Of a stretch of DNA of 57,366 nucleotides, positions 1 to 57,366 are shown piece after piece; position 1 is the stretch's first letter; every line of letters begins with the position of its first letter. The position numbers were made by a program, and so were the translations under genes. The stretch lies in the NCBI GenBank assembly GCA_024278975.1, contig JAJRSD010000043.1:1-57366 (forward strand), read 5' to 3'. The DNA comes from Bacteroidota bacterium (GTDB lineage: Bacteria; Bacteroidota; Bacteroidia; Bacteroidales; Prolixibacteraceae). A model generated the notes under the pieces. It ran no database searches, was not told where the DNA came from, and worked only from the letters and a program-made list of their open reading frames with translations.

Positions 1-1
1 A

Positions 2-781
2 AGAGCGGTAGTGTATAATATGCAGGGGTTGTCATTCAGAGAGTATTTACAATTTGAAACCGGCTTAGAATTGAATTCTGTCGGTTTAAATGAATTAATA
101 AAAAACCACAGAGAAATTGCACAAAATATTATTGTAAAAATGCAACCATTAGCTTATTTTCACAAATACATCGAACATGGATATTTCCCATTTTACATGG
201 AAAATAAAAATTTATTTCATCAAAAACTGGGCGAATCGCTAAGCATTGTACTTGACGTAGATATACCTCAGTACGAACAAGTTCAGATTTCGAATATAAT
301 TCTGTTAAAAAAATTATTGCAGATAATTGCAGAATCGGTACCATTCAAACCTAATTATCAATCAATAAGTAAAAGGAGCGGGATTAGTATCAACTCAATA
401 AAAAAATACATCTCATATTTGAATGATGCAGAGTTGATTTTACTACTTCATTCGAGTGTGCATGGGCTGACAAAAATTGGGAAACCCGAAAAAATTTATC
501 TGAACAACTCAAATTTTATGTACGCGCTGGTTGGCGACAATGCCGACATTGGAAATATAAGGGAAACTTTCTTTTTAAATCAGGTTTCAAGAGTTGCTGA
601 AGTTAATGCATCTCCTGTTTCCGATTTTTTAGTAAATAATAAACAGACCTTCGAAATTGGTGGCAAAAGTAAAAAACGCAAACAAATTGCAGACATTCCA
701 AATTCGTATATCGTTAAAGATGATATTGAAACCGGATACGAAAATGTAATTCCATTGTGGCTTTTTGGTTTTTTGTACTGA
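2..781 (+). CDS. AAA ATPase with DUF4143 domain, C-terminal part
   Basis: The reading frame is open through the left edge, so the gene begins outside the window and the N-terminal Walker motifs are missing. What is visible is the end of the ATPase region (GLSFREYL, a motif usual just before the winged helix), a winged-helix segment around SISKRSGISINSIKKY, and a C-terminal nuclease-like stretch with FEIGGKSKKRKQI, which matches the DUF4143 tail (fEiGgk-K). Proteins of this family are common in Bacteroidota and are often strain-variable, with no settled function. It ends 9 bases before the convergent response regulator. Family call is good; role unknown. Confidence 0.8.
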   Translation, partial: RAVVYNMQGLSFREYLQFETGLELNSVGLNELIKNHREIAQNIIVKMQPLAYFHKYIEHGYFPFYMENKNLFHQKLGESLSIVLDVDIPQYEQVQISNIILLKKLLQIIAESVPFKPNYQSISKRSGISINSIKKYISYLNDAELILLLHSSVHGLTKIGKPEKIYLNNSNFMYALVGDNADIGNIRETFFLNQVSRVAEVNASPVSDFLVNNKQTFEIGGKSKKRKQIADIPNSYIVKDDIETGYENVIPLWLFGFLY

Positions 782-790
782 TTTGGAATG

Positions 791-1954
791 TTATTTCAAA
801 GGGGCAGCAAATTGCAGAACATCGGCATCGGTAATTGTATTGTCACATAAAATTATTAGACGCTCGATTACATTTCTGAATTCGCGGATATTACCAGTCC
901 AGTTTATTTTTTGCAGCTCTTTTATACCCTTGGCAGTTATTGTTTTTTCGGGCATTCCATACTCGTCGCAAATTTGTTTAATAAAATGGTTTGCAAGAAT
1001 TGGAATGTCGTCTAATCGTTCGTTCAGTGTTGGAACATGAATTAAAATTACACTCAACCGATGATACAAATCTTCACGAAAATTACTCTTAGAAATTTCA
1101 TCAGCAATATTTTTATTGGTTGCTGCAACAACCCGTACATCAACTTTAATGTGTTTGTCGCCACCAACCCTGCTAATAATATTCTCTTGCAAAGCACGTA
1201 AAACTTTTGCCTGCGCCGACAGACTCATATCGCCAATTTCATCGAGAAAGAGTGTGCCACCATTCGCCTGTTCGAATTTTCCTTTACGCTGTTTAACTGC
1301 CGATGTAAAAGCACCTTTTTCGTGACCAAAAAGTTCGCTCTCGATTAATTCTGAGGGGATGGCTGCGCAATTAACCTCGATAAACGGACCCGACGAACGG
1401 TTGCTCTGCGCGTGAATCCGGCGGGCAATCAACTCTTTTCCCGAACCATTTGCACCGGGTATTAAAACCCGGGCATCGGTTGGAGCAACGCGATCTGCCA
1501 TTTCAACAATACTCGAAATGGCTTTTGACTCTCCAATTATCTCGTATTTTTTATTGACTTTCTTTTTAAGAATTTTTGTTTCGGTTACCAAACTCGATTT
1601 GTCCATCCCATTGCGGATTGTAATTAACAAACGGTTTAAATCCAGAGGTTTTTCAATATAATCGAATGCACCTTTTTTAATCGAGTCAACAGCAGTATCT
1701 ATATTTCCGTGTCCCGAAATCATTACTACGGGTGTGTCTGACGCAATTTTTGTAAGATGCTCAAGAACTTCAATGCCATCCATTCCCGGCATTTTAATAT
1801 CGCAAAGAATAATATCGTACTCAGCAGTTTTTACCTTCTCTATTCCTTTAATTCCATCTTCAGCCAAATCAACTTCGTACTTTTCGTATTCCAAAATATC
1901 TTTTAAAGTATTTCTAATGCTTCTCTCGTCGTCGATTACCAATATTTTTGACAT
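791..1954 (-). CDS. Sigma-54-dependent response regulator lacking the Fis-type HTH
   Basis: Receiver domain at residues 1-120 with acidic pair D8/D9 and phospho-acceptor D52 (CDIKMPGMDG), then an AAA+ sigma-54 activator domain: Walker A near 167-174 (PGANGSGKE), the loop that contacts sigma-54 at 214-219 reads GAFTSA rather than GAFTGA, Walker B near 232-240 (GGTLFLDEI). The protein stops at residue 387, about 20 residues after the GNIREFRN motif, so the C-terminal Fis-type DNA-binding helix-turn-helix of the NtrC family is absent. It may activate from solution or with a partner; GAFTSA and this short form are, as I recall, not rare in Bacteroidota. No sensor kinase gene is adjacent in the window. 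Convergent with the gene to its left. Confidence 0.9.
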   Translation of the reverse strand: MSKILVIDDERSIRNTLKDILEYEKYEVDLAEDGIKGIEKVKTAEYDIILCDIKMPGMDGIEVLEHLTKIASDTPVVMISGHGNIDTAVDSIKKGAFDYIEKPLDLNRLLITIRNGMDKSSLVTETKILKKKVNKKYEIIGESKAISSIVEMADRVAPTDARVLIPGANGSGKELIARRIHAQSNRSSGPFIEVNCAAIPSELIESELFGHEKGAFTSAVKQRKGKFEQANGGTLFLDEIGDMSLSAQAKVLRALQENIISRVGGDKHIKVDVRVVAATNKNIADEISKSNFREDLYHRLSVILIHVPTLNERLDDIPILANHFIKQICDEYGMPEKTITAKGIKELQKINWTGNIREFRNVIERLIILCDNTITDADVLQFAAPLK

Positions 1955-2096
1955 GCTATTTTTTTAATTGAGGTTGTAAAAATAGTTTTAGTTGGTTGGA
2001 TATAAAAATGGAATTGGAAAAAAGATACAGTTCTCCCAATAATCAAACAAGTCAGAAATTTAAATACTGAATTGCTTCAACTTATTCAAATTCAAA

Positions 2097-2133
2097 AATA
2101 AAAAACCCGATTCGTTAACTGACGAACCGGATT
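2097..2133 (-). terminator. Rho-independent terminator of the MBS-like operon
   Basis: On the minus strand an 8-bp stem (CCGGTTCG/CGAATCGG, one G-U pair; 2107-2130) with an 8-base loop is followed by GTTTTTTATTTTT. It lies about 45 bases after the dihydroorotate-dehydrogenase-like gene, so it would end the long operon. Confidence 0.8.
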
Positions 2134-2175
2134 CAAATATTATCTGTTTATAAACTTCTATTCAGAATAAAAATA

Positions 2176-3162
2176 CTATTTATATTTAGCATCAGAGAAA
2201 TAACGCATAAATTGTGTACGTTCGTAAAGCACAGGCTTTTTAATATTTTTCTGACTGGAATTTCCACGAAACTCATCAATAGATTTATAATTGTGTCTAA
2301 ACATCCAATCTTTTAAGGTGTGTGTCATCGAGGTAATTATTTCAGTCCCCTCTTCGTAAATAGCAGAAACAATCTGAGTAGTTTGAGCTCCGACCAAAAG
2401 GTTTTTAATTACTTGTTCGCCGGTAAAAATACCACGCGAGGCTGTAAATTCAATATCAACTTTGTCGTATAAAATACCAATCCAGCGCAGTGTCATTGTA
2501 TTTAATGCCTGACAACTTAGAACATTACCCGAAACAACCTTTTCTGTTTCAATATCAACATCAGGGCTATAAAATTTATTAAACAGCACAACCGACGAAG
2601 CTTTGGTTTGCGAAATACGATGTATAAAATTTGCAAGCCCTGAGAAATAGTAGCTTATTTTTAACGAAAAAGGGATATTAATTGCCGTGCCAATTTTTTC
2701 AATAATATCAAAATAAACATTCTCTTTTTCAACTCCGGTAATATCTGTTTCGGCAGGCAATAAAAACAAGTTAACTTCCAGCGCATCAGCTCCGGCATCT
2801 TCTATCATTTTTGCATACTGAATCCACGATTCTGCTGTAGCACAGTTAATACTTGCAATTACCGGAATATCGAGTGCTTCTTTATTTTTTTTTATGAGAT
2901 TTGTATATTGAGTTAAATTGTGCTTTTTACTGTAATACATGGCATAATATTCCTGATCGTTAAACGAACCATAAATATTATTTAATCGCTGCTCGTCAAC
3001 ATCGTGTAGAATTTGCTCTTCAAAAAGCGACTTTAAGACAATGGCTCCGGCACCGGCTTTTTCGTAAGCAATCGAGTTTTCTACGTTTTCGGTTAAAGAG
3101 CAACTGCCTACAATTATCGGGCTCTTCAGTTTTAATCCCATGTAACTTGTCGAAATATCCAT
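2176..3162 (-). CDS. Dihydroorotate dehydrogenase-like flavoprotein
   Basis: A 328-residue TIM-barrel protein of the class 1 dihydroorotate dehydrogenase/PreA family (N-terminal TSYMGLKLKSPIIVGSCSLT is typical, and GADALEVN occupies the usual barrel strand). The loop that carries the catalytic Cys or Ser in true enzymes, normally SCPN right after the strand, here reads LFLLP, so ordinary dihydroorotate oxidation looks unlikely. It is the last gene of the operon, 5 bases after the ferredoxin-GltD fusion. In PreT-PreA the same two families (GltD-like and DHODH-like) work as partners, so it could be an electron-transfer or substrate-reducing partner of the fusion protein; that is inference. Unlike PreA it carries no C-terminal ferredoxin clusters. 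Confidence 0.8.
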   Translation of the reverse strand: MDISTSYMGLKLKSPIIVGSCSLTENVENSIAYEKAGAGAIVLKSLFEEQILHDVDEQRLNNIYGSFNDQEYYAMYYSKKHNLTQYTNLIKKNKEALDIPVIASINCATAESWIQYAKMIEDAGADALEVNLFLLPAETDITGVEKENVYFDIIEKIGTAINIPFSLKISYYFSGLANFIHRISQTKASSVVLFNKFYSPDVDIETEKVVSGNVLSCQALNTMTLRWIGILYDKVDIEFTASRGIFTGEQVIKNLLVGAQTTQIVSAIYEEGTEIITSMTHTLKDWMFRHNYKSIDEFRGNSSQKNIKKPVLYERTQFMRYFSDAKYK

Positions 3163-3167
3163 GATGT

Positions 3168-4961
3168 TTATTTTTTAGTTAAAAAGTTATCAATTCCAAC
3201 CGCAGCTTTATGACCATTTGCAATTCCATGAATTACGTCGGGTCCCTGAATTGTGTCGCCACCCATAAACAACCAACCAACACTGGTTTGGAAATAGTCG
3301 TTTACCTTAATTCGTCCGCGTGGTCCCATTTCAAGATGCTCTTTTGTTGGTTCTGAAATATAACTCAAATCCATTCCCTGACCGATTGATTCTACAACCA
3401 TATCGGCTTCAAAGAAATTCTCGTTTTTCATGTTACATTGCGGATTAAAGTTACCTGTTTCGTCGAACAATGACAAACACTGAACAACATGCAACCCTTT
3501 AATTTTACCATCCACAATTTCAATACGTTGTGGCGACCACCCCGGATTTACTACACATCCTTCCTCGCGCGCTTCAACAACTTCTTCGCGATCGGCAGGC
3601 ATTTTTTCCTCTGTTTCGAGGCTGGTTGCAGTAACCTGAACTTTACCATACTTTATTTTTTGCAATCTTGCCAACGAACGTGTAATATCCATTGCAACGT
3701 TACCTCCACCAATTACAACAATTTTCTCGGGAACATGAATCTCTTCTCCCTCGGTAATTTTCCGTAGTAATTCTATCGATTGATAAACATGTTTGTGCTC
3801 AGTTCCCTCAATTCGGGTACTTCTTCCGAGATGCAATCCGGTTCCTGCAAATACAGCATCAAAATCTTCATTCAGTTTTTCGAGTGTAATATCTTTCCCA
3901 ATAGTTGTATTGTAATGAATTTTTACGCCCAACGATAAAATATAATTTACATCTTTATCAATCTGATCGTATGGCAAGCGGTACTCCGGAATTCCAAAAC
4001 GCATCATTCCTCCGGCTTCGGCCAGCTTCTCAAATATCTCAATATCGTAACCTAATAACGACAAATAATATGCGGCAGATAATCCGGCCGGACCAGATCC
4101 AATAATAGCAACCTTTTTACCATTTTTCGTTAATTTATCGGTTTCAAGAATTTTCTTGTATTTCTCTGAAGGATTTTGATCGGCAATATATCGTTTTAGC
4201 CAGCGAATAGAGATCGGGTCTCCTTTATGCCCCATTGTACAAACGGTTTCGCATTTGTGTGTACAAATCCGTCCACATATTTCAGGCAGTGGATTTGTAT
4301 CGTATAAAATACGAAGACCCTCTTCCAGATCGTCGTTACGAATAGCTTTAATATATTCCGGAATTCCCATGTGTGCCGGGCAGGTAGCTGTACAAATACC
4401 ACATTCAACACAACGGTCGGCTTCGGCTTCAGCTTGTTCTTTCGAATATCCCTGAATCATTTCGATAAAAGAATCATCACGCTCTTCGGGATGCAACTCA
4501 CCCATTTCAACACGCTTTAATCCGTAGAATTCGTAATTTGGTTCCGGCTTTCTCCAACCGTCTTTTTTATCGTACCAATCTTTTTTGTCAACACCCGGAA
4601 CAAAGCGGAAATTATCAGGATCGGTATCAATCCATTTGTATTCATTAGTTAACCGCAACGAATTTGTGGTACAGATATCGACACACAACGCACACCAGCA
4701 ACACCTTCCATAATCAATCTTCGGACGCAACCCGCTATCTCCGTCTTTTGTTTCAATTCCATCAACAGGAACCAAATCGATCGCCTCATTTTCACAAATA
4801 GCCTCGCATGTACCACAACCGATACATTCATCAACATCGTTATCGTGAAAACCTCTGTACCGGGGAGCTGCCTCCCTGTTCAAAGGATCTTTAATGGTAA
4901 CAGGTTCTTTTACAACTTTCGACCACGCTGTAAAAGGCATCAATATATCTTTTAAACTCAT
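3168..4961 (-). CDS. Ferredoxin (NuoI/MbxN-like)-GltD/NfnL fusion oxidoreductase
   Basis: A 597-residue protein built from two parts. Residues about 40-100 are a two-cluster ferredoxin: C46/C49/C52/C56 and C87/C90/C93/C97, the place of the NuoI/MbxN subunit. Residues about 175-597 are a GltD/NfnL/PreT-type module: two more FeS motifs (C184/C187/C190/C194 and C229/C233/C237/C241), a FAD site (IIGSGPAG, 286-293) and an NAD(P) site (VVIGGGNVAMD, about 416-426). It would link NAD(P)H to the quinone- or sulfur-reducing arm of the complex through four [4Fe-4S] clusters. It occupies the exact gene position of mbxN in the MBX order. A 120-base gap with a hairpin separates it from the large-subunit gene upstream. 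I recall GltD-like genes near MBX-like clusters in Thermotogae, which should be checked. Confidence 0.88.
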   Translation of the reverse strand: MSLKDILMPFTAWSKVVKEPVTIKDPLNREAAPRYRGFHDNDVDECIGCGTCEAICENEAIDLVPVDGIETKDGDSGLRPKIDYGRCCWCALCVDICTTNSLRLTNEYKWIDTDPDNFRFVPGVDKKDWYDKKDGWRKPEPNYEFYGLKRVEMGELHPEERDDSFIEMIQGYSKEQAEAEADRCVECGICTATCPAHMGIPEYIKAIRNDDLEEGLRILYDTNPLPEICGRICTHKCETVCTMGHKGDPISIRWLKRYIADQNPSEKYKKILETDKLTKNGKKVAIIGSGPAGLSAAYYLSLLGYDIEIFEKLAEAGGMMRFGIPEYRLPYDQIDKDVNYILSLGVKIHYNTTIGKDITLEKLNEDFDAVFAGTGLHLGRSTRIEGTEHKHVYQSIELLRKITEGEEIHVPEKIVVIGGGNVAMDITRSLARLQKIKYGKVQVTATSLETEEKMPADREEVVEAREEGCVVNPGWSPQRIEIVDGKIKGLHVVQCLSLFDETGNFNPQCNMKNENFFEADMVVESIGQGMDLSYISEPTKEHLEMGPRGRIKVNDYFQTSVGWLFMGGDTIQGPDVIHGIANGHKAAVGIDNFLTKK

Positions 4962-5081
4962 TTTATATTATTTGTAGCCCCCTCCAACTCCCCAAAAGGG
5001 GGAGAGAAAAGAATTTTTATTTACATTTTTGTCCCATTTGTTATCTCGTTCTTTACACCCATAACAGACTGGATGAAACTT
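4962..5081. repeat. Intergenic gap with GC-rich hairpin inside the operon
   Basis: Between two genes of the same operon lies a 120-base gap holding CTCCCCAAAAGGGGGAG (4988-5004), a short stem-loop preceded by a C-rich run. Sequences of this kind are scattered in Bacteroidota intergenic regions. It may tune expression or RNA processing between the membrane/peripheral subunits and the NAD(P)H module. No run of T follows in either direction, so it is not a clear terminator. Confidence 0.5.
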
Positions 5082-6278
5082 CTATCTTTCAATTTCCGGC
5101 GGACACGTTTGCAACGAAACCATAATTCCATGTACATCGGCAACATCGGCACCAACAAGAAGATCTTCGAGCAGTGCAATTGCATGTGTATAACTTGGTC
5201 CGCGAAGATTAACACGCCGTGGTTTATCCGAGCCGTCGGTTACATAGTACATTCCATATTCGCCCCTGCCACTTTCCAGACGAACATAAGTTTCGCCTTT
5301 TGGAATTTTCCAGTGAAGTACATTTGGCATCGGAGTTTTAATATCACCTTTGTCGGGCATTTTTGCCATAATCTGGCGAATCAGATCAACAGTCTGAATT
5401 AGCTCCTGCCAGCGCACCCATGTTCTTGCATAAACATCGCCATCGGTATCGGTTGGCGGATCGAAGTCTAACTGTTCGTAATGCAAATACGGATCGTCTT
5501 TTCTTACATCGCGTTTAACTCCGCAACCACGGGCAGTTGTTCCTACAATACCATATTTGTCAACCATTTCGGGTGTAACAATGGCAAGTCCTTTTGCTCT
5601 TTTTTTGAAAACTGAATTGTGAAACATCAACCTTCTGATACGAATAATAAAATCGTCGATATCGCGCAGATTATCTTCCATTCTCTCTTTAAATCCATCG
5701 GGAAGTAAACCACGCACTCCTCCCGGGATAATATACATATGATAAACTCTGGCTCCGGTTAATTCCTCGAAACGGTCGAGAATTAAATCTCTTAAATAAA
5801 CACCCCACTGAACACCAAGTCCGAGAGCAAAAGTTCCACCTTGTCCGGGAACACCACGTAACAAACCCTGCAGGCGAGCCATCTCCAACGATAACATTCT
5901 CAGCCATTTTGCCATTTCAGGAACAGCTTTATCGTAACCCGATAGTTGTTCGGTACAAGTGGCAATTAAATATTCGTTTGTATCGGGCTCGGCAACACAC
6001 ATTCTGATACTTGTAGGAAAACCTTGAACAAACAGACGACGTTCGATAAGTTTCTCGAAACCACGATGAAGGTATCCAACATGCGTTTTTGCTTTAACCA
6101 CAGTATTTCCCTGCACCCAAAGTTCAACAGACATATTTCCGGTAACGCCCGGGTGGTTCGGTCCAAGCCAAATTTTTTGATACTTGTGCGAAGATAAATC
6201 TATGTCGTCGCCAATCTTCGCAGTAAGCGAAGGCAGCTTCTCTTTATCAGGTTCGAATCCTAAAAACTTATTTATCAT
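5082..6278 (-). CDS. Large (NuoD/MbxL-like) subunit of MBS-type complex
   Basis: A 398-residue protein of the 49-kDa NuoD/[NiFe]-hydrogenase large-subunit family (GPNHPGVTGNMSVELWV, VGYLHRGFEKLIE, PGGVRG). The two cysteine pairs that hold NiFe in hydrogenases are half kept: the N-terminal motif is RMCVAE (C94, with E97 in place of the second Cys) and the C-terminal motif is TCPPE (C392, with E395). NuoD of complex I has none of these, hydrogenases have all four; keeping two is what I recall for archaeal MbxL/MbsL. This supports a sulfane or polysulfide-reducing site, not H2 chemistry. It overlaps the NuoC-like gene by 11 bases and is cytoplasmic, bound to the membrane arm. Confidence 0.88.
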   Translation of the reverse strand: MINKFLGFEPDKEKLPSLTAKIGDDIDLSSHKYQKIWLGPNHPGVTGNMSVELWVQGNTVVKAKTHVGYLHRGFEKLIERRLFVQGFPTSIRMCVAEPDTNEYLIATCTEQLSGYDKAVPEMAKWLRMLSLEMARLQGLLRGVPGQGGTFALGLGVQWGVYLRDLILDRFEELTGARVYHMYIIPGGVRGLLPDGFKERMEDNLRDIDDFIIRIRRLMFHNSVFKKRAKGLAIVTPEMVDKYGIVGTTARGCGVKRDVRKDDPYLHYEQLDFDPPTDTDGDVYARTWVRWQELIQTVDLIRQIMAKMPDKGDIKTPMPNVLHWKIPKGETYVRLESGRGEYGMYYVTDGSDKPRRVNLRGPSYTHAIALLEDLLVGADVADVHGIMVSLQTCPPEIER

Positions 6279-6828
6279 TGTCTTGTTTTTTTGCAGTTAT
6301 CGGTTCGTTAGGATACAATTTCTTTCTCATATATGTTGCCGGGTCGTTTGTTTCTCTACCCGGACGCGGGAAGTATGTATTTTCTGAATACTCTTTGGTA
6401 TCAAAATCCCGGCGCATGTGTGGCATTTCTACCCATCCTTCAACAACAAAATCTTCATCAACACGCGGACTACCGGGAAAATCAATTCCGAAAGCTTCCT
6501 TTAATTCGCGCTGATAAGTCCATACTTGTTTCCATAAATGATGTGCAGAAGCCATCTCTGCATTTTCTCTGTCGATAAATGTTTTTACTCCAATGTCGGT
6601 TTTTGTTTCCGGATTATGAAGTAGATACAACAATTGGAATTTCCCCTCTTCAATCCAGTCAACACAACTCATCATTACAAAATGTGAATATCCCTCGTAA
6701 TCTCTTAAATCTGTAACCAAGCTGATAGCCACACCTTTTGGAACAGTAACGAAAGTTAAAGACGGACGTTGATAAACAGCGTCTGTTATATTAAAATCTT
6801 TCGATAATTTATTTATTAATTCTTTCAT
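6268..6828 (-). CDS. NuoC/MbxK-like 30-kDa subunit
   Basis: A 186-residue protein of the NADH dehydrogenase 30-kDa subunit family. The signature is seen in DLRDYEGYSHFVMMSCVDWI near residues 41-60, and in the C-terminal half in ELKEAFGIDFPGSPRVDEDF followed by LVEGW-like and MRRDFD segments that fit the NuoC pattern (REvfDmfGI-f-gHPdLrRil). It has no cofactor of its own; in the family it braces the large subunit and the NuoB-type subunit. Order B-C-D (J-K-L in MBX terms) is kept, with a 14-base gap to the NuoB-like gene and an 11-base overlap with the large-subunit gene. Confidence 0.85.
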   Translation of the reverse strand: MKELINKLSKDFNITDAVYQRPSLTFVTVPKGVAISLVTDLRDYEGYSHFVMMSCVDWIEEGKFQLLYLLHNPETKTDIGVKTFIDRENAEMASAHHLWKQVWTYQRELKEAFGIDFPGSPRVDEDFVVEGWVEMPHMRRDFDTKEYSENTYFPRPGRETNDPATYMRKKLYPNEPITAKKQDNDK

Positions 6829-6842
6829 TGTTTTGGGCTTTT

Positions 6843-7565
6843 CTACCAGTTGTAATCCGGCATATTCCAGTCTTTAATAATTTTCTTTTGATTTGCTTTA
6901 TACTCATCAAAATTTCTCGCGTACTCGTTTGCTTTCTCCCCTTTCCCCTCTTTAATTAGCTCTTTCAATTTCATGAAACCAGCTAATAATGCTTCGGGGC
7001 GCGGCATGCAACCGGCAATATAAACATCAACAGGAATATATTTATCCAAACGGTTTATTGTACTATAACTGTCGTAATACATTCCACCATTTATTGTACA
7101 CGACCCCAGTGCCAGAATGTATTTTGGCGAAGGCATTTGCTCGTATGTTCTGATAACACGTTTCAATGTTTTTACCGAAAGGTACCCCGAAATAATAAAT
7201 GCATTCGACTGGCGCGGTGTTGGACGCATCTGAACACCAAAACGAAACATATCGAAACGTGGTGTTACAAGTGGTGGAATTTCAATACTCCCACAACCTG
7301 TACCGAAACCCAATACCCAGATACTTTCGGCTCGTGCCCAATTCAGAAATTTCTCAATAACTCCGCTACATGGCTTTTCCTCAGTTGGCTTCTCGTTACT
7401 AAAATAGTCGTAAATAGGATTTATTTTAATAATAGAACCATCGGGAGCAACAACTTCTCTTTCTTCATCTTCGGGGTGAATAAAGGTCTTTTCAGCCTTC
7501 TTAACATTCGTTTCCGAACGCTGTAACATCTCATTCACCTTATCATTCATATCTTTTTCAGACAT
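6843..7565 (-). CDS. NuoB/MbxJ-like FeS subunit with altered cluster site
   Basis: A 240-residue protein of the NuoB/hydrogenase small-subunit family, which carries the FeS cluster nearest the active site. The match runs from SIWVLGFGTGCGSIEI through PRFDMFRFGV to SCTINGGMYYDSY and GCMPRPEALL. The expected four ligands are a tandem CC (or CxxC) plus two distal cysteines; here the first site reads C91-G92, and only C91, C156 and C186 are aligned with ligands. C66, outside the core, is the only other Cys. About 75 extra N-terminal residues are charged. It sits between the H-type membrane subunit and the NuoC-like subunit, in MBX order. The missing ligand could mean a 3Cys-ligated cluster. Confidence 0.88.
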   Translation of the reverse strand: MSEKDMNDKVNEMLQRSETNVKKAEKTFIHPEDEEREVVAPDGSIIKINPIYDYFSNEKPTEEKPCSGVIEKFLNWARAESIWVLGFGTGCGSIEIPPLVTPRFDMFRFGVQMRPTPRQSNAFIISGYLSVKTLKRVIRTYEQMPSPKYILALGSCTINGGMYYDSYSTINRLDKYIPVDVYIAGCMPRPEALLAGFMKLKELIKEGKGEKANEYARNFDEYKANQKKIIKDWNMPDYNW

Positions 7566-7577
7566 CTTTAAATCTTT

Positions 7578-8510
7578 TTATAAACTATAAATTATTATTG
7601 CTAAAAATCCTAACAGTAATGGCACTTTAAAAAACCATGTAACCGACTGCTCGATTTTGAAACGGGGAAATACCATTCCAACAAAAACCGACCAAAAATA
7701 TATTAAGAAAGTTTTTACAATTAGTTCAATCCAACTGTTTGCACCTCCAAAAACAAGGTTCATAAACAGAACGGCTTCCATAACATGAAGAATGCTTCCA
7801 GCAGATTGCATAAAACCCAGATAAGTACCTTCGAACTCGGTGGCCGGGCCAATTAAAATTTCGTTTGGTGCTTTTACCAGATTAAAAGGCGAATGTCCCA
7901 TTGCTCCCAACATTGCCAAAATAATTGTTGCGGCTGCAAACGGGTTGGTAAACAGAATCCAGTTTTCGAAACCTCCCTGTTGTGCTTCAACAATTTTATA
8001 TACAGAAAATGTATCGAATTGAATTGCAATTGAAAGGAAAGCCAAAGTTAATGGGAGCTCAACAGCAGCGTGTTGCGCCAATCCACGTGCAATTCCCATT
8101 GCAGAATACGGATGTCCGCCCTGTCCTGCGCCAAGTGCCATTCCCAACATTCCAAAAACCTGAAAATAGAGAATCAATATTAAATCTCCTTCAAACGAAA
8201 AATTTGTCCAAAGTCCGTTTGGCGAACCGGTAAATACCATTGGCATAAAAAGGAATAATCCAACGCCACCTGTCAATCTGAAAACAGGCCCGATATAATA
8301 CATAATACCGTGTGTAATTGTGGTTCTTATACTTATGTTTTTCAACAAGTTAAGCCACGGCTGATAAAATGGAATTCCATATCGTCCTGCCAAACGAGCA
8401 CCAATTTTACGAAAAGTGGCACCCATTAAAAACCCCCAGTTTAAAACAATAAATAAACCGAGAAGTGTATATCCTAATTTAGCGTAAATAGTCATTAATC
8501 TATCCTCCAA
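7578..8510 (-). CDS. NuoH/MbxM-like membrane subunit
   Basis: A 310-residue integral membrane protein with about eight hydrophobic segments, of the NuoH/HyfC/MbhM family that joins the membrane arm to the peripheral arm. Family features are the cytoplasmic loop RYGIPFYQPWLNLLKN (the family's GR-G-pl-Q-w-D-lK region), HPYSAMGIARGLAQHAAVEL and FNLVKAPNEILIGPATEFEG, which matches the conserved RtPFDlvEAE-EL--G---EY--- loop in divergent form. The start overlaps the end of the fused antiporter gene by 11 bases. Position between the antiporter modules and the NuoB-like gene matches mbxM. It would relay conformational or charge changes from sulfur reduction to ion transport. Confidence 0.88.
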   Translation of the reverse strand: MEDRLMTIYAKLGYTLLGLFIVLNWGFLMGATFRKIGARLAGRYGIPFYQPWLNLLKNISIRTTITHGIMYYIGPVFRLTGGVGLFLFMPMVFTGSPNGLWTNFSFEGDLILILYFQVFGMLGMALGAGQGGHPYSAMGIARGLAQHAAVELPLTLAFLSIAIQFDTFSVYKIVEAQQGGFENWILFTNPFAAATIILAMLGAMGHSPFNLVKAPNEILIGPATEFEGTYLGFMQSAGSILHVMEAVLFMNLVFGGANSWIELIVKTFLIYFWSVFVGMVFPRFKIEQSVTWFFKVPLLLGFLAIIIYSL

Positions 8511-11500
8511 TTATTACTAAGTAACTAACTATAATAAACAATACTATATGAGCAACATAAACCTGACCGTTACTGCTGTAAATACGGCGGGTAACATCGG
8601 CTATGTTATGTAATATTTCTGTAATCTTATTCCACCAGGCTTCAACCAGCGGAATTGTTGCAGGCCACATTGCCTTGTACAATCCTTCGAATACATTATA
8701 TGCAACATGGGTTGTTTCCGGTCGCTCGGGACGTTCACCCGAATAAGTAATATCGAACTGTTTTACTTTATGTGCTTTGCGTGTTGAAAGCATCAATAGT
8801 ACCAGTACAATTATAAACGAACCCATTATTGTGATAGCAACCAGCGAGCCTGCCCACTGTCCATATTGCGAGATTGCAGTTTCGCCAACCCATTGCAACT
8901 GCCCTTCGGGAAACCATTTTGCAATCATATTACCAAGCGGTTGTAACACCCACTGCGGTTTCATCGAGTAAACCATAATGCCTGCCAACAATGTATAAAT
9001 TGGTATCAGAAACCAAATTGAAATCTCTTTTACATTTCGATGATTATCTTTTAGCTGACCTAAAAATACAGTATGAATTAACCTCCATAAATACATAAAT
9101 GCAATTCCTCCTGAAAAGAACATTATTGCTCCCTGGAAGTACCATCCTTTTTCGAGAATAGCATTATAGAAAAGCCATTTTCCTGCAAATCCCGATAGCG
9201 GTGGAACACCTGAAAGTGCGATAATACCAATCATTACTGCGATAAAAGCCAGTGGCATTCGTTTAATCAAACCTCCCATCTGATACATGTTGTGAGTACC
9301 AACACGCATTACAACTGCACCAATTGTAAGGAAAAGAACTGCTTTATAAAGGAAGTGGTTAATCACATAAGAGAAACCTCCCAGCCATCCCAAGTGTGTC
9401 ATCATTGCCAATCCTAAAACAATATATCCTAACTGACCAATTGAAGAGTACGCCAATAATCTTTTTGCGTCTTCCTGAAAAACAGCCATCAGGTTTCCGG
9501 CCAAGGCAGTAATTGCACCAAGCCAACCCAAAGCGTAAGCCAATTCAGAATATTGGTTATTTGAAGCTCCCATTCCAATTAAAGTGAGAACAATTCCGAA
9601 TACACCGGCTTTCAGTAATATTGCTGAAACCATTGGCGACACATCGCTTTCGGCCTCGCCATGTGCTCCCGGCAACCAGATATGTAATCCGAGTGCAGCA
9701 GTTTTCGATAAGAAACCAACAATTAACAAACCGTAAGCAAGGTATGGGAGATACGAGATTCCGTTTAATATTTCCATGCTAAACGACGCGTGTCCAACGT
9801 GTGCCATTCCTAAACCTGTTAACAATGCGTAAGCACCACCAATTGAGAAAAGCATATAACTTAATCCGTGTGGCATCGAACGTTTTCCTCTGATAATAAG
9901 GAAATACGAACCTGCTGTCATTACCTCCCAACCAAAAAAGAATTGCAGTGTTGTTTGTGCCTCTATTATTGCTGTTAATCCTGCATACATTAAAAGAGCA
10001 ACAGGATAAAATCCGGGGCGTTTCCCTTTGTATGCATATCCGGCAATTAACGTTAAAATGCCACCCACCATAAAAATAGCTTCGAATATTAAACGCATAT
10101 TATCGAGGTCGGGGTAGATATTATAGAAGTATAATATCATTCCAACTATTGCAAGAGTATTTTTTATGATTACCGGTAAGAAATCGAGAATAAAGATTGC
10201 AGCTACAAAATATAGCGGAATAAAGTTTATTGCAGTGCCAACTTCGGTGTGTGGTGCTACAAAATAGCCAACAACATAAAGTGCAACTGCAAAAATTCCT
10301 ACCGGAATAATTTTATAAATATCGATTTTGAAATCTTTGATATCTTCGTTTTCGCCTTTAATTGCATAACCAAACCAACGAATCATATAAACGGCTTCCA
10401 TCATAGAACCAAATAAAATAGCAACTACCCACGAAATATTTCCGGTATTTACCAAATCCATTACCAGTGTCCATTTTGCGAAGAACGATGGAAATGGAGG
10501 AAATCCAATCAGAGCAAAAATAAATGTTCCCATCAAAAACAGGAAGTATGGCTTTTTACGAATTACAGCCCACCCTTTTATATTTTTTTGCTTAACAATT
10601 CCCGACAACCAGAACAGACCTGCTTTTGCAAGGTAGTGCGAAACTAAAATACCAAATGCAACATAAGTTGTGTTTTCGCCAAGAATATCTTTAAACCCGA
10701 GAATAATCATTAATAACCCAATCTGACCGATTGAAGAGTACCCGAGTAATCGTTTTGAATTCTCTTGTTTTAATGCCAGTAAATTACTTCCCACAAACGA
10801 TATTACACCAATTATTGAGATGTAGTAATTGAGTTGCGAACCTGCAATATCAACAATTTTATATAGTACAAAATATGTGGCTGTTGCCGATGCAGCAGAA
10901 AGAATCGCTCCAATTCCAGGATGCGAAGCTTCGTACACATCGAGTCCCCAGCCATTTGCAGGAAACGATTTCAGCTCTAATACAATGGCGATTATTATTA
11001 AGAATGCCGATACAAATGCTCCTTGTTTCAGAATTGGATTTGCTGTAATAATAGAGTCGATATTTAAAGAACCGGTAAACCGATAGATAAATATGATACC
11101 TATTAAAAGAATTCCGGAGATAATTCCTGTGGCGAGCATATATTTAAAACCTGCCGAAATGGCGTTCGTTCCTTTCTGAAGAATAATAAGTCCGGCGAGT
11201 GCAATACTTCCAACTTCAAGAAAAACAAAAATATTGAAAAGGTCGCGCGAGAGAACTATCACGTTCAAACTCATAAAAAGAATAAGGAAAACAACCTGAC
11301 TTCCGGTACCATTCTTTTTAAGCGACGACATCATGTAGATTGCCCCCAGCACACCCACAATATTTATTAACGCAGTAATAACTGACTCGTTTAAACCCAT
11401 CAGCAAATTAATTGAAAACGGTGGTTTAAAACCGGCAGTGTAAACTTGCATTGCCTCTACCAAACCGCTGCCGAGCCCAAAAACCCACTGCAACGAAACA

Positions 11501-11631
11501 AAGGTATTAAATAATAGTGCTGCTAATAATATGAGATAAGACGAGCGTTGTGCCTTGTTTCCCAGCAATCCCATAAAGAATGCTATTCCGAGCGAAACAG
11601 CTACAATATATATCGGAGAAATTAAATTCAT
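8500..11631 (-). CDS. Fused twin MrpD/NuoL-type antiporter subunit (MbxH-H' fusion)
   Basis: A 1043-residue membrane protein holding two complete proton-antiporter domains in one chain. Domain 1 (about 1-480) shows the TM5 glutamate in FNIFVFLEVGSIALAGLI, the TM7 lysine in ELKSFPANGWGLDVYEA and KRLLGYSSIGQIG. Domain 2 (about 530-870) shows FFFGWEVMTAGSYFLI, SKTAALGLHIWLPGAHGEAE and KRLLAYSSIGQLGYIVLG. The last 170 residues resemble the extended, helical C-terminal part seen on MbxH'/NuoL-type subunits, with a final hydrophobic helix. MrpD proteins are usually about 490-500 residues. In archaeal MBX the two antiporter subunits H and H' are separate neighbours, so this is a gene fusion at the same place in the order. 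No internal stop or restart is seen. Confidence 0.92.
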   Translation of the reverse strand: MNLISPIYIVAVSLGIAFFMGLLGNKAQRSSYLILLAALLFNTFVSLQWVFGLGSGLVEAMQVYTAGFKPPFSINLLMGLNESVITALINIVGVLGAIYMMSSLKKNGTGSQVVFLILFMSLNVIVLSRDLFNIFVFLEVGSIALAGLIILQKGTNAISAGFKYMLATGIISGILLIGIIFIYRFTGSLNIDSIITANPILKQGAFVSAFLIIIAIVLELKSFPANGWGLDVYEASHPGIGAILSAASATATYFVLYKIVDIAGSQLNYYISIIGVISFVGSNLLALKQENSKRLLGYSSIGQIGLLMIILGFKDILGENTTYVAFGILVSHYLAKAGLFWLSGIVKQKNIKGWAVIRKKPYFLFLMGTFIFALIGFPPFPSFFAKWTLVMDLVNTGNISWVVAILFGSMMEAVYMIRWFGYAIKGENEDIKDFKIDIYKIIPVGIFAVALYVVGYFVAPHTEVGTAINFIPLYFVAAIFILDFLPVIIKNTLAIVGMILYFYNIYPDLDNMRLIFEAIFMVGGILTLIAGYAYKGKRPGFYPVALLMYAGLTAIIEAQTTLQFFFGWEVMTAGSYFLIIRGKRSMPHGLSYMLFSIGGAYALLTGLGMAHVGHASFSMEILNGISYLPYLAYGLLIVGFLSKTAALGLHIWLPGAHGEAESDVSPMVSAILLKAGVFGIVLTLIGMGASNNQYSELAYALGWLGAITALAGNLMAVFQEDAKRLLAYSSIGQLGYIVLGLAMMTHLGWLGGFSYVINHFLYKAVLFLTIGAVVMRVGTHNMYQMGGLIKRMPLAFIAVMIGIIALSGVPPLSGFAGKWLFYNAILEKGWYFQGAIMFFSGGIAFMYLWRLIHTVFLGQLKDNHRNVKEISIWFLIPIYTLLAGIMVYSMKPQWVLQPLGNMIAKWFPEGQLQWVGETAISQYGQWAGSLVAITIMGSFIIVLVLLMLSTRKAHKVKQFDITYSGERPERPETTHVAYNVFEGLYKAMWPATIPLVEAWWNKITEILHNIADVTRRIYSSNGQVYVAHIVLFIIVSYLVIIGG

Positions 11632-11650
11632 TGTTTAAGTACTTAAATAA

Positions 11651-12007
11651 TTACCATTTCATATCTTTAAAATCACTAATGTCGAGCGATTTTTTTGCCT
11701 GATACATTTTAAGGGCGTAAGCCAGCATTAAAGCAGTAACACCCAAACCAATTACAATGGCTGTTAAAACCAAAGCCTGCGGAACCGGGTCAACAATTTT
11801 ACTTGCAACATCGGTTGTTCCAACAACACTATCGAGTATTGGTGCTGTACCTCCTTTAATGTATCCCACGGTTACAATTAAAACGTGCAACCCAGTATCG
11901 AACAGCGAAAAACCAACAATTATTTTAATAATATTTCTTTTCGAAAGTATTCCGTATAAACCAATCAGGATTAGCGAAAAACCTGTTATTAATGCGATAA
12001 TTTCCAT
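11651..12007 (-). CDS. mrpC: MrpC/MbxG-type antiporter subunit
   Basis: A 118-residue, three-helix membrane protein of the NuoK/MrpC family. The C-terminal half DPVPQALVLTAIVIGLGVTA is the hallmark DP-PQALvLTAIVIg motif, and the N-terminal helix LILIGLYGILSKRNIIKIIVG fits the family start. It is the small ion-path subunit that packs against the D-type antiporter. It lies 19 bases before the fused antiporter gene and 18 bases after the MrpB-type gene. The charged tail (KSLDISDFKDMKW) is short. Length is normal for the family. Confidence 0.92.
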   Translation of the reverse strand: MEIIALITGFSLILIGLYGILSKRNIIKIIVGFSLFDTGLHVLIVTVGYIKGGTAPILDSVVGTTDVASKIVDPVPQALVLTAIVIGLGVTALMLAYALKMYQAKKSLDISDFKDMKW

Positions 12008-12025
12008 TGATTACATTTTAAAAAT

Positions 12026-12727
12026 TTACATTTCCTCTTTTTGAATACCCTGAAAATTTGAGAGGATATTTGAAAGTTCGGAACCAACTTTTAGTCCCAC
12101 AAATGAGTAGATTAACGGAATTGCACCGGCACTAAATATTTTACCAAAAGTTCCGAGAGGCAACACTTTATTGTCGAGAAATCCTCCGGCCAGTAAAATA
12201 CCAAACACGCCAACCAGCACAAATGATATTCCCGAAACCGATTCGACAATAGATATAATACGATGATTAATTTTGAAATCGGGGTTTGCCATCAACAACA
12301 AAACAAATGCTGTTGCAATAATTGCACCCCCCTGAAAACCACCACCCGGAGTTAAATGCCCGTTAATAAAAACATAAACACCGAGCACCATAACTATTGG
12401 AACCAATAATTTTGAAGCAGTAAGAATTATCTCACTTGTTTCGCGTTTTAGTTCAATATCTTTTTGCAGTTTTTCTCTTTTCAGAAAAAAGCTGACAATG
12501 GATGCTACCAAAAACAGAATTGTTACTTCGCCGAGTGTATCGAATCCCCTGTAAGTAACTACAATTGATGTTACAAGGTTTGGTGCGCCAACTTCGGCAG
12601 CACCTTTATCGGCATAATGTGTTGCCAGCGGAGTGAGTGTTGTACTATCTCCGAAATTCCAGAACAGGGTAACAAAAATTGCTGCCAGTCCGGCTACTAT
12701 TGCGATTATAAAAAAGTTTCTAATCAT
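12026..12727 (-). CDS. MrpB-type subunit (MbxF-like, MnhB domain)
   Basis: A 233-residue membrane protein. The C-terminal 150 residues are an MnhB domain: LVPIVMVLGVYVFINGHLTP is followed by GGGFQGGAIIATAFVL, the conserved H-TPGGGFQGG motif. The N-terminal 80 residues add helices with ADKGAAEVGAPNLVTSIVVT, a region typical of the second half of the MrpA tail or of MbhE. So the gene looks like the joined E+F form I recall for MBX, in contrast to the separate E and F genes of the archaeal MBH hydrogenase. It overlaps the upstream DUF4040 gene by 4 bases, which suggests coupled translation. Confidence 0.9.
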   Translation of the reverse strand: MIRNFFIIAIVAGLAAIFVTLFWNFGDSTTLTPLATHYADKGAAEVGAPNLVTSIVVTYRGFDTLGEVTILFLVASIVSFFLKREKLQKDIELKRETSEIILTASKLLVPIVMVLGVYVFINGHLTPGGGFQGGAIIATAFVLLLMANPDFKINHRIISIVESVSGISFVLVGVFGILLAGGFLDNKVLPLGTFGKIFSAGAIPLIYSFVGLKVGSELSNILSNFQGIQKEEM

Positions 12728-12963
12728 TTTGCTTTCCTTATTTTATTCAACACATAAAAAAAGATGATGGTAGATAGACCGCTGCCAATTGCTGCTTCTG
12801 TCATTGCCACATCGGGCGCTGCCATTAGCAAATACATTACCGATGCCATTAAACTAACTACTCCGGTTGCAATAACCGCAACTGCCAGTTTTTTATGAAT
12901 AATTGCTGTTACGGCCATAACAACCATTATCAGGCTTAATACTATAATTATTATCAGGTTCAT
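12724..12963 (-). CDS. DUF4040/MbhD-type small membrane subunit
   Basis: A 79-residue protein with two to three membrane helices. The motif MAAPDVAMTEAAIGSGLST matches the DUF4040 family (aPDvalTEa-vG-gl), found as the MbhD/MbxD subunit and in the C-terminal part of MrpA. The acidic residue in APDVAMTEA lies in the ion-path region of the family. It begins one base after the MrpG stop and overlaps the MrpB-type start by 4 bases. Short, but clearly a real gene because of the strong motif and tight operon packing. Confidence 0.9.
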   Translation of the reverse strand: MNLIIIIVLSLIMVVMAVTAIIHKKLAVAVIATGVVSLMASVMYLLMAAPDVAMTEAAIGSGLSTIIFFYVLNKIRKAK

Positions 12964-12964
12964 A

Positions 12965-13324
12965 TTATTCTGATATTTTAGTTTTGTTATTTAGTTTTTC
13001 GTTTTCAAAATCTTCCAACTCATCAACAACTGTAACATCGGCTTTTTTAACACCAATATAATGTGCTGCGCGCGCCAACATATGCGACGAAACAGGGTTG
13101 GTAATTAAAATGAATACGATAAGTAGAAATATTTTGCCCGCAATATCGAAATAGATAATTCCGATTCCGAGCAACGACAAAAGAGTACCTAAAGTTGACG
13201 CTTTTGTTCCGGTCTGGATGCGTGTAAAAACGTCGGGCATTCTAATTAATCCGATGCTGCCAAGCAAAAGAAAAACGGACCCGAGTAGTGTAATTAATGC
13301 ACCTATTATTTTAATGATTTCCAT
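12965..13324 (-). CDS. mrpG: MrpG/MbxC-type antiporter subunit
   Basis: A 119-residue protein with three helices, of the MnhG/PhaG family. The diagnostic stretch GSIGLIRMPDVFTRIQTGTK (family: G-lGllRlpD-ytRlHa-tKa-TlG) is followed by STLGTLLSLLGI and NPVSSHMLARAAHYIG. Histidine in RlHA is replaced by Gln here (RIQTGTK). The C-terminal 25 residues are charged and cytoplasmic. It lies between the MrpF and DUF4040 genes with gaps of one or two bases. Confidence 0.92.
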   Translation of the reverse strand: MEIIKIIGALITLLGSVFLLLGSIGLIRMPDVFTRIQTGTKASTLGTLLSLLGIGIIYFDIAGKIFLLIVFILITNPVSSHMLARAAHYIGVKKADVTVVDELEDFENEKLNNKTKISE

Positions 13325-13326
13325 AT

Positions 13327-13587
13327 TTATAAACTTTTTTCGAGGTAACGGGCAATTATTATTACACCCAGAAAACTGAGTAATCCATAAATTATGGCAA
13401 CATCAATATAAATTGTTCTGCCAGCAAAATGGGAAATTAGTGCAATCAACGATATTGAAGCAACGGTCATTACATCGAATGCAACAACCCTGTCGACCAG
13501 CGAGCCGGCTTTAAAAAACCGAAATGTTGACAAAACAATACTGAGCAGCATTATTCCGCCTGCTATTTGTAAGATTATATTAGCCAT
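13327..13587 (-). CDS. mrpF: MrpF/MbxB-type antiporter subunit
   Basis: An 86-residue, three-helix protein of the MnhF/PhaF family. It contains FKAGSLVDRVVAFDVMTVAS, which fits the family core (r-GPs-~DRvvA-D-~~~), and a second helix YIDVAIIYGLLSFLGVIIIARYLE. MrpF in Mrp antiporters and its MBH counterpart form part of the Na+ path next to MrpE and MrpG. It overlaps the MrpE stop by 8 bases. Normal length. Confidence 0.92.
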   Translation of the reverse strand: MANIILQIAGGIMLLSIVLSTFRFFKAGSLVDRVVAFDVMTVASISLIALISHFAGRTIYIDVAIIYGLLSFLGVIIIARYLEKSL

Positions 13588-14074
13588 AAATTACCTCCAG
13601 ATATTTTTCAAATTTACTTACTATCGCATTTGTATGCTCTTCCATATTTTCTCCTTTTACATCAATCCAATGGATAAAAATTGTGTCGTCTTTTAACTCA
13701 ACGGTTAATGTTCCTGGAGTTAAAGTAATGGAGTTGGTAAGAATCATCCGCCCAAGTTTCGATTTTAACTTTGTTTTCACCTCTACAAATCCGGGATTAA
13801 TCGGAAGTTTAGGCGAAACCACACGGCGTGCCACATCGAAATTAGATTTTACCAGCTCGCCAATAAAAACAAAAATGTACAAAAACCAGTACCCGATTGC
13901 TTTTGGATTGAGTTTCAAATCATCGAAAATGCCACATGTGTAGCAAAATATCAGACCAACTAAAACAGAGACAACCGCCCCCGAAATAAGCACTTCAGTA
14001 GAGAGTTTCATGTTGAGTAAAACCCAGATTACAAAAAGTGTTATTATTGAAATTATTAATGATTTTATCTTCAT
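13580..14074 (-). CDS. mrpE: MrpE/MbxA-type antiporter subunit, first gene of the operon
   Basis: MnhE/PhaE family. Starting at the ATG at 14074 (MKIKSLIISIITLF) gives 164 residues; the frame continues to a TTG at 14098, which I consider less likely. Family motifs are LLNMKLSTEVLISG near the N-terminus, the helix with FLYIFVFIGELVKSNFDVAR, the segment ILTNSITLTPGTLTVELKDD (family: l-aNlITLTPGTlsvd) and IHWIDVKGENMEE. It starts the operon that runs to 2176. The 5' leader upstream carries a terminator-like hairpin (14216-14242). Confidence 0.9.
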   Translation of the reverse strand: MKIKSLIISIITLFVIWVLLNMKLSTEVLISGAVVSVLVGLIFCYTCGIFDDLKLNPKAIGYWFLYIFVFIGELVKSNFDVARRVVSPKLPINPGFVEVKTKLKSKLGRMILTNSITLTPGTLTVELKDDTIFIHWIDVKGENMEEHTNAIVSKFEKYLEVIYG

Positions 14075-14203
14075 CTCATTATAATTATAAATTTTCAATG
14101 GTATCTTCCATAAATTATTTAGAGATAACCAGCATACAATTACATAAAGTACTAATTATCTCTTTAAAACTTGACTCGCAAAATGTAAGTTCTTATAAAT
14201 CAG

Positions 14204-14242
14204 GATAAAAAAAAGAGACTGTTTATCAATTATAAACAATCT
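14204..14242 (-). terminator. Terminator-like hairpin in the leader of the MBS-like operon
   Basis: On the minus strand AGATTGTTTAT pairs with ATAAACAGTCT (11 bp, one T-G pair, 5-base loop; 14216-14242) and is followed by CTTTTTTTTAT. Reading toward the operon it would stop transcription 140 bases before mrpE. No minus-strand gene ends just upstream, so it is either an attenuator or the 3' end of a small RNA. Confidence 0.6.
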
Positions 14243-14323
14243 ATTTACAGAGCATTTTACGAATATAAATTTGCCACAAAACTACATCTGTAAATTGCTT
14301 TTTATGTATCTTAAACAATAAAC

Positions 14324-14331
14324 CAAACTTA
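14324..14331 (-). promoter_or_regulatory. Candidate -7 box for the MBS-like operon
   Basis: TAAGTTTG on the minus strand fits TAnnTTTG. A second fit, TAGTTTTG, lies at 14277-14284. Both are upstream of the terminator-like hairpin, giving a leader of roughly 170-240 bases. No good -33 TTTG is seen, so the promoter may need an activator. Confidence 0.4.
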
Positions 14332-14383
14332 CTTTTTGATATAAATAAAACCATATATTTAGATGTGCCGAATTGATTATTGA

Positions 14384-14391
14384 TATATTTG
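14384..14391 (+). promoter_or_regulatory. Candidate -7 box for the FNR-like gene
   Basis: TATATTTG fits the Bacteroidota TAnnTTTG box, 60 bases before the start codon at 14452. It lies back-to-back with the minus-strand promoter candidates of the MBS-like operon, so a regulator bound between them could control both directions. Confidence 0.5.
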
Positions 14392-14451
14392 CACTGATTT
14401 TCAATTTTGCAATGAATATCCAAGAGGGGAAAACAATATTTTTAAGGTTTT

Positions 14452-15150
14452 ATGGAGTCAGGAGAAACAACAAATTCATGTCTTTTTTGTATAAATAAAT
14501 CGTCGTGTTTTAAAGAACTTGATGAAGAAGAACTTGCACATAGCAATAAACACCGCGTTCAACTCGATTTTAAACTGGGAGAAACTATTTTCAAACAAGG
14601 CTCGTTTGCAAACCATATTTATTTTGTAAAAGCGGGGCTTGTAAAAGTTTATATGGAAATACCTCATTCCGATAAAAACCTTGTAATTAACATTTTACCC
14701 ACCGGTAATTTAATCGGGCTTCCCTCATTGTACGGAAACAAAGTTCATACATACACTGCAACGGCCATTGAAAACACTACTGTTTGTATTATCGAAAACG
14801 GTACAATAAAAGAGTTAATTGAGAATAACGGAAAATTTGCTGCCGAGATTATTAAAACAATGAATCATTGCTCTAATTCAACTTTTACACGATTTGCAAG
14901 TTTAACGCACAAACAACTGAATGGCAGACTTGCAGATGCACTTATTTATCTCTCGGAAAAGATTTACAAAAACTCCACTTTTAAACTTTCGCTTTCGCGT
15001 GCCGATTTGGGCGAACTTACCGGAATGTCGACAATGAGCGTTGTTAAGGTGATTAAAGATTTTAAAGACAACAAAATTATTAATAATAAAGGTGGTACTA
15101 TCGAAATTATTAATATGCCACTTTTAAAACGTATCAGCGAAATCGGGTAA
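14452..15150 (+). CDS. FNR-type oxygen-sensing transcription regulator
   Basis: A 232-residue Crp/Fnr protein: cyclic-nucleotide-binding fold at about 30-140, dimer helix, then a winged HTH (SRADLGELTGMSTMSVVKVI). Cysteines C10, C13, C19 and C112 have the same spacing as the four [4Fe-4S] ligands of E. coli FNR (C20, C23, C29, C122), each shifted by exactly ten. That argues for a true oxygen- or NO-labile cluster. The recognition helix reads STMSVVKVIKDF where FNR has TVETISRLLGRF, so the Glu and Ser that read TTGAT are not kept and Arg is Lys; its DNA site probably differs. It is divergent from the MBS-like operon, the obvious candidate target. Confidence 0.88.
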   Translation: MESGETTNSCLFCINKSSCFKELDEEELAHSNKHRVQLDFKLGETIFKQGSFANHIYFVKAGLVKVYMEIPHSDKNLVINILPTGNLIGLPSLYGNKVHTYTATAIENTTVCIIENGTIKELIENNGKFAAEIIKTMNHCSNSTFTRFASLTHKQLNGRLADALIYLSEKIYKNSTFKLSLSRADLGELTGMSTMSVVKVIKDFKDNKIINNKGGTIEIINMPLLKRISEIG

Positions 15151-15312
15151 TTTACTTTAAGAAAAATAAGTTTATAAAAACAGGGCAGAAACCTCAAAAA
15201 TTTAAAAGCCATAGAATTAAATAAAAAGTAATTATGCTATAATATATTCCCAAATATATCTTTTTTAATACTTTTACATTCGTCTTTTTTAAAAATTTAA
15301 ACCTACTATATA

Positions 15313-16740
15313 ATGAAAAATCAAAACAGAAGAAGTTTCTTAAAACTTTCGGCATTAAGCGCAGGATTTCTTGGGCTTTCAACAACCTCATCGTATTCGT
15401 ATAATCAGTTACAAGATAAAATAGAAGAGCTTGCTGTTTCGAAAAAACAGACAGGTAAATCGGTAATGGATTTAGCCGTCGCTCCAATCGAACAAGTCAG
15501 AGTTGGAATTATTGGAGTTGGAAACAGGGGATATTCTCATGTACGAACCATAAATTCGTTATCGCCAAAAGCAAAAATTGTTGCCATTTGCGATGCCCGC
15601 AAAAGTCGTATAACCAGAGCTTTAGAGCTGCTTACCGAGTTAAACGGTAAAAAAGAGAAAATTGCAACTTATTCGGGTAACGAAGAAGTTTGGAAAGACA
15701 TGGTTAAAAGAGACGACATCGATTTGGTTGTGGTTATAACACCTGCGCCTGTCCATGCACGTATGGCAATTTATGCAATGCAGCAGGGAAAACATGTTGT
15801 TTCCGAAGTCCCAATCACACTCACTATCGACGAGAGTTGGGAACTTGTAAACACTGCCGAAGAGACTCAACGCCACTGTATGATGCTCGAAAATGTTAGT
15901 TACGGAGAGGAGGAACTTTGGATTTTAAATATGGTTCGGAATAATGTTTTTGGCACATTAACTCATGGAGAAGCCGGATATTTACACCATCTACTTGAGA
16001 AATTATTCAGCAACAGTCCCGATCCAAAAGATAGCGCATATTATAAACAGTGGCGTCTGCGTTTACACGCCGAAATGTCGGGTAATCTTTACCCAACACA
16101 TGGACTCGGCCCGGTTGCCAATTACATGAAAGTTGGGCGGGGCGATAAATTCGATTATCTTGTATCGATGGATTCGAACAATGCAAGTTTGAGTGAATAT
16201 AGTAAAACAGTATCTTCTGATAATGAGTTTTACAACAGAACTAATTTTGCACATGGCGACATGAGCAGTGCACTTATAAAAACAGCAAAAAACAGGACAA
16301 TTTTGTTACAGCATGATGTTGTATCGCCACGACCATACAGCAGAAAAAATGTACTCGCCGGAACGCAGGCTTATCACGAAGGATACCCAAGTCGCCTGGC
16401 GCTATACGAAGATGACCATGGACATAATTGGCTTAATGATGATAAGTATAACGAATTACGTAAAAAATACCAACATCCGATTTGGACAAAAATGAAAAAA
16501 GAGGCTGAAGAGAATGGAGGACACGGAGGAATGGATTATCTCGAATTTTATCGTCTGTTTACGAATCTTAATAAAGGCGTATCGTTGGATATGGATATTT
16601 ATGATGGTATAAACTGGTCGGTAATTGTACCACTTACAAAACTATCGAACGAACTTGGTAGTGTGCCGGTAAAATTCCCCGACTTTACTCGTGGCGACTG
16701 GAAGAAAGAGCGGGAACTGGGTTATTTTAAACATATTTAA
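15313..16740 (+). CDS. Exported Gfo/Idh/MocA-family protein, GH109-like
   Basis: A 475-residue protein with a Tat signal (NRRSFLKLSALSAGFLGL), a Rossmann domain (GIIGVGNRGYSH near residue 70) and a C-terminal oxidoreductase domain. Segments MLENVSYGEEELWILNMV, GEAGYLHHL and LYPTHGLGPVANYM match the NAD-dependent glycoside hydrolase family 109, known for alpha-N-acetylgalactosaminidase activity. The bound NAD would be loaded before Tat export to the periplasm. The next gene is a lipoprotein esterase 22 bases downstream. Family assignment good; substrate not certain, since many Bacteroidota GH109-like proteins are uncharacterised. Confidence 0.82.
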   Translation: MKNQNRRSFLKLSALSAGFLGLSTTSSYSYNQLQDKIEELAVSKKQTGKSVMDLAVAPIEQVRVGIIGVGNRGYSHVRTINSLSPKAKIVAICDARKSRITRALELLTELNGKKEKIATYSGNEEVWKDMVKRDDIDLVVVITPAPVHARMAIYAMQQGKHVVSEVPITLTIDESWELVNTAEETQRHCMMLENVSYGEEELWILNMVRNNVFGTLTHGEAGYLHHLLEKLFSNSPDPKDSAYYKQWRLRLHAEMSGNLYPTHGLGPVANYMKVGRGDKFDYLVSMDSNNASLSEYSKTVSSDNEFYNRTNFAHGDMSSALIKTAKNRTILLQHDVVSPRPYSRKNVLAGTQAYHEGYPSRLALYEDDHGHNWLNDDKYNELRKKYQHPIWTKMKKEAEENGGHGGMDYLEFYRLFTNLNKGVSLDMDIYDGINWSVIVPLTKLSNELGSVPVKFPDFTRGDWKKERELGYFKHI

Positions 16741-16762
16741 AAGAATAAAATCAAATACAATT

Positions 16763-17947
16763 ATGAGAAATTCATTTATAAAAACAGCAGTATTTATATT
16801 TGTTACTGTAACTATTTTTTCGTGTAATTTGAATAAAAAGCGACAGGCAGAAAAAGTAGAACTTTGTCAGGGTGCATATTTAACCGAAGAGGCAGCAGTT
16901 GAGAAATTAAAAGAATTTTCGGCAACATTCAGTAATAAAAAAGAGTGGGAAAAACGTGCTGTAAAAATCAGAGCTCAAATAAAAAAAGGTGCTGAATTGG
17001 ATAAAATCCCACAAAGCGACTGGAATTTCCCCATTAAAATTACGCATGGCGAAAAATACCAAATGATTGGTTACACCGTAGAGAATATTGGGTTAGAGTT
17101 AAAACCTGGATACATTGTACACGGTAATATTTATATGCCCGATTCGATTACCGGCAAAGTTCCGGCAATTCTAAATCCTCACGGACACTGGTTCGAAGGA
17201 GCCGATTACGGACGATTTCGCCCCGATATGCAATACCGCTGTTCGGCATTTGCAAAAATGGGTGCAATTGCCATTAACTGGGACATGTACGGAACAGGCG
17301 AAGATGTTGCGCATAAACATCACAGTCCCGAAGCACTGACAATGCAAACATTTAACACACTGCGAATTCTCGATTATATTAGCTCGCTGCCACAAACCGA
17401 TACCGATAGAATTATTATAACAGGTGCCTCGGGCGGAGGTACTCAAACTTTTATAGCTGCTGCAATCGACGACCGTTTCGATATTTCAGTTCCTACAGTA
17501 ATGGTGTCGGCATATTTTTATGGTGGGTGTGTTTGCGAAAGTGGCAAACCTATTCATAAATCAGCAAATTTCGAAACCAATAATGTTGAAATTGCAGCCT
17601 GTTTTGCTCCAAAACCACAACTTCTTAATTCCGATGGCGACGACTGGACTAAAAATGTTCCTGATGTTGAGTTCCCGTACATTAAAAATATTTATAAACT
17701 ATACGGTGCCGAAGATAATATTGAGAATGCCCATTTTATAGATGAAGTTCACAACTATGGAATATCGAAAAGAAAAGCTACCTACCACTTTTTAGCAAAA
17801 CATGCCGCATTAAAACTTAATAACATTTTAGATAAAAATGGAGAAATAGATGAAAGTTTTGTGCTTTTACTGGATACAACTCAATTAAAAGTTTTTCCTG
17901 AAAGAGCTTTGGTAGTTGACCCAATGGAATCGAGGAAACAGAAATAG
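16763..17947 (+). CDS. Lipoprotein alpha/beta hydrolase (acetyl-esterase-like)
   Basis: The start is taken as the ATG at 16763, because MRNSFIKTAVFIFVTVTIFSC is a complete lipoprotein signal with a lipobox ending in Cys; upstream in-frame starts fall inside the previous gene. The mature protein (about 394 residues in all) is an alpha/beta hydrolase with PAILNPHGHW (oxyanion region), NWDMYGTGED and the nucleophile elbow GASGGG. Catalytic His probably is the one in DEVHNYGISKRKA. It resembles acetyl xylan esterase or plant-glycan deacetylases of Bacteroidota. It should be anchored in the outer membrane or periplasm, next to the GH109-like gene, suggesting removal of acyl groups from glycans. 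Confidence 0.8.
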   Translation: MRNSFIKTAVFIFVTVTIFSCNLNKKRQAEKVELCQGAYLTEEAAVEKLKEFSATFSNKKEWEKRAVKIRAQIKKGAELDKIPQSDWNFPIKITHGEKYQMIGYTVENIGLELKPGYIVHGNIYMPDSITGKVPAILNPHGHWFEGADYGRFRPDMQYRCSAFAKMGAIAINWDMYGTGEDVAHKHHSPEALTMQTFNTLRILDYISSLPQTDTDRIIITGASGGGTQTFIAAAIDDRFDISVPTVMVSAYFYGGCVCESGKPIHKSANFETNNVEIAACFAPKPQLLNSDGDDWTKNVPDVEFPYIKNIYKLYGAEDNIENAHFIDEVHNYGISKRKATYHFLAKHAALKLNNILDKNGEIDESFVLLLDTTQLKVFPERALVVDPMESRKQK

Positions 17948-18004
17948 TAGAAATGCAACGGACATAGAAATAGATTTTTATCCGGTTTGTAAAAAGATTA
18001 AATA

Positions 18005-19123
18005 ATGACAGAAAATTCGGCAGCAAAAAGTAAACGGCTCTTATCAATTGATGCATTACGTGGGTTCGATATGTTATTTATCTCGGGTGGAGGTGCTTTT
18101 ATATATTACCTACATGGTAAAACAAGTTTAGCATGGGTTGATGCACTTGCCATTCAGATGGAACATACAACCTGGAACGGATTCACTTTTTACGATTTTA
18201 TATTTCCTCTGTTTCTTTTTATTTCGGGAGTATCGGTAAGTTTTTCGTTAAAACGAAACATTGAAAAAGGAGTGCCTAAAACACAGCTTTACAAAAAAGC
18301 ATTTACACGAATGGTTGTTTTAATGTTACTGGGTTTTATTTATAAAAACTCGCCTGTGCATATTTTCGAACCTTCATCGTTACGATATGTTAGTGTTTTG
18401 GGGCGCATCGGCATTGCAACTTTTGCAACTACTCTGCTCTACCTTAACTTTTCGGCAACAAAACGTCTGTTTTGGGTAATTGGCATTTTACTTGCATATT
18501 ATGCGGCACTGTTTCTTATTCCGGTACCGGGGCACGGTGCAGGCGACCTCTCTTTCGAAGGAAATCTGGTTGGCTGGATTGATAGAAATGTAATGCCGGG
18601 AATACTTATTCAGAAAATTTATGACGAAAATGCAATTCTAACACAATTTCCGGCTCTTACGCTTGCCGTACTCGGCGCCTGGGCCGGCGATATTTTAAAC
18701 AGTAAAAATCTCACTGAAAATCGTAAAGTTATAAAGTTGCTAATTATTGGTGTCTCATCAATAGTTATTGCACTTATCTGGAATTTGCATTTCCCCATTA
18801 ACAAACGTTTATGGAGTAGCTCGTTTATTGCATTAACCGGAGGAATGGCATTTATTGAGATGGCACTGTTTTACTGGCTTATCGATGTATTAAACTACAG
18901 AAAATGGGCTTTTGTTTTTAAAGTAATCGGAATGAACTCGCTGGTAATCTATTTTGCCAACCATTTTATAGATTTCAGATTTACCGCCAAAAAATTATTC
19001 GATGGTGTGTTGGTTATTTTCGACGAAAGATGGTACGACTCGATAATTGCACTGCTTGCCCTCGGACTTGTTTGGCTGTTTCTATATATTCTATATCGAA
19101 ATCAAATGTTTTTAAAAATATAG
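18005..19123 (+). CDS. Membrane acyltransferase-like protein (DUF5009/HGSNAT-like)
   Basis: A 372-residue protein with about ten membrane helices. The N-terminal LLSIDALRGFDMLFI and the segment TFYDFIFPLFLFISGVSV are hallmarks of the heparan-alpha-glucosaminide acetyltransferase/NagX-like family, which passes acetyl groups across the membrane to amino sugars. The conserved His in family members matches MEHTTWNGFTFYD. It follows the GH109-like and esterase genes at 57 bases and may take part in the same amino-sugar processing. The family in Bacteroidota is uncharacterised for the most part, so the substrate is left open. Confidence 0.75.
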   Translation: MTENSAAKSKRLLSIDALRGFDMLFISGGGAFIYYLHGKTSLAWVDALAIQMEHTTWNGFTFYDFIFPLFLFISGVSVSFSLKRNIEKGVPKTQLYKKAFTRMVVLMLLGFIYKNSPVHIFEPSSLRYVSVLGRIGIATFATTLLYLNFSATKRLFWVIGILLAYYAALFLIPVPGHGAGDLSFEGNLVGWIDRNVMPGILIQKIYDENAILTQFPALTLAVLGAWAGDILNSKNLTENRKVIKLLIIGVSSIVIALIWNLHFPINKRLWSSSFIALTGGMAFIEMALFYWLIDVLNYRKWAFVFKVIGMNSLVIYFANHFIDFRFTAKKLFDGVLVIFDERWYDSIIALLALGLVWLFLYILYRNQMFLKI

Positions 19124-19494
19124 TGTTATGTCAAGTATCATATTTCATGTTCGTCATTCCGAATTCATTTCGGAATCTACATGTTGAAGTAGAGATGCTG
19201 AATCGAGTTCTCCATGGGAGTCCTTTGGACAGCATGACGTTCTACAGTTATACGGTTGACAAGACACTAGTATAAAGTCAGGCATAAACTGGCGCACCAG
19301 ATTTCTTTCGTGACGTAAATATTGTAGTTCTCTCAACTATTTAAAATATAATATGTAAACCCGGGAGTAACACGAGAAGTTAAAGAGGGTGATGTATTAT
19401 TACGATTCTCTTATAGTACATACAAAAGAATAAATTTAATTTACCATTGATAGAATTACGAATTTAATTTCTAATATTACCGAAAACTAATTTT
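19124..19494. repeat. 371-bp intergenic gap with composite hairpin repeat
   Basis: No gene is seen. At 19152-19239 lies a MITE-like unit with inverted ends CGTCAT/ATGACG. Its left part is the hairpin GTCATTCCGAATTC...GGAATCT (19153-19178). Its right part (19196-19239) is 43/44 identical, inverted, to 43230-43273. The rest is AT-rich leader. Confidence 0.75.
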
Positions 19495-20616
19495 ATGAAC
19501 ATAGAGGTTAGGGAAATAACAACCAAAAGCGATTTACGAAAATTTATAAGTTTCTATACCAAACTTTATAATAATTGCGAATACTCTCCTATTCCGTTGC
19601 ACTTCGATGAATTAGAAACCTTGTTGGAAGATAAAAACCCAGCTTTTAAAAATTGTAAAGCTCAATATTGGATGGCGTATAAAAATGGCAAGCCAGTTGG
19701 AAGAATTGCTGCAATTGTAAAAGACAATGAGCTTTCGACAACTAATAAACCAATTGGCAGATTTGGATGGTTCGATTTTATTGACGACAAAGAAGTTTCT
19801 GAAGCACTGATGAGAACAGCGTTAGAGTGGATTAAAGAACAAGGAAGAATTATGGTGCACGGACCATTTGGATTTACTGATATGGATAGGCAGGGAATGT
19901 TAATTGAAGGTTTCGACAGAATGGGAACTTTTGCAACACCATATAACTATTCGTACTACCCTGAGCATATGGAAGCAATGGGTTTCAGCAAAAGTATCGA
20001 TTGGGTTGAGTTCGAAATTGATGTTGAAAATTTATTGGTTGAGAGAGTTGAGAAGATCGCAAAGTATGCAGCCATTAAACATGAATTTAGACTGGTAAAA
20101 ATCACTAAACGCAAGCAATTGTATAAATATGTTCCTGCTGCATTCGATATATTAAATAACGAGTATGCACATTTATATGGCTTTACACAACTCTCTGAAG
20201 AACAGATAAATCACTATGTAAAAATGTTTATTAACTTAGTTAGTATCGATTTTATAAGTTTTGTAGTTGACAAAAACGATAAGCTCATTGGTTTTGGGGT
20301 TACAATGCCATCGTTTAGCGAAGCCTCCATCAAAGCCAAAGGGAAATTGCTCCCTTTTGGATGGTATCATTTCTGGCAGGCGATGAAAAAGAATCACACA
20401 CTTGATCTCTATTTGGTTGCTGTTTCGAGCGAATATCAGAAGAAAGGAGTGAGTGCATTATTAATTACACACACTGCAAGAAAGGCAAAGGAGTTTGGCA
20501 TTTTACGCGCCGAAACAAATATTGAACTTGAATCCAATAACAGCGTACAAAGTATGTGGCAATTTTTCGAACGCAACCAACATAAACGACGAAGGTGCTA
20601 CATTAAAGATATTTAA
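19495..20616 (+). CDS. GNAT-fold acyltransferase, YghO-like (candidate bacterial ceramide synthase)
   Basis: A 373-residue protein with two GNAT-like halves. Visible are AYKNGKPVGRIAAIV in the N-terminal half, MVHGPFGFTDMDRQGMLIEG in the middle, and the acyl-CoA-binding-type segment VAVSSEYQKKGVSALLI with the closing HKRRRCYIK typical of the YghO-like family. Members of this family act as bacterial ceramide synthase (bCerS) in Caulobacter as I recall. The next gene, 5 bases away, encodes an SDR reductase of the type assigned as ceramide reductase (CerR), which supports a sphingolipid role. No serine palmitoyltransferase gene is in the window. It is cytoplasmic or peripheral to the membrane. 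Older databases often mislabel the family. Confidence 0.7.
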   Translation: MNIEVREITTKSDLRKFISFYTKLYNNCEYSPIPLHFDELETLLEDKNPAFKNCKAQYWMAYKNGKPVGRIAAIVKDNELSTTNKPIGRFGWFDFIDDKEVSEALMRTALEWIKEQGRIMVHGPFGFTDMDRQGMLIEGFDRMGTFATPYNYSYYPEHMEAMGFSKSIDWVEFEIDVENLLVERVEKIAKYAAIKHEFRLVKITKRKQLYKYVPAAFDILNNEYAHLYGFTQLSEEQINHYVKMFINLVSIDFISFVVDKNDKLIGFGVTMPSFSEASIKAKGKLLPFGWYHFWQAMKKNHTLDLYLVAVSSEYQKKGVSALLITHTARKAKEFGILRAETNIELESNNSVQSMWQFFERNQHKRRRCYIKDI

Positions 20617-20621
20617 GGTGC

Positions 20622-21626
20622 ATGGCTAAAATTCTTATTACCGGAGCGAGTGGTTTTATTGGTGGTTTTTTAGTTGAACAAGGGCTACAAAACAGACATA
20701 CAATTTATGCTGCAATACGTAAATCGAGCAGTACAAAATATTTAACTGATAAACGCATAAATATAATCTACCTTAATCTGGCAGATAAGAAATCGCTAAG
20801 ACAAATCTGGGAAAAACTTCAGCAAGAAATCGGAAGATTCGATTATATAATTCACAATGCCGGTGCAACCAAAGTGTTAAACAAATCCAATTTTGAAACC
20901 ATAAATTATCAGTACACAAAAAATTTAGTTGAATCGCTGTACGGGGCAAATATGATTCCATCGAAGTTTGTTTTTATAAGTAGTTTGGCTGCTTATGGTC
21001 CGGGCGACGAAAATACATTTACTCCAATAAAAATAACCGACACGCAAACACCAATTACAAACTACGGTAAAAGCAAACTAAAAGCCGAACAATTCCTGTT
21101 TCAACAAAATAAAATACCAATTCTGATTTTACGCCCAACCGGAGTTTACGGACCGCGAGATACCGGTTACTACGAATATTTTAAATCAATTAACAAGCAT
21201 ATCGAAATATATTTGGGAAGCACAAAACAGACACTGTCGTTTATTTACATAAAAGACTTAGTATCACTAATTTACATAGCACTGCCATCTCCCATAGCTA
21301 ACCGTGGGTACTTTATTACCGATGGTAAAAACTATAGTATAAAAGAGTTTGCGGCGATTACAAAAAAGGTTATGAACAAAAGAACAATACGAATTGTTAC
21401 ACCTCTGTTTATGGTTAAATCGGCAGCAATTATTTCGGAAAAGATTGCAAAACTCACAAAAAAAGCAACAATGTTTACCACTGATAAATTTAAAGAGATA
21501 ACCAAAAAAAACTGGTCTTGCGATGCAGAGGAAACAATGACAGATTTTAATTTTTTGCCAAAATACGATTTACAACACGGAGTTGAGGAAACCATAAATT
21601 GGTACAAAGAAAAACGATGGTTATGA
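20622..21626 (+). CDS. NAD(P)-dependent SDR epimerase/reductase (candidate CerR)
   Basis: A 334-residue extended SDR protein with the nucleotide-binding motif LITGASGFIGG at the start, the active-site pair YGKSK (YxxxK) near residue 145, the upstream serine in FVFISSLAAYG and LRPTGVYGPRD. It starts 5 bases after the acyltransferase and overlaps the DUF4833 gene by 4 bases. By family and neighbour it may be the ceramide reductase that reduces the 3-keto group of dihydroceramide in bacteria, but other sugar or lipid substrates cannot be excluded from sequence alone. The C-terminal region (residues 250-300) has a hydrophobic patch. Confidence 0.75.
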   Translation: MAKILITGASGFIGGFLVEQGLQNRHTIYAAIRKSSSTKYLTDKRINIIYLNLADKKSLRQIWEKLQQEIGRFDYIIHNAGATKVLNKSNFETINYQYTKNLVESLYGANMIPSKFVFISSLAAYGPGDENTFTPIKITDTQTPITNYGKSKLKAEQFLFQQNKIPILILRPTGVYGPRDTGYYEYFKSINKHIEIYLGSTKQTLSFIYIKDLVSLIYIALPSPIANRGYFITDGKNYSIKEFAAITKKVMNKRTIRIVTPLFMVKSAAIISEKIAKLTKKATMFTTDKFKEITKKNWSCDAEETMTDFNFLPKYDLQHGVEETINWYKEKRWL

Positions 21627-22144
21627 AGTGGATACTGATTTTACTACTATTATCTCCGGTGACCGCAAAATGTGTTTCTCCCCAAAAACCATCTGATATT
21701 CTTTTTTTTATTGAACGAAACCTAAATAAAAACAGGGTTGTTTACAAAGCCAATTTTGATTCTGATGGTACATTACAAACCAAAGATCCGATTAAAATAC
21801 ATTGGATAATGCATGAAGAAAACGGTGAGAGTGAATCGTTAAATTACATGGAAAAGAAGATAGCTTATGGCATTACATGTGTTCAGGAAAATAGCTCTAA
21901 ATCTGTATTTAATGTAAAACTTGTTGCAGACGAAACCCATTCTTTTATACTTAAACAGATAGCACCTTTCGAAGCTCAGTTAACCACAGTGATTAAAGGA
22001 GTAACAGTAAAATTAACACGACTTTTTATTAATGCTGATAATTCATCTTATTGGCCAAATGTAAAATATGTTTTAATTGAAGGAATTGAGTTAAAAACCC
22101 AACAATTAATTAGCGATAAAATTCGTCCAGGCAGTAACAATTAG
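21623..22144 (+). CDS. Exported DUF4833 protein
   Basis: The ATG at 21623 overlaps the SDR stop codon as ATGA and gives a clean signal peptide (MKWILILLLLSPVTA); an in-frame ATG at 21617 is possible too. The mature part shows LFFIERNLNKNRVVYKANFD and KIHWIMHEENGE...AYGIT, typical of DUF4833, a Bacteroidota family of small periplasmic or surface beta-rich proteins of unknown function. It is the third gene of a tight operon with the ceramide-type acyltransferase and reductase, which hints at a role in envelope lipid biology. 173 residues from this start. Confidence 0.75.
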   Translation: MKWILILLLLSPVTAKCVSPQKPSDILFFIERNLNKNRVVYKANFDSDGTLQTKDPIKIHWIMHEENGESESLNYMEKKIAYGITCVQENSSKSVFNVKLVADETHSFILKQIAPFEAQLTTVIKGVTVKLTRLFINADNSSYWPNVKYVLIEGIELKTQQLISDKIRPGSNN

Positions 22145-22230
22145 TTTTATCCGAGAACCCTGTCAGTTGGCAGCTCTGCTAAACTACATAACGCAATCGT
22201 AATAGAACAAGGTTTAATACCAATTAAACT

Positions 22231-22256
22231 TCATATTGTTATAAGCAACAATATGA
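22231..22256. terminator. Hairpin between convergent operons
   Basis: A perfect 10-bp stem, TCATATTGTT and AACAATATGA with a 6-base loop, sits in the 170-base gap between the DUF4833 gene and the convergent cytochrome b gene. There is no proper T-run next to it, so its role as a terminator is uncertain. Confidence 0.4.
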
Positions 22257-22314
22257 TAACTACAGTATTCTTTTTGATCTATTTTTGATATTGTACAGAA
22301 TAGGTGGGCAAAGA

Positions 22315-22935
22315 TTATTTCTTCTGCCCATCCTCATCATCAACTTCAACAATTTCCCAACCGGTAATCATTGCTTTTAAATTTGATAATGGAGTGCTTC
22401 CGGTAGTAACCAGATACACGTGTGCAATTACAAACGAGAGTAAAATATATGCACCAAAAGAATGGATTGTTGCAATAACATCGAGTCCAATTACATGTAC
22501 CGGGTTATTGGGGTAAACGTAAAACAGGTAAATTAACCCTGTAAATACCTGGACAGGAATGACCAGCAGTTTCAACCCGAGATATATAATTCGTTGCAAC
22601 GGGCTGAATTTATTGTAAATAGTTTTGTGAGTAGGATGCGGTGCGCCTTTAAAAATTCCGGTAATGTAATACGATATTTCGGCTTTTATTAGCTTTGTAG
22701 TTGGAATATATTGTCGCCATTCACCAGTAACGAAATGCCAGAAGATAGCAAATACAATGAGTACCAGTAGTGCCCATGCAGCCATATTATGAACCCTAAT
22801 AACATTTTCGAACCCAATGATACTGTACGAACCATGAATTTCGAACCCGGTGAAAGCGAGAAAGAGAATCAGTAGTGCCTGATTCCAGTGCCAAAACCTT
22901 TCAAATCCTCTATATATGTATGTTTTCTTTTTCAT
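22315..22935 (-). CDS. Cytochrome b561-type membrane subunit (PhsC/thiosulfate reductase-like)
   Basis: A 206-residue membrane protein of the prokaryotic b561/[NiFe]-hydrogenase cytochrome b family, with four to five helices. Likely heme ligands are His in FERFWHWNQALL (near 16), RVHNMAAW (near 49), ATIHSFGAY and FVIAHVYLV near the C-terminus. It begins 13 bases after the octaheme cytochrome gene and would pass electrons between the quinone pool and that cytochrome. The charged tail ends in EVDDEDGQKK on the cytoplasmic side. The pair is set apart from the rhodanese-Psr operon by a strong terminator. Confidence 0.85.
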   Translation of the reverse strand: MKKKTYIYRGFERFWHWNQALLILFLAFTGFEIHGSYSIIGFENVIRVHNMAAWALLVLIVFAIFWHFVTGEWRQYIPTTKLIKAEISYYITGIFKGAPHPTHKTIYNKFSPLQRIIYLGLKLLVIPVQVFTGLIYLFYVYPNNPVHVIGLDVIATIHSFGAYILLSFVIAHVYLVTTGSTPLSNLKAMITGWEIVEVDDEDGQKK

Positions 22936-22948
22936 AGCAAGGTGGTTT

Positions 22949-24604
22949 TTAGTTTTTTATGAGTCGTATTAAACCATGTGTTAAAACTCCGAGAAACGAA
23001 ATTATCAATAAAATAATACCAAGGTTATCGAAGAAATTATTATGATCCCTACCGGGCAGGTAAAAATCGTTTAAATTTTTGAGATAGCTATCACGCGAGT
23101 GGCAGTCGGCACATTGCAGCGACTCTTCTTTTGGAGATACCATATGGTTAATTGGCCAGTACATCTCGGTTGAAACAAAGCCGTACTCTCCGCTGTAGGG
23201 CAGGTCAACAGATTCCATGCCCGCTTGTGCTGCCTTGTCCCAATCGAAGCCCTTCCAGTATGCAGTACTGTCTTTCCCAAATAAGCGGGGAACAATTAAA
23301 GTGTTGTTTACCGCATCGTATATTTGTCGCCCCGCATGTTTTTTAACGGGAACTATTTTCGAATTTTTATCGGAATAACTTCCAAGTAAAGTATTCAACT
23401 GAATAACATTTGATGTATCTATTTTGTCTTCGAGGAGATGATGTCTTGCATTTCCATTGAACCAATGATATTCGGGCACAACGTTCCTTTCCCAGACAAA
23501 CGACCCCTTAATTGTTGCGTATGTCATATTTCCCAAACTGTCCTTTAGAACCATTTTACTACTATCGGCGTTAAACTTTCCTGCCGTTGACCAGTCCCAG
23601 TTCATTTTTGTTGCACTAATTTTTGCGAAACGTGGAATATGACAGGTTTGACAAGCCACCTTTTTAGTATGACGGTTTAAAATTGTATTGGAGTGAGGAT
23701 GGTCGGAATGGCACTGTTCGCATCTTACCCTGTTTTCGTTGGTCGATGCTACCGAATAAAGGCTGCCCGAAATGTTGTGCCGATCAGTTTTATGACAATC
23801 AACACAGCTCATGTTTACCCCATTAATACCCATGTGAACATCAACATCGCGGGTAACCTGATTAATTTCGTTTGCCAAATCGCCGTGTTTAACATTGTTT
23901 CCACCACCACCAACAAAATGGCAGACACCACAGTTTTCGCGTTTTGGTGCTCCAACATTTTGCGCAATCAAGTTATAATCCGGCTTATCGAATATTTTGC
24001 CCTTGAACTCCTTTTTTTGTGCAACAGGCAATCCTGCACCTGTAGGAAATTTTTTATATGTTCCGGTTTGATCGTGACAAACCAGGCAGTCGATGTTTTT
24101 ATTGTCGTTAAAATCGAAGCTGTTGTCTTTCCAGCCATAGCCAATGTGGCAACTTGTACAGCGCGGTTCGTTCGACGAAATACCAATACAAAAATTATTA
24201 ATGATATTTTTTTTGCCTAACTGAATCGTATCCCCGGAGTCGGTTACATAGTCTCTTTCCCATTTCCAATGCGATGAGGACATAATCTCCTGATCGGTAT
24301 TGTTGTGGCACGATAAACATGCGCCGGTAACCTGTTGTGGCGTTTCGAATGGCTGCTGTAACAATTCAAACAAACTATGATCGGCATGCGAAATAGTATT
24401 GGTTTTGTGCTCAACTATCGTTGCCTGATTTTCAACATAATAGGGTACTGTATTAAAATAATAGATTCCACCGGCTATCCATGGTATAACAATGGCAACA
24501 AACAGTGCTAATAACTTTAAAAAATTCTGTTGCGTTTCTTTATCTGTTAACATATTTCCACAATTAGAATTGGTACTAAAATAATTAAATATCGACATTT
24601 TCAA
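22949..24604 (-). CDS. Octaheme c-type cytochrome, tetrathionate reductase (OTR) family
   Basis: A 551-residue protein with one N-terminal helix (LLALFVAIVIPWIAGG), eight CxxCH heme motifs (CLSCH, CTSCH, CLVCH, CGVCH, CVDCH, CEQCH, CQTCH, CADCH) and a C-terminal helix (NLGIILLIISFLGVLTHGLI). Heme number and the arrangement fit the octaheme tetrathionate reductase-like family known from Shewanella; such proteins can reduce tetrathionate, nitrite or hydroxylamine in vitro. Both ends are membrane anchors, so it faces the periplasm next to its cytochrome b partner. The start used is the first ATG; M18 (MLTDKETQ) is an alternative that gives a shorter cytoplasmic tail. Confidence 0.88.
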   Translation of the reverse strand: MKMSIFNYFSTNSNCGNMLTDKETQQNFLKLLALFVAIVIPWIAGGIYYFNTVPYYVENQATIVEHKTNTISHADHSLFELLQQPFETPQQVTGACLSCHNNTDQEIMSSSHWKWERDYVTDSGDTIQLGKKNIINNFCIGISSNEPRCTSCHIGYGWKDNSFDFNDNKNIDCLVCHDQTGTYKKFPTGAGLPVAQKKEFKGKIFDKPDYNLIAQNVGAPKRENCGVCHFVGGGGNNVKHGDLANEINQVTRDVDVHMGINGVNMSCVDCHKTDRHNISGSLYSVASTNENRVRCEQCHSDHPHSNTILNRHTKKVACQTCHIPRFAKISATKMNWDWSTAGKFNADSSKMVLKDSLGNMTYATIKGSFVWERNVVPEYHWFNGNARHHLLEDKIDTSNVIQLNTLLGSYSDKNSKIVPVKKHAGRQIYDAVNNTLIVPRLFGKDSTAYWKGFDWDKAAQAGMESVDLPYSGEYGFVSTEMYWPINHMVSPKEESLQCADCHSRDSYLKNLNDFYLPGRDHNNFFDNLGIILLIISFLGVLTHGLIRLIKN

Positions 24605-24612
24605 TATATTAT

Positions 24613-24650
24613 AAAAATGCCTGGTAATCTTAAATTATCAGGCATTTTTT
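24613..24650. terminator. Strong bidirectional-type terminator
   Basis: AAATGCCTG pairs with CAGGCATTT, with an inner TAAT/ATTA extension, flanked by A-run and T-run on both sides. On the minus strand it ends the Psr-rhodanese operon just before the octaheme cytochrome gene. Confidence 0.85.
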
Positions 24651-24682
24651 GAACAGCTAAAGGGCTGCATAAGAAAACTTTA

Positions 24683-25303
24683 TTAACAACCTCCCTGTAC
24701 TTTTTTCTTCTTTTTGCGTTTCGAAATAGGAGGTTTCGAGCTTTTTTTCATTGTTGATGGCTGAGTATTAACAGCAGCTCCGCCTAATGCAGCTCCGGCT
24801 CCTTTTCTGAAGTTATATTTTGCTATCTCTTCGTCAGGACTGGTTGATGCTGGTTTCTCAGGATTCATAATGGTTTCAACCCAATAGTTCAGCCCACCCA
24901 GCATAACGTAATTATTCTCGAAACCCAACTGACGGGTAATCATCCACGCCTCATTGGCATTCTTTGTTCCGTTCGAATAAAATACATTTAACTTCACATC
25001 CTGGTTGATGTACTCTTTCCACTCGGGATTAAGAATATCGACCAAAGGAATGTTGATGGAATTTGGCAAGCTGAATTTCTCATACTGATCGGCATCTCTT
25101 ACATCAATCAATTGTAAAGTAGGATCTTTTTGAATAAGCATATCTGCGACTTCATCGGGTTGCAAAAACTGCGTTCCGTCTTTTACCTCTTCCAATAGTT
25201 CGTTGGCTGTAAGTCTGAATTGCTTAGTAGTGTTTTCTGGCACAGCTGCAATTATCATCCCCAAAGGAATAATGATGGCTGCCAATATTAATCTTGCTTT
25301 CAT
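24683..25303 (-). CDS. Exported rhodanese-like protein without catalytic Cys
   Basis: A 206-residue protein with a signal peptide (KARLILAAIIIPLGMIIAA) and one rhodanese fold (LQLIDVRDADQYEKFSLPNS at 64-82). The active-site loop, normally YCxxGxRS, reads FYSNGTKNA, so the sulfur-carrying Cys is Ser110 and the protein cannot be an ordinary sulfurtransferase. The C-terminal 50 residues are low-complexity, Lys-rich, and end in VQGGC; that last residue is the only Cys of the protein. The terminal Cys might carry sulfane sulfur on a flexible arm, which is speculation. It follows the YeeE/YedE genes of the Psr operon. Confidence 0.85.
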   Translation of the reverse strand: MKARLILAAIIIPLGMIIAAVPENTTKQFRLTANELLEEVKDGTQFLQPDEVADMLIQKDPTLQLIDVRDADQYEKFSLPNSINIPLVDILNPEWKEYINQDVKLNVFYSNGTKNANEAWMITRQLGFENNYVMLGGLNYWVETIMNPEKPASTSPDEEIAKYNFRKGAGAALGGAAVNTQPSTMKKSSKPPISKRKKKKKVQGGC

Positions 25304-25344
25304 AATTTATGACTTTTTGATAATTATATTTAAGTATCAAGAAT

Positions 25345-25950
25345 TTATTTTTGGTTCAATTTATAATCGTCGCGGGCAAAATGTTTCTCAGCCCATTCGC
25401 CAACCCAAAACATTCCGAGTGCAACAAGAATAATCAGAAATGTAATTAGTCCACGCGATGTTCCAAATATATCGGACAGAAGTGGTGAGCCTAAGAATTT
25501 TGCATTGTAAAAGCCTTCCCACATAGGAAAGCCTTCGATAAAAATAAATATTCCAATTACAATTCCACCTAAAAATGCCATTGCATCTAACTTCCCAATT
25601 GATGCCGCGCACACCGAGGTTCCCGGGCAGTATCCACCAAGAATAAACCCGGCACCCATTATTACGCCACCTCCGAGTGACGACCACAAATAGGTTGGGT
25701 TGATATAGATATAACTGAGGTCGATCCAGTTAAAAAGGCTCATAAACAACAAGCCAACTGCGGCAACTATTGCGCCTGTAAAAAACACCTTTAGAACTGT
25801 GGTGTCGTATCCGTAAAACATTCCTGCCAAACGGCGACTCGAAGAAAATCCGTTTACTTCTAATACAAATCCAAATCCAATTCCAATAAGAAACGCTAAA
25901 AATAGATTAGCATTTTCTGTAATTATTTCGTTAACAACTAATGGTCCCAT
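25345..25950 (-). CDS. YeeE/YedE-family transporter half, C-type
   Basis: A 201-residue membrane protein, about five helices, with the conserved Cys motif GFILGGYCPGTSVCAASIGK (residues about 101-120) of the YeeE/YedE (TsuA/PmpAB) family, which moves thiosulfate or related sulfur species across the inner membrane by relay along cysteines. It is one half of a split transporter; the other half is the next gene upstream. Lies between that gene and the rhodanese-like gene. Confidence 0.87.
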   Translation of the reverse strand: MGPLVVNEIITENANLFLAFLIGIGFGFVLEVNGFSSSRRLAGMFYGYDTTVLKVFFTGAIVAAVGLLFMSLFNWIDLSYIYINPTYLWSSLGGGVIMGAGFILGGYCPGTSVCAASIGKLDAMAFLGGIVIGIFIFIEGFPMWEGFYNAKFLGSPLLSDIFGTSRGLITFLIILVALGMFWVGEWAEKHFARDDYKLNQK

Positions 25951-25972
25951 TTTAAACTAATTTAATTGATGA

Positions 25973-26485
25973 TTAAATCCAAAGTTTCCGTGCAAAATAT
26001 GCTAATGCGAAGGCTGTTCCAAAGATAGCAGCCATCGACAAGAATCCACTTAGCGAGAGTACTGCCATTCCGGTGAGTGCCGAACCGCTTGTACAACCAC
26101 GCCCCAACTGCGAGCCAAACCCAAAGAATATACCTCCGATAACGGCAAATATAATTCTTGTTTTGTTTGTTATTTTTGGCGATTTCTCAACTCTGAATTT
26201 CAACCTGCCTGCAATTGCCCCCGACAGAAATCCACCCACAAGCACACCTAACATCTCTAAAACCAACCACGATTTTAACGGACTTGGATGCGATTCATGG
26301 TAATCTTTATAATACGCTGTATTTTCGGCATGACCCGGAGCTACCAGATCAACTCCTGCAACAACAGCACTTTTAACGGCGCCACTTGCGCCCAATCCTC
26401 TGCCCGAAACCCAGAATGCCAGAATTAGGACTAATCCTAACAATACACCTCCGAGGTACGGATTCATGTATTTTTTTTGTTTCAT
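25973..26485 (-). CDS. YeeE/YedE-family transporter half, N-type
   Basis: The ATG at 26485 (MKQKKYMNPYLGGVL) is chosen; the frame extends upstream, but only through repeat-like sequence. This gives 170 residues with about four helices and the family motif GFGSQLGRGCTSGSALTGMA near residue 135. With the adjacent gene it forms a two-protein transporter of the PmpA/PmpB kind. A thiosulfate, polysulfide or sulfite-type substrate would fit the neighbouring reductase genes. The extracytoplasmic loop near HAENTAYYKDYHESHP is long. Confidence 0.85.
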   Translation of the reverse strand: MKQKKYMNPYLGGVLLGLVLILAFWVSGRGLGASGAVKSAVVAGVDLVAPGHAENTAYYKDYHESHPSPLKSWLVLEMLGVLVGGFLSGAIAGRLKFRVEKSPKITNKTRIIFAVIGGIFFGFGSQLGRGCTSGSALTGMAVLSLSGFLSMAAIFGTAFALAYFARKLWI

Positions 26486-26658
26486 AATATAAAAAATAGT
26501 TGGAAGTTGGAAGACAGAAGTTGGAAGTAAATACTCCAACAAAGTCTAAACATTTTCCTTGTTATTATTAAATTGTAATACTATCAAATTATTTTTCAAA
26601 CTTTTCAAACTTGTAATTTGCAATCTTCAACTCAAAGCTCGAAACTCTGAACTCTGAA
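26486..26658. repeat. Intergenic gap of short tandem-like repeats
   Basis: The 173 bases hold TTGGAAGTTGGAAG followed by AGAAGTTGGAAG, and at the other end GAAACTCTGAACTCTGAACT. These degenerate direct repeats resemble spacer repeats seen elsewhere in Bacteroidota genomes. No gene or clear terminator is seen. Confidence 0.5.
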
Positions 26659-27600
26659 CTAATAAAGCCATCGGCTCAATTGCCCTGCATACGAAATAAT
26701 AAACCTCAGCATTAAACTTCCAAACAGTACAAGTATAACTGGGATTATTGCCGGTATATGAAATTTTCGTAGCTCAAGAAATTCGAGGATTGCCGGTAGA
26801 ATCATCCCGATAATGACCACGAAAATCCAGAAAGGTGCAGTGTAAGGTCCACCAAGAAATAGCTGGGCTGCTTCAATTTGTACTTGCGTACTTGCCAAAA
26901 ACCCCATGAACATATGGATAATTAAAAATAGCTCGATACCAATGAGCATAATATCTATTTTAGCAAAATTTATCCGCTCTTTTTGTCTTTTCGAAAAGAG
27001 TATAATTACTGCTGCGGCAGCCGAGAGCCCCGATGTTAAGAAAAGTGGTCCTAAAATAGAGGTGTTCCAGAGTGGCCGGGCATTAAATGCCGAGAACAGA
27101 ATTCCCGTATAAATCCCCAATATTACCGAGAAATAGAGAATTACCCATGCAAGATAAACCCTATACTTGGTAAAAAATTTATCTAATTCTTTCAATATAA
27201 AGAACTTCCAATCCCATTTTGGAAAAAACTCTTTGATGTTGATGGCTACCCAAACCATTGAGAGTGGAGTAATTGCCATTAATGTCCAGGCTCCCCACGA
27301 CATGGGCGACTGAATTCTGATAATGGTATATAACTGCCAGAAATAGAGTTTGTGTTTCAAATCGAAAAACAGGGCGGTAAGACCAATTATCAAAAGAAAA
27401 GGGACAATAATTGGTGCACGTTTAACAGCACCCCGAAACTTATTTTCTTTTCCGAGAATGGTATAAAGGCTGGCAAAAAACATGATGCCCGCTGCCAATC
27501 CACCCAAAAACAGATAGAGGGGAATGTGCCAGTGCCAAATCGCCAGATGCGGGTCAATGTGCGGGTTCATTCTTCCTGAAGTAATAATTTCTTCTCTCAT
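26659..27600 (-). CDS. psrC: NrfD/PsrC-type membrane anchor subunit
   Basis: A 313-residue protein with about nine membrane helices of the NrfD/PsrC polysulfide reductase family. Segments WHIPLYLFLGGLAAGIMFFA (the family's W---yfFlgG-aaG) and SPMSWGAWTL are diagnostic. It anchors the catalytic and FeS subunits and exchanges electrons with menaquinol. It starts 10 bases after the PsrB-like gene. The Pro- and His-rich N-terminus (MNPHIDPHLAIWHWHIP) faces the periplasm next to the quinone site. Confidence 0.88.
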   Translation of the reverse strand: MREEIITSGRMNPHIDPHLAIWHWHIPLYLFLGGLAAGIMFFASLYTILGKENKFRGAVKRAPIIVPFLLIIGLTALFFDLKHKLYFWQLYTIIRIQSPMSWGAWTLMAITPLSMVWVAINIKEFFPKWDWKFFILKELDKFFTKYRVYLAWVILYFSVILGIYTGILFSAFNARPLWNTSILGPLFLTSGLSAAAAVIILFSKRQKERINFAKIDIMLIGIELFLIIHMFMGFLASTQVQIEAAQLFLGGPYTAPFWIFVVIIGMILPAILEFLELRKFHIPAIIPVILVLFGSLMLRFIISYAGQLSRWLY

Positions 27601-27610
27601 TTTTATAAGT

Positions 27611-28144
27611 TTAAATCAGGTAAAAAACATGTGGTTTTGTTCCTGCTTCCGGAATTAAAGTTTTGTATTTTCTCTTTTTCAGTATTTGCGAGACTTCGCT
27701 ATTTGCATCGTCGAGGTCGCCAAAATACATACACTTGGTAGGGCAAACCGAGACACAGGCAGGCTGTTGTCCTTTTTTCACACGGTGCATACAAAATGTA
27801 CATTTATCAACATAGCCATCGGGGTGAGGATATCTGGCATCGTATGGACAACTTGTAATACATGCTCCGCAGCCAATACACTTATTCGGTGTAACAACCA
27901 CAATTCCACCATCCTCGTAATGACTAGCACCGGTTGGGCAGCATCGCACGCAGGGTGAATTCTCGCAGTGGTTACATCTTTCCGAACGAATTTCAATTTC
28001 CAACTCTGGGTAAGTTCCGTCTGTAATCTCCACAATCCAGTCGCGGCAGTGTCCTATTGGCACATTGTTTTCGGTTTGGCATGCTACCACACAATCTGAA
28101 CATCCTACACATTTTTTTGTATCAATCGCCATTGCATATCTCAT
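27611..28144 (-). CDS. psrB: Four-cluster ferredoxin subunit (PsrB/PhsB-like)
   Basis: A 177-residue protein with four ferredoxin motifs: CVGCSDCVVAC at the N-terminus, CNHCENSPCVRCC, CIGCGACITSC, and CTFCMHRVKKGQQPACVSVC near the C-terminus, enough for four [4Fe-4S] clusters as in PsrB, PhsB or DmsB. It has no signal peptide and would be exported with the Tat-bearing catalytic subunit. It overlaps the end of psrA by 4 bases. Confidence 0.9.
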   Translation of the reverse strand: MRYAMAIDTKKCVGCSDCVVACQTENNVPIGHCRDWIVEITDGTYPELEIEIRSERCNHCENSPCVRCCPTGASHYEDGGIVVVTPNKCIGCGACITSCPYDARYPHPDGYVDKCTFCMHRVKKGQQPACVSVCPTKCMYFGDLDDANSEVSQILKKRKYKTLIPEAGTKPHVFYLI

Positions 28145-30381
28145 GATTGCGCCTCACTCTCTTTTTCAAAACGAAATGTTACAAAATTTCCTCTCATTCC
28201 TGTTCCTCCCATAATCGGGTCGGTTAATACTCGTGTTATTAATTGCGAATCGCTGGCTCCTTTTCCATAAGTTCTGGTTAATTTTTTATTGGTATGCCCA
28301 AAACCATGAATCATATAAACTGAATCGAACCGGATTCGTTCTGTTACTCTCACTTTTATTTTAAAATCGGAAATTATTCCATCCTGATTTTCCAAATATA
28401 CTTCCTGTCCATTTTCCAGACCCCACTCTTTTGCAACTTTCGGGTTTACCCAAACCACATTTTCATCCATTAAATCGGCAAGGTTCGGATTATTTGTAGT
28501 ACGACTAAATGTGTGCATTGGTGCCCTGCCGTAGTTTAGGTGATAAAACCCTTCCGGTGGCTCCTGGTGTGGTGTATATCGTGGCATCGGGTCGAAACCC
28601 TCTTCTTCTAATGCTGTTGAATACAACTCAATTTTTCCGGTATTGGTATTAAATTCAATATCTTCTCCATCGTTGAAGTAGATGTCGTCGTATTCGCGGG
28701 TTAGTTTTTTCACCCCAATTTTTTTCATCTCTTCGAGCGACGAATTCACCTGTTTCAGTTCCCAATCTAATTTTTCTTCAAAAGTATTCCATGCGAAATA
28801 TTCACCTAACCCCATCTTTTTTGCCAGTTCCTTGGCAATCCAGTAACCAGGTTTCGAATTGTATTTTGGTTGTGCTGCCGGCATTCTTAGCGAAATAGTG
28901 GGGAATCGACCTTGCAATATTCTCAAATCATCCCATCTTTCGAGGTAGGTACATTCGGGAAGTACAACATCGGCGTAACCTGTTATTTCAGCCGGCATGG
29001 TATCGATTACTACCATCAACTCCAGGCTATTAATTGCATCCAGTGTTTTTCTTTGATCGGGCAGTGTCATTATAAGGTTTGTGCCATTAACAATCCACGC
29101 TTTAATGTGGCAATCTAAATCGGGTGTTGGAATAGTTGCATCGCAAACCCCCGATGCCAATGCGAGATCGGCAAGTTTGTATTTTCCTCCCATTGCATCG
29201 CGCCAATCGCGTGCTGGTTCAGGAAAATGAGGATGTGGATATTTTGGTACAGAGGTGATGTCGGGTATATAAAATCCACCACGGCGCCCCCACGATCCCA
29301 GTAGTGCATTTAAAATTGCCATGGCACGCACACGTTGTGTATCGTCGCCATACCAGGTTACATGCCTTCCCGGATGAATAATTACCGCCGGAGCAGCATT
29401 GGCCATTTCGCGTGCAGTTTCCCTTATTTGGTCTGGTTTTATGGTTGTTATCCCATACGCCCATTCGGGAGTAAAAGGCTGAATATAATCTTTCAACTCT
29501 TCGAAACCGTAGGCATATTTTTCAATGTATTTTTTATCGTACCAACCGTTGTTTATAATTTCATGCATCCAGCTTAACAGCAAAGCAATATCTGTGGCAG
29601 GTTTTATTGGTAGCCAAAATTTCGATTTGCTTGCAACAGTTGAGAACCGCGGGTCAACAGTAATAATAGTAGCTCCTTTATCGATTGCATCCGACATTTC
29701 CTGAACCTGCCCGTTGTGCATGTTTTCGCCAAGATGCGACCCAATAAGTACAAGACAACGAGTATCGCGAATGTCAGTTGGTTCAGGAGAATTTAGACCT
29801 TCGCCAAAAGTAGCAAGAAAAGCAACTTCGCGCGGACCACGGCACTGTGCATACGATGGTGCAGCAACATTACCAGAACCGAAAGCTTTAATGAGACTCC
29901 CAAAATAGTGACCTCCCGAACCGTGAGTAAGAAGAGCCGTGCATTCTGCACCGTGCTTTTCTTTTATCTCTTTCATCCGTTTTGCAATAAAGTCGAGTGC
30001 TTCATCCCACGAGGCCTCTCTGTAAGTCTGCTTTCCGTCTTTGCCGGTTACCCGCATTAATGGGGTTTTCAACCGATCCTCGTCGTAATACATTCCTATT
30101 CCACCAGTACCCCGTGGACATAACCGACCATTACAATTGGGATCGTCATCGTTCCCTGTAATCTTTTTTATGGTTCCATCCTCGTTTTTATGTACCCAGC
30201 CGGCACACTTCCAAAAACAAACTTCGCAATAAGTTGGAGTCCGGTTTAAATTTAAATTTCCTATTTCTCCTAGTTTAGTTGCATTTCCCGGAATTGCAGA
30301 TTGCAAATATTTTGCTCCCGCAAAAATACCGGCTGCACTTAATGAAGATATTTTTATAAAATCACGCCTTGTCTTCGACAT
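28141..30381 (-). CDS. psrA: Molybdopterin oxidoreductase, polysulfide/thiosulfate reductase catalytic subunit
   Basis: A 746-residue protein with a Tat signal (KTRRDFIKISSLSAAG), an FS0 [4Fe-4S] site (C52, C55, C59 and C88 in GRLCPRG) and domains for bis-MGD. The molybdenum ligand lies in YAQCRGPRE: Cys180, as in PsrA and PhsA, not Ser or SeCys. With psrB and psrC it forms a periplasm-facing reductase for polysulfide or thiosulfate; tetrathionate or another sulfur oxyanion cannot be ruled out. It starts the operon psrABC-yeeE-yeeE-rhodanese. Two palindromes and a TAnnTTTG box lie upstream. mobA, needed for its cofactor, is 4 kb away. Confidence 0.88.
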   Translation of the reverse strand: MSKTRRDFIKISSLSAAGIFAGAKYLQSAIPGNATKLGEIGNLNLNRTPTYCEVCFWKCAGWVHKNEDGTIKKITGNDDDPNCNGRLCPRGTGGIGMYYDEDRLKTPLMRVTGKDGKQTYREASWDEALDFIAKRMKEIKEKHGAECTALLTHGSGGHYFGSLIKAFGSGNVAAPSYAQCRGPREVAFLATFGEGLNSPEPTDIRDTRCLVLIGSHLGENMHNGQVQEMSDAIDKGATIITVDPRFSTVASKSKFWLPIKPATDIALLLSWMHEIINNGWYDKKYIEKYAYGFEELKDYIQPFTPEWAYGITTIKPDQIRETAREMANAAPAVIIHPGRHVTWYGDDTQRVRAMAILNALLGSWGRRGGFYIPDITSVPKYPHPHFPEPARDWRDAMGGKYKLADLALASGVCDATIPTPDLDCHIKAWIVNGTNLIMTLPDQRKTLDAINSLELMVVIDTMPAEITGYADVVLPECTYLERWDDLRILQGRFPTISLRMPAAQPKYNSKPGYWIAKELAKKMGLGEYFAWNTFEEKLDWELKQVNSSLEEMKKIGVKKLTREYDDIYFNDGEDIEFNTNTGKIELYSTALEEEGFDPMPRYTPHQEPPEGFYHLNYGRAPMHTFSRTTNNPNLADLMDENVVWVNPKVAKEWGLENGQEVYLENQDGIISDFKIKVRVTERIRFDSVYMIHGFGHTNKKLTRTYGKGASDSQLITRVLTDPIMGGTGMRGNFVTFRFEKESEAQS

Positions 30382-30401
30382 ATTTGTATCTTTTATGAAT
30401 G

Positions 30402-30409
30402 CAAAAGTA
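30402..30409 (-). promoter_or_regulatory. Candidate -7 box of the psr operon
   Basis: TACTTTTG on the minus strand fits TAnnTTTG and lies about 20 bases before the psrA start. No TTTG is seen at the -33 position; the palindromes occupy that place instead, which suggests activation by a bound regulator. Confidence 0.5.
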
Positions 30410-30428
30410 ATAATTCTTTATATCGACA

Positions 30429-30463
30429 TATCTAAAAAATTAGATACCTTTCTATGTAGAAAG
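30429..30463. promoter_or_regulatory. Twin palindromes, candidate operator of the psr operon
   Basis: TATCTAA-AAAA-TTAGATA (30429-30446) and CTTTCTA-TG-TAGAAAG (30448-30463) are both perfect inverted repeats, placed end to end. They sit about 20-55 bases upstream of the -7 box. A direct repeat GACATATC flanks the pair (30425-30432 and 30463-30470). The two Crp/Fnr-like proteins in the window are candidate binders. Confidence 0.5.
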
Positions 30464-30582
30464 ACATATCGCACAAATGTTTATAAAGATTTTGTCGACA
30501 ATAGCATAAATAACTGACACATTATTGTTTACGAGACAAACTTAGACGTATTCTAAATATGAAATTTATAATGATTCCAAAC

Positions 30583-30626
30583 AAAAAAGCGTCACCCATC
30601 CACATAATGGTAGATTAAACACCGCT
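30583..30626 (-). terminator. Imperfect terminator after the dsrE-like gene
   Basis: On the minus strand AGCG...CGCT closes an inner CCAT/ATGG stem and is followed by TTTTTTG. It is the most likely end of the SQR-DsrC-DsrE transcript before the psr promoter. The stem is interrupted, so this is a weak call. Confidence 0.4.
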
Positions 30627-30647
30627 CTCCCTTTTTTTTATATTTTT

Positions 30648-31151
30648 TTAAGTGAAAATAATTTGAGTCCCTTCACCTCCCGACATAGCATACAAATCGC
30701 CGACAGTAATTATTGCTTTTACATGTTCACTAAAATCATCCATGGTAAGTTTGAACATATCGGCAGCCATTTTACAAGCGTAAACTTCGCCACCACCTGC
30801 GGTTATCATATCTAAAAATTCGTCAACCGGAGGAACATCCAAATCGTCCATTTGCTTTTTCATCATCGAGGAAACACCTGCTTCAACTCCAGGAATTACA
30901 CCAAGCAACGTTGGGAAAGGTAATCCTCCCGGCATACGCATACCGGGGTTTCCAACAACACCAGTGTGTAGTTTATTCATCTGTTTTTTTGTGATTGCAT
31001 CGAGTCCGAAAAAAGTGAAAAATACTTTTGCTTCAATTCCTTCCATTACTGCACCATTTGCCATAATTAACGTAGCATAAACATCTTCGATACTTGCTTT
31101 TGCACAAATTACTATTACCTTTTTTAAAGGCGTTTCTTTTACTTCGGTCAT
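30648..31151 (-). CDS. DsrE/DsrE2-family sulfur carrier protein
   Basis: A 167-residue cytoplasmic protein of the DsrE/DsrF-like family (KKVIVICAKASIEDVYATLIMANGA at the start; YACKMAADMF with probable persulfide-bearing Cys126; TVGDLYAMSGGEGTQIIF at the end). C16 is a second Cys in the first strand. DsrE2-type proteins pass sulfane sulfur between rhodaneses, TusA and DsrC. Here it is the last of four genes starting with the SQR-like gene and follows DsrC by 18 bases, consistent with a cytoplasmic sulfur relay. No TusA gene is in the window. Confidence 0.85.
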   Translation of the reverse strand: MTEVKETPLKKVIVICAKASIEDVYATLIMANGAVMEGIEAKVFFTFFGLDAITKKQMNKLHTGVVGNPGMRMPGGLPFPTLLGVIPGVEAGVSSMMKKQMDDLDVPPVDEFLDMITAGGGEVYACKMAADMFKLTMDDFSEHVKAIITVGDLYAMSGGEGTQIIFT

Positions 31152-31169
31152 AACTGTAGGTTTTAAAAA

Positions 31170-31481
31170 TTAAACACAACTTGCCGGTTTTGGAATACCA
31201 GCGAATTTAGATGAATATTTAAGTGGCCCGCCCGGAAACAATTTATACAAGCCTTTAATATCTGTAATTCCTGATTTTCCCACTTTGCGAATTGAAAGAG
31301 AAGTACCTGCTGCACTCTCTTTTCTAAGATAATCTAACACCTCGTAATGTTTGTCGGATAGTTCAATGCCATCTTCTTTTGCCAGTTCGGCTGCAATTTC
31401 TTTCGACCATTCATCTCTGTTTACCAAATAACCTTCGTCGGTAACTTCTACTGTCTTCCCTGCTACTGTTTTTTCTGCCAT
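31170..31481 (-). CDS. DsrC/TusE-family sulfur relay protein with one Cys
   Basis: A 103-residue protein of the DsrC/TusE family: GYLVNRDEWSKEIAAELAKE at the start, then HYEVLDYLRKE and a C-terminal arm FAGIPKPASCV with the conserved penultimate Cys102. The second Cys found 11 residues earlier in dissimilatory DsrC is Ser here, so it cannot form the DsrC trisulfide or disulfide; it fits TusE-like or regulatory types. No dsrAB genes are present in the window. It probably accepts persulfide sulfur from the DsrE-like protein encoded next to it. Confidence 0.9.
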   Translation of the reverse strand: MAEKTVAGKTVEVTDEGYLVNRDEWSKEIAAELAKEDGIELSDKHYEVLDYLRKESAAGTSLSIRKVGKSGITDIKGLYKLFPGGPLKYSSKFAGIPKPASCV

Positions 31482-31485
31482 AATT

Positions 31486-32166
31486 TTATTTTTTATTTTT
31501 ATTTGTTTCTGCCGCCATGTTTTTCATAAAAGTTACAAAGAAACCCATAGCGCGTTTCATTTCAGGTTTGTTCATCTCTCTCAATACTTTAAATATGGAG
31601 TATTCCGGAATGTGTTCCATTTCGATGCTGCCATAAATTGTTAGACTATTGTTTATTGCTTTCATCATTTGGGGCTGTGTTACAGATCGCACAGTTTCCA
31701 TAATTGTAATGATATTGTCGGAGAGATCCCGAACATCTTCGGGCTTGTAATGCGTCATAATATTATCGACTATATTTCCTGTTTCGGCAATGAATTCGAA
31801 ATAACCTTTTTTATCGAATTCATTCATTTTTTTAGTGAAGTCGATAATTACTTCGTTAAAGATTGGACTTACATCCTTTATTAAATCATTTACACTTTCA
31901 AACATTTCCAGTGCACTATTTATGTTATCAATGTTCCGAAGAACGCGTAACATCAATCCTTTTACCTGGTCTAAATCGAGATTTACCATCCGGTTGTCCA
32001 AATCTTCCACTGCCGAATCGTACATATCTTTTCCAACAATGGAAACATCTGCAACTAAATCTTCGAGCTGATTAGTTTTTAAACGCTGCTGATTTACATA
32101 TTCAAGCAACAAATCAACTTTCTGATTTAACTCCGCTATTTGCGTTTTTAACTCTTTTTCTTCCAT
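31486..32166 (-). CDS. DUF1641 protein with coiled-coil start
   Basis: A 226-residue soluble, helical protein. Residues 1-40 are predicted coiled coil (KELKTQIAELNQKVDLLLEY). The rest matches DUF1641, a family often encoded beside sulfide:quinone oxidoreductase-like or formate dehydrogenase genes, with the characteristic C-terminal part SIFKVLREMNKPEMKRAMGF. Its function is unknown; the constant neighbours suggest a scaffold or accessory role for SQR-like enzymes. It lies 10 bases after the SQR-like gene and 4 before DsrC. Confidence 0.85.
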   Translation of the reverse strand: MEEKELKTQIAELNQKVDLLLEYVNQQRLKTNQLEDLVADVSIVGKDMYDSAVEDLDNRMVNLDLDQVKGLMLRVLRNIDNINSALEMFESVNDLIKDVSPIFNEVIIDFTKKMNEFDKKGYFEFIAETGNIVDNIMTHYKPEDVRDLSDNIITIMETVRSVTQPQMMKAINNSLTIYGSIEMEHIPEYSIFKVLREMNKPEMKRAMGFFVTFMKNMAAETNKNKK

Positions 32167-32176
32167 CGCTTACAAA

Positions 32177-33412
32177 TTAAATCACTCGTTTTTTACCTGC
32201 CATTGTCATTAATGGTTCAACGGGTAGTTCTTTTCCTTTCAGAAGAATGTGCCAGTAAATCCAGCGAAACATAACTTTTCCGTAATGGTTGATTTTGGTA
32301 TTTTTAAGCAGTCCAAATGGTCCAATTCCCGGAAGTGGAAACGTCCCCGGAAGTGGTTCGGTATCGTAATTGAAATCAATTAAAGCACCCTTGCCAAATC
32401 CTGTTTCGATATAACAATTTGCGTGTCCATCAAATTTCGCATGAAGTGGTCGTCCTTCAATTGCACTCATTAAATTTTCGAACAGTATTTCGGCAGCGAA
32501 GTGAGCAACCGAACCTGCTTTTGAAGTTGGAATATTTGAAGCATCGCCCAACACAAAAATATTTTCGTGCTGTTTAGATTGAAGTGTTTCTTTGTCGGTT
32601 AGAACAAAATTCATATCGTCGCCCAAGCCACTCCGCTCAATCATTTCGTCACCCATATTTACAGGAACAACAGTTAATACATCGAAAGGAATTTCCAGTT
32701 CATCGTACGAAACCAATTTTTTCTCGTCGTTGTCAACACGTTCGATATAAAAATCGGGAACTACTTTTATGTTTTTCTCAACCAGTAATTCCGACAACAT
32801 TTTTGTGGCAATTGGTTTTGTAAAAGCTCCCGGCATGGGAGTTACAAAAGTAATATCCACCTTGTCGCGAATACCAATTTCGGTAAAATAAGCATCGGCA
32901 AGAAACACAAATTCGAGTGGTGCAACCGGGCATTTATATGGAAGTTCGGTAATTGCCATTACTAATTTTCCACCTTCCCAACCTTTAAAAAACTTTTGTA
33001 GGGCAACTGCACCTTCAACTGTATAAAAGTCAAAAATCTCTTTATACCAAAGTTTATCTTTTAACCCGGGAGTTTCATCAGGGAAAGTTTTGGTTCCTGT
33101 GGCAACTATCAAATAGTCGTAGTTTAATATTTTTCCACCTTCCAAATGCACTTTGTTCGCGTCTCCTTCAATACGGTCGATTGCCGAAAAAATCATATTT
33201 ACCCCAGCCGGAATAAAATCTGCCTTTGGTTTTATTACATCTTGCTTACTATAAATTCCAAACGGAATAAATAAGAAACCCGGTTGATAATAGTGCGTTT
33301 TAAACTGGTCAACAATTGTTATGTTCCACTCCTCTTTATCGAGTGTATTGTTGAGTTTGTTCGCCATCATTGTACCTGCAGTTCCTGCACCAAGTATTAC
33401 AATTCGTTTCAT
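32177..33412 (-). CDS. Sulfide:quinone oxidoreductase-like flavoprotein
   Basis: The ATG at 33412 (MKRIVILGAGTAG) starts the FAD dinucleotide fold; longer in-frame starts add only unconserved residues and would run through the intergenic region and overlap the divergent regulator. The 411-residue protein shows GAGTAG, LIVATGTKTFPDETPGL and FVLGDASNIPTSKAG. Only two cysteines are present: C161 in KCPVAPLE (active-site loop) and C333 in NCYIETG; the third Cys of the common SQR types is missing, so the sulfur chemistry may differ. The C-terminus, with FRWIYWHILLKG, fits the amphipathic membrane-binding helices of SQR. First gene of the operon with DUF1641, DsrC and DsrE. Confidence 0.85.
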   Translation of the reverse strand: MKRIVILGAGTAGTMMANKLNNTLDKEEWNITIVDQFKTHYYQPGFLFIPFGIYSKQDVIKPKADFIPAGVNMIFSAIDRIEGDANKVHLEGGKILNYDYLIVATGTKTFPDETPGLKDKLWYKEIFDFYTVEGAVALQKFFKGWEGGKLVMAITELPYKCPVAPLEFVFLADAYFTEIGIRDKVDITFVTPMPGAFTKPIATKMLSELLVEKNIKVVPDFYIERVDNDEKKLVSYDELEIPFDVLTVVPVNMGDEMIERSGLGDDMNFVLTDKETLQSKQHENIFVLGDASNIPTSKAGSVAHFAAEILFENLMSAIEGRPLHAKFDGHANCYIETGFGKGALIDFNYDTEPLPGTFPLPGIGPFGLLKNTKINHYGKVMFRWIYWHILLKGKELPVEPLMTMAGKKRVI

Positions 33413-33539
33413 ATATTTATTAACTTTTTTTATGCCCCCGAATTTAGTCGTGATTTTTATCTGCATTCGAATGTGCAGTATGATAATTAACAGCTTATAA
33501 TAAATATCATAAGTTTTTGGTATTTTAGGCGTATCAATT

Positions 33540-34247
33540 ATGACAATTGACATGAATTTGGAAAGTATCAAATGTGATTGCAAACAGTGTAAATTAAAAT
33601 CTTTGTTTTTTTCTCATGTAACCATTGAAGAATTAACAGATATTTGTGATATAAAGGAAGAACGCGCTTACTCTAAAGGTGATATAATTACTAAAGAAGG
33701 TGATGTAATAAAAGAATTTCTTTATTTAAAAGAGGGACTTGTAAAACTTTCGAAATCCACTACTGAAGGGAAAGACCAAATAATAAGTTTCTCGAAACCT
33801 TTCGATTTTGTAAGCCTTTTAAGTATTTTTTCATCCGATGTTTATAAATATTCTGTTTCGGCCATTGAAGATTCGCATGTATGTATTTTAGATTTAAATT
33901 TAGTTAAAAACCATGCAAGTAAAAATGCTATGTTTGCCATGGATTTAATGAAACGCGTTAGCGAAGCAACCGACAAAATAGTTTTAGATAATCTTGAAAT
34001 AAGACGTAAACATTTAAAAGGGCGGGTAGCACATGTTTTACTTTATTTTGCCAAATATATTTATGAAAAAGATGAGTTTGAACTTCCTGTTTCGCGACGT
34101 GAAATTGCCGAATATATTGGAATGACAACAGAAAATGTAATTCGAACTTTATCGGAATTCAGAAAAGACAAAATCATTAAAATTTTCGGGAAAGACATTC
34201 AGATTGTTGATAAAAAAAGGTTGGAAGGAATTTCGGAATTTGGATAA
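33540..34247 (+). CDS. Crp/Fnr-family regulator with CxCxxC N-terminus
   Basis: A 235-residue Crp/Fnr protein with a cNMP-binding fold, a long dimer helix and a winged HTH (SRREIAEYIGMTTENVIRTL). The N-terminus holds C12, C14 and C17, and C115 stands at the place of FNR C122. Spacing differs from FNR (CxCxxC instead of CxxCx5C), so it may hold another FeS form or sense persulfide. The recognition helix keeps Glu and Arg (TTENVIRTLSEF) seen in FNR/CRP, so a TTGxx or TGTGA-type site is possible. It is divergent from the SQR operon, which it probably controls. ATG at 33552 is an alternative start. Confidence 0.87.
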   Translation: MTIDMNLESIKCDCKQCKLKSLFFSHVTIEELTDICDIKEERAYSKGDIITKEGDVIKEFLYLKEGLVKLSKSTTEGKDQIISFSKPFDFVSLLSIFSSDVYKYSVSAIEDSHVCILDLNLVKNHASKNAMFAMDLMKRVSEATDKIVLDNLEIRRKHLKGRVAHVLLYFAKYIYEKDEFELPVSRREIAEYIGMTTENVIRTLSEFRKDKIIKIFGKDIQIVDKKRLEGISEFG

Positions 34248-34255
34248 AAAAGAGT

Positions 34256-34290
34256 TCTCAGTTGCAGTATTCAGTTGCAGTTACTGAAAA
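34256..34290. repeat. Short CAGTTGCAGT direct repeat
   Basis: The 68-base gap before mobA has CAGTTGCAGT twice, separated by ATT, in the convergent region between the regulator and mobA. A related run (AGTCGCAGTTTTCGGTCGCA) lies at 42549-42568. Confidence 0.5.
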
Positions 34291-34315
34291 TAGCAAATCA
34301 TCTCTATAATACCAT

Positions 34316-34873
34316 TTATCTTTTTAAATCTTCCGGTCTGTTAATATTATGAAATAATTTAGGATGTTTTTCAACCCAATTTTGCGAATCAACCCATTTT
34401 GTATTTATTGAATTTAACAGATTGTGCATTTTGAAATCGCCAGACTGAATCATTTTTCTCAATTCGAACAGACAATTTTTATTGTACAGTGCAATTAGGG
34501 GTTCTTTCCCTTTCGAATGAATTGGTACAACTGCATCGAAATCATCAAAATCATCAATTAAATATTTTACAAATTGCAGTTTAACTGAAGCAGAATCAAC
34601 ACTAATAACAAAATTCCAATCTGTTTCCGATTCCTTTAAGCAAGAATAAACTCCGCCAATCGGTCCACAATCCGGAATTTTATCGGTAATAGTTTTAGTT
34701 CCTACAAATTTGTGTTCAGGATTATTTGAGCTTATTAAAATGGATTTACAAAAAGGCTGAAGTAATTCAACAGAGTGTTCCAACAATGTTTTACTGTTTA
34801 GCTTTATAAAAGCTTTGTCGGTGCCCATTCGTTTACTTTTGCCGCCTGCTAAAATTATTCCGGTAATTTGCAT
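34316..34873 (-). CDS. mobA: Molybdenum cofactor guanylyltransferase
   Basis: A 185-residue nucleotidyltransferase that joins GMP to molybdopterin to make MGD, the cofactor of the PsrA-type enzyme. The N-terminal GIILAGGKSKRMGTDKAFIK is the MobA loop, and TDKIPDCGPIGGVYSCL is the second family motif. The Mg-binding aspartate segment, usually cDMPf, reads VDSASV, so Asp is kept but Met-Pro-Phe is not. It is the only molybdopterin gene in the window. It is convergent with the Crp/Fnr gene and starts just after the tRNA terminator. Confidence 0.85.
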   Translation of the reverse strand: MQITGIILAGGKSKRMGTDKAFIKLNSKTLLEHSVELLQPFCKSILISSNNPEHKFVGTKTITDKIPDCGPIGGVYSCLKESETDWNFVISVDSASVKLQFVKYLIDDFDDFDAVVPIHSKGKEPLIALYNKNCLFELRKMIQSGDFKMHNLLNSINTKWVDSQNWVEKHPKLFHNINRPEDLKR

Positions 34874-34880
34874 GGTGTAA

Positions 34881-34918
34881 AAATAAAAAAAGCCCTGAAT
34901 AAATCAGGGCTTTTTTTT
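34881..34918. terminator. Strong terminator of tRNA-His
   Basis: AGCCCTGA-ATAAA-TCAGGGCT is a perfect 8-bp stem (34891-34911) with T-runs on both strands. On the minus strand it lies 12 bases after the tRNA. Confidence 0.9.
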
Positions 34919-34922
34919 GTTG

Positions 34923-34997
34923 GGTGGAAGACCGGATTTGAACCGGCGACCTCTGGAACCACAATCCAGCGTTCTAACCAACTGAACTACATCCACC
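34923..34997 (-). tRNA. tRNA-His (GTG anticodon)
   Basis: On the minus strand the cloverleaf has an anticodon stem CTGGA/TCCAG enclosing TTGTGGT with anticodon GTG. The T-loop is TTCAAAT with stem GCCGG/CCGGT. The extra 5' G (G-1) pairs with discriminator C73, which is specific to tRNA-His. The acceptor stem has one apparent U-U mismatch at pair 6-67. The 3' CCA is not encoded. Confidence 0.95.
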
Positions 34998-35082
34998 ATG
35001 TAAATTTGAGGTGCAAATATAATATTTTATTCTTTTTCAATTCAAAAAAAAATAAATAAATCGGAATGATAGTTCAATTTGT

Positions 35083-35090
35083 TATTTTTG
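35083..35090 (+). promoter_or_regulatory. -7 box of the PfkB-type kinase
   Basis: TATTTTTG fits TAnnTTTG, 15 bases before the ATG at 35106. It decides the start: longer forms beginning at 35079 would lie upstream of the promoter. Confidence 0.6.
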
Positions 35091-35105
35091 GGAAACAAAT
35101 TGATA

Positions 35106-36005
35106 ATGCAAAAAGAGAAATATCGGAATATATTATGTTTTGGAGAGGTTCTTTGGGACATGTTGCCCAGTGGAGCAAAACCTGGTGGTGCACCTTTAAA
35201 TGTTGCTATTCATCTGAAAAAACAGGGGGTAAATCCAAAGTTAATTAGTAAAATTGGAATTGATAGTAATGGAAAAAAATTAATCAATTTCCTCGAAAAA
35301 GCTAGACTTAACACAAGCACAATTCAAAAAGACTCTGAATTGCCAACCAGCGAAGTTCTGGTGCATTTAGATGAAGAGAAAAATGCTACTTACGAAATTT
35401 GCGAACCGGTTGCCTGGGACAATATTACAGTAAATTCTGAAATCGAAAATGCAGCTAAAACAGCAGATTTAGTGATTTATGGTTCGCTGGCATCGCGCAA
35501 TAAAACTACGAGAGATACACTTTTTCATATTTTGGAGAACTCGGGTGCAACGAGATTGGTAGATATTAATTTACGCGCTCCGTATGATAATCGTGTATGG
35601 ATTGAAGAGCTGCTACTTGTTTCGGACTTTGCAAAATTAAATGATGATGAACTGATTAAAATTGCAGGGTGGAATAATAAAACCGGAAGCGAGCAGGAGT
35701 TAATTAATTGGTTTTCTAACCATTTTAAATGCCCGACAGTTTGTGTTACCCGGGGTGCAAACGGTGCTGTTCTTTTCATAAATAATACTTTCTATTCGCA
35801 CGCCGGATTTAAAGTAAACGCCGTTGATACAGTTGGTGCCGGCGACTCGTTTCTGGCAAGTTTAGTTGTAAGTCTGGCGAAAAATATTCACCCCGAAAAA
35901 GCGTTGGAGAGTGCATGTGCAACTGGTGCGTTTGTGGCGTCGCAAGCGGGAGCTGTTCCCAACTATTCAGAGAAAATAATTGAAGATATAATTCATAATA
36001 AGTAG
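35106..36005 (+). CDS. PfkB-family carbohydrate kinase (fructokinase-like)
   Basis: 299 residues from the ATG at 35106 (MQKEKYRNILCFGEVLWDML). It has the substrate site PGGAPLNVAIHLKKQG, and the PfkB signature near the C-terminus DTVGAGDSFLA with the catalytic Asp. GEVLWDMLP-GGAP is typical of bacterial fructokinases, so fructose is the best guess for the substrate; other hexoses or nucleosides are possible. It stands alone between tRNA-His and a convergent exported protein gene. Confidence 0.85.
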   Translation: MQKEKYRNILCFGEVLWDMLPSGAKPGGAPLNVAIHLKKQGVNPKLISKIGIDSNGKKLINFLEKARLNTSTIQKDSELPTSEVLVHLDEEKNATYEICEPVAWDNITVNSEIENAAKTADLVIYGSLASRNKTTRDTLFHILENSGATRLVDINLRAPYDNRVWIEELLLVSDFAKLNDDELIKIAGWNNKTGSEQELINWFSNHFKCPTVCVTRGANGAVLFINNTFYSHAGFKVNAVDTVGAGDSFLASLVVSLAKNIHPEKALESACATGAFVASQAGAVPNYSEKIIEDIIHNK

Positions 36006-36068
36006 GTAATTGCAAAGCTTTAAAGTGTTTCCTTGTCATTGTTGGATTTCATTGCCATATACCTTCTT

Positions 36069-36797
36069 TTATTTGCTTTTGAAATCTTCATCAAACCAGA
36101 TCTGTTTGCTTAACAGGTTAATATATTTATCCTCTTTTTCCTTTCCTTTTTTTGTAAAAAAAAGCTTAATATCTAAACTAATCCTATCATTTTTGCTAAC
36201 AAATAAACTGGTGCAATATGGGTATTTTTTCTTGCGTATTGTTTCTAAATATTCATCAAAAAAATAGACCGAATCGGCACCTGGTATCTCATAAATGTAT
36301 ATTGAATCTGCGTTAAACATTTCACCAGCTTTTTTGCCTGATATAATGGTCACGTAATCATTAAAATCAAACCTTGCAGAGTCATTGTTTAATGGATGAT
36401 TAGGATAGTAATACAATCCAAGGGCGGTTTTTATCTCAGCTTTTATTTGACTTCGAGGATAAATAGGTAAAGCCCTTTTTTTCCTCATTTCGATATCTTC
36501 TTTTGATATACGTCTTGGAAAAGCAGAATACATCGCAATACATTCTTTATTACTTGATATAAATATTGAACCATATATATTACCAGTATTTTTATCCTTA
36601 TTCTTTCGAACTTTCCACATCACATTGTATTTGTCCATATTAGTAAATTTTACAGGAATTTTACAGGCAATACCAAACTCTTTAGACAAATATTCTGAAA
36701 ATGCTCCAAATGTCTCCTCCGTCAAATAATTCTTTTGTGCAAAAATATTTCCGGAAAATAGAATAATGAAGAGTAGCATAAGTTTATATCCTTGCAT
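36069..36797 (-). CDS. Exported protein of unknown function
   Basis: A 242-residue protein with a signal peptide (MLLFIILFSGNIFA). I do not recognise a family. The mature part is rich in Lys and Tyr with segments IYGSIFISSNKECIAMYSAF and KIELFF-like strands, and looks like a single globular domain that could sit in the periplasm or at the surface. Base composition is like its surroundings. A TAnnTTTG fit (TAATTTTG, 36829-36836) lies about 32 bases upstream of the start. Confidence 0.7.
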   Translation of the reverse strand: MQGYKLMLLFIILFSGNIFAQKNYLTEETFGAFSEYLSKEFGIACKIPVKFTNMDKYNVMWKVRKNKDKNTGNIYGSIFISSNKECIAMYSAFPRRISKEDIEMRKKRALPIYPRSQIKAEIKTALGLYYYPNHPLNNDSARFDFNDYVTIISGKKAGEMFNADSIYIYEIPGADSVYFFDEYLETIRKKKYPYCTSLFVSKNDRISLDIKLFFTKKGKEKEDKYINLLSKQIWFDEDFKSK

Positions 36798-37026
36798 AAT
36801 ACATTAGTTTATTGATTAATTGTAAGTTCAAAATTATTTCAGAACCAACGAAACTACTACCTAAATTGAGCGATAGTACTAACTAACTTTTTAAAACCAC
36901 AAAATAGGGTAAATTTTCTAAATTCAAAAGTTATAAAATAGTATATTGTTGTCAGAAATTTTTGATTCAGGTTAACAAGTCGAGATTGTTTTATTTCAAT
37001 ATTCTTGCAACCATTTAATATATTAT
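36798..37026. other. Intergenic region between divergent genes
   Basis: The 229 bases are AT-rich, with the promoter candidate for the exported protein and no gene. No palindrome or repeat stands out. The ECF sigma promoter must lie near 37000-37025, where TATTATTTG resembles a -7 box with one extra base. Confidence 0.5.
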
Positions 37027-37599
37027 TTGTCGTTTAAACTGAAAACAATAGAATTGGTACAACAAAAGCACATTCATAAAAACATTGTAGAAGCCTGTAA
37101 AAGAGGAGACGAAAAGGCAAAATTCGAGCTGTACCAATTGTACTCGAAGGCAATGTTTAATGTGTGCTACCGGATGATGAATAACAGGGAGGAAGCCGAA
37201 GACATGTTACAAGAAGCATTTACTCAGGCTTTTGTAAAACTTAATTCATACGAATACAAATCTAGTTTTGGAGCCTGGTTAAAACGAATTACAATTAATA
37301 CCTGCATAAATGCCATCAACAAAAAAAAGGTTGAATTAAAATATTGCGAAGAGATTTACGATACTGAATTTGTGGATGATGCTGATGAAAATGAGGTTCG
37401 GCTAACCGTTGCAAATATTACAGATGCAATGGAAAAACTGCCAAAAGGCGGGCGAATGGTATTTTCGCTTTATCTGATTGAAGGGTACGACCACGGCGAA
37501 ATTGCCCAAATTATGGGCATCACAGAATCGACTTCGAAAAGCCAGTTTATGAGGGCAAAACAACGTATTGTTAAAATATTAAATGAACAAAATTCATAA
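37027..37599 (+). CDS. ECF RNA polymerase sigma factor
   Basis: A 190-residue protein with sigma-70 region 2 (YQLYSKAMFNVCYRMMNNRE, then AEDMLQEAFTQAFVKLNSYE) and region 4 (LPKGGRMVFSLYLIEGYDH then EIAQIMGITESTSKSQFMRA). It is the RpoE-type ECF form found across Bacteroidota. The start here is TTG at 37027; TTG at 37054 is an alternative if the TATTATTTG sequence around 37021-37029 is the promoter. It overlaps the next gene, an anti-sigma-like membrane protein. Confidence 0.88.
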   Translation: MSFKLKTIELVQQKHIHKNIVEACKRGDEKAKFELYQLYSKAMFNVCYRMMNNREEAEDMLQEAFTQAFVKLNSYEYKSSFGAWLKRITINTCINAINKKKVELKYCEEIYDTEFVDDADENEVRLTVANITDAMEKLPKGGRMVFSLYLIEGYDHGEIAQIMGITESTSKSQFMRAKQRIVKILNEQNS

Positions 37600-38116
37600 T
37601 GTTATGAAGAGTGATAACCGACTGGAAGATTTTATAAAAACAAACCGCAACGAGTTTGATTTTCGTGAACCATCTCCAAAAGTTTGGGCGAAAATATCAG
37701 CAAAAAACAGAGTGCCGAAAGTAATTACAATGCGGAGTTACATTATTAGGGCGGCAGCCGTTATTGCAATAATTGTTGCTACATCGGCTGTGCTTTTGCA
37801 AACCAATATCTTGAATCGTAATAATTACACATCGTACTCGAACAACCCTGAAATGAAAGAACTTATTGAGGCCGAAGCATTTTATGCCCAACAGGTAAAT
37901 TCGAAATTGAAAGAGATTCAGAAGTGTTACAACACTTATCCCGAATTAAAAGAAGAGGTGGAGATCGACTTGAATGAGCTGGAAGCAATGTACAAAGTTT
38001 TAAAAACCGATTTACGGGAAAATATATCGAATAAACAGGTAATTGAAGCGATGATTGAGAACAACCGGTACCGGCTAAAATTGGTTGATGATGTGCTGGA
38101 ACAAATAAACTGTTAA
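37583..38116 (+). CDS. Anti-sigma-factor-like membrane protein
   Basis: A 177-residue protein with one transmembrane helix (residues about 52-70, IIRAAAVIAIIVATSAVLLQ), a short cytoplasmic N-terminal part (EDFIKTNRNEFDFREPSPKV WAKI-type motif of Bacteroidota anti-sigma factors) and an extracytoplasmic helical part rich in Glu and Lys. It overlaps the sigma gene by 17 bases; an ATG at 37604 would avoid the overlap. By position it binds and restrains the sigma factor. The classic zinc HxxxCxxC motif is absent, as in many Bacteroidota partners. Confidence 0.75.
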   Translation: MNKIHNVMKSDNRLEDFIKTNRNEFDFREPSPKVWAKISAKNRVPKVITMRSYIIRAAAVIAIIVATSAVLLQTNILNRNNYTSYSNNPEMKELIEAEAFYAQQVNSKLKEIQKCYNTYPELKEEVEIDLNELEAMYKVLKTDLRENISNKQVIEAMIENNRYRLKLVDDVLEQINC

Positions 38117-38128
38117 TGTGATAAATAT

Positions 38129-39226
38129 ATGAGACATTCCAAATTTATACTATTTTGTGTTTTGGGAATCTGGCTGATCCCAACGAGTGTGCTTGCTCAG
38201 TTTACCGAAACAAAAGAGCTCCGGAAAGAGTTTAAAGTTTCCCCCGAAACCCGGATTGAGATTTCGAATAAGTACGGAAATATTGAACTGAATACATGGG
38301 AAAGCGACTCTGTAATTATTGAAATAAAAATAAGGGTTGAAGAGAAAAAACTATCTAAATTAGAAAAAGCAATCGACGAAATCGATTTTGATTTCACACA
38401 AAGTCAACACTTTTTAATTGTACAAACTGTTGTTGGTCAGAGTAAAAGTGGAATAGGAAAAGAGATTTCGAAATTTAAAGAGACGGTTTTTCAATCGGGT
38501 GGAAATATTCAGATAAATTATTTTGTTTGGTTGCCTGCAGCAAACGAATTGAAAGTTGAAAATAAATTTGGCAATATTTACATTGGCGATTACGATGGCG
38601 ACGTTGAAATAAACCTGTCGAACGGCAATCTTAAATCTCATAATTTCACCGGAGAACTCGACCTTACCCTCAGTTTTGCCGATGCCACAATTAATACAAT
38701 TAATAGCGCAAATTTAGATTGTAATTTTAGCGAGTTGTATATTAAAAAAGCTGAATCGTTGAGTGTGAAAAGCAAGTCAACTACATTCGAAATTCTGGAA
38801 ATTAAAGAGCTAAATGCCACTTCGCGGCGCGACAAATTTAAAATACGGTTGGCAGAAATGGTAAAAGCACGGGGCAGCTTCTCCAACTTCAGAATTGATG
38901 AACTAACCGATAGGCTTGATTTAAGAGTTGAATACGGCGATGTGGATATTGATAAAACGACCACCGATTTCAGTAATGTTTTTATCGAATCGAAATCGAC
39001 CGATATTAATCTTTATTTTGATAAAAGCTCGGAATTTGGGTTTGAAATTACTCATACAAAAACTGATTTGTATTTCTGTAACGAGATTGAAATTGAGGAG
39101 AAACTAACTCTCGAAGAGAAAGATAAACGAATGAAACTAACCGGTAATTTTGGAGGAAAATCAGAGAACAAAACAAAGCTTACCATTAAAGCCAATTCGG
39201 GCGAGTTAAATATTTTTTCAAACTAA
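38129..39226 (+). CDS. Exported beta-helix-like adhesin-head protein (DUF4097/GIN type)
   Basis: A 365-residue protein with a signal peptide (FILFCVLGIWLIPTSVLAQ). The mature part consists of repeated short strands (ISNKYGNIELNTW, VENKFGNIYIGDYDG, VEYGDVDI), with the G-N-I/V-x-I pattern of the GIN/DUF4097 putative auto-transporter head family; these likely form a right-handed beta-helix. In Bacteroidota such genes often follow an ECF sigma and anti-sigma pair, as here, so it may be the regulated target or sensor. No outer membrane barrel is part of it. Confidence 0.75.
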   Translation: MRHSKFILFCVLGIWLIPTSVLAQFTETKELRKEFKVSPETRIEISNKYGNIELNTWESDSVIIEIKIRVEEKKLSKLEKAIDEIDFDFTQSQHFLIVQTVVGQSKSGIGKEISKFKETVFQSGGNIQINYFVWLPAANELKVENKFGNIYIGDYDGDVEINLSNGNLKSHNFTGELDLTLSFADATINTINSANLDCNFSELYIKKAESLSVKSKSTTFEILEIKELNATSRRDKFKIRLAEMVKARGSFSNFRIDELTDRLDLRVEYGDVDIDKTTTDFSNVFIESKSTDINLYFDKSSEFGFEITHTKTDLYFCNEIEIEEKLTLEEKDKRMKLTGNFGGKSENKTKLTIKANSGELNIFSN

Positions 39227-39361
39227 AACTTGCTTTTTGCAACCTTTTAAAAGAATAGCTGTCAGTTAAAAGCAAGGAAAACAGAAAAGAAAAAATTCAA
39301 AATTAAGCCATTTGAAATTTCAAAAACACGATTAGAGATAGAAACGTTATTTTTAATATTT

Positions 39362-39862
39362 ATGAAAACAATTAAACTTTTGTTCTTACTATTTTTTGCA
39401 GCATTTGGAACTATCTCCAACGCTCAAGAATTTAAACAAGCGGCAGGAATTCGTCTGGGTTTATCGCCCGGTTTCGAATACCGCATTTTCGCTGATGCCG
39501 AAAATTCCTATAAATTTCTGTTAAGTACCCGCGACCGTGGAATGCAATTTCACCTGTTCAAAGAGTTTCATAATTACGATTTATTTGATTTTACCGACCA
39601 ACTTGTATTTTTTTACGGTGGTGGATTTCATGCAGGTTACAAACGATGGGACGTAAAACACTACGATTACTATTCGCAATGGTACAGCACACACACCGCT
39701 TTTATTGCCGGATTAGACGGATTGGTAGGACTTGAATATGTTTTAGACAAAGCACCTGTTTCTCTTGGAGTTGAAGTAAAACCATATTTCGAGTTTTTTG
39801 GTCAGGAATTTTTTGAACTGCAATTTTTCGATTTTGCATTTACAGCAAAATATCTTTTTTAG
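39362..39862 (+). CDS. Small outer-membrane-type protein
   Basis: A 166-residue protein with a signal peptide (KTIKLLFLLFFAAFGTISNA) and a mature part of alternating aromatic residues (FEYRIFADAENSYKFLL, FFYGGGFHAGYKRW, VEVKPYFEFFG) ending in phenylalanine (KYLF), the usual end of an outer membrane beta-barrel. Six to eight strands fit the length. It is followed 40 bases later by a second protein of the same kind. Function is unknown; both may be part of the envelope-stress group downstream of the ECF sigma gene. Confidence 0.7.
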   Translation: MKTIKLLFLLFFAAFGTISNAQEFKQAAGIRLGLSPGFEYRIFADAENSYKFLLSTRDRGMQFHLFKEFHNYDLFDFTDQLVFFYGGGFHAGYKRWDVKHYDYYSQWYSTHTAFIAGLDGLVGLEYVLDKAPVSLGVEVKPYFEFFGQEFFELQFFDFAFTAKYLF

Positions 39863-39902
39863 AATGAATAATTCAGAAACAATAATCAATTAATAATTTA
39901 TC

Positions 39903-40523
39903 ATGAAAAAAACAGCAATTTTACTCTTGTTTGTATTGGCAGTAACCTTTACTTACGCGCAAGACGATTACCAAAATAACGAAATTCAAACCATCTTTTC
40001 AAACCATATAAGCAACGGTGGTTATGGTGCTTTTACAATTAGTTATTCAAATATCGACGGGCACGATGCTCTTGTAACCGGCGGTCGTGGTGCATTTATT
40101 TTCGACCATAGTTTTGCCATTGGGCTGGGTGGTTTTGGTTTTGTAAACAACTTCGATTATAATCAGCACGATTTAGACACCGAGTTCTCTTTGGCCGGTG
40201 GGTACGGCGGTATTTTCTTCGAACCAATTATTGCGGGCAAGTCGCCAGTGCATGTCTCGTTCCCAATTTTGGTGGGAATGGGTGGAGTTTCGTTATTTAA
40301 AAATTATGGGTACGACTGGGATTATCATTATCCGGAATATGGAAATGATATATTTTTTGTACTCGAACCTGCTGTTGAACTGGAATTTAATATGGCACGT
40401 TTTTTCAGGTTAGCAGCAACAGTAAGTTACAGGCACACCTCTAAAATTGAGCTTTTTGATACCGATGAAAATGTGCTAAAAGGGTTTAATTTTGGGATGA
40501 CTTTTAAGTTCGGAAAGTTTTAG
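39903..40523 (+). CDS. Small outer-membrane beta-barrel protein
   Basis: A 206-residue protein with a signal peptide (KKTAILLLFVLAVTFTYAQ) and a mature part with glycine-aromatic strands (GGYGAFTISYSNIDGHDALV, GGYGGIFFEPIIAG, RLAATVSYRHTSKIEL) that ends in FNFGMTFKFGKF, a beta-barrel closing strand with terminal Phe. Likely an eight-stranded outer membrane protein. A long hairpin repeat right after the stop may serve as terminator for this gene and the convergent one. Confidence 0.72.
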   Translation: MKKTAILLLFVLAVTFTYAQDDYQNNEIQTIFSNHISNGGYGAFTISYSNIDGHDALVTGGRGAFIFDHSFAIGLGGFGFVNNFDYNQHDLDTEFSLAGGYGGIFFEPIIAGKSPVHVSFPILVGMGGVSLFKNYGYDWDYHYPEYGNDIFFVLEPAVELEFNMARFFRLAATVSYRHTSKIELFDTDENVLKGFNFGMTFKFGKF

Positions 40524-40530
40524 GGAAATT

Positions 40531-40596
40531 GTCATTCCTGCGCAGGCAGGAATCTCCCAGCAGATATATGGAGATTCCCACTTGCGTGGGAATGAC
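40531..40596. repeat. Hairpin repeat between convergent genes
   Basis: GTCATTCCTGCGCAGGCAGG begins a unit whose other half ends in GTGGGAATGAC. GTCATTCC pairs with GGAATGAC, and GGAATCTCC pairs with GGAGATTCC, forming a long imperfect stem. It belongs to the same family as the units at 19153-19178 and 43331-43357 (GTCATT...AATCT). It may stop transcription from both sides. Confidence 0.75.
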
Positions 40597-40607
40597 AACA
40601 AAAACCT

Positions 40608-41486
40608 CTAATACAAATCTACATAATCAGCAGCTTGTAAAAACTCAATACTTTTTTTGCAACTTTCAAGTGGAGTAAAATTATACTTCTCAACTTCAAC
40701 AATTCCATACTTTGCCCCTGCTTTTTTGCGCTGAGCAAATATAGCAGCAAAATCTATTTTACCACTTGCACCAACTTCTTCGGCATCTTTTATGTGAAAC
40801 AGTTCGAATCGTCCCGGATACTTTTCGAAGTAATCACACGGTTTTTTATCTCCTTCAATAATCCAGTACAAATCCATTTCGAACATCACTTTTTTCGCAT
40901 CAGTTAATTCCAGCATCCAGTCATAAACAGGCTTTCCTTCAAGAATTGTTGTAAATTCGTGGCTATGATTATGGTATCCAAAACGTATTCCGGCAGCGTT
41001 ACATTTTTCGCCAACTGCATTAAAATACTTGCAATACCGTTTTAATCCATCCAAACTTTCGTAACCCACTTTATTCATAGATGGCTGAACAACCCACTTA
41101 GCTCCGGCTGATTTATGTGCTGCAATACAAACATCCCACCAAGCCATTGTTTTATCCCAATTCTTTTCTGTTGGCACAGCTTGTCCGACATGTGCCCCCC
41201 AAAATTCCATTCCGTTTTTTTCGCACAGATTTTTAAATGCTACCGGATCCATACCATAAATTTTACCATCATTATAACCGGCTGCTTCAACAAATTTATA
41301 ACCCATTTTGCCAACTGCGGCAATAGTTCCAGGCACATCTTTTTTCATATCGTCTCTAACCGAATAAAGTTGAAGACCAATTACTTTCTCTTTTGGAGCA
41401 TTCTTATACAATGCAAATCCCTGAAATAAAAAAGCGGCAACACCCGCAAAAAACAAAACTTTTAAACTGATTCTTTTAATTGACAT
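40608..41486 (-). CDS. Exported sugar phosphate isomerase/epimerase-like TIM barrel
   Basis: A 292-residue protein with a signal or anchor helix (residues 7-25, SLKVLFFAGVAAFLFQGFA) followed by an AP-endonuclease-2/xylose isomerase-like TIM barrel: GLQLYSVRDDM, FGYHNHSHEF (metal-site His), MFEMDLYWI and FELFHIKDAEE. Proteins like this in Bacteroidota are exported and probably act on oxidised or keto sugars from glycan breakdown, with substrate unknown. A promoter with both boxes is visible upstream (41518-41548). The gene is convergent with the barrel protein. Confidence 0.82.
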   Translation of the reverse strand: MSIKRISLKVLFFAGVAAFLFQGFALYKNAPKEKVIGLQLYSVRDDMKKDVPGTIAAVGKMGYKFVEAAGYNDGKIYGMDPVAFKNLCEKNGMEFWGAHVGQAVPTEKNWDKTMAWWDVCIAAHKSAGAKWVVQPSMNKVGYESLDGLKRYCKYFNAVGEKCNAAGIRFGYHNHSHEFTTILEGKPVYDWMLELTDAKKVMFEMDLYWIIEGDKKPCDYFEKYPGRFELFHIKDAEEVGASGKIDFAAIFAQRKKAGAKYGIVEVEKYNFTPLESCKKSIEFLQAADYVDLY

Positions 41487-41517
41487 TTTTATTGATTTAG
41501 ATTAATTTTTAATTCTC

Positions 41518-41548
41518 CAAAAATAATCAACACATCTTGTATTACAAA
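41518..41548 (-). promoter_or_regulatory. Complete Bacteroidota promoter for the TIM-barrel gene
   Basis: On the minus strand TTTG (41545-41548, -33) and TATTTTTG (41518-41525, -7) are spaced by 19 bases, the ideal arrangement. Transcription would start near 41511, 25 bases before the ATG. Confidence 0.7.
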
Positions 41549-41587
41549 CAAATTGAGTTTATATTTTACAAATCGTCCAATTAAAAC

Positions 41588-41595
41588 TATTTTTG
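41588..41595 (+). promoter_or_regulatory. -7 box of the EamA transporter gene
   Basis: TATTTTTG lies 14 bases before the ATG at 41610 and so excludes an upstream TTG (41553) as the start. It is back-to-back with the divergent TIM-barrel promoter. Confidence 0.55.
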
Positions 41596-41609
41596 TTGCT
41601 TCAATTTTT

Positions 41610-42536
41610 ATGATGAAGAATAAAGACTTTCTCGCATTTGGTTTTGCAATTGGCGCAATGCTTTTCTGGAGCTTCTCTTTTGTGTGGTTCAAAATTGCAC
41701 TAATTGCATACAATCCGCTAACAATTGTAATTTTCAGACTGGCAATTGCCGCAGTTTTAATTACAATAATTGCCGCTTCGTTAAAGAGGCTGCAAAAACC
41801 AACACGCAAAGATTTTCGTCTTTTTGTAGCCATGGCATTTTTCGAACCCTTTATATATTTTCTGGGCGAAAGTTATGGATTGAAATATGTTTCGCCAACA
41901 GTTGCTGCGGTTATTGTAGCAACAATTCCCCTTTTCTCTCCCATTGCAGTCTGGTATTTTCATAAAGATAAAATTAGGGTGATGAATGTTGTTGGGTTAC
42001 TCTTTTCGTTTATTGGTGTTGGTTTTGTAGTTTTAAACGGGGCATTCCAACTCGATGCTTCACCACTGGGAGTTGGGTTAGAATTTATGGCTGTTTTTGC
42101 TGCAATTGGCTATACAATTATTCTCAAGAATCTGGTATCGAGATACAATACACTAACAATTATTGCCTATCAAAATATTATCGGAATTCTGTTTTTTCTT
42201 CCCATTTGGCTAATTGTCGATTTTAATACACTTATTCACACACCATTTCATACGCAGGCATTTCGGGCAATTATTATGCTTGCAGTTTTTGCGTCAACAC
42301 TGGCATTTGTGTTTTTCACACAAAGTATTCGGCAAATTGGAATTACACGGTCTAATACTTTTATTAATCTGATACCGGTTTTTGTGGCAATTCTCTCTTA
42401 TTTTATTTTGAAGGAAGAGTTGGGGTTTCAAAAAATTATCGGGATTATTATTGTTGTTGCCGGACTGTTTTTGGCGCAGATAAGAAGCAAACCACAAAAT
42501 GGGAAACAAGAGAATATTGAAATACACAGGAAATAG
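41610..42536 (+). CDS. EamA-family (DMT) transporter
   Basis: 308 residues from the ATG at 41610 (MMKNKDFLAFGFAIGAMLFW). It has ten hydrophobic helices in two EamA repeats; family marks are FSFVWFKIAL, FRLAIAAVLITIIA in the first half and ITRSNTFINLIPVFVAILSY in the second (family: a-~~~l~PvfaallgvllLgE), then LKEELGFQKIIGIIIVVAGL. It is a drug/metabolite exporter of unknown substrate in the inner membrane. Chosen start is supported by the promoter. Confidence 0.87.
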   Translation: MMKNKDFLAFGFAIGAMLFWSFSFVWFKIALIAYNPLTIVIFRLAIAAVLITIIAASLKRLQKPTRKDFRLFVAMAFFEPFIYFLGESYGLKYVSPTVAAVIVATIPLFSPIAVWYFHKDKIRVMNVVGLLFSFIGVGFVVLNGAFQLDASPLGVGLEFMAVFAAIGYTIILKNLVSRYNTLTIIAYQNIIGILFFLPIWLIVDFNTLIHTPFHTQAFRAIIMLAVFASTLAFVFFTQSIRQIGITRSNTFINLIPVFVAILSYFILKEELGFQKIIGIIIVVAGLFLAQIRSKPQNGKQENIEIHRK

Positions 42537-42614
42537 TTAGAATAGATAGTCGCAGTTTTCGGTCGCAGTCTCAGTATTCACTTTGAATTCGAAATTCGGA
42601 ACAATCTTATTATA

Positions 42615-43118
42615 ATGAAAATAGTAAATTACAAATCGCCCGAAGAACTAAAATTTCTATCCGATAAAACCCGGGCAGAGACCAATTCGCTCGTAAAAAA
42701 ACTCAAAAAGAAAAAGCCCAAAAACCTCGACAACATCGTTCATCATCTTCACATTGAAGCTTTTGATGAGTTTGATTGTTTAGATTGTGCAAGCTGCTGC
42801 AAAACAATCGGGCCACGATTAACAGATAAAGACATTGCAAGGTTGGCAAAATACTTAAAAATGAAGTTGGCAGATTTTATGACTCAATATATTTTAACCG
42901 ACGAGGATAACGACTACGTTTTTAAAGATCATCCATGCCCTTTTCTTCTGCCCGATAATTATTGTATGGTTTACGAAAACCGCCCCAAAGCATGTCGCGA
43001 ATATCCGCACACCGACCGTAAACGTTTCTATCAGATTCTTGAACTCTCGCATAAAAACTGCGAAACATGCCCCGTTGTTTATGATATTTTTGAAGAATTA
43101 AAGAAAAAGAATTGGTAA
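42615..43118 (+). CDS. YkgJ-family cysteine-cluster protein
   Basis: A 167-residue cytoplasmic protein with a metal-binding Cys cluster: CLDCASCCKTIGPRL near residue 55, CPFLLPDNYCMVYENRPKAC near 105-125 and CETCPVVYD near the end, as in the YkgJ (zinc/iron-chelating) family. Its role is not known; it may hold an FeS cluster or zinc. The 78-base gap upstream contains the repeat run AGTCGCAGTTTTCGGTCGCA. Confidence 0.85.
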   Translation: MKIVNYKSPEELKFLSDKTRAETNSLVKKLKKKKPKNLDNIVHHLHIEAFDEFDCLDCASCCKTIGPRLTDKDIARLAKYLKMKLADFMTQYILTDEDNDYVFKDHPCPFLLPDNYCMVYENRPKACREYPHTDRKRFYQILELSHKNCETCPVVYDIFEELKKKNW

Positions 43119-43443
43119 TTAGATACTGGTTTCACCCGAGATTATTATACAAAAGTTTACAACATTGGATAATTGACCCTGAAATAAGTTCAGGGCGACG
43201 TTCGAATGTAATATGAAGTTAATAAATACCGTCATGCTGTCCAAAGGACTCCCATGGAGAACTTGATTCAGCACCTCCCTGTCAATTACTCATTATTCCC
43301 AATAAATATAGGTAACCCCTCTTTATTCCTGTCATTGCGAACAAAGTGAAACAATCTATTTCAAAATTTGCCAGTTAACCGGTCAGTAGTGAAAAAAATA
43401 TGTGTTTGCTCGGCAGTTTAAACTTTCAGTTATAATAAATAAA
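43119..43443. repeat. Repeat-filled gap before porQ
   Basis: No gene. Three repeat units lie here: TTGACCCTGAAATAAGTTCA (hairpin unit, 43174-43200), the 44-base unit at 43230-43273 that matches 19196-19239 inverted with one mismatch, and GTCATTGCGAACAAAGTGAA to AATCT (43331-43357), a relative of the units at 19153 and 40531. Confidence 0.75.
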
Positions 43444-43451
43444 TATCTTTG
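43444..43451 (+). promoter_or_regulatory. -7 box of porQ
   Basis: TATCTTTG fits TAnnTTTG, 27 bases before the porQ ATG. No clear -33 TTTG is seen at the right distance. Confidence 0.5.
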
Positions 43452-43478
43452 GCGTTTTATTGAAACGAGCAAAGTAAT

Positions 43479-44510
43479 ATGAAGCAAATATATCTCTTAA
43501 TTATTATATTTTATTTTTCCGTTTTAACTTCTATTGCCCAAATTGGGGGCGAAAGCACGTATCAATTTCTTGAACTAACAAACTCGGCGCGTGTGGCTGC
43601 TTTAGGCGGAACTCAGGTTGCACTGCACGACACCACCGACCTCAATTTACCATTCACGAATCCGGCATTGCTTGATAGTGCAATGGATAATCGCCTACTT
43701 GTTAACTATGTAAATTATCTTACCGATATAAATTACGGGTACGCGTCGTATGCAAAAACTTATAAAGGAATCGGGAATTTTGCATTGGGAATGCACTATA
43801 TTAACTATGGCGATTTTCAAGAGGCAACCGAAACGGGCGAATTAACCGGAATTAATTTTAGCGCAGCCGAATATGCACTTAATATTATCTATTCGAACAA
43901 TTACAAAAGGTTGAAATACGGAGTTAATCTCAAACCAATCCTATCGTCTTTCGAAAGTTATCAGTCGTTTGGAATTGCAGCCGATTTGGGAATGAGTTTT
44001 ATGAGTAAAACCGGGCTGACAAATGTTGCGCTGGTGGCGAGTAATATGGGAACTCAAATTACAACTTATTACGACAACGGGAATCGCGAAAAAATCCCAT
44101 TCAATTTACAAGCCGGAATTAGCAGACGTTTAAAACATGCACCGTTAATTTTTTCGATAACAATGCAAAATTTAAGTAACTGGGATTTGGCAAATCCAGA
44201 ACCCGACCCAAACAACGACGGTGAAATAACCATTTTCGAACGCGACGAAAGTTTTGGTAAACAGATTATGCGGCACACAGTTTTAGGTGTCGAAATTCTT
44301 CCATCGCCAAATTTTATATTACGAGCAGGCTATAATTACCAACTCAGGCAAGAGTTGAAATTCGACGATAATGCTTCTTCGGTAGGTTTCTCTTTTGGTT
44401 TTGGGGTAAAAGTAAAACGGTTTCGCCTCGATTATGCAAATACACGGTTTCATCTTGCTGGCTCTTCAAATCTATTTTCGCTCTCTATTAATCTGAATGA
44501 GAGTTTCTAA
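43479..44510 (+). CDS. porQ: Type IX secretion system protein PorQ
   Basis: A 343-residue outer membrane protein with a signal peptide (LLIIIFYFSVLTSIAQ) and the PorQ pattern STYQFLELTNSARVAALGGT, NPALLD, then repeated barrel strands up to FSLSINLNESF. PorQ takes part in the attachment complex of the type IX secretion system with PorV, PorU and PorZ. In Bacteroidota porQ is commonly followed directly by cmk and ispH; here two AT-rich genes stand in between. Confidence 0.9.
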   Translation: MKQIYLLIIIFYFSVLTSIAQIGGESTYQFLELTNSARVAALGGTQVALHDTTDLNLPFTNPALLDSAMDNRLLVNYVNYLTDINYGYASYAKTYKGIGNFALGMHYINYGDFQEATETGELTGINFSAAEYALNIIYSNNYKRLKYGVNLKPILSSFESYQSFGIAADLGMSFMSKTGLTNVALVASNMGTQITTYYDNGNREKIPFNLQAGISRRLKHAPLIFSITMQNLSNWDLANPEPDPNNDGEITIFERDESFGKQIMRHTVLGVEILPSPNFILRAGYNYQLRQELKFDDNASSVGFSFGFGVKVKRFRLDYANTRFHLAGSSNLFSLSINLNESF

Positions 44511-44658
44511 AATTATTTTGCGCGATAATGTGAGTAAATAAACCCGCGATAATATTTTGAACAGCATTTACTTAATAGCATTTTAAATATTACATTCGTA
44601 AAACTTTTATATACATCTTTTTACTGAAAAAACTGGAACAATAATTAAATAGTCTGAC

Positions 44659-45378
44659 ATGAAAAATGTATTCATATTTATTTTTATTCTTCTACTTGGG
44701 AGTACGTTGTTTACTTGTAAAAAAACAAACAGCGATGATGAAATTATTATAAAGGATACAATTGCATGGCATATACCTATTTATTCCTATACAATTAATC
44801 CTGCAACACCAATTGCTGATACGTCCGATGCAGAACTTTACATCAATGAACTTTCTGTTGATAGTATTTTCCTTTCATCAATATATACTTCAGTTTCCTT
44901 CAACTATAATAATACAAATACAAAAGTTGAATTGTTGGGTGGCTATTTTAATGCACCATTTGACACAATAAGTTGGATGACTATGGTTGATATAGATAAG
45001 CCTGTGGCTGATGAACACACGTACGTTGATACAGTGTATGATTTTATTCCTATTGAAGTTAACTATGCAATATTCAAAATCACTTCAGACTCTAAACAAA
45101 AGATTGACACTATTTTATATGGTTACAAATCATGGATAAATCACAATCAGAATAAAAGTATTCAAGCATATTTCGATGCTATCGAATATCCAATTAATTT
45201 TGAATCTAATATGACTGCTGAGCAATGGCGCGAGCAAACAACTTTTCAATTTGGTAATACCGGGTTGTTAGTCAACGGAACTACGGACTATGAAGTATAT
45301 TTTGTTGATATTTACTCATGCAAAAGCACTTTTGTAACAGACTATAAATTAACTTTTTATGTAAGCAAACTACATTAA
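44659..45378 (+). CDS. Lipoprotein of unknown function
   Basis: A 239-residue protein with a lipoprotein signal (NVFIFIFILLLGSTLFTC, lipobox LFTC at residue 20). The mature part is beta-rich, with many Asp, Thr and Tyr residues, and no family is recognised. The codon use is more AT-rich than in porQ and cmk. It lies 13 bases before the protease gene and probably is co-transcribed with it. Both genes interrupt the porQ-cmk order and may have arrived together. Confidence 0.7.
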   Translation: MKNVFIFIFILLLGSTLFTCKKTNSDDEIIIKDTIAWHIPIYSYTINPATPIADTSDAELYINELSVDSIFLSSIYTSVSFNYNNTNTKVELLGGYFNAPFDTISWMTMVDIDKPVADEHTYVDTVYDFIPIEVNYAIFKITSDSKQKIDTILYGYKSWINHNQNKSIQAYFDAIEYPINFESNMTAEQWREQTTFQFGNTGLLVNGTTDYEVYFVDIYSCKSTFVTDYKLTFYVSKLH

Positions 45379-45391
45379 AAAAAACATAGTT

Positions 45392-46561
45392 ATGAAATTC
45401 TTTATCAACAATCTCAGTTTATTAAATTTAATCTTCTTTTCTATTACCTGTCTTCAAATCTCTGCACAAGAGGATGGTGATGCCATAGATGGTGGTTCAA
45501 CATTATCAAACTCTCGATTTGAAAATTTGGATTTAAAATCTGGACAAGATGATATTAAATTAAACGTTTCCATTTATTACATTAATAATTCGTCAGGTAA
45601 TGGCTATCATCAATCTAGCACAAATGATAATTTAATTATGGATGCATTAAATGATAGTTATGCCCATCATGGCATTTCGTTTAACTTATTATCATCTTCA
45701 AATAAAGAAAACAATACTTTGTACAATGCTACAACAATATCACCATATTATTCATATTGTTGTAATTACCAATCTAACCGATATGATAAACGGAGTATTG
45801 CAATTTTTGTTGCAACTAATTTTATTTATGCTGGCCAGGCATACCTTGGCTCACCTGGAATGGTTGTCAAAGGCACGTATATGTCATCAACAGATTATTT
45901 TAAAAAAGTTGTTCAACATGAAATGGGACATGTATTGGGCTTGTATCATACTTTCTGGGGTACTAAATATAACTTTGGGACATGTTCAACTATGCGTGGT
46001 GAACTGAGTGGAACAAGCCCTTGTACTAAAAAAGGGTCAAATCAGTCACCTGAATATGTTAATGGTACGAATGCTTCAAGTTCAGGTGATTTTATACCTG
46101 ACACATCAGCAGATCCTAATACATGGACAACTTCTGGTAATTATAACGAAATTTGTTATTGTGTGAACGATAATTCCTCATACAGTCCATTAGCAAATAA
46201 CATAATGTCTTATAATTCATCGTCAAGCCGTACCAACAACCCACATGATATGACTACAAATCAAGCAACGTCTATGAACCTTGCATCACGCGAAGACAGG
46301 TATTTGTCAATGACACATGCAGTAGATATTATTGGTGCTAGCTCAATTTTTAATAACGACATAATCGATTATAATTATTCAACAACAATGGACCCAAATA
46401 ATATTTATTCGGTAACTTATAACATGACAAATAATTCAAATGCAGTATCAATTAACTCATCAACTGGAGTCGTCAATGTAATGGGTGTTACAGAAGGGAT
46501 AGAAACATTAACTTGTACAGTCAGACACAAATATAACGCTCCATGGAATGATTTGATTTAA
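45392..46561 (+). CDS. Exported M43-like zinc metalloprotease, C-terminus apparently lost
   Basis: A 389-residue protein with a signal peptide (LLNLIFFSITCLQISAQ) and a zinc site HEMGHVLGLYH (H176, E177, H180, H186), followed by the Met-turn NNIMSYN near 269, as in the M43 (pappalysin-like) family. Residues after about 310 resemble the start of an Ig-like or cadherin-like domain, which ends abruptly at WNDLI. A full protein of this kind in a type IX secretion organism would be expected to carry a C-terminal sorting domain; none is seen here or in the other frames before cmk. It may be truncated. Confidence 0.75.
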   Translation: MKFFINNLSLLNLIFFSITCLQISAQEDGDAIDGGSTLSNSRFENLDLKSGQDDIKLNVSIYYINNSSGNGYHQSSTNDNLIMDALNDSYAHHGISFNLLSSSNKENNTLYNATTISPYYSYCCNYQSNRYDKRSIAIFVATNFIYAGQAYLGSPGMVVKGTYMSSTDYFKKVVQHEMGHVLGLYHTFWGTKYNFGTCSTMRGELSGTSPCTKKGSNQSPEYVNGTNASSSGDFIPDTSADPNTWTTSGNYNEICYCVNDNSSYSPLANNIMSYNSSSSRTNNPHDMTTNQATSMNLASREDRYLSMTHAVDIIGASSIFNNDIIDYNYSTTMDPNNIYSVTYNMTNNSNAVSINSSTGVVNVMGVTEGIETLTCTVRHKYNAPWNDLI

Positions 46562-46619
46562 GGGGACTTCTAATACTTCAAAATAATTAAATCAAAAAAA
46601 ATTAAAAAGAAAGAATATG

Positions 46620-46641
46620 AATTAATTACTAGTAATTAATT
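46620..46641. repeat. 22-bp perfect palindrome upstream of cmk
   Basis: AATTAATTACT and its exact inverse AGTAATTAATT join without a spacer in the 180-base gap between the protease gene and cmk. It could be an operator or a scar of the insertion of the two genes before it. Confidence 0.6.
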
Positions 46642-46741
46642 TAATTTGTAGTTTGTATTTTTACACCAAATATTGAAATGTTAGGTAGTTAATTTAAGTT
46701 TTCAATTAGACTGTCAATAATAAAAGTATATTTCTAAAAAA

Positions 46742-47437
46742 ATGAACAAAAAAATAATAATTGCAATCGATGGACATTCATCGTGTGGGAAAAGTACAAT
46801 GGCAAAACAGCTTGCACAAAAGCTCGGGTATATTTATATAGATAGTGGCGCAATGTACCGCGTTGTTACTTTAGTTGCGCTGCGAAAAGGATTAATTAAA
46901 AATGGTGTGCCATATATTCCAAAGGTAATTTCGGAACTGAAAAACATAAAAATAACTTTTAAGTGGGATGAAGTTTTAGGAAAAAATACTACATTTTTTA
47001 ATGGCGAGAATGTTGAGGATGAAATCAGGCAGTTGGAAGTTTCGCAAAATGTAAGTCCTATAAGTACCATTGCCGAAGTGCGTGCAGAAATGGTAAAGCA
47101 ACAACGCGAGAACGGGAATAACAAAGGGATTGTAATGGATGGTCGCGATATTGGAACTGTGGTTTTCCCCAATGCTGAACTTAAAATATTTATGACAGCT
47201 TCGCCCAAAATACGTGCACAACGAAGGTTTTTAGAATTGTCGGAAAAAGGAGAATCTGTTGATTTTGATGAGATTCTACAGAACGTTGAAAGTCGCGATA
47301 AAATTGACTCAACACGCGCAGTTAGTCCGCTTAAAAAAGCTGACGATGCATTAATTCTCGACAACAGCAACTTAACGCGCACCGATCAGTTAAAATGGAC
47401 AATAGAAAAAGCAGAAGAGATAATTAATACAAAATGA
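46742..47437 (+). CDS. cmk: Cytidylate kinase
   Basis: A 231-residue cytoplasmic kinase that phosphorylates (d)CMP to (d)CDP with ATP. The P-loop is DGHSSCGKSTMAKQLA at residues 9-24, IDSGAMYRVVTLVALRKG is the CMP-site motif, and MDGRDIGTVVFPNAELKIF is the core signature. Length is normal. It overlaps ispH by 4 bases (ATGA), matching the conserved cmk-ispH pair of Bacteroidota. Confidence 0.95.
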   Translation: MNKKIIIAIDGHSSCGKSTMAKQLAQKLGYIYIDSGAMYRVVTLVALRKGLIKNGVPYIPKVISELKNIKITFKWDEVLGKNTTFFNGENVEDEIRQLEVSQNVSPISTIAEVRAEMVKQQRENGNNKGIVMDGRDIGTVVFPNAELKIFMTASPKIRAQRRFLELSEKGESVDFDEILQNVESRDKIDSTRAVSPLKKADDALILDNSNLTRTDQLKWTIEKAEEIINTK

Positions 47438-48294
47438 AAGTTGAAATTGATATAAACTCGGGGTTTTGTTTTGGTGTTGTTAATGCCATTAAAGCTGCCG
47501 AAACAGAACTCGAAAACTCCAATAAACTTTACTGTCTGGGCGACATTGTTCACAACGGTAAAGAGGTTAACCGTCTGGAGAACATGGGACTAATATCCAT
47601 TTCAAAAAAAGAGTTCTTTTCATTGAGAAATTGTAAAGTACTGATTCGAGCCCACGGCGAACCCCCTGAGACCTATAAATATGCAAAAGAAAACAGCATC
47701 GAATTAATTGATGCAACTTGCCCGGTTGTAATTACTTTGCAAAAGAAAGTAAAACAATCGTACAACGAGCAGATTGAAGCAAACGGACAAGTTGTAATTT
47801 TTGGAAAAAAAGGACACGCCGAAATTGTTGGGTTGGCAGGGCAAACTAACCACGATGCAATTATTATTGAAAAAATTGAAGATATCGACAAAATTAATAT
47901 GAATCGCCCGATTTCGTTGTACGCACAAACCACAAAACGAATTGAAGATTATAATAAAGTTGCTGACTTGATTAGTTCTAAAATAAAACCCGGTACTCCG
48001 ATTAAAGTTAAAGATTCAATTTGCCGGCAGGTTTCCAACCGTGTTCCAAACCTTAAAATATTTGCAAAAAAGTACGACCTTATACTTTTTGTTGCAGGAA
48101 GAAAAAGTTCGAATGGTCAGTATTTATACACAATTTGTAAAGAGGAAAACTCCAATGCGCAATTTATTTCAGAAACCAACGAAATTGAAAATAGTTGGTT
48201 TGGAGGTGTTAAATCAGTTGGTATTTGCGGAGCAACTTCAACTCCAAATTGGTTAATGGAGGAGGTTGCGCAGTGGGTTAACAAAAACTTTTAA
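47434..48294 (+). CDS. ispH: 4-hydroxy-3-methylbut-2-enyl diphosphate reductase
   Basis: A 286-residue FeS enzyme, last step of the MEP isoprenoid pathway, making IPP and DMAPP from HMBPP. The cluster ligands are C12 (SGFCFGVVNAI), C96 (DATCPVV) and C197 (KDSICRQVSNR). HNGKEVNRLENMG and GICGATSTPNWLMEEV are further family motifs. It overlaps the cmk stop by 4 bases; length is normal. A ferredoxin or flavodoxin would give the electrons. Confidence 0.95.
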   Translation: MKVEIDINSGFCFGVVNAIKAAETELENSNKLYCLGDIVHNGKEVNRLENMGLISISKKEFFSLRNCKVLIRAHGEPPETYKYAKENSIELIDATCPVVITLQKKVKQSYNEQIEANGQVVIFGKKGHAEIVGLAGQTNHDAIIIEKIEDIDKINMNRPISLYAQTTKRIEDYNKVADLISSKIKPGTPIKVKDSICRQVSNRVPNLKIFAKKYDLILFVAGRKSSNGQYLYTICKEENSNAQFISETNEIENSWFGGVKSVGICGATSTPNWLMEEVAQWVNKNF

Positions 48295-48375
48295 TACTTG
48301 CAATATTACATTTTATCTTTTTTTGTAAAAGTCCATAATTTTTTAGACTACTTTTAAGCAAGTTTTTAATTTGCC

Positions 48376-50847
48376 ATGCCAGAACTTTTTGCACAAGTAA
48401 TATTGCCACTCTCGCTGCACGACTCTTTTACCTACAAAGTGCCGGAATCGTTGCAGTCGGGCATTCAACCCGGAGTGCGTGTTATTGTGCAGTTTGGTAA
48501 AAGGAAATTATATGCAGCATTGGTTTATTCAATTTCTGATGCGAAACCTGAAGATTTTGAGCCCAAAGAGATTCAACAGATTTTAGATGATGAACCGATT
48601 GTACTACCTCAAAATTTTGTATTGTGGCAATGGATTGCAAAATATTACTGCTGCACTTTGGGCGATATTTTTCGGGCGGCGCTACCAACCGGATTAAAGC
48701 TGGAGAGTAAATCAAAAATATTTTTGACTGGCGCTGAAGTTGAAACTAAAATTACAGCAAAAGAGGATTTTATTCTTCGTCAGCTTCAACAAGATATTAC
48801 ACTTTTGGTAGAACTTCAGATAAAACTGGATACTAACTTTTCTTACTCAGCACTAAAATCGTTGCTCGCAAAAAACCTTATTTTTATTGAAGAGAAAGTG
48901 AGCGCGAAATATAAACCTAAAACAGAATCGTTCGTTCGTTTTCATGCTGACATAAAAAGTGAGGCAAGTTTTGAAAAAGGAATCGAGAAGTTGGGAAGAG
49001 CAAAAAAACAGTTGGCGTTGCTTTACCATTTTTGTGATAAAACCAAAGCATTCGAACCAAATCAAATTTCAACAATTCATAAAAAAGAGCTCTTCGAAAA
49101 TACAAATTTCAATTCGGGATTATTAAAAGGGTTAGTCGAAAAAAATATTCTCGTACAATTTCAAAAACAGGTTTCCAGAATCGACGATGAGGAGATAAAC
49201 CAGATAAGTATTAATTTGCTAAACGAATATCAGGCGGACGCTTTGTTGCAAATAAAGTCGGTTTTCGAAACTAAGCAGGTTGCATTAATTCATGGAATTA
49301 CGGCAAGTGGGAAAACCGAGATTTATATTCATCTGATTGATGAGATTATAAAATTGGGGCGACAGGCACTCTATTTGGTTCCCGAAATTGCGCTCACCAC
49401 CCAAATTGTAAAACGGTTAAAAAATGTATTTGGTAAAAAAGTTGGTATTTATCATTCGAAATTAAACAGTCAGGAGCGGGTTGAAATTTGGGAGAAAGTT
49501 CTCCAATTCCGAACTGACCCGGAAAAAGGATATCAAATAGTTTTGGGTGCACGCTCGTCGCTATTTCTACCATTCTCTAATTTAGGTCTGCTAATTGTTG
49601 ACGAGGAACACGAAAACTCGTACAAACAATTCGACCCGGCACCGCGTTACAATGCCCGCGATATGGCAGTAGTACTTGGATTTCAGAACAGTGCAAAAGT
49701 TTTGCTTGGCTCGGCAACTCCATCATACGAAAGTTATTACAATACACTTAATGGGAAATATGGATTGGTTAATTTGCTAAAACGGCATCACGATGTTGAA
49801 CTGCCCGAAATAATTATTGCCGATGTAAAACGAGCCTATAAACGAAAGCAGATGCACTCAATACTTTCGCCCGAACTGTTTGAGTTAATGGAGACCGCCC
49901 TCGAAAAAAACGAGCAGATTATCCTTTTCCAAAACCGGCGTGGTTACTCTCCTTTTGTTGAATGTTTTAGCTGCGGCTGGATTCCGAAATGCCAAAACTG
50001 CGATGTGAGTTTAACATATCATAAATATAAAAAACGGTTAAGTTGCCACTACTGCGGATATAGCAAACAACTTCACGAAACTTGCGATGAGTGTGGTTCT
50101 TCGGAAGTAAAAACCCGCGGATTTGGCACCGAAAAAATAGAGAGCGAATTAAAATCGTTGTTCAGGAATGCGCGAATTGAGCGAATGGATTATGATACTA
50201 CGCAAACTAAAAATGCCTTCCAAAAAATTGTATCGAACCTCGAAAACCGAAAAACTGATATTTTGGTCGGCACGCAAATGGTAACCAAAGGTTTAGATTT
50301 TGAACATGTTAGTGTTGTGGGAATTTTAAATGCCGATAACCTCATTAATTTCCCCGATTTCAGGGCACACGAGCGGGCGTACCAACTTATTTCGCAAGTT
50401 AGCGGGCGTGCCGGCAGAAAACATGGGCAAGGAAAAGTGGTAATTCAAACTTCGCAACCCGACCATCCAATAATTCAGTTGATACAAAGTCAGGATTACA
50501 ACCTGGTTTTAAAATCTCAATTTGAGGAGCGTCAACTGTTTAAATATCCACCCTTCCATCGGTTAATAAAAATTATTGTAAAACATAAAAATATTGAGAC
50601 GGTAGAACGCGCCTCAAATCAGCTTGGAACAGAACTCAGAAAAATGTCTTCGATTATAGTTATGGGACCCGAGTTTCCTCTCATCAGCAAAATTCAACTT
50701 TGGCATCATAAAGAAATTTGGCTAAAAATAGACCGTAAATATAATATCGACAGTATTAAAGAATTTATCATACAGTCAATAAAAACAGTAAAACACTTTC
50801 CGTCGAATAGCAGTTGTATGGTTAATATTGATGTGGATCCATTCTGA
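48376..50847 (+). CDS. priA: Primosomal replication protein N' (helicase)
   Basis: An 823-residue 3'-5' helicase that restarts stalled forks. Visible are Walker A GITASGKTEIYIHLIDEII near residue 312, the DEEH Walker B (LIVDEEHENSYKQF), the zinc-binding Cys cluster (CFSCGW, CQNCDV, CHYCGY, CDECGS) in the helicase domain, and VTKGLDFEHVSVVGILNADN in the motif V/VI region. The N-terminal 105 residues form the 3' DNA-binding domain. It starts at ATG 48376 with a normal-length product. Confidence 0.95.
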   Translation: MPELFAQVILPLSLHDSFTYKVPESLQSGIQPGVRVIVQFGKRKLYAALVYSISDAKPEDFEPKEIQQILDDEPIVLPQNFVLWQWIAKYYCCTLGDIFRAALPTGLKLESKSKIFLTGAEVETKITAKEDFILRQLQQDITLLVELQIKLDTNFSYSALKSLLAKNLIFIEEKVSAKYKPKTESFVRFHADIKSEASFEKGIEKLGRAKKQLALLYHFCDKTKAFEPNQISTIHKKELFENTNFNSGLLKGLVEKNILVQFQKQVSRIDDEEINQISINLLNEYQADALLQIKSVFETKQVALIHGITASGKTEIYIHLIDEIIKLGRQALYLVPEIALTTQIVKRLKNVFGKKVGIYHSKLNSQERVEIWEKVLQFRTDPEKGYQIVLGARSSLFLPFSNLGLLIVDEEHENSYKQFDPAPRYNARDMAVVLGFQNSAKVLLGSATPSYESYYNTLNGKYGLVNLLKRHHDVELPEIIIADVKRAYKRKQMHSILSPELFELMETALEKNEQIILFQNRRGYSPFVECFSCGWIPKCQNCDVSLTYHKYKKRLSCHYCGYSKQLHETCDECGSSEVKTRGFGTEKIESELKSLFRNARIERMDYDTTQTKNAFQKIVSNLENRKTDILVGTQMVTKGLDFEHVSVVGILNADNLINFPDFRAHERAYQLISQVSGRAGRKHGQGKVVIQTSQPDHPIIQLIQSQDYNLVLKSQFEERQLFKYPPFHRLIKIIVKHKNIETVERASNQLGTELRKMSSIIVMGPEFPLISKIQLWHHKEIWLKIDRKYNIDSIKEFIIQSIKTVKHFPSNSSCMVNIDVDPF

Positions 50848-50997
50848 AAATTCATCAGATGAATGATTTAGCAAAAAGCATAGGAAATTCAATGCTAACA
50901 ATCAGTTAATTACAAATTCATCAGATGACAAAATTTATAAGAATGCTTTAAAGGAAACCATCTTTCTCTATACGGTTGAGAGAGATGGCATCCTTTT
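50848..50997 (+). terminator. priA terminator and direct repeats
   Basis: CCATCTTTCTC pairs with GAGAGAGATGG (50958-50988, one T-G pair), followed by CATCCTTTT. The gap also has ATTCATCAGATGA twice (50850-50862 and 50916-50928), the first copy being a perfect palindrome ATTCATCAGATGAAT. The T-run overlaps the next promoter. Confidence 0.55.
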
Positions 50998-51023
50998 GGT
51001 TACATTATTTTTTTATAGATTTG
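50995..51023 (+). promoter_or_regulatory. Promoter of the heptose kinase-like gene
   Basis: TTTG (50995-50998, -33) and TAGATTTG (51016-51023, -7) are 17 bases apart. Transcription would begin near 51030, so translation must start at the ATG at 51056, not upstream. Confidence 0.65.
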
Positions 51024-51055
51024 CAACACAAAAAAATCAGGTGGATAATACCGAG

Positions 51056-52036
51056 ATGAAACAAATATTCGCAAAGTTTAAACAAATGCGCGCCATTGTT
51101 ATTGGCGATGTAATGGTTGACACTTATTTGTGGGGAAAGGTTGACAGGATGTCGCCCGAGGCACCGGTGCCAATTGTTTCGGTAACTAAACGTGAAACCC
51201 GTTTGGGCGGCGCTGCAAATGTTTCGTTAAACTTGAAAGCACTTGGAGCCACTTCCATTTTATTTTCAGTAATTGGAGACGATGAACAGGGGCGGTTATT
51301 TAAAGAACTTCTTGAAAAAAGAGATCTGTCGAGCGAAGGGATTTTTATTGACACACAGCGAATCACAACTGTCAAAAACCGGATTATAAGTAAAGGTCAG
51401 CACATTGCCCGGGTTGATGAAGAGACAACTGATTTTATTAAACCTGAATTAGAGAAGACTTTATTTGATGCCATTAAGAAGCTAATTGAAAAGAGCCAGA
51501 TTGATGTAATTATTTTTGTTGACTACGATAAAGGAGTTGTTACTTCTACACTATTTAAAACTATAAACGAGCTGGCTCTGCAAAAAGGAATTCCAACAAC
51601 GGTTGATCCGAAAAAACGAAATTTCTGCAACTATAAAAATGTCACTCTTTTTAAACCCAATTTTAAAGAATTTGTTGATGGAACAGGACTGCCGCTTAAA
51701 AAAGGAGATCTAGAATCACTTAAAGTTGCAGCCGACGAATTCAAACAAAAACAAAATTTTAAATTTATTTTTGTTACACTTTCCGAATTGGGAGTGTTTA
51801 TAAGTAACGGAATTAAAGAGCAATATTTTCCGGCGGTAATCAGGTACATTGCCGATGTTTCGGGTGCTGGCGACACAGTAATTAGCGTTGCAAGTTTGGC
51901 AATTGCAACCGGTTTAGATCCAAAAGTTATGGCATTAATGTCGAATATAGCCGGTGGTTTAGTGTGCGAAAAACCTGGAGTTGTTCCGATCGACAAAGAA
52001 CAACTGATAAAAGAGATGAGATTACAGAAAATATAA
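51056..52036 (+). CDS. rfaE1: D-glycero-beta-D-manno-heptose-7-phosphate kinase-like (PfkB family)
   Basis: 326 residues from the ATG at 51056 (MKQIFAKFKQMRAIVIGDVM). The order VIGDVMVDTYLWGKVDRMSPEAP with TRLGGAANVSLNLKALGA is typical of the kinase half of HldE/RfaE (domain 1), and the C-terminal signature is DVSGAGDTVISVASLA. In E. coli the kinase and adenylyltransferase are fused; here only the kinase domain is present, as in organisms with separate RfaE1 and RfaE2. It would feed ADP-heptose for LPS core synthesis. Placed between priA and parA. Confidence 0.88.
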   Translation: MKQIFAKFKQMRAIVIGDVMVDTYLWGKVDRMSPEAPVPIVSVTKRETRLGGAANVSLNLKALGATSILFSVIGDDEQGRLFKELLEKRDLSSEGIFIDTQRITTVKNRIISKGQHIARVDEETTDFIKPELEKTLFDAIKKLIEKSQIDVIIFVDYDKGVVTSTLFKTINELALQKGIPTTVDPKKRNFCNYKNVTLFKPNFKEFVDGTGLPLKKGDLESLKVAADEFKQKQNFKFIFVTLSELGVFISNGIKEQYFPAVIRYIADVSGAGDTVISVASLAIATGLDPKVMALMSNIAGGLVCEKPGVVPIDKEQLIKEMRLQKI

Positions 52037-52123
52037 ACCACGTTTTCAGTTCAATTTCAGCGGGTTATGTCTCATTTGCACTTCACACTTAATAAATAAT
52101 ACAAGAGGTTTATTGTAAAATGT

Positions 52124-52131
52124 TAACTTTG
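52124..52131 (+). promoter_or_regulatory. -7 box of the parAB operon
   Basis: TAACTTTG fits TAnnTTTG, 26 bases before the parA ATG. The -33 position has no clear TTTG. Confidence 0.5.
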
Positions 52132-52156
52132 AAATTTTAATTTTTAAGACGTACCG

Positions 52157-52960
52157 ATGGGGAAAATAATATCGTTGGCAAACCAAAAAGGGGGAGTCGG
52201 AAAAACAACAACAACTATTAATCTTGCTGCAAGTCTCGCTGTTTTGGAGCAGAAGGTTTTGATTATCGATGCCGATCCACAGGCGAACTCTACTTCGGGT
52301 CTAGGTTTCGATGTAAGAAATGTACAATCGAGTATTTACGAGTGTATTATTGACGAAGTTGATGCACAAAAAGTGGTACTTAAAACGGCGATTGATAATC
52401 TCGATTTAATACCTTCTCATATCGATTTGGTAGGTGCCGAAATTGAAATGCTGAATCTACCCAACCGAGAGAAAGTTCTTAAAAATTCCCTCGAAAAAAT
52501 TAAAGACAATTACGATTTTATATTTATCGACTGCTCGCCATCTTTGGGGTTGATTACCGTAAACGCTTTAACAGCATCCGATTCGATAATCATTCCTGTT
52601 CAGTGCGAATATTTTGCTCTGGAAGGTTTGGGTAAATTGCTGAATACCATAAAAATAATTCAAAACAGGTTGAATCCGGAGCTGGCAATTGAAGGATTTT
52701 TACTGACAATGTTCGATGGTAGATTAAATCTTTCGAATCAGGTTTACGAAGAGGTAAAACATCATTTTCAGGAAATGGTTTTTGATACAGTAATTCAGCG
52801 AAATGTAAAATTAAGTGAAGCCCCAAGTTATGGGAAACCGGCAATTTTATACGATGCCAGTTCGAAGGGTGCAATAAATCACATGAATTTGGCACGCGAA
52901 ATATTACAACGAAATTCGATGACACAAATGTCTCAGGAAAAAAATGTAGTTATTAATTAA
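52157..52960 (+). CDS. parA: Chromosome partitioning ATPase ParA (Soj)
   Basis: A 267-residue deviant Walker A ATPase: ANQKGGVGKTTTTINLAASL at the start, DADPQANSTSGLG, then FIDCSPSLGLITVNAL and VYEEVKHHFQEMVFDTVIQR. It works with ParB and DNA-bound parS to separate chromosome origins. Two bases before parB. The sequence is typical of chromosomal ParA, so the window may lie fairly near the replication origin, although no dnaA gene or origin is visible here. Confidence 0.95.
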   Translation: MGKIISLANQKGGVGKTTTTINLAASLAVLEQKVLIIDADPQANSTSGLGFDVRNVQSSIYECIIDEVDAQKVVLKTAIDNLDLIPSHIDLVGAEIEMLNLPNREKVLKNSLEKIKDNYDFIFIDCSPSLGLITVNALTASDSIIIPVQCEYFALEGLGKLLNTIKIIQNRLNPELAIEGFLLTMFDGRLNLSNQVYEEVKHHFQEMVFDTVIQRNVKLSEAPSYGKPAILYDASSKGAINHMNLAREILQRNSMTQMSQEKNVVIN

Positions 52961-52962
52961 TT

Positions 52963-53832
52963 ATGATGGTTAAAAGGAACGTACTTGGGAGAGGGCTTGG
53001 AGCGCTGATTGACGATGCTGAAAAGATGCAAAATGGCGCAGGAATGAGCGAAATAAAATTGAGTGAAATTGAGGTGAATCCTTTTAAACCACGATCGAAT
53101 TTCGATGAAATAGCTTTAAATGAACTGGCTGCTTCAATTCGCGAAATTGGATTAATTCAACCAATTACGCTTCGTAAAATTGCAAAAGACAAGTATCAGA
53201 TAATTGCAGGTGAGCGTAGGTTTAGGGCTGCACAAATTGCAGGGTTAAATTCTATTCCGGCATATATTCGAAAAGCCAAAGACGACAGAATGTTGGAAAT
53301 GGCGTTGATAGAAAATATTCAGCGCGAAGATTTAGATGCTATCGAAATTGCACTAAGCTACCAACGATTAATGGACGAGCTGGAGTTTACACAAGAAGAA
53401 CTCAGCTCGCGAATTGGAAAGCAACGTTCAACAATTGCCAATTATTTGCGCCTTTTAAAGTTACCTGCAGTAATTCAGAAAGGTCTTGTTGAAAAGCAAA
53501 TTTCCATGGGGCACGCCCGCGCAATAATTAATATCGACGAGTCGGAAACTCAAATAATGATATTCGAACAAATCGGCAAATACGGATTCTCGGTTCGTAA
53601 AGTAGAAGAAATTGTTCGCGATTATAATAACAAAGAAGATCAGGATTCTGCTTCAACAAAAAAACAGAAATTCCCAAAAGAGTTTCAAATTATAAAAAAA
53701 CAGTTGGATAAGATTTTTAAATCGCAGATAGATTTTTCGATGAACGACAAAGGGAAAGGTAAAATAACTATTCCTTTTAAGTCGAAAAAAGAGTTGGAAA
53801 GAATTGTTAAAATAATTGAAAATCAGAAATAA
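52963..53832 (+). CDS. parB: Chromosome partitioning CTPase ParB
   Basis: A 289-residue parS-binding CTPase: RNVLGRGLGALIDDAE at the N-terminus, the CTP-binding GERRFRAAQIAGL with EVNPFKPRSNFDE before it, ALIENIQREDLDAIEIA and the HTH TQEELSSRIGKQRSTIANYL. The C-terminal 60 residues with Lys-rich strands form the dimerisation domain. It lies next to parA, as usual. I looked for a parS-like sequence near the two genes and did not see one. Confidence 0.95.
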   Translation: MMVKRNVLGRGLGALIDDAEKMQNGAGMSEIKLSEIEVNPFKPRSNFDEIALNELAASIREIGLIQPITLRKIAKDKYQIIAGERRFRAAQIAGLNSIPAYIRKAKDDRMLEMALIENIQREDLDAIEIALSYQRLMDELEFTQEELSSRIGKQRSTIANYLRLLKLPAVIQKGLVEKQISMGHARAIINIDESETQIMIFEQIGKYGFSVRKVEEIVRDYNNKEDQDSASTKKQKFPKEFQIIKKQLDKIFKSQIDFSMNDKGKGKITIPFKSKKELERIVKIIENQK

Positions 53833-53845
53833 AACTCAAACTTTG

Positions 53846-53876
53846 CAGTTATTATAACTGTAATCTTCTATTTTTG
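53846..53876 (+). promoter_or_regulatory. Promoter of the DUF5683 gene with a palindrome
   Basis: TATTTTTG (53869-53876) is the -7 box, 17 bases before GTG 53893. Just upstream is CAGTTATTATAACTG (53846-53860), a perfect 7-1-7 palindrome between the -7 box and TTTG at 53842-53845. It could be an operator or a weak terminator hairpin for parB. Confidence 0.5.
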
Positions 53877-53892
53877 CGCAAAATTTCTGAGA

Positions 53893-54519
53893 GTGAATAG
53901 TATCAAAAAAACATCTCTGCAAAATATATTTATAATCCTCATTTTACTTTTAGCTACAAACTTAAAAGGGCAGCCAATTAATGTATCGGATACAATTATT
54001 AAAATAGAGGTGCCGGAGAATGCAGAGGAGATTCACTCGCCAACAAAAGCTGCTGTTTACTCCGCAATTTTACCCGGGCTCGGGCAGGCTTATAACAAAA
54101 AATACTGGAAAATTCCTTTAGTATATGCAGGCTTCGCAACATTAGGATATTTTATTGGATGGAATAACAAAAACTATAAAGTATTGAAACTTGCATATAG
54201 CGATCTCACTGATGGCGATCCAAATACCAATTCGTATCTCGATTTGGATGCTGCAAAATATTACGATCTTGACAATGAATCTGAAAGAAATCAGTTTGAA
54301 AATGGGTTAAATAAACAGCAAAATTACTATCGCAGAAACAGAGATTTATTGATAATTAGTACAGCAGGATTTTATGCACTAAATATAATTGATGCCAGTG
54401 TTGATGCCCATCTTTTTGATTTCGATATTAGCGAAGATTTGTCGTTTAACTGGCAACCTGCCATGGGAAGTGTGGACGAACAGCTTGTTTATGGTTTCAA
54501 CTGCACATTTAACTTTTAA
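53893..54519 (+). CDS. DUF5683 membrane protein
   Basis: A 208-residue protein with a signal peptide or anchor (NIFIILILLLATNLKGQ) and the family core AAVYSAILPGLGQAYNKKYWKI then PLVYAGFATLGYFIGWNN, followed by NRDLLIISTAGFYALNIIDASVDAHLF, which is typical of DUF5683 (family: ~a~~SailPGlGQ~Ynk~yWK~Pi). In Bacteroidota it commonly sits between parAB and a LysM lytic transglycosylase, as here. Its role is unknown but envelope-linked. The start is GTG, chosen because of the promoter. Confidence 0.85.
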   Translation: MNSIKKTSLQNIFIILILLLATNLKGQPINVSDTIIKIEVPENAEEIHSPTKAAVYSAILPGLGQAYNKKYWKIPLVYAGFATLGYFIGWNNKNYKVLKLAYSDLTDGDPNTNSYLDLDAAKYYDLDNESERNQFENGLNKQQNYYRRNRDLLIISTAGFYALNIIDASVDAHLFDFDISEDLSFNWQPAMGSVDEQLVYGFNCTFNF

Positions 54520-54521
54520 AC

Positions 54522-56051
54522 ATGGGGAACAGAACTTTTTGGTTTTTAATAATATCACTGCTATTTTCATTTCAATATAGCCATTCTCAAAATGCCTACA
54601 CAATTTTGTCGAATGAGTCGGATAGCACATTTATCATAGATTTTGATACAATTATTGAAGCAAGATATTGGGATGGTGATTCGGTTTATTCAACATTGTC
54701 GGATATCGACGATAATGTAAATGACATTTTTTCTGAACAGATGGATGACCTCACCAATTCGTGGCAGATTAAAAATTCATTCAATTTCGATTCAACAGAA
54801 GTGAAAAACAGTGAATGGTTTCCCCGTAATTTACCTGACTCTGTTTATATTCAAAGACTGATGGATGCAGAGCAAGTATTTGATTTATCGTATAACAAAG
54901 TGGTTAAAAGATATATTCAAATGTACACCGAAAAGAGAAGAAATCAGGTTGAAGTGATGCTCGGGCTTTCGGCTTACTATTTCCCGATATTTGAAGAGAC
55001 ACTCGATAAATATAACATGCCACTTGAACTTAAATACCTTCCAATTATTGAGTCGGCATTAAATCCGGTGGCACGTTCGCGGGCCGGTGCAAATGGTTTG
55101 TGGCAATTTATGTACGGAACTGGGAAACAGTTAAAACTCGAAATTTCAACTTTTGTCGATGAGCGTCGCGACCCTGTAAAATCGTCGGATGCGGCAGCAC
55201 GATATTTAAAACAACTCTTCAATACTTATGGCGACTGGCATTTGGCAATTGCAGCTTATAATTGTGGTCCGGGCAATGTAAATCGGGCAATCCGGCGTTC
55301 GGGCGGAAAAAGAAATTATTGGGACATTTACTACCGTTTACCACGCGAAACCCGCGGTTATGTACCGGCATTTATTGCTGCTTTATACGCGATGGAATAT
55401 TATAAAGAGCATAATTTGCAACCACGTTTTCCCGAAATTCCACTTTCGACCGATACGATTATAATAAACAAATACCTACATTTCGACCAAATTGCTGCAA
55501 CATTAAATATTGAAAAAGAACAAATTCGTGCGTTAAATCCAATGTACCGTCGCGATGTAATTCCTGCAAAAGCAGATAAAACTTATCCTCTTGTTCTTCC
55601 ACAAGAAAATATTTTAGATTTTATTGATAAAGACACAATAGTTTTTGCGTATGAACGTGAAAAATATTTCCCCGATAATACTTTAAAAAAACCGACCCAA
55701 AGTACAGGTGGTTATTTTACTCCAGTAGATATTAAAGGGAAGACAAAAGTAATTTATACTGTAAAATCGGGTGATAATGTTGGTTTTATTTCGTCGTGGT
55801 TTAAAGTGCGTTCGTCTGATTTAAAATATTGGAATAACATAAATCGCAACTTGATTCGTGCTGGACAAAAGCTGGCAATTTATGTTCCCGAAAAAGATAA
55901 GGCAAAATATGCCAAGGTGAACAAAATGTCTTTTTCGCAAAAACAGGCAATGATTGGTAAATCATCGTCAACAAAAATAACCAAAAAAGCAAAACCTCTC
56001 GATTCCAATTACGTTTACTACAAAGTTCGAAAAGGCGATACACTTTGGTAA
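54522..56051 (+). pseudogene. mltD: Lytic murein transglycosylase with LysM (MltD-like), interrupted by a stop
   Basis: 509 residues from ATG 54522, with a signal peptide (TFWFLIISLLFSFQYSHSQ), an SLT domain at about 150-290 (YLPIIESALNPVARSRAGAN with catalytic Glu, LWQFMYGTGK, IAAYNCGPGNVNRAI) and one complete LysM (YTVKSGDNVGFISSWF). The second LysM begins YKVRKGDTLW and is then cut by TAA at 56049-56051; the same frame continues at once with ISQKYAG and a full LysM end to 56165. A single-base change from a Lys, Ser or similar codon would explain it. The catalytic domain is whole, so a shorter active enzyme may still be made. It would cleave peptidoglycan in the periplasm. Confidence 0.85.
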
Positions 56052-56165
56052 ATATCGCAAAAATATGCCGGAATTAGTTCCAACGAAATTATGCGGCTAA
56101 ACAATCTGAAAAACGACCACAGTTTGTATATCGGGCAACAGTTAAAGATTAAAAAGAAAGGTTAG
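56052..56165 (+). other. Rest of the second LysM domain after the stop
   Basis: In frame with the transglycosylase, the bases after TAA encode ISQKYAGISSNEIMRLNNL and YIGQQLKIKKKG before the natural stop TAG at 56163-56165. This is a standard LysM ending, so it is the lost tail of the upstream gene. Confidence 0.85.
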
Positions 56166-56246
56166 TTGAATTAGCATTTTTCTGTTTGTAGCTTTCTAAT
56201 ACAATTTTTTCGAAAAACTCATTTTCCTTTATTGTCAGATAATACT

Positions 56247-56606
56247 TTATTGCAGGAGTTTGCTCATGTTTCCGTGCTTTATCTCATCGGCAAGAACCAG
56301 GTTACTAAAAATAGGGCCAGCCTGAAAAACAAATTTCTCTTCCAGTTCGGGCTGATAAACTTCTGAACCGGTAATATCAGAAGGAAGTAAATCGGGAGTG
56401 AACTGAATACGACTTAACTTGGCTTTTAACTCTTTTGCCAACGATGTTACTGCACGTGTTTTTGCTAATCCCGGCAATCCTTCCAACAACAAATTTCCGT
56501 TGGCAAGCAGCCCGATTAAAATCCTTTCAACCAGTTATTCCTGTCCAATAATCGACTGGTACATGCGGTTTTGAAGTTCTTGAATTTGGGTTAGAGCACT
56601 TATATT
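56247..56606 (-). pseudogene. Decayed MoxR-type AAA ATPase fragment
   Basis: On the minus strand a piece of a MoxR ATPase can be read: MYQSIIGQE, then an in-frame TAA (56535-56537), then LVERILIGLLANGN, the P-loop LLLEGLPGLAKTRAV, LSRIQFTPDLLPSDITGSEV and FSNLVLADEI. After ADEI the match ends and unrelated residues (KHGNMSKLLQ) follow to a stop. So the gene has a nonsense codon and has lost its C-terminal 200 or more residues. The ATG-less 5' end also suggests decay. A tail of another frame (KHEQTPAIKYYLTIKENEFF) after the break is not recognised. Confidence 0.8.
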
Positions 56607-56622
56607 CTAATTTTTTATTTTA

Positions 56623-57327
56623 TCATTTCGATGAGAAAATCTCCTTAAAATCGTTTTTCATACTTATTACATACCAACCTTTTTTGTCGGCATCTTTAAT
56701 GGCTTTTTCAGTTCCGTGCATGTAAACGTACTCTCGTTCCTCATCGTCGTGATGAACAAGAATTGCCATTGATGGTTTATCGTTGGAAAGAGTGTATTCC
56801 ATCATTTCGTAATCGCCATCGCTGTTGCCGGCAGCAAAAATGGGTTTTCTGCCAATGTGCAGTTCTATATTTGTGGGTTTAATTTGTTTGTCGTTAACCG
56901 AATTTATTGTGCCTGTCCGAACCAGATAATCTCCTTTTTCGTCTGATTTATACTCTAAAACAACACTGCTTCCAATTACATTTTCTGTGGGAATATTATA
57001 AATCTCTTCGGAAACGGTTCGCAGAAAAGTTATTTCGCCACCGGTAACAATAAACACATTAAAATTATTTGCCTGAAGATAATGTACCAGTTCTACCATT
57101 GGAGTATAAACCATCTCTTTAAACGGGCGGTCAAACTTTGGGTGTTTATTATTTGTAAGAAAGTGATATGCAGTATTAGAATAATCTTGTTCGAGTTGTT
57201 TGTCGTGGACAGCAAAAAGTTCATGAATTAGAGTCTGCTGATTTTCTAAAGTGCTAATTGCGTTGAATATTTCAGTGAGCTTGAAAAATATTTTGAAATA
57301 AAATCGTTTTTCAACTTTATGACCCAA
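56623..57327 (-). pseudogene. HAD-family phosphatase remnant lacking the catalytic N-terminus
   Basis: 234 codons match the HAD phosphatase group whose members read NGFKTFIVSGG and GNSDGD: here NNFNVFIVTGGEITFLRTVS, VIGSSVVLEYK, GRKPIFAAGNSDGDYEMMEY and ILVHHDDEEREYVYM. The N-terminal part that should carry the nucleophile (FDNDGTLW) is missing. The frame begins with GHKVEKRFYFKIFF, which corresponds to residues just after that motif, and runs into a stop at 57364. So it is a 5'-deleted remnant, probably without activity. A possible plus-strand gene starts across its 5' end. Confidence 0.75.
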
Positions 57328-57366
57328 CTTTTGATTAAAGCAAAAAAAGCGGTGGAAAAATATTTA
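57319..57366 (+). CDS. Possible start of a plus-strand gene at the right edge
   Basis: ATG at 57319 opens MTQLLIKAKKAVEKYL through the window edge without a stop. It lies where the HAD remnant loses its match, which would fit a rearrangement that placed a new gene there. Sixteen codons are too few to name a family. Confidence 0.35.
   Translation, partial: MTQLLIKAKKAVEKYL

Follow-up and report, generated by a model that had tools for sequence, protein, structure and literature searches.

A predicted NAD(H)-linked bacterial MBX complex with a putative sulfane sulfur site in a Bacteroidota genome

What kind of complex is encoded by the dense gene cluster at positions 2176-14098 of the window (the whole analysed stretch of 57,366 nucleotides)? 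An earlier note had listed 13 minus-strand genes there and read them as an MBX/MBS-type complex, the structure and mechanism of which have been worked out for one archaeon; the archaeal operon, mbxABCDFGHH'MJKLN, has the same gene order as the cluster in the window. Such complexes are regarded as early relatives of complex I combining an Mrp-type membrane arm with a hydrogenase-derived peripheral arm (PMC7684303; published work is cited here from excerpts). The inventory was fully reproduced: 13 ORFs lie on the minus strand in the order given by the note, and neighbours, judged from their coordinates, overlap by 4-11 bases or are separated by 1-19 bases, the sole larger gap being that of 120 bases between the NuoD-like gene (5082) and the ferredoxin-GltD gene (4961). 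Pfam and NCBIfam assignments agree with this order, running from MNHE, MrpF, MnhG, MbhD (DUF4040), MbhE plus MnhB and Oxidored_q2 through two Proton_antipo_M domains in one ORF, NADHdh, Oxidored_q6, Complex1_30kDa and Complex1_49kDa to a Fer4-type domain joined to Fer4_20 and Pyr_redox_2, and then DHO_dh. The genes are as follows:

13580..14098, minus strand: MbxA (MrpE-like), 172 aa; PF01899, 137 bits
13327..13587, minus strand: MbxB (MrpF-like), 86 aa; PF04066, 62.8 bits
12965..13324, minus strand: MbxC (MrpG-like), 119 aa; PF03334, 88 bits
12724..12963, minus strand: MbxD (MbhD/DUF4040), 79 aa; PF13244, 72.7 bits
12026..12727, minus strand: MbsE-type fused MbhE + MrpB, 233 aa; PF04039 + PF20501; best solved chain 6U8Y_E, 162 bits (MBH chain F, 57)
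11651..12007, minus strand: MbxG (MrpC-like), 118 aa; PF00420, 84 bits
8500..11631, minus strand: fused H-H' antiporter-like subunit with two proton-channel-type domains, 1043 aa; PF00361 in two stretches; N-terminal half best matched by 6U8Y_H, C-terminal half by 6U8Y_X
7578..8510, minus strand: MbxM (NuoH-like) membrane anchor, 310 aa; 6U8Y_M, 129 bits (best complex I-type chain, 60)
6843..7565, minus strand: MbxJ (NuoB-like); best solved match 6U8Y_J, 215 bits; motif count
6268..6828, minus strand: MbxK (NuoC-like), 186 aa; PF00329, 74 bits
5082..6278, minus strand: MbxL (NuoD-like), 398 aa; 6U8Y_L, 284 bits (complex I at most 178.5, MBH 118); residues and trees
3168..4961, minus strand: MbxN, a two-cluster ferredoxin domain fused to a GltD/NfnB-like FAD-NAD module, 597 aa; NF010590
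2176..3162, minus strand: DHODH-like flavoprotein (NF005741 family), accessory gene
14452..15150, plus strand: divergent Crp/Fnr-type regulator gene; PF00027 + PF13545

The operon gene order was found again in distant genomes, so the 13-gene arrangement is not due to chance; reading frames were scripted, from stop to stop or from the first start, with starts not curated, and some genes in the GC-rich loci compared were masked by antisense frames. The DHODH-like flavoprotein lacks the SCP segment of PreA, and such a gene follows MbxN within 400 bp in 10 of 64 named loci. Other Bacteroidota loci also have a similar Crp/Fnr-type gene divergent to the operon, and the one in the window is a possible local regulator. 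Simple pattern searches upstream of the operon detected no Crp/Fnr-type palindrome in the window, L016, L017 or L018, and two weak ones at L019. An Rfam search of the whole window at gathering score matched one tRNA-His and nothing else.

The cluster is predicted to encode an MBX/MBS-type complex, and this assignment holds: structure-database matches, NuoD-like trees and active-site residues bear out the earlier reading. Among solved structures, that of P. furiosus MBS (6U8Y) gives the best match to L, J, M, E and each half of the fused H-H' subunit. As is characteristic of MBX/MBS, an Mrp-type membrane arm is followed by the M, J, K, L and N genes in order, and MbxL has neither the quinone His and Tyr nor the full set of NiFe cysteines. 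In the NuoD-like phylogeny, which the earlier note had proposed as a check, the window L, MBS and the full set of 43 bacterial MBX rows fall on one side and complex I on the other (support 100/99), and a second tree places the window L beside MBS and outside both complex I and the group 4 hydrogenases (support 99); both trees contain a single archaeal MBS row and flagged long branches. A position of the NuoD- or NuoB-like protein inside complex I or hydrogenases, which by that note would count against the assignment, was not seen for L by tree nor for the NuoB-like MbxJ by best matches and motif, the tree being for L only. A plain Mrp antiporter was also considered and dropped in view of domain content, structure matches and trees. 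Nor does the cluster correspond to archaeal MBS sensu stricto, which has separate H and H' subunits and a stand-alone ferredoxin subunit N (6U8Y chain N, 208 aa). The P. furiosus complex (6U8Y) shares with that of the window the fused MbsE, the L/J chamber residues, the three proximal-cluster cysteines and the two antiporter-like domains, but in the window H and H' form one protein, and N has an additional GltD-like NAD module and, therefore, need not depend on free ferredoxin.

Could the cluster nevertheless be an ordinary complex I variant reducing menaquinone? Outside its two MBX-type proteins the genome yields no Complex1_49kDa match, and MbxL comes close to the NCBIfam NuoD model (347.9 of 360 bits). 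However, MbxL has Thr and Val where complex I has the quinone His and Tyr, replacements that are shared with MBS and found in 90/90 MBX rows each (counting the identical pairs L020/L046, L101/L117 and L091/L112), while His and Tyr are each kept in 6/6 complex I rows. MbxJ lacks the tandem cysteines of complex I, the operon includes an Mrp arm and no NuoEFG-type module, and the tree position disagrees as well; we dropped this reading as very improbable.

In MbxJ the predicted ligands of the proximal [4Fe-4S] cluster are C91, C156 and C186, and this cluster would have three cysteine ligands, as in MBS. The J motif is GTGC in 88/96 rows (loci L001-L014, L024 and proteins shorter than 140 aa excluded), not the CC of complex I or the CxxC of hydrogenases; MBX locus L170 reads GTGCC, with a second cysteine adjoining the ligand, and L062 has no readable J motif. 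According to the alignment MbxL keeps C94 and C392, which correspond to MbsL C85 and C385, whereas MbxJ has G88 in place of C25, an idle residue in MBS. In P. furiosus MBS the three-cysteine cluster is the catalyst, C25, C85 and C385 are dispensable, and the two NiFe cysteines other than C85 and C385 are missing (PMC7684303). A group 4 [NiFe] hydrogenase was rejected, as MbxL, which keeps C94 and C392, does not have the full set of four NiFe cysteines. Because of this active site, we infer that sulfane sulfur would be the substrate of the window complex. Alternatively, the complex could be an ion-pumping ferredoxin:NAD(P)+ oxidoreductase, with the proximal cluster a mere relay or relic and sulfur not a substrate: P. 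furiosus Mbx has been described as a ferredoxin:NADP+ oxidoreductase (PMC6349859), and MbxN couples a ferredoxin domain with an NAD(P) module. We consider this unlikely, since nearly all rows keep the chamber residues and the three cysteines, which would be superfluous at a bypassed site, and the genome already holds two NQR2/RnfD-type proteins.

The cofactor triad of MbxN is S447-L448-E449, in place of the Y-R-R of NADP(H)-type enzymes, and the window copy should therefore use NAD(H). The earlier note had offered a link to NAD(P)H as an option; the triad sharpens it to NAD(H). Among 84 rows, in which some genomes occur twice (L017/L038, L020/L046), 36 have the NADP(H)-type YRR triad and 48, the window included, have xLE. 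A tree made without the triad took its excluded columns from the numbering of another alignment, and the triad may have been removed inexactly. The source genome has a second full MBX cluster with a Y-R-R triad, beside transhydrogenase genes. Among DsrL enzymes, a tested one with YRR works with NADP(H) and not with NAD(H), and two without YRR prefer or need NAD(H) (PMC7596348), a rule given again in PMC8528874; E. coli PreT, annotated as NAD-dependent, reads A-R-E. NfnB, DsrL and PreT resemble MbxN in their Fer4_20, FAD and NAD(P) module and in the alternative of YRR and non-YRR triads, but in MbxN a NuoI-type ferredoxin domain precedes the module within one protein, the gene for which lies in a membrane-complex operon. 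MbxN matches NF010590 (PRK13984) over its full length with 899.8-902.1 bits, below the cut-off of 946; in a control, the T. maritima genome contains this fused ferredoxin-GltD family above the cut-off. The excerpt of PMC6085437 makes no mention of NfnB in MBX.

Fusion of H and H' is not peculiar to the window: the loci examined contain 63 other fused H-H' ORFs of more than 950 aa. When the subunit of the window is aligned to MBS, a gap in its N-terminal half faces the mid-channel lysine K250, and H336 is matched by Tyr in its C-terminal half; therefore, ion pumping by the window complex may differ from that in MBS.

Our main reading, with a probability of roughly 0.6, is that the cluster specifies a 12-subunit bacterial MBX, together with the accessory DHODH-like flavoprotein, and that this MBX is an ion pump working reversibly between NAD(H) and sulfane sulfur; its probable role is to transfer electrons between NADH and sulfur and to move ions in the process. 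Electrons from NAD(H) would enter at the FAD in the GltD-like half of MbxN and pass two [4Fe-4S] clusters in that half and two in the ferredoxin half to reach the proximal cluster of MbxJ, in which three cysteines would act as ligands and one iron would be left open. This iron would exchange electrons with sulfane sulfur, either polysulfide or an organic polysulfide, inside a hydrophobic chamber that L, J and M form together. M and the fused H-H' would link the reaction to the movement of protons, and the Mrp part would link it to Na+/H+ exchange. With NADH as the partner the redox span is small, and the complex should therefore be reversible; in the source organism, net flow would most likely be from NADH to sulfane sulfur.

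In some hosts, mainly Dsr-type sulfur oxidizers, the complex might run in reverse, the ion gradient driving oxidation of sulfide or thiols to sulfane sulfur with reduction of NAD+ along a short reverse-electron route. Among genomes sampled from the class to which Thiothrix belongs, dsrA is present in 13/13 with MBX-type NuoD and in 92/274 overall, a count that ignores kinship and that also speaks for the sulfur link of the main reading; at least 8 of the 13 (8/12 read) fall into a third subgroup, in which Glu replaces Thr. An NAD(H)-type triad would suit the small redox span, and the putative Mrp-Mbx of the Riftia symbiont, likened here by name only as a bacterial MBX in a sulfur oxidizer with reverse Dsr, has co-expression neighbours that are also those of the reductive TCA cycle (PMC11636981). 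However, most sulfur oxidation genes are neighbours of the CBB cycle, with which that Mbx does not group, and the excerpted paper marks the direction as unknown (PMC11636981). Moreover, and counting against the main reading as well, dsrA was not found in the source genome, nor in 26/26 MBX genomes outside proteobacteria-titled loci (of 40 MBX-carrying genomes), and 2/4 fused-H carriers of the class sample (L169, L170) have an NADP(H)-type triad, so that we treat reverse running as a tentative, minority option.

A broader scheme, more speculative still, is that a large and little-noticed family of bacterial MBX complexes diverged, going from use of NADP(H) to use of NAD(H), the NAD(H) form being a reversible NADH-sulfane sulfur ion pump that would drain NADH onto sulfur in bacteria like this Bacteroidota and, in Dsr-type sulfur oxidizers, run backwards on the ion gradient to make NADH from sulfide-level electrons; both forms may occur in a single genome, each serving its own nicotinamide pool. 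Such an NAD(H)- and NADP(H)-type pair would be well suited to testing why a cell retains the two forms, and a bacterial MBX that carries an NADH module of its own would open sulfur-linked ion pumping to experiments in a named strain, for example Thiothrix caldifontis DSM 21228. The assignment could also correct annotations in which clusters of this kind are labelled as complex I or as a hydrogenase linked to Mrp; a candidate case may be the Mrp-linked complexes of Cloacimonadota, which have been called group 4g hydrogenases (PMC8542988).

A sulfur island near the operon had been taken by the earlier note to fit a sulfur role. This support is weak, because the PsrA-type gene of the island, found in 42/61 relatives, occurs in 8/10 with the complex and in 34/51 without it; DsrC, present in 5/10 and 18/51, does not track the complex either, and the island occurs throughout the genus with no enrichment alongside the cluster. 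In genome G020 the operon end and the start of the island are 2.6 kb apart, and the Crp gene lies in this interval along with at least two more ORFs (L038, the G020 contig, ends before the island); in G023 only two island cytochrome genes adjoin the Crp gene, and PsrA lies about 20 kb further on the same contig; in G009 the island is absent from 39 kb of further flanks, PsrA and DsrC being elsewhere in the genome. Among the 80 named loci, with flanks of at most 10 kb and often shorter, the island is visible at L029 only, on the other side of the operon.

A search of the literature that covered few subscription journals turned up nothing on either MBX or sulfane reductase from Bacteroidota. Thermotoga maritima has a 13-subunit MBX, with mbxA up-regulated on sulfur (PMC9431562); it is likened to the window complex by the fused ferredoxin-GltD family in its genome, not by operon position. 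The earlier note had placed the complex in a lineage where such a function is not usually described. In Bacteroidota the complex is rare, with MBX-type NuoD in 2/296 genomes at E<=1e-70, one being the source genome, but MBX is not confined to this lineage and has relatives in many other bacterial groups: the best 80 of 571 relatives (E<=1e-3, complex I possibly among them) carry eleven phylum labels, and 79 of these 80 were used for the tree and for counting residues, as L085 was too short. The closest named relative among the matches listed is a Draconibacterium MAG, with 96% over the NuoD-like subunit.

The 13-gene MBX-like cluster claimed in the earlier note is real: thirteen ORFs lie on the minus strand between 14098 and 2176, and their order was correctly described.

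14098 to 2176, minus strand, thirteen-gene MBX-type cluster
8500-11631, minus strand, gene for the fused H-H′ subunit of that cluster

Twelve of the 13 ORFs make up a full MBX-type complement (A, B, C, D, fused E, G, fused H-H′, M, J, K, L and N), and the thirteenth encodes a DHODH-like flavoprotein; this protein is without the SCP segment present in PreA, and dihydroorotate or dihydropyrimidines are unlikely substrates for it. Contig C49 of the genome is the whole window (57366 bases), and the closest named relative among the best 80 of at least 571 named stretches is a Draconibacterium MAG, Prolixibacteraceae.

The proposed placement in the MBX/MBS family also proved correct. In a comparison with PDB sequences covering L, J, M, E and both H-H′ halves, the top match of L was chain L of the Pyrococcus furiosus sulfane reductase MBS (PDB 6U8Y; 284 bits), against at most 178.5 bits for complex I and 118 bits for the membrane-bound hydrogenase MBH. 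J gave 215 bits to 6U8Y_J (next-best 145), M gave 129 bits to chain M (next-best 60), and E gave 162 bits to chain E (next-best 57), while the N- and C-terminal halves of H-H′ matched 6U8Y_H and 6U8Y_X with 130 and 195 bits. In a 50-row tree, the window L, MBS and the full set of 43 bacterial MBX rows fell together, apart from complex I, with support of 100/99, and a 101-row quick tree gave the same grouping with support of 99, both trees carrying long-branch warnings and a single archaeal MBS row. The NuoD-like protein therefore does not lie inside complex I or the hydrogenases, the outcome named as contrary to the claim; the NuoB-like J sides with MBS by best PDB matches and motif. The complex is a bacterial variant, distinct from archaeal MBS proper in that H and H′ are one protein and an NAD(H) module forms part of N.

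PMC7684303 describes MBS as devoid of counterparts to His38 and Tyr87, the quinone-binding residues of Thermus Nqo4, and names as its catalyst the proximal cluster, held by three cysteines (MbsJ C28, C93 and C123), with C25 and MbsL C85/C385 being dispensable. The quinone His position in L is Thr, and the Tyr position Val, in 90/90 MBX rows and in MBS, versus His and Tyr in all six complex I rows. Cys occupies the C85 position in 70 and the C385 position in 42 of the 90 MBX rows, and this incomplete conservation fits the dispensability of both. The J motif is GTGC in 88 of 96 aligned rows, ATGC in one (locus L052) and CTGC in MBS, the remaining six rows being complex I (3), group 4-like (2) and unreadable (L062); locus L170, outside this set, reads GTGCC. 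The window J, with GTGC in place of CTGC, thus lacks the idle fourth cysteine and retains the three predicted cluster ligands.

Electrons would enter through MbxN, a NuoI-like ferredoxin domain fused to a GltD/NfnB-like module.

C46/49/52/56 and C87/90/93/97, cluster motifs of the MbxN ferredoxin domain
C184/187/190/194 and C229/233/237/241, cluster motifs of the GltD/NfnB-like module

All 84 rows have the last eight cysteines, and 83 have the first eight as well, the exception being the NfnB control, in which the ferredoxin domain is missing. This ferredoxin-GltD family is already known: the T. maritima genome scores over its cut-off, the sole one of 14 control genomes to do so at E<=1e-150. 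The T. maritima MBX is a 13-subunit complex and sulfur induces mbxA, according to PMC9431562.

According to PMC7596348, the Tyr-Arg-Arg of NfnB grips the NADPH phosphate, and of the DsrL enzymes measured (n=3) the one with YRR was active with NADP(H), not NAD(H), while the other two, which lack it, either favour or require NAD(H). The corresponding MbxN triad is YRR in 36 of 84 aligned rows (35 MBX rows and NfnB) and S/A/C-L/M-E in 48, including the window (SLE); that of E. coli PreT, annotated as NAD-dependent, is A-R-E. By analogy with the DsrL rule and PreT, SLE would make the window complex NAD(H)-type. The switch is a single change with support of 100 in an 81-row MbxN tree, from which the triad columns were meant to be dropped but perhaps not exactly removed. 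In loci L036 and L040 the L belongs to the window clade and N carries YRR, and in L065 N is of the xLE type and L groups with those of L073 and L079, where N carries YRR; these mismatches indicate that N was probably exchanged more than once.

A second complete MBX-type cluster is present in the same genome, on contig C23.

L015 2230-14430, second MBX-type cluster
L015 14664-17595, 3′ of it, putative pntA and pntB genes, from their AlaDh/PNT and PNTB domains

Its L is 50% identical to the window L, H1 and H2 are separate, the DHODH-like gene comes first, and the triad is YRR (NADP(H)-type). The pnt adjacency is weak evidence, because the copy in the related genome G022 has no pntA/pntB-like gene after it in the listed ORFs, judged by first residues. 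The nearest relatives, G019 and G022, have two L genes each. Besides its two MBX-type L, the window's genome gave no Complex1_49kDa match; it has two NQR2/RnfD-type proteins, from their lengths probably one Rnf and one Nqr.

At E<=1e-70, 10 of 61 relatives carry L, as do 2 of 296 genomes of the phylum, the window's own being counted in both. Among named genomes, at least 571 stretches encode some NuoD relative (E<=1e-3, complex I possibly among them), and the best 80 were kept; their labels include Bacteroidota, Chlorobiota, Cloacimonadota, Fidelibacterota, Spirochaetota, Pseudomonadota, Myxococcota, Fermentibacterota, Acidobacteriota, Calditrichota and Aminicenantes, most labelled loci being MAGs, so that single placements may reflect faulty binning or naming. 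The Chlorobiota-titled L026, for example, has an L 90% identical to that of the window. Of 83 stretches searched, which include two flanks that lack the cluster, 77 gave a ferredoxin-GltD match (E<=1e-15). A search mostly without subscription journals found no paper on MBX in Bacteroidota, on two MBX complexes sharing one genome or on a division of MBX into NAD(H) and NADP(H) types.

The earlier note also held that a nearby sulfur island fits such a complex.

22315-33583, PSR/DsrC/SQR-like sulfur island
22315-34247, sulfur island with the gene content given below

The island encodes cytochrome b561, a multihaem cytochrome c, rhodanese, two YeeE-type transporters, PsrC/PsrB/PsrA-type proteins, DsrE2, a single-cysteine DsrC-like protein, DUF1641, an SQR-like flavoprotein and a Crp-type regulator. 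Synteny within the genus is suggestive: in G020 the island begins 2.6 kb from the operon end and in G023 two cytochrome genes of it adjoin, although in G009 it does not adjoin the operon; outside the genus, in L029, it lies on the other side. Co-occurrence is not suggestive, because PsrA, present in 42 of 61 relatives, is found in 8/10 with the complex and 34/51 without, and DsrC in 5/10 and 18/51.

In a tool-drawn sample of 274 genomes from the class that includes Thiothrix caldifontis, an MBX-type L (E<=1e-110) occurs in 13 and DsrA (E<=1e-60) in 92, all 13 being among the 92 (hypergeometric 3.8e-7, uncorrected for descent). Of the 12 L loci read among these 13, four have the window's TGN motif and eight form a third subgroup, with GIEGN and a C-terminal DACPPEVDR; L identity between the sets is 43-48%. 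This subgroup, from dsrA-carrying genomes (L155-L162, L163-L167, L171), shares the J motif CTGC with MBS and has H1 and H2 as separate proteins and xLE-type MbxN where readable (the motif was not found in L164). Nine of the 13 clusters were fetched, each with matches to L, J, K, M, H and ferredoxin-GltD; six of them carry an xLE triad (AME in one), two carry YRR (L169, L170), and that of L164 is unread. Overall, DsrA is present in 11 of 40 MBX-carrying genomes, all from proteobacteria-titled loci (11/14), and in 0 of the 26 others, the window's genome included; the association is therefore with a single kind of sulfur oxidizer and does not extend to Dsr generally. No paper on an MBX-dsrA link was met in searches aimed at other topics, mostly without subscription journals.

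In the proposed working, NADH would reduce FAD in the GltD half of MbxN, and electrons would then travel by way of four [4Fe-4S] clusters to the J cluster with its three cysteine ligands, where the open iron would exchange them with sulfane sulfur in the L/J/M chamber, energy being relayed via M and H-H′ to the proton paths and the Mrp part. With the residue register counted by hand from the alignment, the C-terminal half of H-H′ keeps E569, K643 and K674 (MbsH′ E128, K217 and K248) and has Y755 at the H336 position, and the N-terminal half keeps E139 and E219 (MbsH E138 and E219) and has a gap at the mid-channel lysine K250; the last two differences suggest that the pumps may be altered relative to MBS. 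In the region around this gap, at about residues 243-258 of the protein, a lysine at 258 is conserved across 61 of 64 rows. The potentials of NADH (about -320 mV) and polysulfide (about -260 mV) are only a small span apart, so the reaction should run readily in either direction; a bolder, reverse-direction reading for sulfur oxidizers rests on this. For the Riftia symbiont, PMC11636981 reports a putative Mrp-Mbx, its direction marked unknown, with co-expression neighbours common to the reductive TCA and not the CBB cycle.

Directly 3′ of MbxN, among the 64 loci with enough sequence in the best 80 of at least 571, lies a DHODH-like gene in ten, all titled Bacteroidota or a member group, and a rubrerythrin-like gene in 22, for example:

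L047 12982-13491, rubrerythrin-like gene
L100 12931-13377, rubrerythrin-like gene
L083 12979-13473, rubrerythrin-like gene

Speculatively, the rubrerythrin-like protein may perhaps shield an exposed iron-sulfur site from oxygen. The third kind of gene behind MbxN, a seven-locus cluster in the flanks, has a CBS domain (Pfam on L026 only) and takes the place of the other two in L026 (13276-13752) and, by similarity, in L028, L037, L065 and others.
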